Origin: an uncultured Gammaproteobacteria bacterium
GTDB taxonomy: Bacteria; Pseudomonadota; Gammaproteobacteria; Magnimaribacterales; TMED112
Direction of reading: 5' to 3'
Length of the DNA: 55,588 bases
Assembly (NCBI GenBank): GCA_913020145.1
Contig: CAJWAI010000005.1
Span: forward strand, 1-55,588
In this document: in pieces, positions 1-55,588 of the stretch
Layout: every line of letters begins with the position of its first letter
How positions within the stretch are numbered: position 1 is the stretch's first letter
Made by a program: the position numbers and the translations under genes
The notes under the pieces: generated by a model
The model's database searches: none
What the model was told of the DNA's origin: nothing
The model's input: the letters and a program-made list of their open reading frames with translations, nothing else

Positions 1-82
1 TACTTAATTTATTTTTCATAAGAAAATTGCCAGCTTCTTTTGCTGCTTCTTTAGCAATCTCTAGGTAATTTTTAAAACTCAT
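1..82 (-). CDS. Truncated 5' end of a gene, possibly inositol monophosphatase/CysQ family
   Basis: Minus-strand ATG at 82..80 opens MSFKNYLEIAKEAAKEAGNFLMKNKLS..., running off the window edge; overlaps the galE stop. The A..A...AG..L helix resembles IMPase N-termini, but only 27 aa are visible. Confidence 0.4.
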   Translation of the reverse strand, partial: MSFKNYLEIAKEAAKEAGNFLMKNKLS

Positions 83-1076
83 CTTTATTCTTCTTTAGAG
101 ATTTAATTGAATCATCACACATATCAAAAAGTGATCTTTCTGCGCTCCATCCTAATATTTTATTTGATTTTGAGGAGTCAGAGTAGCAAACATCAACATC
201 ACCTGAACGTCTCTCTTTAATTTTTTTCTGAATACTCACTCCAGATACCTTTTCAAAAGTATTTAACAACTCAAGCACAGTGATACCTTTTCCAGTGCCG
301 AGATTAAAGACATCGTAACCAGAGATATTTTTCAAATGAGGAAGTGCTAAAAAATGACCCTCAATTAGATCAGATATATGCAGATAGTCTCTTTCACCTG
401 TGCCGTCTCTAGTACTGTAATCGTCACCAAATATCGAAAAATTATTATCTTTTTTAAGAAAAACTCTGTGAAGTTTAGGCATAACGTTGCCAAAATCAGT
501 CATAGGGTTCTCATATACCACTAAATCACTATGAGCTCCAAGAGGATTAAAGTATCTTAAAGAAATAGCTTTTAATTCTCCTTTTAAGGCTCTTTCTTGA
601 ATCAATTCTTCTGAAGCAGCTTTAGTTTTTGCATATACTGATAATGGCTCTACTTTGCTTTCTTCTGTAATTGGCTGTTTAGCTGATTGTCCATATACAG
701 AAGCTGAAGAAGAGAAAATAAGTTCTTTTATATTATTTATTTTCATTGTATTGAGTAAATTCTCCGTGCCTTTAAGATTATTATCCCAATATTTTTCTGG
801 GAATTGTTCAGATTCAGGAATGCTTTTTAGAGCTGCAAAATGAATAACTTGAGTTATATTTTTATTTTCAACTGCCTTATTTAGGCCATCACTATCTTTT
901 AGATCGACTTCATTGAATATGAAATTATCTGGAAATAATTTTTTTATTTTCTTAATAGTCTCAGGTTTTGAATTAGAAAAATTATCGTAGCCTATAACTG
1001 TATAACCTTTTTTTAACGCTTCATATGTAAAGGTTCCCCCAATGAAACCTGCTGCACCTGTTACTAAAAGGCTCAT
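72..1076 (-). CDS. galE: UDP-glucose 4-epimerase (extended SDR)
   Basis: GAAGFIGG N-terminus, YAKTKAASE catalytic motif, LRYFNPLGAH and GERDYLHISDLIEGH motifs typical of GalE. Confidence 0.9.
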   Translation of the reverse strand: MSLLVTGAAGFIGGTFTYEALKKGYTVIGYDNFSNSKPETIKKIKKLFPDNFIFNEVDLKDSDGLNKAVENKNITQVIHFAALKSIPESEQFPEKYWDNNLKGTENLLNTMKINNIKELIFSSSASVYGQSAKQPITEESKVEPLSVYAKTKAASEELIQERALKGELKAISLRYFNPLGAHSDLVVYENPMTDFGNVMPKLHRVFLKKDNNFSIFGDDYSTRDGTGERDYLHISDLIEGHFLALPHLKNISGYDVFNLGTGKGITVLELLNTFEKVSGVSIQKKIKERRSGDVDVCYSDSSKSNKILGWSAERSLFDMCDDSIKSLKKNKDEF

Positions 1077-2119
1077 GATTGGTCTTCTGAAGTAAAATCC
1101 TTAGGTATAGAAATAATGTAAAGACCTAAATAAAAAAATATAAATATTAGACTTAAAATTTGAAGTGCGGCGGTTTCTTTAGCAAAGAAGTTTGCCCCTA
1201 ATAAGAAAGGGAAATATAGTACAAAAATTAAAAGAGTTACCAAAGCATGTTTCATGTTTTCTGATTTAATGCCAATTTTGCTTACCCTTCTGTAAAAAAG
1301 ATGATGAAGATGTTTATCATCTGGTTCTAGAAAAGATAATTTTGCTACAAAACGTCTAATAATCGAAGCAATAACATCTGTTAGAGGATAAATAAGCATT
1401 AAAAGAACAAACCATGGTGATAATTCATTATCTTGATAAAATTTGATTAGCCCGACTGATACTGCCATGCCGAGAAAATATGCACCGCCATCTCCTAAAA
1501 AGATTCTCCCAAAAGGAAAATTTAGTATAAAGATCCCCAAAATAGAAAAAAACAAAGCAACAAAGAATAAAGTGTTTGAAGGTACAGAATAGACTTGAGG
1601 AAAAATTAAAACAGAGACACATGCTGACAGAGAGAATAACAATACAAGCCCATTGACTCCGTCTATCATATTGAATGCATTTACCATTCCAGCAAGAGCA
1701 AAACATATAAAAAGAATAGAAAACCATTCAAAGGAAAAAAGTTTATCTACTAAGGGTATTTCTAAAGAATAAGCTTCTGTGCCTAAGAAAAAATACATGA
1801 GAAACGCTGAAGGAAAAACTATAAGTAATCTTATTGTTGGTCGAATTGCCACCTGCAAATCATCAATAATACCTAATATAAAAACTGGTAATGAGCAAAA
1901 TAAAAGTGTCTGGATAAAGCTATATTCTGCAATGTCTGAAAAAAATGAAACTACTAATAAAGATGCAAATATTCCTACACCACCAAATCTTGAAATAGAT
2001 TTTTTGTGCAAAGTTTGAGGACCTTTTCTTACATTTGAAATGCCAAATTTAGTACTTAATTTGTCAACAAGAATTAAAAAGACTCCTATAAAAAAGGATA
2101 TTGGCAATATATCAGTCAT
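1073..2119 (-). CDS. WecA/MraY-family undecaprenyl-phosphate glycosyl-1-phosphate transferase
   Basis: Multi-pass membrane protein with MIDGVNGL, FLGDGGAYFLG and DDKHLHHLFYRR motifs of the WecA/TagO family. Confidence 0.85.
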   Translation of the reverse strand: MTDILPISFFIGVFLILVDKLSTKFGISNVRKGPQTLHKKSISRFGGVGIFASLLVVSFFSDIAEYSFIQTLLFCSLPVFILGIIDDLQVAIRPTIRLLIVFPSAFLMYFFLGTEAYSLEIPLVDKLFSFEWFSILFICFALAGMVNAFNMIDGVNGLVLLFSLSACVSVLIFPQVYSVPSNTLFFVALFFSILGIFILNFPFGRIFLGDGGAYFLGMAVSVGLIKFYQDNELSPWFVLLMLIYPLTDVIASIIRRFVAKLSFLEPDDKHLHHLFYRRVSKIGIKSENMKHALVTLLIFVLYFPFLLGANFFAKETAALQILSLIFIFFYLGLYIISIPKDFTSEDQS

Positions 2120-3281
2120 TAAAATTATCCAAGATATCTTTTAAGAAAACCATGAATCTGCCTGCATCAGCTCCATTTATCACTCTATGGTCATAAGACA
2201 TTGCGATTGGCATAATATCTAGCTCTTCTGCTAAAACTAATCTTTTGTATGTCTTTGACATAGAAATTATTGCTACATCGGGTGGGTTTATTATGGGTGT
2301 GAAGCCTGTTCCACCTAATTTACCTAAACTTGAAACTGTAATTGTTCTATTTTCAAGATTTGTATTCAATAATTTTTTATTTCTTGCCTTCTCAGCCAAT
2401 TCCTTAACTTTTGATGATATTTCTTCTAGTGAAAGTTTATCGGCATCTTGGATTACAGGAACAACTAAACCTTCTTCAGTATCAACAGCTATACCTATAT
2501 TAATGTATTCTTTCAGGACTATTTGATCATTTTCTATTAGCGATGAATTAAAGATCGGAAATTCTTTAAGTGTTTCAGATAAAGCCTTAATCATAAATGC
2601 TAAAGGGTTAGCATTATTTTTTTCTTTTGCTCTATTTATCTTTGACATATTGATTTCATCAAAATGAGTTACATGTGGAATAGAATTCCATGCTGCCTGA
2701 ACATTTTTAGCGCCCAGAATCCTAATCTTTGACATTTTTTGAAGAGAATATTTTCCTTCATCAGAAAAATCAGATTCCTTATAAGTTTTTAGATCAAGAG
2801 ATGCTTCTTTAGAAGAATGTATATAATTTTTGAGATCTTCTTTAGTTATTCTTAGATTTTTTCCAGTGCCATTAATTTTTGTTAAATCAATTTCTAACTC
2901 TCTTGCATATTTTCTGACTGCTGGTCCTGCATTTATGCCGGATATTGCTATCACTTCTTTTTTAATTGTTTGTTTAGGTTCAGTTGGTTCTTCTGGTGCT
3001 GGTCTGTTTGTTTCTTTTTTAATGCTTGCAATTTTTTTAGCTTTAATTTTGGCAAATAGCATTCCTTCGCTGACACTATCACCTTCTTTAACCAAAACTT
3101 CGAGAATTTCACCGTCATGATCTGAAGGAACTTCCATTGCTGCTTTTTCAGACTCTAAAACTATTAGGGGGTTATTTAATTTAACTGTATCGCCAGGCTT
3201 TATATTTATCTCAATAATCTCAGTTGACTCAGCCTCCCCAAGATTTGGAATTTTTAATTCAATAGTGGTTAACTCTTCCAT
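2112..3281 (-). CDS. aceF: Pyruvate dehydrogenase E2, dihydrolipoamide acetyltransferase (single lipoyl domain)
   Basis: Lipoyl motif LESEKAAMEVPS, peripheral subunit-binding domain (AGPAVRKYARELEIDL), C-terminal SYDHRVINGADAGRF. Confidence 0.93.
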   Translation of the reverse strand: MEELTTIELKIPNLGEAESTEIIEINIKPGDTVKLNNPLIVLESEKAAMEVPSDHDGEILEVLVKEGDSVSEGMLFAKIKAKKIASIKKETNRPAPEEPTEPKQTIKKEVIAISGINAGPAVRKYARELEIDLTKINGTGKNLRITKEDLKNYIHSSKEASLDLKTYKESDFSDEGKYSLQKMSKIRILGAKNVQAAWNSIPHVTHFDEINMSKINRAKEKNNANPLAFMIKALSETLKEFPIFNSSLIENDQIVLKEYINIGIAVDTEEGLVVPVIQDADKLSLEEISSKVKELAEKARNKKLLNTNLENRTITVSSLGKLGGTGFTPIINPPDVAIISMSKTYKRLVLAEELDIMPIAMSYDHRVINGADAGRFMVFLKDILDNFND

Positions 3282-5875
3282 GGCGCCTCTTTACTTAAAA
3301 CCATACCAGAATCTTTAATAAATTTTTCTGCTTCTTTCTTTTTTCCATGCAGCAATAAACTATTTAAAATTATATGTTCTTTGCTTATTTCAAAAAAATC
3401 CCTTAATTCTTCTCTTGTATCACTTCTACCGAAACCATCTGTACCTAAAATTTTATACTCTCCATTAACCCACTCTCTTATTTGGTTTGGATATGCTTTT
3501 TGATATTCAGAAACTGCAATTGTTGGCATTTCATCACTAAAACAATTCTCAACATAAGATTTTTTTGATGTTGAATTTAGTCTATTTTGTCTTTCTATCT
3601 CTATCCCTTCTCTGTACAACTCATTAAAACTGGTTATCGACCAAATATCAGCATTAATATCATAATTTTTAAGTTCTTTCTCAGCTTCCAATGCAAAATT
3701 TAGAGTAACGCCTGAAGCTAATATTCTAAGATTTATATTTTTATTTTCTTTTAGCTTATAAGCCCCCTTAAGAATCTCTTCATTTTTAAGCTTTTTTGGT
3801 TTAGCTGGATGAGAGTAGTTTTCGTTCATTAGAGTAATGTAATAATACCTATCATTGCCATTTACATACATATCACTAATACCTTCTTGTATTATTGCTG
3901 AAAGTTCATATGAGTAGCATGGGTCATATGCTCTGCAATTGGGTATTGTGGATGCAAGAATATGGCTATGTCCATCCTGATGTTGCAAACCTTCACCATT
4001 TAATGTTGTTCTGCCTGAAGTTGCTCCAAGTAAAAAACCCTTGGCTCTAGAATCTCCAGCAGCCCAAGCTAGATCATGCGTACGTTGGAAGCCAAACATA
4101 GAGTAAAAAATATAAAATGGAATCATTGGCAAATCATTGTTTGAATAAGAAGTTGCTAAAGCTAGCCATGCTGAGAATGCACCGGCTTCATTAATGCCTT
4201 CCTCAAGCATTATTCCAGACTCACTTTCTCTATAGAACATTACTTTATCTGCGTCTTCTGGTTCATATTTTTGACCTTCAGATGAATAAATACCGAATTG
4301 TCTAAATAATGCATCCATGCCAAATGTTCTTGCCTCGTCTGGAACAATTGGTACTACTCTTGAACCTATTGCTGCATCTCTTAAAAGCTTAGTTAGCAGT
4401 CTTACAAAAACCATTGTTGTTGACTGTTCTCTATCTAATTTTTTATCGAAATCTAAGAAAGATTCTTTTTTTGCTATTAATTTTTGCTTAGAGACTTTTC
4501 TTGAAGGCAATAAGCCCCCCAATTCTTGTCTTCTTGAAAGTAAATATTCCTTAACCTTTTTATCCTTGTTTAGGTTAAGAAAATTTGGATTGTCTAAGCT
4601 TTCTTTTTTTATTGGTAGATTAAATTTATCAATAAAATCTTCTAAATTCTCTTTGGTAAGTTTTTTTACCTGATGGGCTGTATTATCTGCCTGTCTTGAA
4701 CCAATACCATAACCTTTTATCGTAAAAGCAAGAATTACTGTCGGTCTATCCTTTTCCTCATATGCTAAGCGATAAGCATTGTAAATTTTAGTTGGATCAT
4801 GTCCTCCTCTATTTAAATCTTCTACTTCTTTATCACTTAATGAATCTATCATTTTAAGTACTTCAGGATCTTTACCAAAAAAGTTCTCTCTAGTGTATTT
4901 ACCACCCTTAGCTTTGTAGTTTTGATATTCTCCATCTACTGTCTCATTCATAATTTTCTGTAATAGCCCATCTTCATCATTATTTATTAATTCATCCCAT
5001 TTTCTTCCCCAGATTAGATGCACAACATTCCAGCCTGCACCGCTAAACTGCTTAGCAAGTTCAGTAATAATTTTAGAATTACCTCTTACAGGTCCATCTA
5101 GCCTTTGTAGATTACAATTTATGACGAATACAAGATTATTAAGCTTTTCTCTTCCTGCTAAGCTAATAGAACCCATCGATTCTGGTTCATCCATCTCTCC
5201 GTCACCACAAAAGACCCAGACTTTTCTATTATCAATTGATTCAATTAAGCCTCTTTTTTCTAAATATCTCATTACATGAGCTTGGAAAATACCAAAGATT
5301 GGACCTAAACCCATTGAGACTGTCGGAAATTGCCAATAATTCGGCATTAACCATGGGTGTGGGTAAGAAGATAAGCCCTCACCCTTTATTTCTTGCCTAA
5401 AATTATCAAGTTGTTTTGCAGATATACGTTCTTCAAGAAAAGACCTTGCATATATCCCTGGAGATGAATGGCCTTGAAAATATATTAAATCGCCGAGCGC
5501 TTTATCAGAACCTCGAAAAAAATGATTAAAACCTACTTCATATAAAGTAGCTGCAGATGAATAAGTCGATATATGACCTCCTAGATCAGATTCCTTATTT
5601 GCTTTTAGAACAGTTAAAAGGCTATTCCACCTTATAAAATGTCTTATCTTTTCTTCAAATTCTAAATTTCCTGGATAAGGATGTTCTTCATCTGAATGGA
5701 CAGTATTTTTAAAAGGAGGATCATTTAGCTCAGGTATTTCAATACCTTTTAATCTGGCTTCGGTATATAAAGATCTAAGCAACTTTTCTGTATAGTCTCT
5801 ACCATCAGAAATAAGTACATTCTCTAGAGCTTCAAGCCATTCTTGGAACTCTTTCTCAAAATCAGTATTTTGCAT
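3269..5875 (-). CDS. aceE: Pyruvate dehydrogenase E1, homodimeric type
   Basis: 868 aa AceE-like throughout (ISTYSSAATLYEVGFNHFFRG, VWVFCGDGEMDEPESMG, GATSGRTTLNGEGLQHQDGHS). Confidence 0.96.
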   Translation of the reverse strand: MQNTDFEKEFQEWLEALENVLISDGRDYTEKLLRSLYTEARLKGIEIPELNDPPFKNTVHSDEEHPYPGNLEFEEKIRHFIRWNSLLTVLKANKESDLGGHISTYSSAATLYEVGFNHFFRGSDKALGDLIYFQGHSSPGIYARSFLEERISAKQLDNFRQEIKGEGLSSYPHPWLMPNYWQFPTVSMGLGPIFGIFQAHVMRYLEKRGLIESIDNRKVWVFCGDGEMDEPESMGSISLAGREKLNNLVFVINCNLQRLDGPVRGNSKIITELAKQFSGAGWNVVHLIWGRKWDELINNDEDGLLQKIMNETVDGEYQNYKAKGGKYTRENFFGKDPEVLKMIDSLSDKEVEDLNRGGHDPTKIYNAYRLAYEEKDRPTVILAFTIKGYGIGSRQADNTAHQVKKLTKENLEDFIDKFNLPIKKESLDNPNFLNLNKDKKVKEYLLSRRQELGGLLPSRKVSKQKLIAKKESFLDFDKKLDREQSTTMVFVRLLTKLLRDAAIGSRVVPIVPDEARTFGMDALFRQFGIYSSEGQKYEPEDADKVMFYRESESGIMLEEGINEAGAFSAWLALATSYSNNDLPMIPFYIFYSMFGFQRTHDLAWAAGDSRAKGFLLGATSGRTTLNGEGLQHQDGHSHILASTIPNCRAYDPCYSYELSAIIQEGISDMYVNGNDRYYYITLMNENYSHPAKPKKLKNEEILKGAYKLKENKNINLRILASGVTLNFALEAEKELKNYDINADIWSITSFNELYREGIEIERQNRLNSTSKKSYVENCFSDEMPTIAVSEYQKAYPNQIREWVNGEYKILGTDGFGRSDTREELRDFFEISKEHIILNSLLLHGKKKEAEKFIKDSGMVLSKEAPWKS

Positions 5876-5969
5876 TTTAAATGCATTTTACAATAGTTTT
5901 TTCTCTATTAATTGCCCTAGCAACATGATATTGAAACAAAATGTAACTATTTTTCATACACATTTCTAT

Positions 5970-5997
5970 TTGCTTTTAGAAAAAGCTACTGTAATAT
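5970..5997 (+). promoter_or_regulatory. Candidate sigma70 promoter for the PT/GT-repeat protein
   Basis: TTGCTT (5970-5975), 16-nt spacer, TAATAT (5992-5997), upstream of the TTG start at 6021. By eye only. Confidence 0.35.
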
Positions 5998-6020
5998 AGG
6001 CATATAAGGGGATTAGAGCT

Positions 6021-6422
6021 TTGAAGATACTAAGAATAATATTAACGTTACTTTTAATACCGGCATATGCAATTGCTGATGAAGATGCTGTAAATGCAAA
6101 TGAAGAGAAAACAGAAGTTAAAGAAGAAAAATCAGATAATAATTCAGAAAAGGTAGAAGATTCTTCAGGCGGTCTTAATGCTAGTGATATAGCTAGTTTA
6201 TTAGCTCTAGCTTTCGGTGCAGCTGCGTCTGCAGACGAAGGAGATGGTGGTTCATCAGAGCAATCGGGACCATTCACTCCTCCACCGGATCCTACTCCGG
6301 CACCAACACCGGCACCAACACCGGCACCAACACCGGCACCAACACCGGCACCAACACCGGCACCAACACCTGATCCAGGTACTGGTACTGGAACTGGAAC
6401 TGGAACTGGAACAGGTACTTAA
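6021..6422 (+). CDS. Small secreted low-complexity protein with (PAPT)n and (GT)n C-terminal tail; YjbE/GfcA-like in architecture
   Basis: TTG start after a purine-rich AAGGGGATTAGAG; signal peptide-like MKILRIILTLLLIPAYAIA; acidic middle; LLALAFGAAASADEGDGG; Thr-rich repeat tail; adjacent to a YjbH-family gene. Confidence 0.65.
   Translation: MKILRIILTLLLIPAYAIADEDAVNANEEKTEVKEEKSDNNSEKVEDSSGGLNASDIASLLALAFGAAASADEGDGGSSEQSGPFTPPPDPTPAPTPAPTPAPTPAPTPAPTPAPTPDPGTGTGTGTGTGTGT
6297..6368 (+). repeat. Six perfect 12-bp tandem repeats, CCGGCACCAACA
   Basis: Read directly; encodes the Pro-Ala-Pro-Thr repeat. Confidence 0.95.
6379..6420 (+). repeat. Imperfect 6-bp tandem repeat (GGTACT/GGAACT/GGAACA) encoding (Gly-Thr)7
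   Basis: Read directly: ggtactggtactggaactggaactggaactggaacaggtact. Confidence 0.9.
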
Positions 6423-8374
6423 TCTTTATATTTTCTTAGGTATCGGTAAAGATTATCTTTTCGTATTAGTTTTGCGCCTGGATCTTTAGTTAAAGGTCGC
6501 CATAGAAAGTTAAACCAATCTCCAGAGATAGGTACCTTGAAATAAACACCCTTGTCAAAACTTCCTTCCCCAAATTGTTCTGCTGTGATATCTGTCTTAG
6601 TGAAAAAACCTCCCATTACAACTCCATTATCAAATCTCCTTGATAGATCAAATGTATAACCTTTATCTCCAGCTAAATATTCTCCATAAGATAGATGAAG
6701 GGAAAATGGCAAGACAAAATCATTCTCATAATAGAAGTTTATATGGCCAGTTGTGTTTGAATAGTCCAGTAAACCGAATGCTAAATCATAATCTCTTTTA
6801 TGAGCTTCAAATATCTCAAAACCTATAGCAAAAGGGAGATTATTTTTACTCCATAGATATTCAAAGCCATAACCACTAAACATCTCTTCAAATATCCCAG
6901 CAGATATCTGAAAATGATGATCTTTAGATAGAGTATTAAAATAATCTAATTGTGATCTACCAATAATTAGTCTGTTATCAAAATTATTCAAATAGTCTTT
7001 GACGTCTGATCTTACTTGATTTGGGTATGTGTCAACCGGGGGTATATACAAGTCATCAAAATTCTGCCATAAAGCATATTTTAAATTTGTGGTCCAAAAT
7101 AAATTATCATTAAAAATATATTGAGTATTGAGTTCTGCCATAAAAGCTACTTTTAAGAAGTCTTCTCTTCCTGCAACAAAAGGCCTTAAAACAAAATTTG
7201 GAGAATAAATAAATCTTGGTTCTTTATCTTTTGAATACAGTATCTCAGTTTCATTTTTATTCATTGTTGTAAAAGTCTTTGAATCAGTTTTATTAGGCTT
7301 AAGACCATTAATTGAATAGCTGACAATAACTTCTTCATAGTCAACTCCTGAATCAGCAATAGATTTTTTAACAGCTGAATTAAGGTGAGCTAAACTTGGG
7401 TAAGAATTATATTCTTTAACATCTATAATTAACTTATCTTCTAATTTATTAATACTGTTTACTTCAATTTCATTGAAATCTAAAAGGGATCTTAATTTTT
7501 CGACAGGTTTTTTCTCGTAGGGTCTATTGTTGCGATAGGTTTTTGAATTATATGCTAACGAATTACCTTTTAATACAAATTTTAAACCTAAGTAATCACC
7601 TCTTTCATAATTAAGAGCTACAGCAAAATTATCTTTTCCAATATACTCAAAGCCAAAATTATAATCAGAGCTTCTTTCTGGGAACCCTTCATTTAATGGA
7701 ATATTTGTTGAGTCATGTTCCATTTTAAATAGCCAATCATCATGAAATAAATAACTAAAACCACCAAAAATTCCTATTTCCTCTCCTGAGAAATAGTCTT
7801 TCCATCGAAATGTGCCTCCTTTGCTATCCTCTAAATCGCAACCCCATGATAGACATCTCGTACGAAACGATTCATCTAAATCTGACAATGGATTACCATA
7901 ATTTAGCTGTCCGCCATTTAACCTGCCCCAACCAATGCCTAGGTGTAAATCAAGATTATCTGCACCATAGCTTCCTACAATGTATTCAGAAGAATATATC
8001 CCTGTCCCAGCTAAGTCATTGAAACCAATAGCTATAGCTGGAAATTTGCCTTCAGTTTTTAAACGAAACTTCGCGTTAAAGCCTTTATCTTTATAATCTT
8101 GATATTCAAAGAAAGGGTAAGGTCTATCTTTTATGCTTGTATAGAATATAGATGCTTCGAACCAATCATATGGCATCATACTTATAGTAATTTTTCTATC
8201 TGGGTCTCCTCTATATGCTGTAAATGCAGATGATGACTCCTCATAAAATCTAGCTGTAGGGATATTTATTAGGCCAATGACGCCATGATTATTAGGGTTG
8301 TTATACCTTATAGAGTCTGAAAATAAAAAATTTCCAATTAGTAATAGTATTACTAATCTAATCTTGTATTGCAT
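6419..8374 (-). CDS. YjbH/GfcD-family exopolysaccharide outer-membrane protein
   Basis: Signal peptide, NNHGVIGLINIPTARFYEESS motif and long beta-strand-rich body typical of YjbH/WbfB. Confidence 0.85.
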   Translation of the reverse strand: MQYKIRLVILLLIGNFLFSDSIRYNNPNNHGVIGLINIPTARFYEESSSAFTAYRGDPDRKITISMMPYDWFEASIFYTSIKDRPYPFFEYQDYKDKGFNAKFRLKTEGKFPAIAIGFNDLAGTGIYSSEYIVGSYGADNLDLHLGIGWGRLNGGQLNYGNPLSDLDESFRTRCLSWGCDLEDSKGGTFRWKDYFSGEEIGIFGGFSYLFHDDWLFKMEHDSTNIPLNEGFPERSSDYNFGFEYIGKDNFAVALNYERGDYLGLKFVLKGNSLAYNSKTYRNNRPYEKKPVEKLRSLLDFNEIEVNSINKLEDKLIIDVKEYNSYPSLAHLNSAVKKSIADSGVDYEEVIVSYSINGLKPNKTDSKTFTTMNKNETEILYSKDKEPRFIYSPNFVLRPFVAGREDFLKVAFMAELNTQYIFNDNLFWTTNLKYALWQNFDDLYIPPVDTYPNQVRSDVKDYLNNFDNRLIIGRSQLDYFNTLSKDHHFQISAGIFEEMFSGYGFEYLWSKNNLPFAIGFEIFEAHKRDYDLAFGLLDYSNTTGHINFYYENDFVLPFSLHLSYGEYLAGDKGYTFDLSRRFDNGVVMGGFFTKTDITAEQFGEGSFDKGVYFKVPISGDWFNFLWRPLTKDPGAKLIRKDNLYRYLRKYKD

Positions 8375-10661
8375 TTAAAGAAGCAGCTGAGAAAGCAATA
8401 TCAGATATTATTTTTGTTGCCATACTTATTAAAGGTAATGCTTCAAGCTGATCTAGATCTCTTGGTATCACAATTGTATCTCCAGGATAAATCTGGGCTT
8501 GCCCAGAGAATATATTATTTCCTACTGGAGTAGATTCACCATTAGCCCTGATAATAAATGCTGCTCTTTTATCTGCAAAAGAAGTATAGCCACCTGATGC
8601 CTTTATATAATCGCTGTATTCCATATCATCATCAAAAATAAAAGATGATGAATTCAGTACTTCTCCTTGTACAGTAACTTCAACTGAAATAGCTGGAACC
8701 TCAATAATATCTCCATCTTTTAAAATAAAGTTTTTTATAATATCAGAGTCCTCTGAGAAATCTCCAGCGACTCTACCTGTAGGCTCAACTAAATCTGCTA
8801 ATTCTAGAATTGCCTCTATATCTATTGTGCCTCTTTCAGAAACATTTGTTGATTTCTGGACCAAAGAGTCCGTTAATATAGTTTTAGCTTCTCTTAAAGC
8901 TTTTATTTCCTTTTCCTTCACATCTTCCCTGTATAAACTAACGCCATCTGAAAATGAATTATCAAGAAAACCTCCTGATAAGATATATAACTCTTCCAGA
9001 ATTGTTGAACTTGATACAAGATACGTACCAGGGTTTCTAACTTCTCCAGTAATGGTGACCTCTATTAGATTCTGCCTTACTGGAGGGAATGAAATAGCTA
9101 CGAGATCGGAGGAATCAAAGATTAGATTGTATGAGTCTGAAGAACTTTCTTCTGTTGTAATAACAGAAACATTTTCTAAATCAATACTCTCAGTCCCACC
9201 TAGAAATAGATGTATCTGTTCAGGTGATAATTTCCCAATTACTGGAATACGGATATTGTTTCCAGGTAAAAAAATTTGAGCATAGTCTGAAAGTAAAGCA
9301 GGGTTTTCCTCCTCAAAAACTTCTGCAGCTTCTAAAATATCAGGGTCAGGATCTTCTCCTGAAGCTAAAGTCTGAACTTCATAAGAGTCTAAAATATAGT
9401 CTCTGTCATAGAAGAATAATTTAGAATTTTTAGTTGCTTTAAGACTTTTATATGAATCAGGATCAGCAAGAGAAAAGGCTGTTGTTTTTCTACTTAATCC
9501 ACCATTTAATTCTTGTTCATATACTGCATAAAATGGATATATGTCGCTAGAGAACCTAAGTTTTTTTAATAATTCAGTAAAATTCTCTCCTGATACAGGG
9601 AAATAGCCACTTGTAACTCCATTACCTCCTACAAACAAATCTTTATCATTACTTATGGCTTGCATGCCTACAAAAATTTCTAATAAATTTTTAGTTCCAA
9701 CTTTGTCATTGAATTTTGCTTGTAATGAATAACTTCTACTATTTTCAACTACTGTTGAAGTGATATTCGTGAAGTCAGCATTAGAGTTTAGGCCTAAAGC
9801 AAAATTTATTAAATCTTCATATTTATCAGAATCTTTATATTCATAAATCATTGGCCTTATAACTGAGCCACTTATTTCAACGAATTTTGAAGTACCACTA
9901 ACAACAATTGTATCTCCAGCAGAAACAGTTATATCATTAGTTCTATTTCCATCAACTAGCAAATCATATAAATCAAAAAGATGTTTATCGCCATTTGACT
10001 TAGTTAGATATATTTCTCTTAAAGAAGCATACTCTTTAACTCCACCAGCATAAGCGATAGCATTAGATATTGTAGTAAATGGATTAACTAAATAAGTTCC
10101 TGGAATATTAACTGCGCCAACAATAGTAATCTTTTTTGCACTTAAATTGCTTACTGATATATCAACATTTACCCCCACATAACTCTGTTCTACTATTGCC
10201 GATATCTTTTCTCTTGCTTCTTGTAAAGATTGATCGACTACTGTTATTGAACCTAATTCAGGGAATAGAATCGTTCCATCAAGACTCACTTTTAAACTAT
10301 ATCTAGCATCTTTAGCGCCAGATAATAAAACTGAAATTTCATCTTGTAACGATATTTTGTATCCATTTGGCACAGGAAGGTCTTGTGTAGGTGAAATTGT
10401 AGTAGGTGTCTTAGAAAAAAAATCGTAGCCAAACCTAGTTTCTTCTAACTCTAAAATTTTATCTTCTTTGGTTGATTTATCTTCAAGACTTTCTTCTTTG
10501 GCTGTTTCATCTTCAGATTCATCAAAAGAATTGTTCTGGAGAGCAACTAGCTGTTCTGGAGTTAAATTCTTAAGTAAATCAGGATCTAGATCCTCTAAAT
10601 TTAATTCTTGAGAAAATACAAAAAAACTAAAAAATGCTGCTAAAAATAGTCGTAAATGCAT
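8358..10661 (-). CDS. Polysaccharide export protein with multiple SLBB domains (Wza/GfcE-related, extended)
   Basis: Poly_export motif (YKISLQDEISVLLSGA...VSLDGTILFPELGSI) and repeated ITIVGAVNIPGTYLV / VTITGEVRNPGTYLV / VTVQGEVLNSSSF SLBB-type blocks. Confidence 0.87.
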   Translation of the reverse strand: MHLRLFLAAFFSFFVFSQELNLEDLDPDLLKNLTPEQLVALQNNSFDESEDETAKEESLEDKSTKEDKILELEETRFGYDFFSKTPTTISPTQDLPVPNGYKISLQDEISVLLSGAKDARYSLKVSLDGTILFPELGSITVVDQSLQEAREKISAIVEQSYVGVNVDISVSNLSAKKITIVGAVNIPGTYLVNPFTTISNAIAYAGGVKEYASLREIYLTKSNGDKHLFDLYDLLVDGNRTNDITVSAGDTIVVSGTSKFVEISGSVIRPMIYEYKDSDKYEDLINFALGLNSNADFTNITSTVVENSRSYSLQAKFNDKVGTKNLLEIFVGMQAISNDKDLFVGGNGVTSGYFPVSGENFTELLKKLRFSSDIYPFYAVYEQELNGGLSRKTTAFSLADPDSYKSLKATKNSKLFFYDRDYILDSYEVQTLASGEDPDPDILEAAEVFEEENPALLSDYAQIFLPGNNIRIPVIGKLSPEQIHLFLGGTESIDLENVSVITTEESSSDSYNLIFDSSDLVAISFPPVRQNLIEVTITGEVRNPGTYLVSSSTILEELYILSGGFLDNSFSDGVSLYREDVKEKEIKALREAKTILTDSLVQKSTNVSERGTIDIEAILELADLVEPTGRVAGDFSEDSDIIKNFILKDGDIIEVPAISVEVTVQGEVLNSSSFIFDDDMEYSDYIKASGGYTSFADKRAAFIIRANGESTPVGNNIFSGQAQIYPGDTIVIPRDLDQLEALPLISMATKIISDIAFSAASLNAIQD

Positions 10662-10729
10662 GCATAAATGATAGTCGAAATGGATTTGTAGAGCAATATA
10701 TTAGATTTAGAGCATCTCATAATTAGGAT

Positions 10730-12019
10730 TTAATTAGTTTTTTGAAAATAAGAGTTAACCAGATCAAAAATTCCAGTAATATTAATTTTTTTATCATTAT
10801 TTGATGGAATATTAAAGGTTGCAAAAACTTCCCCATTAGCAGAATGCTCTCCATTTTTAATAGCTACAAACACCAATTCATCAGCCAATATTATATTTTC
10901 ATAAAGGCCAGAAAAACTAGCGTCTTTTATATCTTCTGGGTATGTAAGAGTCACGAATAAGGATTTCTCTCTTTTATCAAGAATTCCAAATAATTTCACA
11001 TTATTCTGATCAGAAATGTCTGAAAGTACGCGATAGCCGTTTTCCATGTCTTCATCATTATCAAATTCTATTAGAAAATCTCTAGTCATCCTTGGCTGCA
11101 CTTCTTTAAAACTTATGTTTAATTTTTTTAAGAAAGTACTATGATTTTTTAATCTCCAATAAATCACAGGAGAGTCAAACTCTTTTTGGCTTAATCCAGT
11201 TGCAAAAATTAATTCATGTTTTGACAGATCAATATAATCTTTCACAATTTTTTCATATGTTTGAAGCATCTCCTTAAAAGGATCAAACTCGTTACCTATA
11301 TACCACGATGGGTTCGATCTTTTTGAAAATTCGCTATTGAAAAGATAATGATGTTGTATGTGCGCACCTGCATTAAAGAAAACTGTTGAAAAATTAGGAT
11401 TGTTTTCTTCAATAAGCTTTAAATGTATTTTGTGTATAAAAAAGTCAAGGAATAATGCTTTTCGCCAGGACTTACCAAAACTAGATAAGGCCATGCCAAT
11501 AAATTGAAAATAATCTTTTATTTTTATATATCTTAAAAAAATAAGGAAAATTGAAAAAATACTTTTTATAGTGATTCGGGACTCCGAATTATCATTAACT
11601 GTTTGCACTAGAATAGATTTAAGTAAATTACTAAAAAAATTTCCATCCGTATCAGTATCAGTCCATGGATCAGGTATAAAATATGCTGGTTTTTTTAAAG
11701 AATTTTTTACATTCATTGCTGATAAAACACCTACACTGAAACCTTGATTTTCAATCTTCTCAAATATTTGATCTAAATTTGAATTAACCATATCCCCAAG
11801 CCTAAAAATTTTATGTTCTTCAAAATTTTTTCCTGTATGTACACTTACCCACTGTATCCAGGGCTCTAATTCATGGTATTCAAACTCAGAAAACGTATTT
11901 GCATGATTAAGCTTATAAAGTGATTGTAAATTTGGAAATTTATCTGGGTATTTTTCCAAATATTTTTTTATAAGATCAAAATTAATCTCATTAAGCTCAA
12001 TTAGTAAAAGTTTTTTCAT
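10730..12019 (-). CDS. Hypothetical protein, probable degenerate alkaline-phosphatase-superfamily fold
   Basis: LLLIELNEINFDLI N-terminus, WVSVHTGKN and FNAGAHIQHHY resemble AP-superfamily metal motifs, but the canonical DHG motif is not recognisable. Confidence 0.5.
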   Translation of the reverse strand: MKKLLLIELNEINFDLIKKYLEKYPDKFPNLQSLYKLNHANTFSEFEYHELEPWIQWVSVHTGKNFEEHKIFRLGDMVNSNLDQIFEKIENQGFSVGVLSAMNVKNSLKKPAYFIPDPWTDTDTDGNFFSNLLKSILVQTVNDNSESRITIKSIFSIFLIFLRYIKIKDYFQFIGMALSSFGKSWRKALFLDFFIHKIHLKLIEENNPNFSTVFFNAGAHIQHHYLFNSEFSKRSNPSWYIGNEFDPFKEMLQTYEKIVKDYIDLSKHELIFATGLSQKEFDSPVIYWRLKNHSTFLKKLNISFKEVQPRMTRDFLIEFDNDEDMENGYRVLSDISDQNNVKLFGILDKREKSLFVTLTYPEDIKDASFSGLYENIILADELVFVAIKNGEHSANGEVFATFNIPSNNDKKINITGIFDLVNSYFQKTN

Positions 12020-12066
12020 TTAACTCAGTGTTTTAAAACAAACATAAAAACATATTATAAAAAAAT

Positions 12067-13257
12067 CTATCTAGTTATGCTTTGACGTATATCTCTTACC
12101 GCATATTTAGTAGAAAGCTCCTCTTTGATATACCTTTTTAGAACTTTTGAATCTATTATGCCATTTTCAATATCTTTGCTTAAATCTTTAATAATTTCTA
12201 CAGCTTCATCATCCTTATTTCCCAAATATGTTCTTCCAAAGCCCTTTTGATTAATTAAATTTACTATATCTCCTTGGCCGCAAAGTCCGAAAACTGGCAA
12301 TCCAGAACTAATGTACTGTAAAAATTTTCCCGGTATATTGTGAGTCGTATGTCTTTTATCAAGAGAGAAAATTCCTAGAAAACATCTCTTGCATAAAGCA
12401 TCCATATATTTATGATCTAGTGAATCAAGAATAATTAGATTTTTGAGACCTTGAATGTCAGAGTAATTTTTTACACTATTTCTATCAGAATCTTTTAACC
12501 CCACCAATAAGAATACAAATTCATCCTGATCTTGCATCTTATTAATTATCTTTAGAAGAAGTTCCTGATCTTGTGCTAAGCCTAAGTTACCTGCATAAAG
12601 TAATACTTTTTTATTTTTTGGAATTTTTTCAGAAATTATATTAGGTAAATTAATATCTAATGAATTAGAGTCGTACCAAGTTCTTAAAATACGAATTTTT
12701 TTAGAAATACTAGGCATATTATCAAAATGACTTCTATTGCCCTCAGTTTGTATAGCTATGACGTCAGCTGTTCTGTATTGTAGGCTTTCAAATGAACGAA
12801 GGACCTTATGTTGAAGACTATTTTTTTTCAGGACTTGCAAATCTACTGCCCACTGAGGAAAAATATCTCTTAAAATTAAATATTTGTGTGCTTTCTTAAA
12901 AAAATTTAGCAACTTTATTATAGGAGCCCAAAATATTGTTGGTGAATACCAAATTAAAACATCAAAATAGGAATGTTTTCTTATTCTTAATATAACTAGT
13001 AATGCTTTAAAACTAATTGATAGCTCAATAAAAAATCTTTTTATTAATGATTTATTCTTAGCTTTTGCATCTACATTAAGGCTGTGAATTTGAACATTAT
13101 TGAGATCATCAAAACTAGAACTATTAGCGTACTTATAAAGTGTAAATACATCGATAGTTTCTGAAGACTTGCTTAATTCTCTAACTAAATCTGACATGTG
13201 ACGACCAGCAGAGTTCTTGTCATGCTCAAAATATTCAGTAAATATTCCTATCTTCAT
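12067..13257 (-). CDS. Glycosyltransferase family 4 (GT-B)
   Basis: GIFTEYFEHDKNSAGRHMSDLVREL N-terminus; VLLYAGNLGLAQDQELLL and PGKFLQYISSGLPVFGL C-terminal motifs. Confidence 0.85.
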   Translation of the reverse strand: MKIGIFTEYFEHDKNSAGRHMSDLVRELSKSSETIDVFTLYKYANSSSFDDLNNVQIHSLNVDAKAKNKSLIKRFFIELSISFKALLVILRIRKHSYFDVLIWYSPTIFWAPIIKLLNFFKKAHKYLILRDIFPQWAVDLQVLKKNSLQHKVLRSFESLQYRTADVIAIQTEGNRSHFDNMPSISKKIRILRTWYDSNSLDINLPNIISEKIPKNKKVLLYAGNLGLAQDQELLLKIINKMQDQDEFVFLLVGLKDSDRNSVKNYSDIQGLKNLIILDSLDHKYMDALCKRCFLGIFSLDKRHTTHNIPGKFLQYISSGLPVFGLCGQGDIVNLINQKGFGRTYLGNKDDEAVEIIKDLSKDIENGIIDSKVLKRYIKEELSTKYAVRDIRQSITR

Positions 13258-13288
13258 AAAATTATTTTCTAAGTAATTTAACTAATCT

Positions 13289-14065
13289 CTAAGTAAAATC
13301 TCTTTCTTTTTTACCTTTCTTATCAGTGAATTTCTTTGACCTCCATAGTGCACTATGAGGATTTTCGACTGTTACATTTTTAGAAGATCTGGGTGCAAGA
13401 GTGTAGTAATACAGAATTATTGATTTTCTTAATTCGTTTTCCGGAAAGTTAAGAGGATTTGGTAATCCATGATAGCTTTTGTCATGAGTATCAAAGATTA
13501 CACACCTATTAAAAATTGGAGGAATTGCTGAATAAAGATCTTTTCCATCATTATCATAAATTCCGAACTCACCACCCCAATGAGGTTTCCAATTTTTATT
13601 GAGGTATAGCAATAAATTGACTCTTCTATTTAATCCTGTTGCATCATGGTAATTTCCATCAACATGCACATCTAAAAGGCCATCCTTAGGTGTAACGTTT
13701 AAACCACCGCCAGTAAAATATGGATCAGGTATTAGTTTTGGGATATTCAGTTTATTGCTTATAGCTCTGAGAATAGGAGCTGAATTAAAAACTCTAATTA
13801 CATCAACTATTCCTTCTGGAATATCAAATTCAGAACTCCAATTAGTCCTTGATTTTATTTCGATGCCTTTATCATTTGAATGTTCCCATTGAGAATTATC
13901 TAGATCTGGAAATGAATCATGAACAAGATCTATAAAACTATCCTTGAGAAAATTATCTATAACAATATGTTGGTAAGGATAAGAAAAATATTCTTTATCT
14001 TTTGAAGCATTATCTATTTTCTTCGAAATAGAATCTGCATGAGATTTAAGTTCCTTTTGATTCAT
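13289..14065 (-). CDS. 2-oxoglutarate/Fe(II)-dependent oxygenase (prolyl-4-hydroxylase-like)
   Basis: HxD (DVHVDGNYHD), distal His (DKSYHGLPNPL) and downstream Arg (LRKSIILYYY). Confidence 0.8.
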   Translation of the reverse strand: MNQKELKSHADSISKKIDNASKDKEYFSYPYQHIVIDNFLKDSFIDLVHDSFPDLDNSQWEHSNDKGIEIKSRTNWSSEFDIPEGIVDVIRVFNSAPILRAISNKLNIPKLIPDPYFTGGGLNVTPKDGLLDVHVDGNYHDATGLNRRVNLLLYLNKNWKPHWGGEFGIYDNDGKDLYSAIPPIFNRCVIFDTHDKSYHGLPNPLNFPENELRKSIILYYYTLAPRSSKNVTVENPHSALWRSKKFTDKKGKKERDFT

Positions 14066-14078
14066 ATAAATTAGTTAT

Positions 14079-15206
14079 TTAGACATCTTTATGCCATACA
14101 TTTTGATTAACTAAATCAATATTACCCAAGATTATTCTTATAATCTTTTCAGAGACATTATTTACATTGTAATCTTTAACTATTTCTAGATCTCTTTTGT
14201 TGCCTCTTGATTGATTTTTAGTTATTTGAAGAGCATTGATTATCTTATCCAACGATAGCCCTACTGACATGACAGCACCCTCTTCCATTCCCTCTGGTCT
14301 TTCATGTGAAATTCTTAAATTTAATGCAGGGAAGTTAAGAATAGAACTCTCTTCCGTTATTGTTCCGCTATCTGAGAGAACGCACCTAGAATTAATTTGC
14401 AGAGAGCAATAATCAGAAAAACTAAAAGGTTCTAAAAAACTTATATCATCAGAAAAATTAAAATTAGATTCTTCTATTTTTTTCTTAGCTCGTGGATGTG
14501 TTGAGACAATTACAGGTAGTGAAAATTCTTCAACGAGTTTATTTAAGATTTTAGGTACTTTCGTAAGCTTTTCCTCATAGTCAAGATTCTCTTCCCTATG
14601 TAGACTAACTAGAAAGAAATTGTTCTTTTCAATTTTTAATTTACTAAGTACCTTCGAATCTTCTATTTTCTTTGAATAAAAATCTAAAACTTCCTTCATA
14701 GGACTTCCAGTATTTATGACCATATTTTTATCAAAACCTTCACTTAAGAGATATTGTCTTGCTATTTCAGAATAAGTCAGATTGATATCAGATATAACAT
14801 CAACAATTCTTCTATTAATTTCTTCAGGAACTCGGAAATCAAAGCAGCGGTTACCAGCTTCCATATGAAAAATAGGAATCTTTCTTCTTTTAGCTGGTAT
14901 AGCACTTAATGAGCTGTTTGTGTCACCAAGAATCAATACAGCATCTGGCTTTATTTTTTCTAAATGTGTATCTATTTTCTCAATTACAGAAGAAATTGTC
15001 TTCATAGGTGACTTTCCTGCAGCATCAAGATAGATATCGGGTTCTCTTATATCTAAGTCCTTAAAAAAAATTTCATTCAGATTAAAATCATAATTTTGAC
15101 CTGTATGAACAAGAGTGTGAGTAAAATTCTCATCAAGTTTAGGTATAACTCTTGATAACCGTATGATTTCAGGCCTCGTGCCTACTATTGTCATTACTTT
15201 AATCAT
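14079..15206 (-). CDS. UDP-N-acetylglucosamine 2-epimerase family (WecB/WbjD/WbvD-like)
   Basis: VGTRPEIIRLSRVIPKL, HTGQNYD, HMEAGNRCFDFRVPEEINRRIVD, SDSGTITEESSIL. Confidence 0.92.
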   Translation of the reverse strand: MIKVMTIVGTRPEIIRLSRVIPKLDENFTHTLVHTGQNYDFNLNEIFFKDLDIREPDIYLDAAGKSPMKTISSVIEKIDTHLEKIKPDAVLILGDTNSSLSAIPAKRRKIPIFHMEAGNRCFDFRVPEEINRRIVDVISDINLTYSEIARQYLLSEGFDKNMVINTGSPMKEVLDFYSKKIEDSKVLSKLKIEKNNFFLVSLHREENLDYEEKLTKVPKILNKLVEEFSLPVIVSTHPRAKKKIEESNFNFSDDISFLEPFSFSDYCSLQINSRCVLSDSGTITEESSILNFPALNLRISHERPEGMEEGAVMSVGLSLDKIINALQITKNQSRGNKRDLEIVKDYNVNNVSEKIIRIILGNIDLVNQNVWHKDV

Positions 15207-16218
15207 TAAGATTTTCCTGAATGTAAGGTAGTTTAAGGAGCAGATCTACTATTTCATCAACATTTAGCCTAACTGTATTATGTGAATTATATTCTTCATA
15301 ATCTTTTAGCCCTAAATCTCCCTTCTCAAAAAATTCATCATAATTAAGGTTACGTGCGTCCATAGGAGCTCTGAAGAAATTATCCTGTTCTTCTGCTTTT
15401 GATCTTTCTTCTGTCCCTAAAAGGGTTTCATAAATTTTTTCTCCATGCCTTGTGCCAATTATTTTAATTTCTGATTCCTTCTTAAAAATTTTCATTAAAG
15501 CTAATGCTAAATCTTGAATAGTTGATGCAGGAGATTTCTGAACAAAGATATCTCCATTTTCCATATTTGAGAACGCATGCAAAACTAAATTTACTGAATC
15601 TTCAAGAGACATTAAGAATCTTGTCATGTCTGGGTTAGTGATAGTTATAGGTTTACCTGCTTTTATTTGTTCTGTGAATAAAGGAATGACAGACCCCCTT
15701 GATGCCATTACATTTCCATAACGAGTTGCGCAGATTTTGGTATTTGTTCCTTCTAATTTTCTTGCATTAGAAATCATAATTTTTTCCATCATTGCTTTTG
15801 TCATACCCATTACATTGATTGGGTAAACAGCTTTGTCTGTGCTTAATACTATTACTCTTTTTACATCGTTCTTTATTGCTGCTGTAAGTGCATTATTCGC
15901 TCCAATGATGTTTGTCTTGACTGCTTCAAGAGGAAAAAACTCGCAAGAAGGAACTTGTTTTAAAGCAGCAGCATGGAAAACAAAATCTACTCCTTCCATA
16001 GCTGAATGAATGCTCTCATAATCTCTAACATCGCCTAGAAAAAATTTGACTCGATCATCTAAATGTTCAAGTCGCATATCATTTTGCTTTTTTTCATCCC
16101 TACTAAAAATTCTTAGCTCACTAAAATCTGAAGATATAAATTTTTTGAGCACAGCATTACCAAAAGATCCAGTACCTCCAGTGATTAATAATTTTTTATC
16201 TTTAAATAAATCTTTCAT
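15199..16218 (-). CDS. UDP-N-acetylglucosamine 4,6-dehydratase/5-epimerase family (CapD/WbjB/WbvB-like SDR)
   Basis: LLITGGTGSFGNAVLKKF, HAAALKQVPSCEFFPLEAVKTN, MGMTKAMMEKIM, ATRYGNVMASRGSVIPLF. Confidence 0.92.
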   Translation of the reverse strand: MKDLFKDKKLLITGGTGSFGNAVLKKFISSDFSELRIFSRDEKKQNDMRLEHLDDRVKFFLGDVRDYESIHSAMEGVDFVFHAAALKQVPSCEFFPLEAVKTNIIGANNALTAAIKNDVKRVIVLSTDKAVYPINVMGMTKAMMEKIMISNARKLEGTNTKICATRYGNVMASRGSVIPLFTEQIKAGKPITITNPDMTRFLMSLEDSVNLVLHAFSNMENGDIFVQKSPASTIQDLALALMKIFKKESEIKIIGTRHGEKIYETLLGTEERSKAEEQDNFFRAPMDARNLNYDEFFEKGDLGLKDYEEYNSHNTVRLNVDEIVDLLLKLPYIQENLND

Positions 16219-16221
16219 AAT

Positions 16222-17073
16222 TTAATTAAAATTTTTCATAGATTCTATCATAATCTCCCACTCTGATACTTGTATATTCGTTGCTTGCAGGAATTTTTCA
16301 GAGCTAAGACTTCTATCAATTTTAACTTCATCAGAAGGCTCTATTTTTATAGTTTTCTGATATGTCTTCTTAATTAAATTTAATAAATCATATTTTGATA
16401 TAGGCTTTGAAGAGACATGATATAGTCCAGAAAGATCTTCATGGTAAAGAATAATTTTTTCTATGACACTAGATAGCTCGAGAGTAGTCAATCCAGAAAA
16501 AATAGCATTTGTATAACCATAAATTTTGCCTTCTTGCGATAAAAACCACTCTAATAATGATTCTTTAGAATTAATTTCAGGACCAATTATAGAAGTTCTT
16601 AAAGTAAGCGAAGTCTTACCATGAATTTCTCCAATGTATTTTGATTTTCCATAGAGATCTTCAGCATCTGAAAGATCTGTTTCTAAATAATTTCCTTTTC
16701 TGCCTGAAAAAACACAATCTGTACTTATTTGAATCATTCTAATACCTTCTTGATTGCAAAAATAGTGTAACTTATGTGGAAATATTGAATTAATAGGTAA
16801 TACCTTAAGAGGGTCTTGAGCATCATTTAGCTGTTTAATCAGTCCCACACAATTTATTATCACATCAGGCTTATAAGGTTTGATTGTCTCAAAGAACTCT
16901 TCGTCATTCTTTACATCAAGGTTTTCTAAGTGTATGTAGTTTAATTGTTCGTGCTCTTTGAGCTCATTTCTTCTGGAAGTGCCTATCACAGCTAAATTAT
17001 CATTTTTAGATAAGCTCCTAAGCAAAGTGCTGCCTAACATGCCAGTGATACCTACAATTAATATTCTTAACAT
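16222..17073 (-). CDS. RmlD-like sugar-nucleotide 4-reductase (WbvR-like)
   Basis: ILIVGITGMLGSTLL; STDCVFSGRKGNYLE; DLYGKSKYIGE. 283 aa, with no C-terminal cupin domain of the WbjC/CapF type. Confidence 0.82.
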   Translation of the reverse strand: MLRILIVGITGMLGSTLLRSLSKNDNLAVIGTSRRNELKEHEQLNYIHLENLDVKNDEEFFETIKPYKPDVIINCVGLIKQLNDAQDPLKVLPINSIFPHKLHYFCNQEGIRMIQISTDCVFSGRKGNYLETDLSDAEDLYGKSKYIGEIHGKTSLTLRTSIIGPEINSKESLLEWFLSQEGKIYGYTNAIFSGLTTLELSSVIEKIILYHEDLSGLYHVSSKPISKYDLLNLIKKTYQKTIKIEPSDEVKIDRSLSSEKFLQATNIQVSEWEIMIESMKNFN

Positions 17074-17093
17074 AAAAAAAATTAATAACTTAT

Positions 17094-18260
17094 TTAATCA
17101 TTACCCCTAAAAATAAAATCCCAAGACATTTTAGCTGAATTATGCCAAGAAAAATTTTTAGCCCTTGAGAACGATGCATTACAATGATCAATTAATTTAT
17201 CTAAATTATTTAGCTCCTTTAAAATTTTATCTGCTGCAGTTTCTATTTCTTGAATATCTATATACAAATCATGCTCTCCAATAATTTCAGGTATGCAAGA
17301 GGTTTTAGTAGCAAATATAGGTAGTCCTGAAGCCATACCTTCAACAAGAATCATGCCAAATGTTTCTAATGAAGAAACAAACAAATATAAATCAGTTTGA
17401 TCATGTAAGACTGAAATTAATTCTTTTTTATTTAAATCTTCATAAAGTTTAATTTCATCTTTTAAAGATAAGTCTTCAACACACTTTAAAATCTTAGTTT
17501 TAAATGGTCCTTTAGAGATGACTAGATTTAAATTAAAGGCCAAACCTTTATCTTTCAGTTTCCTGAATACCTTAAGAAGTGGAATATGATTCTTATACTT
17601 AAAAGCACTAGCAACATAGGTAAAACTAAGACATTCTTTTTGTTTAATTTTCTTTTGAAGCAGTCCTATTTTTTTTTCTAATTTAGATTGATCAATAAAA
17701 AAATCATCATCAATTCCATGATTAATAACCAGGTAATCTTTTCTTGAAGCTTTCTGCTCATAAATAACTTCCATAGAGTTAATGCTGTGGAAAATATGCT
17801 TTGAAGATTTTGATGAAGAAAGCTTTAAAGATTCTTTTAAAACTTTATTCTTTAATCTTTCAGAAAGGCTTGAGCTGAATAAACTAGATTTTGCAAAAGG
17901 TAAGATATTTTGAAAAATAATAGTTGAATTAGGGTGTCTAAAAAAAAGTAGGCCTCCTGGGCAAAAAACAATATCTGGCTTACTTTTAAAACATATAAAC
18001 CTAAAAAATAATATTTTCCAAATAAATTTCATTGGAAAAGGAAGATTAAATAGAAAGCTAGATTTATATATAAAATAATTATTTTTTGGTAAATCTGCAA
18101 GATATCTTTTATCTACCCAAATGGTGTAAATAATATTATCTGATGGAGCTCTAGCTAAGAGATTATTGAGATGGGTTATGCCTCCACCAGAGCCAATATT
18201 GCTTGCGTCTACATAGACAGAAATATTTTTTTTATTTCTTTTTTCTAGTAAGCTGCGCAT
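17094..18260 (-). CDS. Glycosyltransferase, GT1/GT4 type
   Basis: SFTYVASAFKYKNHIPLLKVF and SSLETFGMILVEGMASGLPIFATKTSCIPEII. The SD GGAGAGGGG precedes ATG at 18260, so the ORF-track start at 18278 is probably too long. Confidence 0.85.
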   Translation of the reverse strand: MRSLLEKRNKKNISVYVDASNIGSGGGITHLNNLLARAPSDNIIYTIWVDKRYLADLPKNNYFIYKSSFLFNLPFPMKFIWKILFFRFICFKSKPDIVFCPGGLLFFRHPNSTIIFQNILPFAKSSLFSSSLSERLKNKVLKESLKLSSSKSSKHIFHSINSMEVIYEQKASRKDYLVINHGIDDDFFIDQSKLEKKIGLLQKKIKQKECLSFTYVASAFKYKNHIPLLKVFRKLKDKGLAFNLNLVISKGPFKTKILKCVEDLSLKDEIKLYEDLNKKELISVLHDQTDLYLFVSSLETFGMILVEGMASGLPIFATKTSCIPEIIGEHDLYIDIQEIETAADKILKELNNLDKLIDHCNASFSRAKNFSWHNSAKMSWDFIFRGND

Positions 18261-19222
18261 AAGAACCCCTCTCCACAAACAAATATCTTGTATACAAAAT
18301 CTAGATTTTTAATAAAAAGGTACAGGAATAATATCGACAAGACAAAAACTTGATTCTTATCTCTATGGTCTAGAAAGAGCATTGTAAATATAAATTGCAT
18401 CATGATTATTCTATCTGTCCCAAGAACAAAGCATGCAATTAAGAAAAATACAAAGCAGGAGCTTGCAAAAAACTTATCTCTCATAAAGATTAAACTTATT
18501 GAGCCCAAAGCAATGGGCTTGGCCAAACTTAAAAGGTCATAAGATGTATATGCGATAAATTTTTCGTAAATAAGATCGTATGTAAATATGGAAAAAATAT
18601 ATATAAAGGCAGCAATCAAAATAAAAGCAATAAAATTTCCTAATTTGAAAATATTAAGTAAAAGGCTGTTTCTGGTAACAGCATGAATGCCTAATAAGAC
18701 TAGGACAAAAAGAGATTGCGCATGAAAAAAGGATGCCAATAAAATAATTAAAGCTCTTGTAAAAAAAGTTTTATAAAAAAATGCTATTAATATCAATATA
18801 GCTGCAAATTTAAGTCTTTCTGCAGCAAAAAATAATACGAACATATAAAAACTTAATAGCATTCCAACAAAGAACCATGTTGGGTATTTAAATTTTCTTA
18901 ATATCTTGAATAAAAGGACAGCTAGTGAAGCATTTGCTAATGAAATTAGTAAGTTCTTGCTTATAAAATTGGAGGACAGCCATATTATTAATGAATAACC
19001 AGGATCAGCTGAACCAATAGATGTAAGTTGTAGAATATATGTATCAAGCAAAGAAAGGCCTTTAGACAACTCATAAAATTCAATGTAGTGAAATTGATCG
19101 CCAGACACATAGAATTGTGCAATGTAAATGGATAATAAAAAGGTAAAAAGAAAAAAACTTAATGCATAAATAGTATTTTTATTAACAAATATGGTTTTTA
19201 AGTATCCTTTTTTTTCAGTCAT
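18245..19222 (-). CDS. EpsG-like polysaccharide polymerase (Wzy-like)
   Basis: Multi-TM protein with SADPGYSLIIWLSS, FAAERLKFAAILIL and SFFHAQSLF motifs. Confidence 0.75.
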   Translation of the reverse strand: MTEKKGYLKTIFVNKNTIYALSFFLFTFLLSIYIAQFYVSGDQFHYIEFYELSKGLSLLDTYILQLTSIGSADPGYSLIIWLSSNFISKNLLISLANASLAVLLFKILRKFKYPTWFFVGMLLSFYMFVLFFAAERLKFAAILILIAFFYKTFFTRALIILLASFFHAQSLFVLVLLGIHAVTRNSLLLNIFKLGNFIAFILIAAFIYIFSIFTYDLIYEKFIAYTSYDLLSLAKPIALGSISLIFMRDKFFASSCFVFFLIACFVLGTDRIIMMQFIFTMLFLDHRDKNQVFVLSILFLYLFIKNLDFVYKIFVCGEGFLCAAY

Positions 19223-20430
19223 TAAATTTGTTTAATTTTATCTTTTTTAAAAAACCTTCTAATCAGAAGAGAGAATAATAAAAACTCTATAAGCAAAACA
19301 GCTACGCTTAAACCTAACTCTTCAAATAATAATATAGAAATAGGAATAAGAAATGAAGAAATTAGTAAAAGGAGGATATTGTACTTAGTAATTAACCATT
19401 CTAATTTTTTCGGAATGAAATACGAGCCAACCAAGAAGTTGTAAGACCATATAAAAGGAATAGAAATAATTAATACGTTAAATACTGGAATTGATTCAGC
19501 ATATTTTTCTCCTAGTAGAAAGGTTATTAAAAATGATGAGAATCCAAGAAGAACAAGAACAATTATAGCCCCCGTAATAAAAATTATAGAGAACAACCTA
19601 ATCTGGCTTTTCCTAGTTTCATCTACTATCTTTGTAAATATTGTTATTGCTATCCTAGTGAGAGGAGAGAATAGTCCTCTAAGTCCTTTAAACAATTTAT
19701 CTGCATTACCAAAGATAGCTACTGTTCTAAAATCAGAGAGAGATCCTAGAATAATCACAGGAAGCATCATAGTCGAGATACCAGAAATTTGGTAATAAAA
19801 TAAGCCACTTAATTTTTTAATCATTCGCATATAATTAGTTTTTATCAAAAATAAATATGTGTATTTAATCCTTAGATACAAAGAACTAAATAATGCAATT
19901 AAAAGATTGTTTATAGCTAAGAAATAGATATAAAAAGATCCTTTATTATCATCTACAACATATAAAAAAATAAAAGTTAAAAAAATTGTTCTAAAAAATA
20001 TTTCAATAGAAATAATAGGAGTAATATTTTTTTCGACTAAAAATACCCAAGATGGATTTAATGAGATTGAAGCACTCAAAATAGCTGACATAAAGAAAAT
20101 TCTTTCGGGGAAAAAGCCCAAATGAACAAAGATATAGCCAAAAACTAATACAAGAAAAATATTAATAATCTTGATGAAATTATATTTGCCAACGATTTTT
20201 TTATCTCTATTAGATGATGATGCGATCTTATTTGTTCCATGAAATTCTATTCCCATATTCAGAAAAAGCAGTAAAAACCCAGCGATAGCCTGAATAAATA
20301 TTATTTCTCCCCACAGATCTAGACTTAGTCTTTGTGACATCAATATTATTGTGAAATAGGGGAAAAATACTGTATTAAAAAGATGCTGAATAAGAGAAGA
20401 ACTTATATATTTTGTATAAAAATGATTCAT
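19222..20430 (-). CDS. Wzx-type oligosaccharide flippase
   Basis: ~400 aa, about 12 hydrophobic segments, polysaccharide-synthase/MOP-like layout, located between Wzy-like and nucleotidyltransferase genes. Confidence 0.78.
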   Translation of the reverse strand: MNHFYTKYISSSLIQHLFNTVFFPYFTIILMSQRLSLDLWGEIIFIQAIAGFLLLFLNMGIEFHGTNKIASSSNRDKKIVGKYNFIKIINIFLVLVFGYIFVHLGFFPERIFFMSAILSASISLNPSWVFLVEKNITPIISIEIFFRTIFLTFIFLYVVDDNKGSFYIYFLAINNLLIALFSSLYLRIKYTYLFLIKTNYMRMIKKLSGLFYYQISGISTMMLPVIILGSLSDFRTVAIFGNADKLFKGLRGLFSPLTRIAITIFTKIVDETRKSQIRLFSIIFITGAIIVLVLLGFSSFLITFLLGEKYAESIPVFNVLIISIPFIWSYNFLVGSYFIPKKLEWLITKYNILLLLISSFLIPISILLFEELGLSVAVLLIEFLLFSLLIRRFFKKDKIKQI

Positions 20431-21356
20431 ATCTGATTATTCAAATAAATTTTTTTGAACTCTGATTTACTCATTTTACTTAGCTTTTTTTGGGCATATA
20501 TTGCAGAATCATTTGTATTTATATCATAGATATAATCGTCATTTGATATTGGTAAAGGGCAAATTCTTTTATTGGCATAAGAAAGAAATGGTATGAAATG
20601 TACAAAATCTATTTCATTAGATTCTTTTGATTGTAATATTTTTTGCGTATCAATAAATTCGGCTAGTTCTGAAAATAAAGAGTATCTAAATATGAAAAGG
20701 GAGCAGTCTTGTTCAGCCCAACCTCTAAAGTTTTTTCCTTCATTTTTATGTGCAATTTCGTTTATTTTCCCTTTTCTATTCCTTAAAAAAGCTACATATG
20801 GATTAAGTTTATATCTTGTAGGGAATGTTAGAGAATTTTCTAGTAAATTATGGATATCTATACTTAGCTCAACATCAGATTTTGGTATCAAAACTAAGTC
20901 TCCCCAAAACATTAATATATCTAAGTCCTTATTAAGAAATTCCTTTACGCTTAATAAGCAATTAGCAGTACCTTTGATTTGATTTTCACTCAACGTGATA
21001 AATTCAACATTGGTGTTTTTTTGCATTTTGTTAAAAAAAGGTAAGTCTTCCTCCCGTACAATCACGAATACCTTAGAAACATTCTGAGGTAGCATGTTTA
21101 TTAAATTTAAAGTATTTGACAGTATGGATCGATTTCCAGATGGATATTTGAATTCATATAAAGTTTTTGGATAGTCGATATTCATTCTTGAGCCTTTTCC
21201 AGCTGCCATTATTACAGCTTGATATTCCTTTTGTTCTATAAATAAATTAGCAGATTGTTTATAAACAGCTTGTTTAAATTTATGAGAGCAAAAATTTTTA
21301 TTAGCAAAATCTTTAAAAGGATCTTGTAACTCTAGAAATAGATCTTTTTTACTCAC
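20427..21356 (-). CDS. NTP_transferase (GlmU N-terminal-like/MobA-like) nucleotidyltransferase
   Basis: AVIMAAGKGSRMNIDYPKTLYEF; KGTANCLLSVKEFL; ILMFWGDLVLI; DINTNDSAIYAQKKL; plus a ~43-aa N-terminal extension. Confidence 0.83.
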   Translation of the reverse strand: MSKKDLFLELQDPFKDFANKNFCSHKFKQAVYKQSANLFIEQKEYQAVIMAAGKGSRMNIDYPKTLYEFKYPSGNRSILSNTLNLINMLPQNVSKVFVIVREEDLPFFNKMQKNTNVEFITLSENQIKGTANCLLSVKEFLNKDLDILMFWGDLVLIPKSDVELSIDIHNLLENSLTFPTRYKLNPYVAFLRNRKGKINEIAHKNEGKNFRGWAEQDCSLFIFRYSLFSELAEFIDTQKILQSKESNEIDFVHFIPFLSYANKRICPLPISNDDYIYDINTNDSAIYAQKKLSKMSKSEFKKIYLNNQI

Positions 21357-22590
21357 TACTTAATATTTTGAGAATACATTTTTTTAATTTATTGCCATCA
21401 TGTTGAAATTTTTTCTCAGGATGAGCTAAATCACTTTCAATTATTTTTACCCAAGGAAATTCTTTATTTAATTCTGCTCCGCTGTAATCTATTGAATAAT
21501 CTTTATCTTCATGGGAGATATCATGACTAGAGACAACTAGATGAGTAATAATTTTTTCTGGATTTATCTCATTTTCTTTAAAATTTTTAAGGGTATGTTT
21601 TAATAAATCTCTTATGAGCTGATTAGCTGAAAAAAAGTTTTGAGTTTCTTTTTTCAAATTCGCTACCATTATTTTAGGACATTCTTTGTTAGAAATTGCT
21701 TTTGCCGCACCTTTTAGTGAAAGACTAGGTAATAAACTAGAAAATGGTGTTCCTGCTCCATAAACAATGCAATCAGCAGTGCTTATAGAATCTTTTGCAT
21801 CGTCTGAAAAATCTTCTAGATATTGGATAGAGTCTAAATGTTTTATTTTCTCTGCTTTTTCTAGAGAACAAATTTCCCTTATTTGTTCCGCTGTAAGGCT
21901 TTCAGGAATCTGAAATATATCTTCAATAAAATCTGTGGTTCTTGATAGAACTATTGAAGCTTCATTAGGCAAAAATATCCCTTGTTTAAGTACTCCACAT
22001 AAATAAGCTGGGGCTTCAGAAGATTGAATAATTCTTACATTACTGAAATCCACGCTAACTATTCGGCTAAATTCTAAAATTGCTGATTTGAAATTAAAAT
22101 TTTTGTCTATAATTTGACTTGCAAATATAATATTACCGATTTTGAAATCACTAAAATCAATTTCTTTATTATCTCTTCCATCGAAATGATTACATAAGTT
22201 CGATAAGCATGATCTAATTGAATTTTCGATATCTCTATCTATCTGATCATGCTCCTCAAGTATAAAAAGTCTTTCTCCATTTAAAAAAGATTGGATTTTA
22301 TCCATTAATTTTTCTTGTTCCTTCTTTGAGTTTGTAGAGGGAAATCTTTTTTCAAATAAATCAACAATTTCATTATTTGAAGAAAGTGAAAGTATTACTT
22401 TAAGAAAATCACTAATGCCATGTGTAGGTTTTGAGAATAAGTATCTTATCTTGCCAGTTGATGCCCCATCATCTAGACCATTAACAATTACACTTAAATT
22501 AAGATTCTTTTTTTCAATATCATGAATAAGAGAATTTAAGAGATTCTTATTCCCTCTTCCACCAGAAAACAAGACAATATTTTTAGACAT
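21349..22590 (-). CDS. CofD/YvcK (GlmR)-family protein
   Basis: NIVLFSGGRGNKNLLNSL; VNGLDDGASTGKIRYLF; HGISDFLKVILSL; ADCIVYGAGTPFSSLLPSL, equivalent to YvcK ADVIVIGPGSLYTSVLPNL. Confidence 0.82.
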   Translation of the reverse strand: MSKNIVLFSGGRGNKNLLNSLIHDIEKKNLNLSVIVNGLDDGASTGKIRYLFSKPTHGISDFLKVILSLSSNNEIVDLFEKRFPSTNSKKEQEKLMDKIQSFLNGERLFILEEHDQIDRDIENSIRSCLSNLCNHFDGRDNKEIDFSDFKIGNIIFASQIIDKNFNFKSAILEFSRIVSVDFSNVRIIQSSEAPAYLCGVLKQGIFLPNEASIVLSRTTDFIEDIFQIPESLTAEQIREICSLEKAEKIKHLDSIQYLEDFSDDAKDSISTADCIVYGAGTPFSSLLPSLSLKGAAKAISNKECPKIMVANLKKETQNFFSANQLIRDLLKHTLKNFKENEINPEKIITHLVVSSHDISHEDKDYSIDYSGAELNKEFPWVKIIESDLAHPEKKFQHDGNKLKKCILKILSSE

Positions 22591-23485
22591 TATTTTTTAA
22601 TCCTAGACTTCTAATTTTATCAAATAATATAGAAATCATTACGATAATCGGAGGATACAGTCTAGCATCATTATAAAGATCTATGGGTCTTCTCTTATCT
22701 AGGGAATATTTTTTAAAATCTCTTATGCCTTCATATAGTCCTGAGAAAAAATGCCAAGGAGAAAGCGCCAACAATGATTTAATGAAGTTATAGAGTAAAT
22801 GAATAATTGTTTCTTTAATTGCTGGAAAAAATGGATAAAACTTCCAAATAAGCCATAACCCATTTCTAGTATAATAATAGTAAAACTTACTTGATAATCT
22901 TTTTTTTGGGGATTCTCTATGAAACGCAACTATGTCAGAAAAATGTTCAATAGTATAGTTGGCATCGATTGTTCTTAGGCTTAAATCAGCTTCACTAGTA
23001 TAAATAAAATATTCTGCTGGCCTCATGCCAATTTTTTCAATAACAGAACTTCTTATTGCTGCAGCACAACCAGTAAAATGATTTTTTAATGGCCAATTTT
23101 TTGGCTCGTTTATTATAGAATTATTATGAGGATTGACGATTCTTGGATCTAAGATTCCTAATTTAGAATTTTTATTAAACTCAACTGATACTCTTTCTAA
23201 TACATCATTACTTAATGAAGCATCACTATCTAAATAAAAAAATATATCTCCAATAGAATTTTCCATTCCTAGATTAAAACCACCTTCACACCCTAGGTTT
23301 TTGTCTGACTTTATTAATTTTACGTAAGGATATTTATTTTCTATCATCTCTAATGATCCATCAGTCGATCCATTATCAACAACTACAATTTCATAATTTT
23401 TATATATCTGTGTTTGAAGAGAAGATAAGGTTTCATTCATATCATCAAGTCGGTTCCAATTAACAATTATTACTGATATGAGCAT
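22583..23485 (-). CDS. Glycosyltransferase family 2 (rhamnosyltransferase-like)
   Basis: ISVIIVNWNRLDDMNETLSSL, VVDNGSTDGSLEMI, FFYLDSDASL. Confidence 0.9.
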   Translation of the reverse strand: MLISVIIVNWNRLDDMNETLSSLQTQIYKNYEIVVVDNGSTDGSLEMIENKYPYVKLIKSDKNLGCEGGFNLGMENSIGDIFFYLDSDASLSNDVLERVSVEFNKNSKLGILDPRIVNPHNNSIINEPKNWPLKNHFTGCAAAIRSSVIEKIGMRPAEYFIYTSEADLSLRTIDANYTIEHFSDIVAFHRESPKKRLSSKFYYYYTRNGLWLIWKFYPFFPAIKETIIHLLYNFIKSLLALSPWHFFSGLYEGIRDFKKYSLDKRRPIDLYNDARLYPPIIVMISILFDKIRSLGLKNNV

Positions 23486-23486
23486 C

Positions 23487-24575
23487 TTAATATGATAATT
23501 TATTGCCCTTTTTGTGCCAATTTTTTGAATTAGGGTTTGTGCTTAAAAAGAAATTGATTAATTTTTCTTCATCAAGTGCTGATTGCTGTTTAGTTATATG
23601 ATTTGCTTCTGCATTGGCTAAGTCATAAAAAATTTTAAACTCAGCATGATCTTCTGAAACTAATGATTTGCATAAAAATAATTGGCCTAATTCAATATGG
23701 ATCATAGTCGTCTTGTCTATATTAGTCATGAAGCTGAAAATATACTTAATTATATTCCTTAAACTATTTTTATAAGCCCTTGAGAAATCTTCTAACGATT
23801 TATTTCTAGTAGTATAGAATTTACATAAAAGCATTTCAGCAACTTCTAAATGAGCTTTTGTAGCTTGTACCCAAAATTTATCTATCTTATTTCTAGAAAT
23901 AGGCTCAAAAACTGGCTGCAATTTAAAACTTGTTGCTTTTTTTACAAATTTACAAAGATGTTTTTTATCTGGAAAGGTATTTAGAAATAATTCTAATCTT
24001 TTGGAATAAAGTGGGTCGTAAAGTCCTCTATCTATAAGCATGGCAGTTGACCAACCTAAAATTGATTTTGATATTTGCTGATAAGACCAGAATAAATCTA
24101 TATCAGATAAATACGAACTCTTGGGCCGAGCTTGAAGCAGGGACACAGGAAATAATAATAAAGGCCTTATGGCTTCAAACATAGGCATTCTAGTTTTATC
24201 CATATGAGGCATTAAATCTAGAATTTTTTCATTTCCAAAAATCTTTTTTGAAGCATATTTCAGGTCATAACTGTACATTGTAAAAGCCATATTTCTCAAT
24301 TGTCGCTTGTTATATATTGTTATATCTACTTGTCTTATTGATAATTTATTTTCTAGTTCATTCCTTAAAGCATTAATAGCATTTTCTTTATAAGATTTGC
24401 TTGTAACAATTACCAAATCATAGTCATTAATTACATGAACATTTCCTTCATGAACCATAATTGAACCTTCGTCTCTGCCAAATCCTCCTACTAGAAAAAT
24501 TGCTTCTAACGAATCTATTTCAGACGTAAGATATCTGACTATTTCATTGATATCAGAATTTATTTTATCTTTCAT
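23487..24575 (-). CDS. Pol-beta-superfamily (MNT-like) nucleotidyltransferase-domain protein
   Basis: VGGFGRDEGS...NDYDLVI...QVDITIY fits the G-G/S, DxD, third-Asp signature. C-terminal helical half not recognised. Confidence 0.7.
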   Translation of the reverse strand: MKDKINSDINEIVRYLTSEIDSLEAIFLVGGFGRDEGSIMVHEGNVHVINDYDLVIVTSKSYKENAINALRNELENKLSIRQVDITIYNKRQLRNMAFTMYSYDLKYASKKIFGNEKILDLMPHMDKTRMPMFEAIRPLLLFPVSLLQARPKSSYLSDIDLFWSYQQISKSILGWSTAMLIDRGLYDPLYSKRLELFLNTFPDKKHLCKFVKKATSFKLQPVFEPISRNKIDKFWVQATKAHLEVAEMLLCKFYTTRNKSLEDFSRAYKNSLRNIIKYIFSFMTNIDKTTMIHIELGQLFLCKSLVSEDHAEFKIFYDLANAEANHITKQQSALDEEKLINFFLSTNPNSKNWHKKGNKLSY

Positions 24576-25797
24576 TGCTTATAGGATCTGATACATCATA
24601 TAAATGCTTAGAAATAATACTATGCACGTGAGTTAAAGGTAATGGGCCCTCTTGCATACTGGTAGCTGTATTTTTTGATAAGGTTATGCAAAAACCATAG
24701 GTGCTCTCTTCAAAAGTTTTATATCCGTGCATTCCCCTGATATCTGATTTTAAATTAAAGAAGTCTGGACTAATAATGGTTCCTGGATTACAGATAAAAA
24801 CTAAATCTCCATATTTCCTACTTTTAGGAATATCATTATTTTCAAAATCCTCAAGTAGAATAGATTTACCAAACTTGTTAAATTGATTATCAATAATTTT
24901 CGATAAGGTTTTTGCATTTTGCTCTTGATTTTCATTAAACCAAAATCTAGCAATAGTTGAATCTAAAAAATAATTAAAGTTTGCTAATGAATTATTGTCT
25001 TTTTTTATTTTAATTAAGCTTTTCTCTAAATTTATTTTGTTAGTAACATCTGTCATCCCGTGATCACCACACAACACTAATACACAATCTTCATCTATCT
25101 CTTGGGCTGCATTTATAAAATCAATAATTAACTTATCAATGTATTTTAAAGAGGATCTTGCGATATCACTATTTGGACCATACTGATGGCCTATAGAATC
25201 CATTCTTGACACATATATTGGATAAAATTGAAAATTTGTATTTTTAAGATTATCTAAAACTAAATTTAGTCTATATTTATCATCTCCTTTTAGTGGTGAA
25301 GACATATCAGTAGTAGCATCTTTAAATACGCCTTGTGCTTTCTTATAAATTGAATCATCTGAGTTTTCTATTAAATTATTAACTCCATCTTCAGTTAAAG
25401 ATAGATTTGATAAATCATTAAACGGTATATTAAATGGGTAAAAGGTTGCTTCTCTATTTTTAAATATTTCCCAAAAAATTCTTCTTATAATCTTTTTAAA
25501 AATTTGAAGTCTAAATATACTTTCAAGTGCAGAGAAAAAAATTAAAGAATTTTTATAGTCTTTATAAGGTGAATTTATTGGATCATATGCAATAGCAGTG
25601 AAGTATCCTGTTTCTTTAGATGATTTGCCAGTTAATATCTCTGTTCTTTCACAAAACCCAAAGCTAGGTCTTAGAGAACTAATATATTCTGATTTTTTTG
25701 ATAGCTTAAAGATATTTGGAGTATCATTTTTATTTATATAGTCGCCTCTAAAGGCGTCAAGGAGTATAAGAATTACGTTTTTATTATAATTCTTCAT
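24565..25797 (-). CDS. Type I phosphodiesterase/nucleotide pyrophosphatase (alkaline phosphatase superfamily)
   Basis: VILILLDAFRGDYI, CERTEILTGKSS, SRMDSIGHQYGP, LVLCGDHGMTD, MHGYKTFEES: full set of AP-superfamily metal and nucleophile motifs. Confidence 0.85.
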   Translation of the reverse strand: MKNYNKNVILILLDAFRGDYINKNDTPNIFKLSKKSEYISSLRPSFGFCERTEILTGKSSKETGYFTAIAYDPINSPYKDYKNSLIFFSALESIFRLQIFKKIIRRIFWEIFKNREATFYPFNIPFNDLSNLSLTEDGVNNLIENSDDSIYKKAQGVFKDATTDMSSPLKGDDKYRLNLVLDNLKNTNFQFYPIYVSRMDSIGHQYGPNSDIARSSLKYIDKLIIDFINAAQEIDEDCVLVLCGDHGMTDVTNKINLEKSLIKIKKDNNSLANFNYFLDSTIARFWFNENQEQNAKTLSKIIDNQFNKFGKSILLEDFENNDIPKSRKYGDLVFICNPGTIISPDFFNLKSDIRGMHGYKTFEESTYGFCITLSKNTATSMQEGPLPLTHVHSIISKHLYDVSDPISNER

Positions 25798-25813
25798 TAG
25801 ATCTAATCTCCGA

Positions 25814-26659
25814 TTATTCTCTAGTATTTTGATTCAAAAAATTAAATCTAATTATTGGAATTAAAGCACCAAATACTAAACCTAATATTGCTCCAACAAT
25901 TAAAAATATTACTCTATTAGGTGAGTGTCTTTCTTCTGGAACAAACGGATCTTCAATGCTTTCTAATACATATTCTTCTCTAACATTCGCTAACATCTCT
26001 GAATTTAGATTCTTTTCTAATAGATAGCTTATTGAGGTCTTGATGGAAGTATTTCTTGCAACTTCATATTCTGATTCAAAATACTCTCTAGATTTTTCTA
26101 GTTCAATTAATTTATTTTCTCTGAATACATTATTTACTTCATCAATAATCAATTGAAGAAAATCTCTCGAAAACTCGGGAGAGCCATGCTTGAATGAAAG
26201 AAAGATTAAACCTGTATTTTTGTTAATTGTGGCTGACAAATCTTTTATATAAATTTTTTCATGTACTTCTATATAACTTGAGTCACTATCCAATGTATTA
26301 TTAATTAAATTTTCAGATATTCCATCAAATGAAAGCAAATGGTTCAAAAAAGTTTTTGATTTTATTGTCTCAATAACAATATTATCTAAATTTGTTGCTC
26401 CGCTTTTAAGATTTAATCCTGCTGACTCCGCTAATCCTCCAAAACTTGGAATATCAATAGATGGAATACTGGCATTTGATTGTTCTTGCTCAGCAATATT
26501 TAGAACTGAGTAGGACATAAACTTTGTTGGCACTAAATAACTTATAGAAAGTGATGACACTGAAAATAGAAGAATAAAAATCAAAATTAAATTTCTTGAT
26601 TTCCATAAGTTTTTGATCTGTTCAGTCAGATCAATATAGTCATCTCGTGTTTCATTCAT
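25814..26659 (-). CDS. Wzz-type polysaccharide chain-length determinant
   Basis: DLTEQIKNLWKSRNLILIFILLF N-terminal TM; APNR-like proline segment (PFVPEERHSPNRVIFLIVGAILGLVFGALI) and C-terminal TM; no kinase domain. Confidence 0.88.
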   Translation of the reverse strand: MNETRDDYIDLTEQIKNLWKSRNLILIFILLFSVSSLSISYLVPTKFMSYSVLNIAEQEQSNASIPSIDIPSFGGLAESAGLNLKSGATNLDNIVIETIKSKTFLNHLLSFDGISENLINNTLDSDSSYIEVHEKIYIKDLSATINKNTGLIFLSFKHGSPEFSRDFLQLIIDEVNNVFRENKLIELEKSREYFESEYEVARNTSIKTSISYLLEKNLNSEMLANVREEYVLESIEDPFVPEERHSPNRVIFLIVGAILGLVFGALIPIIRFNFLNQNTRE

Positions 26660-26670
26660 AATACAAATAT

Positions 26671-26757
26671 TGGTGCCCAGGGCCGGACTTGAACCGGCAC
26701 GAAGTCACCTTCGAGGGATTTTAAGTCCCTTGTGTCTACCAATTTCACCACCTGGGC
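26671..26757 (-). tRNA. tRNA-Leu(UAA), CCA encoded
   Basis: Revcomp GCCCAGGTGGTGAAATTGGTAGACACAAGGGACTTAAAATCCCTCGAAGGTGACTTCGTGCCGGTTCAAGTCCGGCCCTGGGCACCA; anticodon loop CTTAAAA; class II variable arm. Confidence 0.96.
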
Positions 26758-26764
26758 AGCAGGA

Positions 26765-27628
26765 TCAAATTTTATCATCAAATGACACATTTTGTTCTTT
26801 CTCCCTATCATCCAAGTCGTTATAATCACCTCTTATTCTATTATTAGTTTTTATTGCTGTCTTTAAAATTGAAAGTTCTACTCCAAGATTTTCTGCAAAT
26901 CTGATCAATGCCGTGCTATCTTTTGGAAAACAAGCTCCACCAAAACCATATTTGCCATCATGTCCTGGCACATTCATATGGCTAGCACCTATTCTTTTAT
27001 CAAGTGACAGAGTCTTAATAACTGATTCCCATGAATCTTCAGAATCTAACTTTCTAAAAACATTAAAAAGTTCATTAAAAAATATTACTTTGGATGCTAA
27101 AAAAGTATTAATTGAATATTTTATTAGCGATGCTGACACAATATCCATGAATACATGCTCTTTGGTCTTGCATCGTGAGTGATATAAGTAATATTTTGAA
27201 ACTTTTGAAGCTGTATTTCTATCTCCACCAAAAATGATCATTTCTGAATTAGCAAAATCTTTATTTGCATGTTTTTCCCTGAGAAATTCTGGGTTATAGA
27301 TTATTTTGTTGTTTAGCTCTGTTAACTTTTTTAAAACTGATGGCAGTACAGTGCTTTTAATAACAATAATAGACTTAGTACATTTTACTGTAAGCTCTTT
27401 TACGACGCTCTCTATTATGGATGAATCATGATCTCCATCATCTCCCATTGGGGTTGGAACACATACGAAAGTTAACTTAGGATCAAATTTTTTTAAATCA
27501 TCTATATCTGTATTATATTTTGGATCAACAATAAATTTTTCAATTCTTCTGCTGAAGCCCCAATCTGTTGCTTTACCAACAAATCCATGACCCACGATAC
27601 CTAATTTAAGTTTTTTAAAGATTCTCAT
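26765..27628 (-). CDS. UDP-glucose/GDP-mannose dehydrogenase family, short form
   Basis: GIVGHGFVGKATDWGF, FVCVPTPMGDDGDHD, YNPEFLREKHA, catalytic GFGGACFPKD. Ends before the usual C-terminal domain. Confidence 0.87.
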   Translation of the reverse strand: MRIFKKLKLGIVGHGFVGKATDWGFSRRIEKFIVDPKYNTDIDDLKKFDPKLTFVCVPTPMGDDGDHDSSIIESVVKELTVKCTKSIIVIKSTVLPSVLKKLTELNNKIIYNPEFLREKHANKDFANSEMIIFGGDRNTASKVSKYYLYHSRCKTKEHVFMDIVSASLIKYSINTFLASKVIFFNELFNVFRKLDSEDSWESVIKTLSLDKRIGASHMNVPGHDGKYGFGGACFPKDSTALIRFAENLGVELSILKTAIKTNNRIRGDYNDLDDREKEQNVSFDDKI

Positions 27629-28565
27629 AAGTTTTATGCCAGTTTAAAAATTCTTTAATGCCGTCTTCAAAGCTAGTTTTAGGATTATATCCTAAGATTC
27701 TTTTAGATTTACTAAGATTTGCATGTGTAAATACTGACTCATTGGAGGTATTAATTCTCTTTACTTTCGGTTCAATATTAAGATTTTCCTTTAAAGAATT
27801 CAGTAAAAATGATGTCATTATTGGCGAATTATTACCAAGATTAAAAATCTCATTGCGTCCATTAAGGTCTTCTTTAATTAAATAATCTATAGATGCTGAT
27901 ATTCCTTCAATTACATCATCAATATAAGTCATATCTCTTGCCATTGATCCATCATTATGAAGTCTTACAACTTCATCTCTTTTTATTGAGTCTGTAAAAG
28001 AAAAATATGCCATATCCGGTCTTCCATAAGGCCCATATACTGAAAATAATCTCAGTCCTAGAAAAGACATATTATTCTCACTTGCAAAAGCACTTGCATA
28101 CACTTCATTAAAAAGTTTGCTCATACCATATACCGATTTAGGTTTAATTAATGTTTTTGACTCTGAAAATGGCTCTGAATTTGAATCATCATATACAGAG
28201 CTACTAGATGCATAAATTATTCGTTTAATTTTATTTCGTGAACAAAAATTACAGATATTCTTAAATCCATAAATATTAGAATTAATGTAATTTATTTCTT
28301 GTTCTTTCTTTATTCTTACTCCTGCTTGAGCAGCTAGATTTATAACCAAATCAAAATTTTGATCAAAATTATCTATTTTGTTGATATCACTCTCATAAAA
28401 CTTAAATTTTTTTGAATCTAACTCTGAGAGTCGAAGTCTTTTTAAAGTAGGGGTGTAGTAATCATTAATATTATCGATTCCGACTATTTCATGTCCCTGC
28501 TCAATTAGTTTTTTTGCTAAATGAAATCCAATGAATCCAGCTACGCCTGTGATTAAAATTCTCAT
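27615..28565 (-). CDS. UDP-glucuronate 4-epimerase-like extended SDR
   Basis: ILITGVAGFIGFHLAKKLIEQGHEIVGIDNINDYYTPTLKRLRL, NLAAQAGVRI, VYGMSKLFNE, LRLFSVYGPYGRPDMA. Confidence 0.87.
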   Translation of the reverse strand: MRILITGVAGFIGFHLAKKLIEQGHEIVGIDNINDYYTPTLKRLRLSELDSKKFKFYESDINKIDNFDQNFDLVINLAAQAGVRIKKEQEINYINSNIYGFKNICNFCSRNKIKRIIYASSSSVYDDSNSEPFSESKTLIKPKSVYGMSKLFNEVYASAFASENNMSFLGLRLFSVYGPYGRPDMAYFSFTDSIKRDEVVRLHNDGSMARDMTYIDDVIEGISASIDYLIKEDLNGRNEIFNLGNNSPIMTSFLLNSLKENLNIEPKVKRINTSNESVFTHANLSKSKRILGYNPKTSFEDGIKEFLNWHKTYENL

Positions 28566-28569
28566 AATC

Positions 28570-28643
28570 TGGAGGCTGAGAACGGAATCGAACCGATGTT
28601 AACGGAGTTGCAGTCCGCTGCATAACCACTCTGCCACTCAGCC
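28570..28643 (-). tRNA. tRNA-Cys(GCA), CCA encoded
   Basis: Revcomp GGCTGAGTGGCAGAGTGGTTATGCAGCGGACTGCAACTCCGTTAACATCGGTTCGATTCCGTTCTCAGCCTCCA; anticodon loop CTGCAAC. Confidence 0.95.
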
Positions 28644-28661
28644 ATTCTGATATATTTTAAA

Positions 28662-30017
28662 CTAATAGGTGTAAGAATCATCCTTAAATGGACCTTCTTT
28701 ACTTACGGAGATATATTCTTCTTGTTCATTTGTTAATTTTGTTAATGTTCCGCCAAAACCTTTAACCATCAAACTTGCTACTTCTTCATCTAGTTTTTTT
28801 GGTAAAACTTTTACATATAATTCTTTCTGATCATCAGATTTATCAGCAAAACCATCTTTAAATAATGCAATTTGTGCAAGAACTTGATTACAGAAAGATC
28901 CATCCATGACTCTACTTGGATGTCCAGTTGCTAGTGCTAGATTAACTAATCTACCCTCACCTAAAAGGATAATATATTCATCTTTATTCTTTATTACTTT
29001 ATGAACGCCAGGTTTAATCTCTTTCCACTCATAATTTTTTAAATGTTTAACATCTATTTCGCTATCGAAATGCCCTATATTGCATACAACACATCCGGAC
29101 TTTAGGGCATCTAACATATGCTTATCCAAAACATTAACATTGCCTGTTGTGGTAACAACTAAATCGTATTTTGCTAATAGTTTTTTATCTAAATTCATAC
29201 CATCTTTGCCAACATTGCCATTTTCATAGGCAGAAACAACGCTGAATCCATCAAAACATGCTTGCATTGCACAGATTGGATCAATTTCAGTGATATCTAC
29301 GATCATTTTTTGTTGATTTAATGAGTCAGCTGAGCCCTTACCTACATCACCATAACCAATGACAAGAGCTTTCTTGCCAGATAAAAGCATGTCTGTTCCT
29401 CGTTTGATAGCATCATCCAGACCATGCCTACATCCATATTTATTATCATTCTTAGATTTAGTAATGGAGTCATTTACATTTATTGCTGGGACTTTTAATT
29501 CACCACTTTCTAACATTTCTTTCAATCTTTTAACTCCTGTCGTAGTTTCTTCAGAAATTCCATGGATTTTTGAAAGCATTTCAGGATATTCTTTATGAAC
29601 TTTAAGAGTAAGGTCACCTCCATCGTCCAGAATCATATTAGCTTCCCAAGGTTTGTCATCTTTATTGATGGTCTGATCTAAACACCACTCATACTCTTCT
29701 TCTGTTTCACCTTTCCAGGCAAAAACAGGAATGCCTTGATCAGCAATTGCAGCAGCTGCATGGTCCTGAGTTGAGAAAATGTTACATGAAGACCATCTAA
29801 CCTCAGCGCCTAATTCAATTAAAGTCTCAATTAAGACAGCAGTTTGAACAGTCATATGTATACAGCCCATTATTTTTGCGCCCTTAAGAGGACGTTTATC
29901 TCTGTAATTATCTCTTAATTGCATTAAAGCAGGCATTTCATCTTGAGCTAATAAAATTTCTTGCCTTCCATATTCTGCAAGAGAAATATCTTTTACTTTG
30001 TAATCTTGCTTACTCAT
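28662..30017 (-). CDS. ahcY: S-adenosylhomocysteine hydrolase
   Basis: [44 protein letters not shown]. GGAGATaaaaATG supports MSKQDYKV... start at 30017. Confidence 0.96.
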
Positions 30018-30453
30018 TTTTATCTCCTTTAGAATCATACTGCCAATTCTTTAAAATCCAACTACTTGAATTCTTTTTATTTGTGCCGCCAACCCCAAAC
30101 ATAAATTTAATTCCTTTAACGTCTTTCTCAGGTATATTATCTTCACTTCGATCGCCGCCATTACAGAAGGTTATATCTGTATCAGGATATATATTTTTAA
30201 TTTTCTCTAAAGCATCTACACAACTTCCATCGCTATCATCAAAGTCAATTACCTCGTCGACATATTTAATTGATTCAAGTATTTGTTTTCTTTCAGAAAA
30301 TTCCATGAAAGGCTTACCCTTTTTTTCTGAAAGCCAATTATCTGAATTCAATGCGACTATGAGATAATCTGCATTCTTTTTAGCTTCTGAGATGTAGTCG
30401 ATATGACCAGAATGAATGGGATCAAATCCACCACTTACAACTGCAATTTTCAT
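30010..30453 (-). CDS. Adenylyl/cytidylyltransferase-family protein (RfaE C-terminal-like)
   Basis: [22 protein letters not shown] nucleotidyltransferase motif. ATG at 30453 overlaps the metK stop as ATGA, so the ORF-track start at 30474 is probably too long. Confidence 0.8.
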
Positions 30454-31562
30454 AGATCTTTGGTATCTTCCCAACTAAATCCTTGATCTTCTCGACCAAA
30501 GTGACCATAACTTGCAGTTTTTAAATAAATTGGCTCTAAAAGATTTAAATTATTAATGATGCCAGCTGGAGTTAAATTAAAAGATTCATCTACTATCGCC
30601 TGTATCTCTTCAATAGGTTTTTTTTCTGATTCAAAAGTATTAATAAATATTGATGTTGGCTCTACTACTCCAATTGCATAAGAAGATTGAACTTCACAAT
30701 AACTACAAAGACCGGCATGTACCAGTGATTTTGCAACTTGGCGAAGAGCATAGGCTGCCGATCTATCGACTTTAGTTGGGTCTTTCCCAGAAAAACATCC
30801 TCCACCATGACGAGCCATTCCGCCATAAGTATCAACAATAATTTTTCTTCCTGTTAATCCAGAATCTCCAACTGGACCACCTATGTTAAATTCACCTGCT
30901 GGATTAATAAGATACTTTGTTTCAGCATCCAATAAATCTATAGGTAATGACTTATTAATTATCTCCTCTCTAATTAACTCTCTAAGTTTATCTAAGCTTA
31001 GATCCTTTGAATGTTGAGATGAGAAAACAATTGAATCAATTCTTTTTGGGTTGTAGTTTAAATCGTACTCTACTGAAACTTGTGATTTGGCATCAGGCAA
31101 TAAGCCATCATCAGAACTTCTTCTAACTTCAGCATGTTTCAATGTCAGCTTATGAGCCAGTGATATAGGTAAAGGCATAAGTTCTTTAGTCTCTTTACAG
31201 GCATAACCAAACATTAACCCTTGATCGCCCGACCCTAAGTTGGATATACCTTTTGCTATATCTGCACTTTGCTGTGATAAAAGATTAATAAACTCAAAAC
31301 TTTCATAACTAAAACCAAGCTCTTGATCTAAATAACCAATATTTTTGACAACATCTCTAGCTATTTTCTCGTGATCAATAAATGCTTTTGAACTTATTTC
31401 GCCAGCAAGAACGACAGTATTGTTTTTGACCAGCGTTTCACATGCAACTCTAGATTGTTTGTCCTGCTTAAGACATTCATCCAATATTGCATCTGAGATT
31501 TGATCACAAATCTTGTCAGGATGACCTTCTGATACAGATTCAGATGTAAAAATATATGACAA
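30450..31562 (-). CDS. metK: S-adenosylmethionine synthetase
   Basis: [55 protein letters not shown]. Probable TTG start at 31562 after GAGGGA. Confidence 0.95.
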
Positions 31563-31563
31563 T

Positions 31564-33501
31564 TTATAATCCCTCGATGTTAACGCCATTAATTGATAGC
31601 GCTTTATCAGTAAGAACTTTCATGAGACCGTCAACTTCTTTATCAGTTAAGCTCTTATCTTCAGTTTGGAACTTAAATCTATAACCAACTTTCATGATAT
31701 TAAGTTTCTTATTTTCAAAATAATCAAAAATAAAAGATTCTTTTATCAAAGACATCTTTTTAACTGATTCTGTTAATTTGTCACTTAGTTCTTTTAAAAC
31801 TTCTGGATTATCTATGCTCATTGATATATCTCGAAAAATTGCTGGAAAATCAGAAGTCTTTTCAATTTTTTTCTCGGATAAATTTAAACCGTCTAGAGAG
31901 ATTTCGAAAGCAAAAACAGGAGTCTTTGATTTTGAATCAACCAAATTGTTATTTAATTTACCTATACCGCCAATATCTTTTCCTTTGAAAGTTATATGTT
32001 CAAAGAATTCATATTCATCACAACTATCATGACTGTATGTTAATCCTTCACCAAGTAATTCATAGGCAATAGTATTCAATAAGCCTTTAAGATAAGCATA
32101 ATCAAGCTGAGCATTGAATTCTTTAAAATTTTTATTTGATCTGCCATTGACTAAAGCAGCCATTCTCTTTTCTTGCGATGCTTTAGTATAAATATCTGCT
32201 ATCTCAAAAAATTTGATTGAATCTTTTTGACGATTCTGATTGTAAGCAAGATTATTTTTTAAAGAGTTTATTAAATTAGTCCTAAGTTTCGCTCTCTGTT
32301 TATCGATTGAATTATCCACACTTATAGACGATTCGCTTTCCTCTGTAGTAAATGGCATATTTATTACTTCGAAGAATCCATGAGAAACAAACAGATTCTT
32401 ACATTTTTCTTCTAAAGATTGCTCCATGGATTTCACTTTTATTCCAAGAGCCAAACTTTCTGCTGCTATATTGTCATAACCGACCATTCTGGCAACTTCT
32501 TCTGCAAGGTCATTAGTATGTTCAAGATCAGACCTATGAGAAGGCACCATCATAGACTTACAATTTTTAAAGCCTAAAGATTCAAGATATTTCAATTGAT
32601 CTTTTTCATTAATATTGGTGCCCAAAATAGAATTTAACTTATTGCTATCAAAGTTTATTTGCTGAAGATCTGTTTTGTTCTGCTCAGAGTGCATAGATAA
32701 CGATTTTATTTTTGTATGATCACTAACAATGGCTAAAAATCTTCTTAAAACTGATTCTTGAGCGAGATAATCTACTCCTCTTTCAAACTTATATGCAGCC
32801 TCAGAAGTAAGATTATATTGTCGTGCTTTACCTAAAATTTCTTCGGGCTTGAAATAAGCACATTCCACTAAAACTTTAGTAGTTTTATTATTGCAAGCTG
32901 TGCTTTCATCACCCATAGTACCTGCTAAATCAACCGCTACTCCGCCTATTGTAAAAACAAGATTATCGCCTTCTAGCTCTATTTCAGAACCTAAAAGAGT
33001 TTTAAATTTTTCTTTTTTATTTCTCTTTTCAAGAACTAATGTGTCATTAATTTTTGAAGCATCATAACAATGAGTAGGTTGTCCTGTTTCGTAGGCTAGA
33101 TAGTTAGAAACATCCGTAAAAAAATTATTCTTATTAATTTTTAGATCTTTAAAATAATTTTCAAGGTATGGCTTATAGCCTGAAATTGATCCATCTATTT
33201 CTATTTCTACAAAAGATATATTTGGACACAAGTCTTTAGCTTTATTTTGAAAAGAAAAATCTAATTTAGGAATATCTCCTTCATATGTATCTCTATCTAA
33301 TTCAGCTTTATAAAAATAGTTTAGATCTCTGGCAATTCCTTTTAGTGACAAACAATCACCTCTATTTGGTGTAATCTCAAGATCTATAATATCGCCTTCT
33401 ATTTCATGTTCATGGCCAAGTTGAAGCAATTTATCAGATAATTCCTCTAAAGAAGGCTTTTCTTTAAAAAAATTTAGTAAATGTGGGTAGGCTATCTTCA
33501 T
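31564..33501 (-). CDS. pheT: Phenylalanyl-tRNA synthetase beta subunit, lacking the B2 tRNA-binding domain
   Basis: PheT-like [46 protein letters not shown]-terminal FDX-ACB domain; 645 aa. Confidence 0.93.
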
Positions 33502-34220
33502 TTAAACTGCCTCAAGAAATCTAGATTTGATTTATAAAAATCTCTGATATCATTTACGCCGTATTTGAGCATTGCTATACGCTCAATTCCTAGACCAAAA
33601 GCTAATCCTGAATATTTTGAAGAGTCTATTTTGCAGTTTTCTAGAACTTTAGGATTCACCACACCACATCCGAGAATTTCCAACCATTTATCACCAAATA
33701 GAACGTCAACTTCAGCTGAAGGTTCTGTAAATGGAAAATATGAAGGGCGGAAACGTAATTTTGTGGTTTCACCAAATAAAGAATGACAAATTTTATACAT
33801 TAAGTCCTTTAATTGAGCAAAATTTACATTTTCATCGACATATAACCCTTCAATTTGATGAAACATAGGTAAATGCGTGGAATCATCATCCTTTCTATAG
33901 ACTTTACCTGGAGATATGAATGCTAGTGGAGGCTGATCTTTAAGCATGCATCTCACTTGCACAGGAGAAGTATGTGTTCTTAAGAGTTTATTTTTATTAT
34001 CAACATAGAATGTATCATGCATTTCTCTAGCTGGATGAGACGCAGGGATATTTAACATATCAAAGTTATATTCCTCAGTTTCTACTTCAGGCCCTTCAGC
34101 CACTTCAAAGCCGAAAGATTTAAGTAATTCTGTTAATTGATCTTTTACTTGATTGATAGGATGAATAGAGCCTAACTCTCTATCTAAGGATGGAAGGAAT
34201 ATATCTTTTGGTGCTGTCAT
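33498..34220 (-). CDS. pheS: Phenylalanyl-tRNA synthetase alpha subunit, lacking the N-terminal coiled-coil domain
   Basis: HPAREMHDTFYV, FRPSYFPFTEPSAEVDV, LEILGCGVVNPKVL, GLAFGLGIERIAMLKYGV; 240 aa. Confidence 0.94.
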   Translation of the reverse strand: MTAPKDIFLPSLDRELGSIHPINQVKDQLTELLKSFGFEVAEGPEVETEEYNFDMLNIPASHPAREMHDTFYVDNKNKLLRTHTSPVQVRCMLKDQPPLAFISPGKVYRKDDDSTHLPMFHQIEGLYVDENVNFAQLKDLMYKICHSLFGETTKLRFRPSYFPFTEPSAEVDVLFGDKWLEILGCGVVNPKVLENCKIDSSKYSGLAFGLGIERIAMLKYGVNDIRDFYKSNLDFLRQFK

Positions 34221-34567
34221 TAATCTATAGCAGTTTTTACAACTTTCTCAAAAGTTGCTTTATCCTGTATAGCTAACTCTGACAACATCTTTCTGTCAAG
34301 TTCTATGCCCTTCTTATTTAGGCCTGCAATGAACATAGAATAGGTGTGCCCAAGATTTCTTACCTCGGCATTGATTCTTGTGATCCAGAGTCTTCTGAAG
34401 TCTCTTTTTCTATTTTTTCTATCTCTATAAGCATATTGCAAGGATTTTATAAGAGATTGCTTAGCTGTTTTAAATAATCTGGATCTAGCGCCATAATGGC
34501 CCTTAGTCCTAGCTATAACTGCTTTATGCTTTCTGGCTTTTAAATTCCCTTTAGTTGCTCTTGGCAC
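34220..34567 (-). CDS. rplT: 50S ribosomal protein L20
   Basis: [58 protein letters not shown]. Confidence 0.97.
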
Positions 34568-34568
34568 T

Positions 34569-34760
34569 TTATGCCTCCAATAGTTTGTTTACTACTTTCA
34601 AATTTGCACCTGCTAAATTTGAAGTTCCTCTAGCATGTCTTTTTTTCTTTGTCTTATGTTTAGACAATATATGATTTCTCCCAGCAGATCTCATTTTAAG
34701 GCCTGAACCGGTTGTTTTAAATCTCTTTTTTGCACTAGAGTGGTTTTTTAATTTACTCAT
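34569..34760 (-). CDS. rpmI: 50S ribosomal protein L35
   Basis: [38 protein letters not shown]. Confidence 0.96.
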
Positions 34761-35302
34761 TTTACTTTTTTTGGTGTTAATAGAGCGTGATATGTTCTGT
34801 TTTCGAACTTTGGCTCTGATAACACAGATGCAATATCTTCCGTTTCTTTGATGATGCTGTCAAGTAAAGTTTTCCCAAAACTCGTATTCCCAAGCTCTCT
34901 TCCCCTGAATGTAATAGAAACTTTTACATTTGCTCTTTTTTCAATAAACCCGGTTATCTTTTTTAGTTTTGTTTGTATATCGCCTTTATCAATATTTGGA
35001 CGCATCTTTATTTCTTTTTGTTCAATTCTTTTTTGGTTCTTCTTGGCAGCAGATTTCTTTTTCTTTTGATTAAATTTAAATTTTCCATAATCGATAATCT
35101 TAGCCACGCAAGGCTCTTTATCAAAGGTTATCTGCAGCAGATCTAAACCTTTATCTTTTGCTAATTGAATAGCATCAGATTTATTAAAAATTCCTAATTT
35201 TTCACCTGTATCTGATATTACTGTTAACTTCTCAGCTTTAACAAACTGATTAATAGGTGCCTGAGGCGGTCTTCTTCTTCTTCTCTGTGGTCTCAAATTA
35301 AT
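34757..35302 (-). CDS. infC: Translation initiation factor IF-3, non-AUG start
   Basis: IF3 body ([39 protein letters not shown]). Upstream reading frame is TAA ATT AAT TTG AGA, so only ATT (35302) or TTG (35296) can start it. Confidence 0.92.
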
Positions 35303-35328
35303 TTAGGTTTTAAGGATAACAAGCGCAT
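35293..35328 (-). other. Possible 11-aa leader ORF overlapping the infC start
   Basis: ATG CGC TTG TTA TCC TTA AAA CCT AAA TTA ATT TGA ([11 protein letters not shown]); its TGA overlaps the TTG of infC. No clear SD. Confidence 0.25.
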
Positions 35329-35398
35329 AGAATTAGCACGTGAAAGAATTGTTATTGAATATCATAGACAGCAAATGATATATGATTTACGGATTTAA

Positions 35399-35827
35399 TC
35401 AAGAGGTTGTATCCCAAAGAGATTCAGGTGTTTTCATAGTTTTTATTTCAATAGCATTTCCACTTGGATCTCTAATGAAGAAGGTTTCCTGTTCTCTATA
35501 TCCATCTTTGAATCGTAAGAAAGGTTGATCTAAGAAATCAAACTCATTGCTTGATTGAATTCTTTTTTTTATTTCATCAAAATCTTCTCTTAAAAGATGA
35601 ATACCAAAATGTGGGACACATACAGCAGCCATATCGACATGATGACGATGCGTCATTTTTAATTCATCTTCTTGCGCCTTATGAAGAGTAAGTTCATTGC
35701 CCCAGAAGTTAATATCTACCCAACCTTCTTCTGAATTACCTTCCTCACACCCAAGAAAATTACAGTAGAAAAGCTTGGCTTCATCTATATCTTTAACTGG
35801 TATGGCTAAATGAAATCTGCAAGTCAT
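35399..35827 (-). CDS. VOC/glyoxalase-fold protein
   Basis: FHLAIPVKDIDEAKLFYCNFLGCEEG... RDPSGNAIEIKTMK. Confidence 0.85.
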   Translation of the reverse strand: MTCRFHLAIPVKDIDEAKLFYCNFLGCEEGNSEEGWVDINFWGNELTLHKAQEDELKMTHRHHVDMAAVCVPHFGIHLLREDFDEIKKRIQSSNEFDFLDQPFLRFKDGYREQETFFIRDPSGNAIEIKTMKTPESLWDTTS

Positions 35828-35830
35828 TTT

Positions 35831-37576
35831 TTAATTATAGAGCTCTTTTGTAAGAGTTTGAATCTCTTTTGCTAATTCTAATTTTATGTTCAAATCTTTT
35901 GAAATGTCCTGGGCTGACAATTCAACCAATGATCTTAAAGATGCATATTTTTCATAGATTTTTTGTACTGTTTTAGGTCCTATGCCTTTTATATCAAAAA
36001 GGAAATGCTTCTTCATATCCTTTCTTTTATTGCTCTTAAAATTCTTTAATGCAAACCTATGCGCTTCATCTCTAATATCAAGAAATAGTTTAGAAATATC
36101 TTCAGAATTCTGAAAATCATACGAACCAATTTTTGTGTGCAGTGTTTCATGCCCATACTTTCTTTTTGTACCTTTTGAGATAGAGATACACTCTATTTCT
36201 CTGTTTAATCTCTCTTTAATATAATTCATATGAGTTTTGCCTCCATCGATTAACAACAAATCAATAGGACTGACTAAATCTAAGTACTTATTTATACCAA
36301 ACACTAACGAATCTAAATCTGAACTTGAAATATCTAAAGGCACTCTAAAAAACCTATATAAAGACTTATTAGGGCCATCAGAATCAAAATTAACACATGA
36401 AATTGTTTTTATATCCCCTGATATACCGCTAACATCAAAACCAACAATTACTGGTTCTTTCTTAACTTCAAGATTTCGTGAAAGGAAATCTAGAGACTGA
36501 GCATATTTTTGATATTTTTGCTCTTGTTTTAGTAATCCTTCAAGCGCATTCTTATCTGCTAATTTTACCCATTCTAATTTTTTTCCTTTTTTAGGCACTT
36601 CAAATTGTAAATTCCCAAAAGTATCATTTTTTGCAACATTAAACTCGCTGACTATTTTTGTCACAGATGGATATTTTTGTATGAGGCTTGGAATAAACTC
36701 CAAAAAAGCAGAGTAATCGTCTTTCTGCAAATGGTTTTTAAATAGAAACTTCTGGATGTTGATAAATCTATCTGATTCAACTTGTATTACTGCAGTTGAG
36801 ATATTTTTATCATTAGTTTTAATGGCTATTACTCGAGTATTGCTTCCTTTTGAAAAAATAATTTGCTTTTGATTAATCTTTTCAAGCTGTTCTAATCGAT
36901 CTCTAGTATTGGCTGCTAGCTCATATTCTTCGTTATCTGATGCAATAAGCATTTCATCCTGCATTTTTTTTTCTAGCTCTTTAAAATTTCCTTTCAAAAT
37001 TGATTTTGTGCTTTCGACATCCTTGCTATATTCAGCTTCTGATATTATTCCAACACATGGCGCTGTACACCTTCCAATTTGATGTTCCATGCATGGTCTT
37101 GATCTATTTTTAAAAAAATTATCTGTACATGTTCTTAGCTGAAATACCTTTTGAATTTGGCTTACTGCAATTTTCGTTGCGTAAGCACTTGTATATGGGC
37201 CATATAAACCATCATGCCCTTTTAATACACGTTTTGATGCGATTCTAGGGAAAGAATGTGATTCATCAAGATGAATGAATGGATAACTCTTATCATCCCT
37301 AAGTAGAATATTAAACTTGGGTTTTTCAGATTTTATTAAATTTTGCTCTAATAATAATGCGTCAACTTCATTATTAGTGGTTACATATTCCAAATTAGTT
37401 GCATAGGAAATTAACTTTTGCGTTTTATAAGTCTGTTTACCGGAAAAATAACTGTTTATTCTTTTTTTTAGATTCTTTGCTTTGCCAATATAAAGTATTT
37501 CTGCGTCAGATAGGAATTTATAAATTCCTGTGTCATTGGGAAAACTTGATGAGATTTTTTTAAGCTTATTTATCAA
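35831..37576 (-). CDS. uvrC: Excinuclease ABC subunit C
   Basis: GIY-YIG-type GIYKFLSDAEILYIGKAKNLKKRINSYF; GYRxGRCxAPC region EHQIGRCTAPCVG; C-terminal HhH. Confidence 0.96.
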   Translation of the reverse strand: MINKLKKISSSFPNDTGIYKFLSDAEILYIGKAKNLKKRINSYFSGKQTYKTQKLISYATNLEYVTTNNEVDALLLEQNLIKSEKPKFNILLRDDKSYPFIHLDESHSFPRIASKRVLKGHDGLYGPYTSAYATKIAVSQIQKVFQLRTCTDNFFKNRSRPCMEHQIGRCTAPCVGIISEAEYSKDVESTKSILKGNFKELEKKMQDEMLIASDNEEYELAANTRDRLEQLEKINQKQIIFSKGSNTRVIAIKTNDKNISTAVIQVESDRFINIQKFLFKNHLQKDDYSAFLEFIPSLIQKYPSVTKIVSEFNVAKNDTFGNLQFEVPKKGKKLEWVKLADKNALEGLLKQEQKYQKYAQSLDFLSRNLEVKKEPVIVGFDVSGISGDIKTISCVNFDSDGPNKSLYRFFRVPLDISSSDLDSLVFGINKYLDLVSPIDLLLIDGGKTHMNYIKERLNREIECISISKGTKRKYGHETLHTKIGSYDFQNSEDISKLFLDIRDEAHRFALKNFKSNKRKDMKKHFLFDIKGIGPKTVQKIYEKYASLRSLVELSAQDISKDLNIKLELAKEIQTLTKELYN

Positions 37577-38894
37577 GTTCAGATTTCGTATTGGTTTTTC
37601 CTAGCTCGACGCCCCATTGATCAAATGGATTTATGTTCCAAAAGAAACTATTAAATAATACTTTGTTTTCCCACATGGCCATAAGTTCACCAATAGCTTC
37701 AGGTGTTAAGGAATTTAGCTCAATAGTTGTAAAACTTCTTCTTGAAACTCTCTTATTTGTATTTGATTCTCCTTCATTGCCCTCTTTTAATGACTTTGAT
37801 TGCCCAAGGAATTGTTTGTAATTTAACTGGTCTGATCTAGTAACTATAAAATATAAATTATAATTTTTAGTGCCTTGATAGACTTGTTGGAAAAAAGAAT
37901 GTTGTGATCTAGGTCCGAAACCACCCCAAACAATCATTCCAGTCTCGTAATCTAGATCTTTTCCATTTTGATCAACAGATTTACCTGTAGATTCCATTTC
38001 TACTTGCTGCACATATTGATAGAAGTTCCTTAGTTTCCAGTCATAGTTAATTACAAGTGTAGATTCAATCCCACAGACGTTATTCGCGATTACATCCTGA
38101 ATAGATAAAGTTAGTGAGGGATTTTGATTGATATCTGCATTTAAAGATAATTGATCTGAATGCTCTGCGCCTTTTAAAAATTCTTTATATTTCTCTTCAC
38201 CATGCACTAAATAAAAAAGCAAATTAATTGGTCCCCAGATAGAAAAACGCCCTCCCATCGAGCTATCCATTGGAATTATATTTTCCTCACTAATGCCATA
38301 ATTTTTTGCTCCATCAATATTTGAAGTGACTACAAATGTATTTGATAAAAAATTTCTATTAGTTACAGATTCATAACTAGTTAATGTCTCTGTAGTAGAA
38401 AAAGACTTAGTAGCTAAAATAAAGGCAGAGTCTTCTAAACTTTTTTCTTCCAAAAATTTATATTCGTCAGGATCACTTCCAGTAATGAAAATAATTTCTT
38501 TATCTAAACTGCCAAATACTTGATTAAGTAAATTTGGAGCAAGATAAGACCCTCCAATACCAAAGAATACAATAGTTTTCCTATCTCTAAGTTTATTAGA
38601 TATATTTCTAAGATTATCTATATTCGATGTATATAGGCTGCTTCCCTCTTTCCTATATTGAAAATGAGTTGCTGGCTTATTTTCACTAATATTCGATACT
38701 TCTCCTTCCTGAACTTTTTTAAGACGTTGAACAAAATTATTATCATCAATAAATTTTTGGAAACTTCTATAAGTCTCTTCAGATATACTCTGATTTGATT
38801 GATCTATTAAAATATTTGAAGTCTCTATTTTATGTTTTGATAAATCAAATAATCTATTCTTATCAATGTTTTTTAAAAATTCTAAAAAATTCAT
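37566..38894 (-). CDS. pgi: Glucose-6-phosphate isomerase
   Basis: FFGIGGSYLAPNLL, VEMESTGKSVDQNG, RSQHSFFQQVYQG, NPFDQWGVELGK. Confidence 0.92.
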   Translation of the reverse strand: MNFLEFLKNIDKNRLFDLSKHKIETSNILIDQSNQSISEETYRSFQKFIDDNNFVQRLKKVQEGEVSNISENKPATHFQYRKEGSSLYTSNIDNLRNISNKLRDRKTIVFFGIGGSYLAPNLLNQVFGSLDKEIIFITGSDPDEYKFLEEKSLEDSAFILATKSFSTTETLTSYESVTNRNFLSNTFVVTSNIDGAKNYGISEENIIPMDSSMGGRFSIWGPINLLFYLVHGEEKYKEFLKGAEHSDQLSLNADINQNPSLTLSIQDVIANNVCGIESTLVINYDWKLRNFYQYVQQVEMESTGKSVDQNGKDLDYETGMIVWGGFGPRSQHSFFQQVYQGTKNYNLYFIVTRSDQLNYKQFLGQSKSLKEGNEGESNTNKRVSRRSFTTIELNSLTPEAIGELMAMWENKVLFNSFFWNINPFDQWGVELGKTNTKSELDK

Positions 38895-38896
38895 TC

Positions 38897-39550
38897 TTAT
38901 ATGTAGTCTAAAATAGCTGTTTTGATATTTTCAGCTTGAGTTATAGGTCTTCCTACAACTATAAAGTCTGCACCATTTTTATAAGCTTCTGTTGAGCTCA
39001 TAGTTCTTTTTTGATCATCTCCACTTGATTCATTCCTTATTCCTGGCACAACTTTTATTTTGTTTAATTCCTTAAGCTTTGAAAGTTCTTGAGGGCTACA
39101 AACAATGCCATCAATTTTAGTAGTCTCCGCTAGTTTCATTATCCTTTTAAACTGGTTATCAAAATTACTTCCATGCATTTCCTCGACATCATCATCATTC
39201 AGACTAGTTAAAACACTAACACCAATTATTTTTGTATTTGATGCGCTTTCCAAAGCAGCTTCTATCATATCTCTGCCCCCTTTAAGATGGATTGTTGTCA
39301 TTGCCACATTAAAATTTGATATCTCTTTAACTGCTTTATTTACAGTATTTGGTATATCATGCAATTTTAAATCCAAGAATATCGTGAAACCTTTTTCTGA
39401 CAAGTAATCTAAAGCCCTTTTTCCTTCAGCTAAGTATAATTGAAGGCCTACTTTAACCATCGATTGCTGAGGATCAATATACTCGACTATCTTTTTGACA
39501 TCATTTAAGTTGGCAAAATCTAATGCAATAATTAGTTTTCTCTGAGACAT
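38897..39550 (-). CDS. pyrF: Orotidine-5'-phosphate decarboxylase
   Basis: LIIALDFANLND, FLDLKLHDIPNTV, VVGRPITQAEN. Confidence 0.94.
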   Translation of the reverse strand: MSQRKLIIALDFANLNDVKKIVEYIDPQQSMVKVGLQLYLAEGKRALDYLSEKGFTIFLDLKLHDIPNTVNKAVKEISNFNVAMTTIHLKGGRDMIEAALESASNTKIIGVSVLTSLNDDDVEEMHGSNFDNQFKRIMKLAETTKIDGIVCSPQELSKLKELNKIKVVPGIRNESSGDDQKRTMSSTEAYKNGADFIVVGRPITQAENIKTAILDYI

Positions 39551-39582
39551 TATTTGATTGTATTTAAAACAAAAATCTTTTG

Positions 39583-40896
39583 CTAGGAAACAAGAGATAA
39601 AGAAATTCTTTCTCTTTCAGAGTCCATTCCACTTATTGAAACAGTAACCTCTTCTCCTTCTTTGTATAAATCTTGTATTGTTTTGGTGCCGACATTAATT
39701 TCAGAATGATGAATTAGACCATCAATGCCACCTTCTAATTCAACAAATACACCAAAGTCTGTTACTGATTTTATCTTTAACCCTTCTAGAATGTCTCCAG
39801 TATTATGTTTATCTTCAAACTCTTTCCAAGGATTCTCAGTTGTATGTTTTTTACTTAATGATACCTTTCTTTCTTCAAGATCAATTTCCATAATTTTTAC
39901 ATCGATCTTGTCTCCTTTGTTCAGGATACTTGATGGATTTATATTTTTATTTTTCCAATCTAGATCAGTAATATGTACTAGACCCTCAATATCTTCATCG
40001 AGCTTGATGAAACAACCATAGTCAGTCGTAAGAGCTACTTCACCTTGTAATATTTGACCAACATGATATCTACTTTCTATATCTTTCCATGGATCTGCAG
40101 TAAGTTGTTTTAAACCTAAAGAAACTCTCATCTTTTCCGGATCGAAGGAAAGAGTCATAAATTCCATTTTATCTCCAACATTTACAACTTCTTTTGGATG
40201 CATAACTCTTTTCCAAGAAAGATCAGTTATATGAAGCAATCCATCTAGACCTCCCAGATCTACAAAAGCACCATACTCAGTTAAATTTTTAATGGTGCCC
40301 TCTATCTTCTCACCTTCTTTAATAATTTCTAATAATCTGTCTCTTTCTTCTGAGTTTTGTTCTTGTAATACGGCTTTTCTTGAAAGGACCACATTTGATC
40401 TCTTTTTATCGAATTTCATTACCTTGAAATCAAGAGTTTCACCTGTTAAGTCAGGATAATCTTTCCCGCCTTTTGGATCTATCAAAGAACCAGGTAAAAA
40501 AGCTTTCACTACGTCAATAAATACTGTGAATCCACCCTTAACTTTGTTAACAACTTTACCTTCAACATAAGAACCTTCTTCATGCGATTGTTGTAATCTA
40601 TCCCATGTTTCTTGTTTTCTAGCTTTCTCTCTGGATAATCTTATTTCTCCGAAACCATCATCAAGTGCATCTAAAATAACTTCAACTTGATCCCCAACTT
40701 CTACCACTAATTCACTTTTATGGTCTTGAAACTCTTCTATAGAAACTAATCCGTCAGATTTAAAGCCAATATCTAGAGTTACCCATTTTTTACCAATCTC
40801 CAAGACATTAGCCTTAATCAGGGAACCCTGAGTAAGATCAAAATTATCAAAACTCTTATCGAGTAATGTTTGTAATGTGTTATCAGTATCTTTCAT
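39583..40896 (-). CDS. rpsA: 30S ribosomal protein S1, five S1 repeats
   Basis: Five S1/OB repeats starting near GSLIKANV, GSYVEGKVV, GEKIEGTI, GQILQGEV and GDILEGLKI; 437 aa. Confidence 0.93.
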   Translation of the reverse strand: MKDTDNTLQTLLDKSFDNFDLTQGSLIKANVLEIGKKWVTLDIGFKSDGLVSIEEFQDHKSELVVEVGDQVEVILDALDDGFGEIRLSREKARKQETWDRLQQSHEEGSYVEGKVVNKVKGGFTVFIDVVKAFLPGSLIDPKGGKDYPDLTGETLDFKVMKFDKKRSNVVLSRKAVLQEQNSEERDRLLEIIKEGEKIEGTIKNLTEYGAFVDLGGLDGLLHITDLSWKRVMHPKEVVNVGDKMEFMTLSFDPEKMRVSLGLKQLTADPWKDIESRYHVGQILQGEVALTTDYGCFIKLDEDIEGLVHITDLDWKNKNINPSSILNKGDKIDVKIMEIDLEERKVSLSKKHTTENPWKEFEDKHNTGDILEGLKIKSVTDFGVFVELEGGIDGLIHHSEINVGTKTIQDLYKEGEEVTVSISGMDSERERISLSLVS

Positions 40897-41524
40897 TTAC
40901 TAATTCTTCAATAAAATCTATCGTTTCAGTGACAGACTTACTTGTATTATCAATGAGAATAGAGTCATCAGTTTTAACTAGTGGAGAATGTTCTCTTCCA
41001 AGATCTCTACCATCTCTCAGCTCGATCTCATTTTTAAGTTCAGAGATATTAACCTTTTGTCCGTCATTTCTCAACTGATTTGCCCTTCTATTAACTCGCT
41101 CAGATAAATCTGCTGTAAGGAAGATTTTAACTTTAGAGTCTGGAAATAATTTTGAAGACATGTCTCTTCCCTCAGCTACTAAACCCGGTAATTTTCTAAA
41201 CTGTTTTTGAATTTGCATTAACTGCTCTCTTACTTCGCTTTTCTGGGAAAGTTGAGAAGATAAAATTGTTAATTCTTTGCCTCTAATAGCGCTTGTTATG
41301 TCATTTCCATCAAATAAAATATTTTCACTTTTGGAATCATATTTATGTTCAATCCTAGAAAATGATTCCGAGATATTTTCTATATTTTCGCTATGTAGAA
41401 ATGCGAAACATCTATACAACAACCCACTGTCCAAATAATTCCAATTGAGTTTTAATGCTAAAGCTTTGGCTATTGTCCCTTTGCCTGATCCAGAAGGACC
41501 ATCAATCGTTACTATTGGTACCAT
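40883..41524 (-). CDS. cmk: Cytidylate kinase
   Basis: IDGPSGSGKGTIAKALALKLNWNYLDSGLLYR; LVAEGRDMSSKLFPDSKVKIFLTA. Confidence 0.95.
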   Translation of the reverse strand: MVPIVTIDGPSGSGKGTIAKALALKLNWNYLDSGLLYRCFAFLHSENIENISESFSRIEHKYDSKSENILFDGNDITSAIRGKELTILSSQLSQKSEVREQLMQIQKQFRKLPGLVAEGRDMSSKLFPDSKVKIFLTADLSERVNRRANQLRNDGQKVNISELKNEIELRDGRDLGREHSPLVKTDDSILIDNTSKSVTETIDFIEELVNERY

Positions 41525-42693
41525 TTCTCTATAAGACTAAAAAAACCGGGGAATGATGTTTCTACACATTCCATATCATCAAATTCAACTTTTTTGCCAC
41601 TTCTAAGCGAAGCAACCATAAAACTCATTGCCATTCTATGATCCCCACCAGTTTTAATTTTTACTATCCCCATATTCTTGTCTGCAGCAGGCTCCAACTC
41701 AAAACCATCATCAAATTCATGAACCTTCATATCTGGATTAAAGCTTTTAATATTTGATAGCAGCAAACTTATCCTATCAGATTCTTTATATCTTAGTTCT
41801 TTTGCATCCCTAACTATAGTTTTGCCTTTTGCAAACATAGCTAAAACCGCAATTAGTGGTATCTCATCAATTAGATTAGGAACTCTATCTCCATCAATCT
41901 TTACTCCCTTTAATTCATCTTTGCAGAAAGCAACTAAATTAGCTCTTGGCTCTCTAGATTTTACTGAATGATCTTTAATCATCACCATAGCGCCCATTTC
42001 TTCAAGCACTTCAAGAAAGGCCACTCTTGTTCTATTTACTCCAACGTTTTCAATTTGATTTGTTTGTGCTGAAAGAATATTTGCAGCCATCAAATAAGCA
42101 GCAGAAGAAAAATCTCCTGGAATATCTATGTACTTTTTGACGATATCTTTCTTACCATCAAGAATTATTCTGTTACCCTCTCTCTTTATGTCTGCTTCAC
42201 ATTCTTCGAGCATTCTCTCAGTATGATCTCTAGTAGGTATATTTTCTATAATCTCTATTTTGGTTTTCGATGATAATGCTGCTAATAAAAGACAAGATTT
42301 TATTTGAGCGCTAGGAATCTTAAGTTCATAAGTGAAGTCTGATTGTAGATTAGATGATTTTATCTTTATTGGAGAGAATTTTTGGTTTCTTAGTTCAATA
42401 TCTGCTCCCCAATCTTTGAGAGGTTCAGCAATTCTATCCATTGGCCTTTTAGATAATGATTCATCGCCAATTAAAGTACATTCTTTGCCAGAACCTGTTA
42501 TATATCCTGTAAGCAATCTCATGCCTGTTCCGGAGTTACCAAGATTAAGAGTTAAATCTTTTTTATAACCTACAAACTCTTCTGCTGCATTAACAGTATT
42601 TCTGATATCTTCACCAATATTAGATTTATCAAAATCTAAACCAAGAACAGCACATCTTTGTGCAATAGACTTATCTATTGGTAAAACACTCAC
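41512..42693 (-). CDS. aroA: 3-phosphoshikimate 1-carboxyvinyltransferase (EPSP synthase)
   Basis: LNLGNSGTGMRLLTGY, LRYKESDRI, GGDHRMAMSFMVA. GTG start at 42693 overlaps the tyrA stop; very short N-terminus. Confidence 0.92.
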   Translation of the reverse strand: MSVLPIDKSIAQRCAVLGLDFDKSNIGEDIRNTVNAAEEFVGYKKDLTLNLGNSGTGMRLLTGYITGSGKECTLIGDESLSKRPMDRIAEPLKDWGADIELRNQKFSPIKIKSSNLQSDFTYELKIPSAQIKSCLLLAALSSKTKIEIIENIPTRDHTERMLEECEADIKREGNRIILDGKKDIVKKYIDIPGDFSSAAYLMAANILSAQTNQIENVGVNRTRVAFLEVLEEMGAMVMIKDHSVKSREPRANLVAFCKDELKGVKIDGDRVPNLIDEIPLIAVLAMFAKGKTIVRDAKELRYKESDRISLLLSNIKSFNPDMKVHEFDDGFELEPAADKNMGIVKIKTGGDHRMAMSFMVASLRSGKKVEFDDMECVETSFPGFFSLIEKWYQ

Positions 42694-43412
42694 GATAGTT
42701 TTTTCTTTATTTTTTCTTTTAAAGAATCAAGATTAGCTTTATTGTCAGAAAAAATTTCATTCCATAAATCTTTGTCAGATTCTGACAGGCGTAAGATCTC
42801 TTTTAAGCTATCTCCAGAGTACTTATTGAAATCAACATCGTTTTCCTCAAGAATCTCGCGATAGATAAAACTAAGATAATGAGGGAAATGGCTAAGATAA
42901 GCATATATCCTATTATGCTCAGTTAAATCCATTTCGTTAGTTCTTGCGCCTAAAGACTCCCAGAATTCTTTTATTGAATCTACTAACTCTTGTTGTGCTC
43001 CTTTTATTAAAATAACTTCTTTATCTAAAAAAAGTTTATGCTCAGCATTTTCTGGTCCTGTTTTATGACTTCCACATATCGGATGAGATGAAATAAAATT
43101 TTCAGGCAAATTCTTATCAATTAAGAATTCTTTTGAGCTAGAAATATCAGTTATTACTGATAAAGGAAATCTGTTTGAAAAGTCGAGAATATGCTCTAAA
43201 GCTTCTTTTTGTCGGGAACAAATAATTATTAAATCAAAGTCTTCGTTTATTTTATCAATGCTTGTATAAATATTTTTATATATATCCAGTTTTTTTAATG
43301 AAGCAAAATAATTAGAGTCTTGTTCAACACAAGAAATATTATCTGTATTTGATGCTAAGGCAATTGATGTACCCATAAAGCCTGAACCAACTATAAGAGT
43401 TTTTTTAGTCAT
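42690..43412 (-). CDS. tyrA: Prephenate dehydrogenase
   Basis: LIVGSGFMGTSIALA, DISSSKEFL, SSHPICGSHKTGPENA. Confidence 0.87.
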   Translation of the reverse strand: MTKKTLIVGSGFMGTSIALASNTDNISCVEQDSNYFASLKKLDIYKNIYTSIDKINEDFDLIIICSRQKEALEHILDFSNRFPLSVITDISSSKEFLIDKNLPENFISSHPICGSHKTGPENAEHKLFLDKEVILIKGAQQELVDSIKEFWESLGARTNEMDLTEHNRIYAYLSHFPHYLSFIYREILEENDVDFNKYSGDSLKEILRLSESDKDLWNEIFSDNKANLDSLKEKIKKKLS

Positions 43413-43689
43413 TTGATTTTTGTTGTTTAAGAGAAGTCTTCATTATTTCAAGAAAAATAGATTTCAGATCTTCTTTTGGATAAAGAAGAGCCAGTTCATC
43501 TATTTTTTTTAATATTTCACTTTGTCGAGACTCATCAAGAAGGTCTTTATCCATTCTTTTTTTTATTTTGCCTATTTCCAAAGAAAGGTTTAAACGAGAC
43601 TCTAATAAAGATATTAATTCTGAATCAATTGAATCAATTTCTTCTCTAATAAATAATAAGGCTTTTTCATCATCCATATTTTGTCTCAA
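43405..43689 (-). CDS. Chorismate mutase, AroQ type, standalone domain
   Basis: IREEIDSIDSELISLLESRLNLSLEIGKIKKRM...DESRQSEILKKI; ends where a PheA prephenate dehydratase domain would start. Confidence 0.88.
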   Translation of the reverse strand: MRQNMDDEKALLFIREEIDSIDSELISLLESRLNLSLEIGKIKKRMDKDLLDESRQSEILKKIDELALLYPKEDLKSIFLEIMKTSLKQQKSND

Positions 43690-44752
43690 ATGATCTCATA
43701 AAATGAGCTAATGATTCAACTGCATCCATGGATAAAGAATTATAAATGCTTGCTCGCATTCCTCCTACAGTTCTATGTCCTTTTAAATATTTCAAACCTT
43801 CATTATCAGACTCTTCTAAAAATATGCTATCCAGTTTTGGGTTTGAAAGAGTGAATACAACATTACAGATTGACCTTTGTTTCTGATTGACCGGGTTTAT
43901 ATAAAAATCTGATTTATCAATGAGAGAATAGAGTTTATTAGATTTCTCAATACTTGTTTCTTGCATTTTCTTAATACCGCCCTCTTTTTTATACCAATCA
44001 AACATCTTGCCTGCTACATACCAACCGAAAGTATTAGGTGTATTAAGCATTGATTTTTCAGATGCATGAGCATCATATCGCAGAATATTAGGTAGCTCTG
44101 GGTTTGATTTAGATATCAACTCTTTCTTTGCTATGACTAATGTTATACCTGCAGGGCCAAAATTCTTTTGAGCGCAGGCATAAATAAAATCGTATTTAGA
44201 AACATCTATATCTTCAGAAAAAAGACAGGATGACATATCTACAAAAACAGAACCTTCAAAGTTAGGCTCATCTTTTATTTGAATGCCCTGTATAGTTTCA
44301 TTTTTACAATAATGAATAATGGATGAATTGCTTTTAATATCCCATTCATTCAAATTATCAATTTGTGTAAAATTATTTTTTTTAGAAGAAGTGCAGATAT
44401 TTAAATTACATAATTTGCTAGCTTCTTTTATTGCTTTTGATGACCAAGATCCAATCTCTGCATAATTTGCAATATCCCCTAAATGAGAAAAGTTAAGAGG
44501 AATCATAGAAAATTGAAGCGTCGCTCCCCCTTGCAAAAAGAGTACATCATAGTTGTCTGGAATAGATAATAAATCTCTGAGTGTCTCTTCTGTTTTTTCT
44601 GCTATTTCGACAAAAGTTTTATCTCTATGACTTATTTCAATGATCGAAGACCCTATGTCTTTATAATTTATAAGCTCCTCTCTAATGGATTCTAAAACTT
44701 CAAGTGGTAGTGTAGCTGGGCCAGCACTAAAATTATGGACCCTATTCTTCAT
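43670..44752 (-). CDS. serC: Phosphoserine aminotransferase
   Basis: [54 protein letters not shown]. Confidence 0.95.
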
Positions 44753-47282
44753 CGAGACTTTCTTTAAAGCCTACGGCATCTACTAGTTTTTCATCTTCTC
44801 GTGTTGAGACTACTTTGACGCCTTGTGTATTTCTTCCTATTACACTTATTTGATCGACTTGTGTTCTTATTAATGTTCCCTTATTGCCAATTAACATTAC
44901 CTCATCACCATCTAACACTTGAACGGCTGCAACCATCATCCCATTCCTATCAGATGTATTGAGAGCTATAACTCCCTTTCCACCTCTTTTTTGTCCACCA
45001 AATTCTGAAATGTTAGTTCTCTTTCCATAGCCGTTCTCGCTTAGTGTAAGCAAATTAGAGTCTGGGTTAACTTTGATAATCGAAATTACTTTATCTTCTT
45101 TGTTAATATTCATTCCTTTCACGCCTCTTGTTGACCTGCCCATTGGTCTAACATCAGTCTCTTTAAACCTTATTGCTTTGCCTGATCTCGAAGCAAGACA
45201 CACTTCGTCCTTGCCATCAGTAATAATAGTGCCTATGAGTCTATCTCCTTCATCTAAATTTATAGCTTTCAGTCCTGGAGCATACTTTTTTTCAAATGCT
45301 GTAAGCGCGGTTTTCTTCACCACACCATTTTTTGTTGCCATTAAAATAAAATGTCCATCTTTGTACTCATCAACAGGCAAAAACGATGTTACCCTTTCAT
45401 CTTCATCAAGTGGTAAAACGTTGGATATTGGTCTGCCTTTTGCTGTTCTTCCCATGATTGGCAATTTATATATTTCTAGCCAGTGAACTTTTCCTTTGGT
45501 TGTAAAACATAAAACTTGAACATGAGTATTGAGAACAAGAACTTGCTTGATGAAATCTTCTTCTCGTAATGCAGAGGCAGTTTTACCTACACCACCTCTT
45601 CTCTGTGATCTATATTCTGCTAATTGTTGTGTTTTAACAAAACCATTGTTTGAAATAGTAAAAACTCTTTCTTCTTCTGGAATTAAGTCTGCATCATCAA
45701 TAGTTAGTCTTTTTTCAATTATTTCTGTGCGCCTTTCATCACCGAAAGCATCTTTGATTTCTGTTAGCTCTTCCTTAACAACTTTGGTAAGTCTCTTCTC
45801 ATTTGAGAGTATTTCTTGAAGCTCTTTAATCTGTTTAACTAACTCTTGATATTCTTCATTTAATTTATCGGTTTCAAGTGCGGTAAGCCTGCTTAACCTT
45901 AACTCAAGTATTGCTTTTGCTTGTACCAATGAGAGCTTATATTTTGATCCTTTGATTCCGAAACCTTTCTCTAAACCTTCTGGTTTGCAAATATCTGGAT
46001 CAGAGACTTTATCAAGTAATGGTTTTATTGTTTTGGCAGACCAGTCTTTTTCACAAAGCTTATCTGCTGCTACTTTTGAATTCTCAGATTTCTTTATTAT
46101 TTCTATAATTTCATCGATATTTGCAATAGCTACGATAAGACCTTCAACTACATGACCTCTTTCTTTTGCTTGTTTTAATTCATAAAGAGATCTGTTTGTA
46201 ATGACATCTTTTCGGTGATTAAGAAAAATATTTAAGAGTTGTTCTAAATTACATAATTGAGGTTTATTATCAACAAGAACGACATTATTAATGCCAAAGA
46301 CTTGTTCAAGTTGTGTATTTTTTATTAGATTATTCAGCACTACTTCAGCAACTTCGCCTTTCTTCAATTCAACAACAACTCTCATGCCATCTTTATCTGA
46401 TTCATCTCTTATTTCTCCTATGCCTTCCAGCTTTTTATCCTTTACTAATTCAGCAATTCTCTCCAACATTTTTGCCTTATTAACTTGGAAAGGTATTTCG
46501 GTAATGATAATTGCTTCTTTATTTCCTTTTATTTCCTCTATAGACGTTTTTCCTCTGACATAAACTTTTCCTTGCCCAGTTCTGTATGCTTGTTCAATTC
46601 CTTCTATACCGGTAATTATGCCTCCAAGAGGAAAATCTGGACCTTTAACAATTTTTATTAAGTCATCGACCGTTGCATTTGGGTTATCGAGTATATAGAA
46701 ACATGCATCTATGACTTCTGTTAGATTATGAGGCGGAATATTTGTAGCCATACCAACTGCTATTCCAGAAGAACCATTTACTAGTAAATTTGGAATTCGG
46801 GTAGGCAGCACATCAGGAATATCTTCAGTACCATCGTAATTGGGTGAATAGCTAACTGTTTCTTTTTCAATATCAGCTAAAATTTGGTCGGTAATTTTTT
46901 GCATTCTTATTTCTGTATATCTCATAGCTGCTGCAGAATCACCATCAATGCTTCCAAAGTTCCCTTGGCCTTCAATTAATGGATAACGTAAAGAAAAATC
47001 TTGAGTCATTCTGACAATTGCATCATATACAGCACTATCTCCATGTGGGTGATATTTACCAATAACATCACCAACTACTCTTGCTGATTTCTTGTTGGGT
47101 TTATTATGAGTATTAGAAAGCTTATGCATTGCATAAAGTATTCTTCTATGGACAGGCTTCATTCCGTCTCTGGCATCTGGTAGTGCCCGACCTATGATGA
47201 CACTCATAGCGTAGTCCAAATAGGACTTTTTTAGCTCATCTTTTATGTCAACAGAAAGAACTTCTTTAGCAAACTCTTGCAC
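44742..47282 (-). CDS. gyrA: DNA gyrase subunit A
   Basis: [68 protein letters not shown]. Confidence 0.97.
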
Positions 47283-47319
47283 CTAGATATTTTATCACAG
47301 CAATCGGCTGTAATCCTCA

Positions 47320-48708
47320 TTATTCCTTAAATTCTGAGACTAATTTAGCAATACTTTCTTTAGCATCACCAAATAACATTCGGGTATTTTCTTTGAAGAA
47401 TAATGGGTTCTGAACTCCAGCAAAACCTGATGACATAGATCGCTTTAAAACTATTACAGTTTTAGCTCGATGTGTTTCTATAATTGGCATACCATAAATA
47501 GGACTTCCAGGTTGTTCAGTTGCTGATGGATTAACAACATCATTGGCACCAATAACAACTACTACATCTATAGTTTCCATTTTTGGGTTTACATCTTTTG
47601 GTTCAAGTAAGTTGTCATATGAAACATTAGCTTCAGCTAAAAGGACATTCATATGTCCAGGCATCCTTCCTGCAACTGGATGTATACCATACGACACCTC
47701 ACATCCATTTTCTTCTAAAAGATCACCAAGCTCTTTAACAACATGTTGCGCTTGCGCTACCGCCATTCCATACCCCGGTACAATCAATACAGATCTTGCT
47801 GCTTCCATAATTAAATATGTGTCCTCTGCTAATATAGGTTTAGTTTCACCTGTTACTTCTTCTTCTGAATTAGAATCTGATACATAGCCAACAAAGAAAA
47901 TATTGTAAAGATCTCTATTCATCGATTTAGCCATTATTAATGTCAAGACAAGACCTGAAGCTCCTACTAAGCAACCTGCAACTATTAGAGCAGTATTCGA
48001 TAAGAGCACTCCCGCTAAAGCAGCAGCTATACCTGACAATGAGTTTAATAATGAAATTACAACTGGCATATCTCCACCGCCAATAGGAACTACAAATGCT
48101 AGCCCAGCTAATAATGAAGCAATCAAGAAAGCAATAAATGTTATTTGTATTAATTCAAAATTAATAGCAAGTAGCCCTGCTGAACTTAATATGACCTGCC
48201 CTATAGCTATTAATACAAAAAAACAAATAAATACTAAAAACCATCTAGAAATATTATTAAGTAAATTACTTGAGCCTTTTAGAATTTCAGAGAGCTTAAA
48301 AAAAGCAATTAAACTACCAGAAAATGTAACTCCTCCAATAAAAACAGTCATATAAGTAAGAATTAAAATGAAAGATACGTTTGATTGATTTATAAATTGT
48401 GACCATGCAAGAAAAAAAGATGAAAGGCCACCAAAACCATTAAATAAAGCAACCATCTCAGGTATAGAGGTCATTTTTACTTTTAAAGCAAACAAAGATC
48501 CTATTCCTGCGCCTATTATCATTGCTAAAAGAATTAAATATGGATCAACAACCTTGATAAGAGTTACAAGCACGGCAATTAACATCCCAACTGAAGAAAC
48601 AAGATTACCCCGAGCAGCTGTATCTTCTTTGCTTAACATCTTTAAGCCAAAAATAAAAAGTATTGCTGCGACTATATAACCAAGCTCTTGTAGAAAAATA
48701 AAATCCAT
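47320..48708 (-). CDS. pntB: NAD(P) transhydrogenase beta subunit
   Basis: GGGDMPVVISLLNSLSGIAAALAG; VPGYGMAVAQAQHVV; HPVAGRMPGHMNVLLAEA. Confidence 0.96.
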   Translation of the reverse strand: MDFIFLQELGYIVAAILFIFGLKMLSKEDTAARGNLVSSVGMLIAVLVTLIKVVDPYLILLAMIIGAGIGSLFALKVKMTSIPEMVALFNGFGGLSSFFLAWSQFINQSNVSFILILTYMTVFIGGVTFSGSLIAFFKLSEILKGSSNLLNNISRWFLVFICFFVLIAIGQVILSSAGLLAINFELIQITFIAFLIASLLAGLAFVVPIGGGDMPVVISLLNSLSGIAAALAGVLLSNTALIVAGCLVGASGLVLTLIMAKSMNRDLYNIFFVGYVSDSNSEEEVTGETKPILAEDTYLIMEAARSVLIVPGYGMAVAQAQHVVKELGDLLEENGCEVSYGIHPVAGRMPGHMNVLLAEANVSYDNLLEPKDVNPKMETIDVVVVIGANDVVNPSATEQPGSPIYGMPIIETHRAKTVIVLKRSMSSGFAGVQNPLFFKENTRMLFGDAKESIAKLVSEFKE

Positions 48709-48980
48709 TATTTCTTTTTAAACATCCTTAACATTCTGTTAGTAACTAAATAACCACCAAAGACATTGATTGAAGCGAAAACAATAGCAGAAAATGCAAG
48801 AATCATTTGTAGGTCACTTCCGGTCTCAAGAGCAAGTGCGCCAACTAATGTAATCCCGCTTATTGCATTAGCACCAGACATAAGTGGTGTATGCAAAGTA
48901 CTTGGTATTTTAGATATTAGCTCAAGCCCTAAAAAAATTGCTAGAACTAAAATAAAAAATAAAAGTAAAAATATTTCCAT
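48708..48980 (-). CDS. NAD(P) transhydrogenase alpha subunit, membrane part
   Basis: STLHTPLMSGANAISGITLVGA; FGGYLVTNRMLRMFKKK; 90 aa, separate from the soluble part. Confidence 0.93.
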   Translation of the reverse strand: MEIFLLLFFILVLAIFLGLELISKIPSTLHTPLMSGANAISGITLVGALALETGSDLQMILAFSAIVFASINVFGGYLVTNRMLRMFKKK

Positions 48981-50092
48981 TAAAAACCTTCTTTTATTTT
49001 GCCATCTGCAACTAAAGTTGCAGATTTAATAATTTCATCTTTCATATCTAAACTCATTGATTTTTTATCTTGATCATAAAAATCTGTAACAAAATTTACT
49101 AAATTATTACTCAGAGCAAAAGATGCATGATTTGCAACAAAAGATGGAAGATTACTATAGCCAACAACTTTTACTCCATCGATATTTTGTATTGAGTCTA
49201 TTTCTGATCCTTCAACATTACCACCGGATTCTATAGCCATATCAAAGATTACGCTTCCCGGTTTCATTTTCTTGATTGTTGATTTATCAATTATTTTTGG
49301 AGCAGGTTTGCCAAATATTTGTGCAGTAGTAATTACAATATCTGATTTTACACAAACATCACTTTGAATTTCTTTCTGCTTTTTTATTTGTTCTTCTGTT
49401 AACTCTTTTGCATAACCTTGTTCATTCTGACCAGTATTGCCTAGATCAATCTTCACAAATTTTGCTCCTAATGATTTAACTTGCTCCTCAACTATAGGTC
49501 TAGTATCAAAGGCTTGAACTTTTGCCCCTAATCTTTTTGCTGTTGCTATCGCTTGCAAGCCTGCTACTCCAACCCCTATTACAAAAACCATTGCTGGTCT
49601 CAGCGTTCCTGCTGCTGTCATCATCATAGGTAGTGCAGAACTAAGGTTTTTGGCTGACTCTATTACTGCAACGTAACCTCCTAAATTTGATTGGCTACTT
49701 AAAACATCCATTTTTTGAGCTCTAGTTATCCTTGGAATGAATTCCATACTTATTGCAGTAATACCATTCTGTGCAAAATGGTGAAACTGTTCTCTGTTAG
49801 AAAAAGGTTCAAGCAAACCTAAAAAGATAGATCCTTTTTTTAATAAATTAATTTCGTCCTCTGATATAGGAGTAGATGTGAATAATAAGTCTGATCTTCT
49901 TAAACAATCCTCTCGAGAGGTTGCTTTTGCACCAACACGAGCCATATCTGCATCACTTACATCGATCCCTTTACCAAGCTCACTTTCAAAAATAACTTCT
50001 ATACCTATATCTATTAAAGGTTTTATACTCTCAGGATGAAGTGTGGTTCTTTTATCTCCTTTATTTTTTGGTGATATAGCCCCTAAAATCAT
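48980..50092 (-). CDS. NAD(P) transhydrogenase alpha subunit, soluble part
   Basis: RTTLHPESIKPLIDIGIEV, DVLSSQSNLGGYVAVIESA, GVGVAGLQAIATAKRLGAKVQAFDTRP. Confidence 0.95.
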   Translation of the reverse strand: MILGAISPKNKGDKRTTLHPESIKPLIDIGIEVIFESELGKGIDVSDADMARVGAKATSREDCLRRSDLLFTSTPISEDEINLLKKGSIFLGLLEPFSNREQFHHFAQNGITAISMEFIPRITRAQKMDVLSSQSNLGGYVAVIESAKNLSSALPMMMTAAGTLRPAMVFVIGVGVAGLQAIATAKRLGAKVQAFDTRPIVEEQVKSLGAKFVKIDLGNTGQNEQGYAKELTEEQIKKQKEIQSDVCVKSDIVITTAQIFGKPAPKIIDKSTIKKMKPGSVIFDMAIESGGNVEGSEIDSIQNIDGVKVVGYSNLPSFVANHASFALSNNLVNFVTDFYDQDKKSMSLDMKDEIIKSATLVADGKIKEGF

Positions 50093-50134
50093 AGAATTTA
50101 AATATTTAATTGGTTCTTAGATATACTTTAACTT

Positions 50135-50827
50135 ATGAATAACTTTGATCAACAAGAATTAGATAAATTTTCTAAATTAGCTGATGAATGGTGGAATCCA
50201 AATGGTAAATTCAAACCACTTCATTTAATTAATCCTCTACGTGTTAGCTATATAGAAGATAAGGTAAAACTTAAAGGGTTAGATATCCTTGATATCGGTT
50301 GCGGGGGAGGTATTTTGTCTGAAGCTCTGTCCCAAAAAGGTGCTAATGTAACTGCAATAGATCTAGCAGATGGGCCTTTAGAAGTTGCGAAGATAAGACA
50401 AAAAGAATCTAAACTTGATATCAGGTATGAAAAAAAGAGCACTTCAGAACTTGTCGATGAAGGAAATAAATATGATGTAATAACTTGCCTAGAAATGTTG
50501 GAGCATGTACCTGATCCAGCTGAAATAGTAAAAAATTGTGCTGACCTAACAAAAAATGGAGGTCATTTATTCTTTTCAACAATAAATAGAAATTTGAAGT
50601 CGTTTGTTTTTGCAATTCTAGGAGCAGAATATATTTTGAATATACTTCCACAAGGCACACATGAATTTGAGAAACTTATAAAGCCCGCTGAATTAAAGAA
50701 TTATGTCGATGCAGCTAAACTAGATTTTGAAGAAGTAAAGGGAATGTCTTATATACCTATTTTAGATATTGTGAGGCTCACTGAAGATTCATCTGTTAAT
50801 TACATAGTCCATGCAAGAAAAAAATAG
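50135..50827 (+). CDS. ubiG: Ubiquinone biosynthesis O-methyltransferase
   Basis: EWWNPNGKFKPLHLINPLRVSYI, LDIGCGGGILSEALSQKGANVTAIDLA, GTHEFEKLIKPAEL. Confidence 0.94.
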   Translation: MNNFDQQELDKFSKLADEWWNPNGKFKPLHLINPLRVSYIEDKVKLKGLDILDIGCGGGILSEALSQKGANVTAIDLADGPLEVAKIRQKESKLDIRYEKKSTSELVDEGNKYDVITCLEMLEHVPDPAEIVKNCADLTKNGGHLFFSTINRNLKSFVFAILGAEYILNILPQGTHEFEKLIKPAELKNYVDAAKLDFEEVKGMSYIPILDIVRLTEDSSVNYIVHARKK

Positions 50828-51458
50828 CGCAATTTTATTTGATTTAGATGGGACCCTTCTAAACTCAGGCCTTACATTTCATAAAATTGTAAATCAGTTG
50901 AAGAAAGAGATTAATCAAGAAGAAGTTCCTTTCGAAAAAGTAAGAAAATATTCTTCACGGGGAGCAAGCTTAATATTAAAAAACTCATTTCCTGAAATAG
51001 ATGAAGTTCAACTAGCAGACTTAAAGAAATCTTTTCTCGAACGATACTTTGAATTCATGTTGGATGATATTTGTCTTTATGATGGTGTTATTGAACTGAT
51101 TGATTTTCTAGCTAATGAGAGCATTCCATGGGGAATTGTTACTAATAAATCTGAAAAATATACAAGACCAATAATAGAGAAATTAAAATGGCATGAACTA
51201 ACTAATGCAGTTATATGTCCTGAAAATGTATCTAAAGCAAAGCCTGATCCTGAAGGAATTATTAAAGCATTAAATCTTCTTAATGCATCTAATTCAGAAT
51301 CATATTATGTGGGCGACCATAAAAGAGATATAGAGACAGGAAAAAATGCTAATGTTAAAACTATTGCATGCACTTATGGTTTTCATGAAACTGATCCGCA
51401 TTCTTGGCAAGCAGACTATATAATTAATGAACCTATCGAATTGAAAAATGTTATCTAA
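50811..51458 (+). CDS. HAD phosphatase, Gph/MupP-like
   Basis: ILFDLDGTLLNSG, GIVTNKSEKYTRPII, YVGDHKRDIETGKNANVKTIACTYGF; lies between ubiG and a YciK-like SDR. Confidence 0.88.
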   Translation: MQEKNSAILFDLDGTLLNSGLTFHKIVNQLKKEINQEEVPFEKVRKYSSRGASLILKNSFPEIDEVQLADLKKSFLERYFEFMLDDICLYDGVIELIDFLANESIPWGIVTNKSEKYTRPIIEKLKWHELTNAVICPENVSKAKPDPEGIIKALNLLNASNSESYYVGDHKRDIETGKNANVKTIACTYGFHETDPHSWQADYIINEPIELKNVI

Positions 51459-52198
51459 TGCAAGTACCTAGTTTTCAACCCACTAAAGATCTTTTAAAAG
51501 ATAAAAAAATATTAATCACAGGAGCTGGTTCAGGCATTGGAAGACAAGTTGCATTAGATGCAGCAAAGATGGGAGCTAACCTAATCTTATTATCAAAAGA
51601 TATAAGTAAACTTTATTCTTTACAAGATAAAATAGTAGAAAATGAATTATCAGAACCACTTGTAGTGGAGCTTGATTTTCATAAGGCCAAGGAAAAGGAT
51701 TATAAAACATTGGCTGAGAACCTTTATGAGAATTATGACAAGCTCGATGGTTTGGTTCATATTGCGGGTATACTTGGATATTTATCTCCTTTAATGCATA
51801 CATCATTAATGCAGCTTAAAACAGTCATGCAGATAAATTTTGAAAGCAACTTTTTAATTACCCAAATAGCTCTTCCTCTGCTACTCAAAGGGTCTAATCC
51901 ATCAGTAATATTTACTTCATCTGGAGTAGGAAGAAAGGCAAGAGCATTTTGGACAAGTTATTCGATCTCGAAATTTGCTATAGAAGGATTAATGCAAAGT
52001 CTTGCTGATGAGTATGAAAAAGAAATGAGAGTAAACTCTTATAACCCTGGTCCAACTAGAACATCAATGAGAGCACAAGCATTTCCTGCAGAAGATCCAA
52101 TGACATTAAAGACACCAGAAGATATTTCATCTGATTATTTGTGGCTTCTTTCAGAAGAATGTAAACAAACTGGTATTATGTTTGATTATCATGAATGA
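51458..52198 (+). CDS. YciK-like short-chain dehydrogenase
   Basis: DKKILITGAGSGIGRQVALDAAKMGA, HIAGILGYLSPLMHTS, SYSISKFAIEGLMQSLADEY. Confidence 0.9.
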   Translation: MQVPSFQPTKDLLKDKKILITGAGSGIGRQVALDAAKMGANLILLSKDISKLYSLQDKIVENELSEPLVVELDFHKAKEKDYKTLAENLYENYDKLDGLVHIAGILGYLSPLMHTSLMQLKTVMQINFESNFLITQIALPLLLKGSNPSVIFTSSGVGRKARAFWTSYSISKFAIEGLMQSLADEYEKEMRVNSYNPGPTRTSMRAQAFPAEDPMTLKTPEDISSDYLWLLSEECKQTGIMFDYHE

Positions 52199-52433
52199 AC
52201 TAATAGAAGCTTTAAAAAAAGGTGTTGTGATCATTACTTTTAAGAAAATTGATTCAGGCGAAATAAGAGTCATGCCATCCACACTTAATTCTGATTTAAT
52301 GCCTGAAAGAAATTCTATAGCTAATATATCTGCAGAAAGTGAAACTATAATGGTTTGGTCGCTTGATAAAAATGCTTGGAGAGATATAAGATCAAATACA
52401 ATTATTGAATGGAAGGTTGAAGTTAATGATTAA
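52191..52433 (+). CDS. Small WYL_2 (DUF2693)-like Sm/SH3-fold protein
   Basis: LIEALKKGVVIITFKKIDSGEIRVMPSTLNSDLMPE...ETIMVWSLDKNAWRDIRSNTI resembles the phage/bacterial WYL_2 pattern from memory; start overlaps the upstream stop. Confidence 0.6.
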   Translation: MNELIEALKKGVVIITFKKIDSGEIRVMPSTLNSDLMPERNSIANISAESETIMVWSLDKNAWRDIRSNTIIEWKVEVND

Positions 52434-53436
52434 ATCAATTTTATATACGCTAATGTTTCTGATAATTTCTTTTTCCTCGCCAATATTATCTGGAAAAGAG
52501 ATCTCTGTGATGAGTTTCAATGTAGAGAATCTTTTTGATAACAAAGATGATCCAAACAAAAATGATGAAACTTACTTACCTAAATCGATGAAATTATCAA
52601 AAAACCATATAGATGAATGTAATACGATAAGCGTTACTAAATGGCGAGATGATTGTCTAAATATTGATTGGACCGATGAAGCAATAAATTACAAAATTTC
52701 AGTTATTGTTGCAGCTATAACATCGTACGGTGAAAGCGGACCAGACATTATTGGCTTTCAAGAAGTTGAAAATATAAGAATACTAGAAATTCTATTTAAC
52801 CAACTTAAACCAAAAGGCTATAAATATTTTTCTTTAGATGAGGGTAATGATTTCAGAGGAATTGATAATGCATTTATATCGAAATACGAAATTATTGAAA
52901 AAACTTTGCATCCAATAGTATTTAGTGGTGGAAGCGATAAACAAATTGGAGATACTCGTGGAATTTATGAAGGACAATTTCTGGTAGATGATCAGATCAT
53001 TTCAATTTACAATGTGCACTTCCCTGCTCCTCATAATCCCTTATTTATGAGAGTTGATGCTTTTAAAACCCTTAATGAATTAAGCAAGAAGAATGATAAA
53101 ACCTCAATTGCACTAGGAGATTTTAACGTAACTTCTAGAGAAGAATCTCAAGAAAATTTATATAAAAGCTTTTCAAAAGACTGGTATATTTCACATATTG
53201 ATGAATGTGGTGGCTGTAAGGGAACAAGTTATTATTTCAGAGACAAAACTTGGTCATTTCTTGACAGTATCATGATAAGAAAAAAGAGATCTGCAAATTT
53301 TAAAGAAAGCTCAGTTAAAATAGTAAATCATCCCTTGCAAACAAGAGAAGATGGAACTCCTATAAGATTTGATTCTTATAAATTAATAGGAATATCTGAT
53401 CATTTTCCTGTCGTTGCAATAATTGAATTGAATTAA
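52426..53436 (+). CDS. Secreted endonuclease/exonuclease/phosphatase (EEP) family protein
   Basis: Signal peptide MIKSILYTLMFLIISFSSPILSG; ISVMSFNVENLFD; DIIGFQEVEN; GDFNVTSREES; ISDHFPVVA. ATG 52426 overlaps the upstream stop. Confidence 0.87.
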   Translation: MIKSILYTLMFLIISFSSPILSGKEISVMSFNVENLFDNKDDPNKNDETYLPKSMKLSKNHIDECNTISVTKWRDDCLNIDWTDEAINYKISVIVAAITSYGESGPDIIGFQEVENIRILEILFNQLKPKGYKYFSLDEGNDFRGIDNAFISKYEIIEKTLHPIVFSGGSDKQIGDTRGIYEGQFLVDDQIISIYNVHFPAPHNPLFMRVDAFKTLNELSKKNDKTSIALGDFNVTSREESQENLYKSFSKDWYISHIDECGGCKGTSYYFRDKTWSFLDSIMIRKKRSANFKESSVKIVNHPLQTREDGTPIRFDSYKLIGISDHFPVVAIIELN

Positions 53437-54188
53437 ATTTTTAGAATATTTTTTAGTTGGGAGATTTCTTTCTTGGATAATAATTTCCAACCTCCAGGCT
53501 TCATATTGTCAGGCAAAATTATTGGGCCATACCTCAGCCTTATTAATCTATTGACTGTTAACTTTTGTGACCCCCATAATTTGCGGACTTCTCTATTCTT
53601 TCCTGTAAAAAGACATACATAAAACCAATGATTTTTTGATTTAGATGTCTTCTTTACTGGCACGATATCTGAGAATTGAGATAAATCATTATTGATTTTA
53701 ATGCCTCTTAATAAATTATTAATTTTTTTGTCTGATACTTCACCGTAAACTCGACACAAGTATTCTCTATCAATTTGACTACTTGGATGTGATAGGTAAT
53801 TTACAAAATCTCCATTATTACTAAAAATCAATAATCCAGATGTATTAACATCTAATCTTCCAACCATGATCCATTTGCCTTTCTTCCTTGGCGGTAGATG
53901 CATGAAAACACTATCATTTTTTTCAGTAGAAGCTGTGGAACAAACCTGCCCAGTTGGCTTATGATATAGCAAAACTTCAATTGGAGGGTTTAGCTCAACA
54001 ACAAAATCCTCGCCATTTACTGCTAAAATATCACCATCTTTGATAATTGAATCATGATTAGATTTCTTATTGTTTACTCTAACTTCATTATTTTTAATAA
54101 AATTTGAAATATTCCTTCTTGAGGCAAAGCCAATATTCGCTAAATACTTTGCAAGCTTTTCTTTAGGATTTTGGAGCTTCTTGCTCAA
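53433..54188 (-). CDS. RsuA/RluB-family pseudouridine synthase
   Basis: S4 domain KLAKYLANIGFASRRNISNFI; VGRLDVNTSGLLIFSNNGDF; TGKNREVRKLW. Confidence 0.93.
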   Translation of the reverse strand: MSKKLQNPKEKLAKYLANIGFASRRNISNFIKNNEVRVNNKKSNHDSIIKDGDILAVNGEDFVVELNPPIEVLLYHKPTGQVCSTASTEKNDSVFMHLPPRKKGKWIMVGRLDVNTSGLLIFSNNGDFVNYLSHPSSQIDREYLCRVYGEVSDKKINNLLRGIKINNDLSQFSDIVPVKKTSKSKNHWFYVCLFTGKNREVRKLWGSQKLTVNRLIRLRYGPIILPDNMKPGGWKLLSKKEISQLKNILKI

Positions 54189-54744
54189 TTGAATCGTCCT
54201 GTAATGTTAATTCTGGAGAGATATTTTCTATCTCAGGAAGGTCTGGCAAGACAGGCAACTCATCTAAACTCTTCATTGAGAAATCATCTAGAAACTTTTC
54301 AGTTGTAATAAATAAGGCTGGCCTTCCAGGCACATCACGATACCCTTTTATCTTGATCCAACCCTGATCTATTAATAATTTTATGATGTTAGTAGCTACA
54401 TTAACACCTCTAATATCTTCAATATCACCACGAGTTACAGGCTGTGTGTAAGCAATTATTGAGAGTGTTTCTAAAGTTGCCCTTGAAAGCTTTAGAGGCT
54501 TCACTTCCCATAGTTTTGCTATATCTTCAGCAGATTCATGGCTAATTTGAACCCTATAACCACTTGAAACTTCAATTAGATCATAAGCTTTGTCTTTGTA
54601 TTCGTCCTGAAGTTGTTGAATTGAATTTATTACCTCCGATTCATCTTCTTTAGACTCTATATTTAGAAGCTCATGGATATCTTCTAATGTCAAAGATCTA
54701 TTAGAAGCAAGAAACAGCGCTTCGATCCTATCTTTTATTTGCAT
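54163..54744 (-). CDS. scpB: Segregation and condensation protein B
   Basis: ALFLASNRSLTLEDI; LSRATLETLSIIAYTQPVTRGDIEDIRGVN. Confidence 0.93.
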   Translation of the reverse strand: MQIKDRIEALFLASNRSLTLEDIHELLNIESKEDESEVINSIQQLQDEYKDKAYDLIEVSSGYRVQISHESAEDIAKLWEVKPLKLSRATLETLSIIAYTQPVTRGDIEDIRGVNVATNIIKLLIDQGWIKIKGYRDVPGRPALFITTEKFLDDFSMKSLDELPVLPDLPEIENISPELTLQDDSIEQEAPKS

Positions 54745-55541
54745 TAATGCAAAACCTCCTCGGAATTTTTGAAGTATATTTCACCAAATTGTTCAGCTTG
54801 AACAATCTCAACATAACCCTTCCTATTTAATTCTAGTGCTGCTGTAAGAATTACTGAAACAGCAAGCTTAGATTCTCCTTTTAAGATAAGTTCTGGCAAT
54901 GATATAAAATCTCTTTCTTTTAGACTTTCTAATAATAACTTTGATTTAGACTCAACTGTAATATTCTCTAATTTTACTTTATGGCTTGTCAGCCTAACCA
55001 TTTCATCTAAAAGATTTCTTAAAGCAAAAGATAAATCATTTTTATCATAATTAACTTTGGCTTTGGGTAGTTGAAATTCAGGCAGTTTTGCAGATGCTGG
55101 AAAAATATCTCTATCAACTCTTGGTAAAATATCTATTTTGATAGAGGCTTCTTTAAATCTTTTATATTGCTGCAACCTTCTAATTAGTTCTGCTTTTGGA
55201 TCATTGCCATCTTCTTCATTTTCTTCTTCTCTAGGAAGAAGTATTCTTGATTTAACTTCTGCCAGATATGCAGCCATCGCAAGATAATCACCAGCCAATT
55301 CATACTCAAAGTCTTCCATCATTTCAATGTAAGCAATGTATTGATCTGTAATTTCAACTAGATTGACTTCGAGGATATCTAGGTTCTTTCTTTGTATTAG
55401 ATACAATAAGAAGTCCATAGGTCCAGAAAAAACGTCAAGAAGTAGTAATAATGCTTTTGGTGGGACATATAAATTTTCTGGAAGCTGATCTACAGGAGAT
55501 CCCTTAATTTTTGGCAATTCTATTTCATGAGCTGCTTGCAT
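54744..55541 (-). CDS. scpA: Segregation and condensation protein A
   Basis: LLDVFSGPMDFLLYLIQRKNLDILEVNLVEITDQYIAYIE; YLAMAAYLAEVKSRILLP. Confidence 0.94.
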   Translation of the reverse strand: MQAAHEIELPKIKGSPVDQLPENLYVPPKALLLLLDVFSGPMDFLLYLIQRKNLDILEVNLVEITDQYIAYIEMMEDFEYELAGDYLAMAAYLAEVKSRILLPREEENEEDGNDPKAELIRRLQQYKRFKEASIKIDILPRVDRDIFPASAKLPEFQLPKAKVNYDKNDLSFALRNLLDEMVRLTSHKVKLENITVESKSKLLLESLKERDFISLPELILKGESKLAVSVILTAALELNRKGYVEIVQAEQFGEIYFKNSEEVLH

Positions 55542-55588
55542 ACACTAGATATTGTATATAAAAATGAAAATAAATACTAAATATTGTG

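Follow-up and report, generated by a model that had tools for sequence, protein, structure and literature searches.

The tRNA-Cys and tRNA-Leu genes, which stand side by side in Escherichia coli, can be found in a member of SAR86 (order Magnimaribacterales; PMC11582366) with two sugar genes between them, and it can be asked how this separation came about and what maintains it. In this study, we analysed a whole stretch of 55,588 nucleotides, called the window here, which is contig 5 of a 934-kb metagenome-assembled genome (MAG) with 83% completeness. The initial annotation had described a tRNA-Cys followed on the same strand by a tRNA-Leu(UAA), enclosing only an epimerase and a dehydrogenase gene, with Wzz after the tRNA-Leu, and this layout was confirmed by ARAGORN, Rfam and Pfam (Table 1). 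Our data are best read, with a probability of about 0.75, as a hypervariable surface-polysaccharide island of the replacement type, which has a once-contiguous Cys/Leu pair as its proximal edge and in which homologous recombination exchanges the cassettes, the tRNAs serving as anchors.

Table 1. Features of the window around the split tRNA pair
Feature	Position	Strand	Evidence and remarks
Polysaccharide island 3' of tRNA-Leu	72..25797	-	Pfam
Wzz chain-length determinant	25814..26659	-	PF02706, E 2.7e-7; opens the downstream polysaccharide locus
tRNA-Leu(UAA)	26671..26757	-	ARAGORN; Rfam, E 2e-10; intact, CCA encoded; right anchor of the slot
Short UDP-glucose 6-dehydrogenase-like protein (sUGD), 287 aa	26765..27628	-	PF03721 and PF00984 only
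NAD-dependent UDP-sugar epimerase, TviC/GalE-like	27615..28565	-	Pfam PF01370, E 4.5e-47
tRNA-Cys(GCA)	28570..28643	-	ARAGORN; Rfam RF00005, E 5e-11; intact, CCA encoded; left anchor of the slot
ahcY (adenosylhomocysteinase), core gene	28662..30038	-	TIGR00936, above cut-off
uvrC	35831..37576	-	Pfam UvrC domains; used as phylogenetic marker

The genes of the window are packed very closely. Along the minus strand, ahcY is separated by 18 nt from tRNA-Cys, the ATG of the epimerase lies 4 nt past the CCA end of this tRNA, the epimerase overlaps the dehydrogenase by 14 nt, and the dehydrogenase stop is followed by 7 nt, tRNA-Leu, 11 nt and the Wzz start. A chance layout was dismissed because both tRNAs are intact with encoded CCA, and because their order and strand are repeated in nearly all relatives. 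The island beyond Wzz harbors glycosyltransferases, a UDP-GlcNAc 2-epimerase, a capsule-type dehydratase, an export/SLBB protein and YjbH, and a pyruvate dehydrogenase pair (2112-5875) also sits within it, all assigned by Pfam. The placement of uvrC upstream, as the initial annotation had it, is correct, but about 7 kb, with the genes glyoxalase-infC-rplT-pheST-metK-nucleotidyltransferase-ahcY, separate it from the tRNAs, to which it is no longer adjacent in the window's family. Two side observations concern these intervening genes. PheS and PheT of the window (31564-34220) have 240 and 645 aa, compared with 327-331 and 671-677 aa in other SAR86 families, and N-terminal domains are missing across the window's family, as the profile matches begin at positions 57 and 157. 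The nucleotidyltransferase (30010-30474), which recurs beside the Cys/Leu tRNAs in families f3 and f4, has 154 aa, while relatives mostly have 252-274 aa, including an extra C-terminal stretch in which visual inspection suggests a cupin-like sequence.

The comparison covered 61 SAR86 genomes, which are species-level representatives and include some contig-broken MAGs. The window's family (f1, genomes G000 to G020) contributed 21 genomes, of about 1 Mb in size, and families f2 to f4 contributed 40. Real loss of tRNA-Cys was considered for seven genomes of the window's genus and set aside; assembly dropout of the island is more likely, because contigs end at uvrC in G019 and G020. Searches of G007 (one contig, 1.0 Mb, 93% complete) recovered neither uvrC nor ahcY, and neither tRNA-Cys nor tRNA-Leu(UAA) at full length; the island was probably lost in assembly there as well.

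With reference to the ancestral arrangement, the E. coli sequence record confirmed the order uvrC-pgsA-glyW-cysT-leuZ, with tRNA-Gly, tRNA-Cys and tRNA-Leu(UAA) contiguous 3' of uvrC-pgsA, as the initial annotation had stated. A 303-bp query consisting of the E. coli tRNA cluster was searched against 73 genomes from 73 other gammaproteobacterial families, and by a hand count that gives a lower bound, at least roughly half of them carry two or all three of these tRNAs in the E. coli order and no more than 500 bp apart. Within SAR86, f2, f3 and f4 keep the order uvrC-pgsA-tRNA-Cys-tRNA-Leu. The Cys-Leu adjacency is thus ancestral, being present in E. coli, in many gammaproteobacterial families and in all four SAR86 families, as the initial annotation had proposed in deriving the layout from a pair split by polysaccharide genes. 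The full E. coli-type cluster, with pgsA between uvrC and the tRNAs and tRNA-Gly in first place, was not seen in SAR86, as f1 is without pgsA and the SAR86 loci are without tRNA-Gly. The suggestion that tRNA-Gly had moved also proved right: none of the SAR86 Cys/Leu loci examined contains it, its position in G012 is 529,681, with tRNA-Cys some 340 kb distant, and it had already left the cluster in every SAR86 locus examined.

A tRNA-Leu was located in 46 SAR86 genomes, and in 16 of these it is contiguous with tRNA-Cys. Each of the four families has at least one such relative, f1 being represented by G008. The spacers measure 24-81 bp in 14 of these genomes, and 258 and 282 bp, free of genes, in the other two. 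In the 30 non-contiguous genomes, 0.8 to about 82 kb lie between Cys and Leu, or the two are rearranged or unlinked. On the UvrC tree (43 labelled genomes), the contiguous/split state changes 9 times, and at least eight changes are forced by well-supported branches, with gains and losses indistinguishable from each other. An insertion into the tRNA cluster stands in outline, with the correction that splitting recurs across the order. Neither a pair that was never adjacent nor a single layout throughout the clade was found: adjacency occurs in all families, and the content of the slot between the two tRNAs varies between close relatives.

The slot contents are diverse in detail and similar in theme. 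In f1, the slot holds an epimerase-UGD pair in G000, G001, G002 and G005, about 20 kb in G003 and G009, a pyruvyltransferase with an unknown gene in G006, and a PQQ-dependent dehydrogenase with a type-B UGD in G004, G012 and G015, and it is empty in G008. The epimerase-dehydrogenase content is common to a sub-clade of the window's genus. In f4, the epimerase occurs alone (G032), with a short UGD (G038), or at the end of a 9.6-kb insert (G029), and the window-type epimerase occupies the corresponding position in G001, G002, G005 and G017 of f1, G024 of f2, and G032 and G038 of f4. The gene just 5' of tRNA-Leu encodes a UDP-glucose, UDP-glucuronate or epimerase step in 24 of the 30 split genomes, across four families (sUGD 15, GalU 4, epimerase 3, full-length UGD 2). 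Directly 3' of tRNA-Leu there is Wzz in 17 genomes, an RfaH-like gene in five and MarR_EPS in one; these are length-control or regulatory genes typical of polysaccharide operons. Inserts unrelated to polysaccharides are also seen in the slot, such as the PQQ-dependent dehydrogenase, an inositol-monophosphatase-like gene and an ABC transporter. A pair of small kinase-like and nucleotidyltransferase-like genes (about 135 and 130 aa) was seen in four genomes, each time beside tRNA-Cys or tRNA-Leu. In G057, tRNA-Leu is only about 15 kb from infC-rplT-pheST, which suggests a small or absent island with its far border visible.

Regarding the cassette of the window, the best NCBIfam matches of the epimerase were a heptose epimerase and TviC, both below their cut-offs, and the protein may be a UDP-glucuronate or UDP-GlcNAcA 4-epimerase-like enzyme. 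The sUGD displays the Rossmann (NAD-binding) and central domains and the cysteine motif GGxCxPKD, in the catalytic-type form GGACFPKD, with G230, G231, C233, K236 and D237 invariant in the alignment of short forms. The C-terminal UDP-binding domain PF03720 is absent from it, the protein stops about 20 residues past the central domain, and it scores 153.6 bits against TIGR03026, below the cut-off of 189.8; it is a predicted UDP-glucose 6-dehydrogenase, judged from its sequence. Among SAR86 dehydrogenases, the short forms make up one clade (100/98) with two types, A and B, and in a whole-genome search of the 61 genomes all short-form matches lay within the tRNA cluster.

The same gene pair was encountered in viruses. 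Scanning IMG/VR for sUGD gave at least 583 related contigs; the epimerase adjoins sUGD in 46 of the best 80 of these, mostly in the window's order, and viral contigs from aquatic sources widely carry the short UGD, often together with the epimerase. The genes around it in the contigs tested encode UvsX, DnaB helicase and further phage proteins. A search of a phage collection gave weak matches only, except for phage C48C1 (OQ984149), which carries the epimerase and short UGD pair among its replication genes. A joint tree places type A, to which the window's sUGD belongs, together with viral sequences (98/97), a few viral branches falling outside this group, and type B is separate. The direction of transfer of the cassette between phage and host can be called probable from this tree, which consists of SAR86 sequences and viral ones picked by similarity. 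The description of the insert as a UDP-sugar cassette was sound as to the genes, and has to be supplemented: it is a phage-type two-gene module, as seen in IMG/VR and in phage C48C1. As a side observation, a glucosyltransferase-like HMC gene lies nearby in one viral contig, and viral sUGD may serve the glycosylation of DNA bases or of surfaces.

Expression of the tRNAs was considered across genomes. A scan of the window alone for sigma-70 promoters and terminators did not rise above shuffled sequences, and because of this only the multi-genome count of -10 boxes was used. Of 47 genomes, 43 have a -10-like hexamer before tRNA-Cys, compared with a mean of 24.5 and a maximum of 35 in shuffled sequences, and these hexamers concentrate 8-10 nt upstream. 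Before tRNA-Leu, the contiguous genomes showed five exact -10 boxes in 16, with 0.9 expected, and the signal of the split genomes was weak, without significant enrichment at one mismatch. A -10-like GATAAAAT, conserved in the window's sub-clade, lies within the final codons of sUGD before tRNA-Leu, and an upstream motif there is common to G001, G002, G005 and G011. Furthermore, 20 of the 69 genes located 3' of a tRNA on the same strand start no more than 7 nt from it. By analogy with the tRNA punctuation of mitochondria, tRNA processing might free nearly leaderless mRNAs here, which we put forward as a testable idea only.

Breakpoints were mapped by pairwise blastn of oriented loci. In many pairs of close relatives, similarity ends 0-2 nt from a tRNA 3' end, and in some others it runs on for a few to 19 nt. 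Past tRNA-Leu, it ends at +1 nt in G030/G051 (95% over 3.2 kb), at +0 in G041/G026 (81%) and at +0 in G000/G001 (73%); past tRNA-Cys, it ends at +2 in G047/G056 (92%), at +1 in G029/G038 (85%) and at +1 in G026/G059 (80%), where homology restarts at position 1 of tRNA-Leu. The loci occupy the same chromosomal place with core flanks, which are the uvrC-pgsA border in f2-f4 and the ahcY-Cys border in f1 (ahcY adjoins tRNA-Cys in eight f1 genomes), and gene maps and families show non-homologous content with a shared surface-glycan function. By analogy with known islands (PMC4033161, PMC11898729, PMC10872708), we infer homologous recombination as the agent of exchange. The near-identical tRNA genes, together with the core genes beyond, would serve as anchors for the exchange of cassettes between cells, and the cassettes would be retained under changing selection, for instance phage recognition of surface sugars. 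In the window, sUGD would supply UDP-glucuronate, and the epimerase its 4-epimer, to the downstream polysaccharide genes. Both tRNAs are expected to remain functional, because no insert interrupts a mature tRNA, a promoter of its own is retained by tRNA-Cys, and tRNA-Leu is served either by a separate -10 box or by read-through from the sugar genes. Among the SAR86 species-level representatives, no recent donor-recipient pair, with near-identical cassettes in divergent backbones, was found.

Breakpoints at tRNA ends would be expected of recombination anchors and also of cutting by an integrase, and a tyrosine recombinase may have used the 3' ends of tRNA-Cys and tRNA-Leu as entry points for the cassettes, in the manner of classical tRNA-targeted islands or tycheposons. 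Homology that stops within 0-2 nt of these ends is what tRNA attB sites predict, and in Dickeya the corresponding group of three tRNAs borders secondary-metabolite gene clusters that are variable and contain remnants of integrases (PMC9765074). However, we regard an integrase as quite improbable, because no exact copy of 14 nt or more of either tRNA, as an attL/attR-type repeat would leave, occurs elsewhere in the loci, and because a motif test on 1062 ORFs of these loci (up to about 20 kb each), which recovered the XerC/D control, detected no tyrosine recombinase. Moreover, the inserts are metabolic cassettes of one or two genes without mobility genes.

The layout may instead be old and vertically inherited, the short dehydrogenase having entered the Cys/Leu junction once, before the families split, with later deletions giving the contiguous genomes and no exchange going on. 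The type-A short UGDs of f1, f3 and f4 do form one clade (100/99), in which f1 and f3 are each monophyletic and the gene is always in the tRNA cluster, and both short-UGD gene trees are each compatible with a single old gain per type, followed by losses. We nevertheless find such a history unlikely: sister lineages, in f1 as well as in f4, carry the distinct types A and B at one and the same site, close relatives fill the slot with the epimerase alone, GalU alone, long inserts or unrelated genes, and the adjacent Cys-Leu spacers of f2-f4 hold promoter-like sequence rather than gene remnants. It is even harder to credit that compaction and operon fusion in small AT-rich genomes joined tRNAs and sugar genes by chance, leaving the tRNAs no special role. 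Tiny intergenic distances throughout, the extensive rearrangement and loss in f1, and the large rearrangements that separate Cys and Leu in G058, G049, G043 and G046 are in line with streamlining, but chance would hardly account for a UDP-glucose-pathway gene recurring just 5' of tRNA-Leu in four families, nor for breakpoints that fall on tRNA ends. Exchange of cassettes by homologous recombination at the tRNAs is therefore the reading we retain.

The fate of pgsA, which the initial annotation took to be moved or lost, extends beyond this locus. The gene is lost in f1 only, f2-f4 keeping it between uvrC and tRNA-Cys, and a mere move does not describe the case, as cdsA, Pss and PlsC are missing too. 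PF01066 (PgsA/Pss-type) is present in all 40 f2-f4 genomes and absent from the 21 f1 genomes except for one contig of G018, which has an f3-like uvrC and tRNA-Cys and was taken as contamination. PF01148 (CdsA) was detected in 0 of 21 f1 genomes against 20 of 20 outside f1, and PlsC in 0 of 9 f1 genomes against 6 of 7 controls. Where f2-f4 carry cdsA between uppS and dxr, these two genes directly adjoin or overlap each other in eight f1 genomes, among them G000 (C16:1900-4600). In G012, a near-complete genome with one 72-kb block masked, neither sensitive HMM searches nor motif searches recovered PgsA, CdsA or PlsC, and this genome retains LpxA, LpxB, LpxD, LpxK, MsbA, WaaA, FabD, FabG and AcpP. 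Loss of pgsA thus apparently goes with family-wide loss of cdsA, Pss and PlsC, a pattern in which divergent enzymes or the masked block could hide members. A loss of plsX specific to f1 was also considered and dropped; E. coli PlsX and PlsY queries match no SAR86 genome. Separately, a single 917-codon open frame of G012 (439844-442597) matches both MsbA and LpxK and is apparently a fusion. In the literature searched, there was no report of loss of the CDP-diacylglycerol branch in SAR86. It is conceivable, and we offer it tentatively, that f1, from ocean-plankton lineages, lives without this branch (no CdsA, PgsA/Pss-type enzyme or PlsC) and yet makes lipid A and surface polysaccharide, so that its membrane lipids would have to be scavenged or built otherwise. 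In this reading, the essential tRNA genes of the same locus would anchor exchanged phage-type UDP-sugar cassettes, and might also act as punctuation marks in their processing. The missing phospholipid branch is the most surprising by-product of this study and deserves separate investigation; if confirmed, a family without CDP-diacylglycerol phospholipid synthesis would be a serious membrane-lipid puzzle.

Precedents for such islands and their replacement have been described (PMC3569297, PMC4033161, PMC11898729, PMC10872708). The O-chain replacement flexible genomic islands of Pelagibacter and Alteromonas (PMC4033161, PMC11898729) are similar in their fixed place, surface-polysaccharide genes, content replaced between relatives, lack of mobility genes and proposed homologous recombination via conserved flanks. 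They differ from SAR86, in which two tRNA genes in or at the island edge mark the breakpoints and small cassettes lie between them; the borders in Pelagibacter are rRNA genes. A replacement island of a streamlined aquatic family is likewise bordered by tRNA genes, with an RNA gene inside, but other tRNAs are concerned, whereas SAR86 splits a once-contiguous pair by one to many genes. In the Dickeya glyW-cysT-leuZ hot spot (PMC9765074), the orthologous tRNA cluster also borders gene clusters that vary between strains, but these are secondary-metabolite clusters with integrase and transposase remnants, and the three tRNAs flank them unsplit. Within the same clade, subgroup IIIa of SAR86 has a hypervariable outer-membrane region (PMC3569297) that shares surface-modification genes and poor metagenome coverage, although the passage describing it gives no tRNA or uvrC-pgsA location. 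The epimerase and short UGD pair of marine phages (C48C1, OQ984149; IMG/VR) has the same genes, order and short dehydrogenase form, at 35-50% identity, but sits among UvsX, DnaB helicase and primase and not between two tRNAs.

The phage-type origin of the cassette ties the island to viruses, and since the locus is fixed and marked by tRNAs, two tRNA probes could pull the variable region from long-read metagenomes and test phage-driven cassette exchange. In summary, the SAR86 system is a variant of the known replacement islands, set apart by its tRNA breakpoints, order-wide recurrence, phage-type cassette and missing phospholipid branch.
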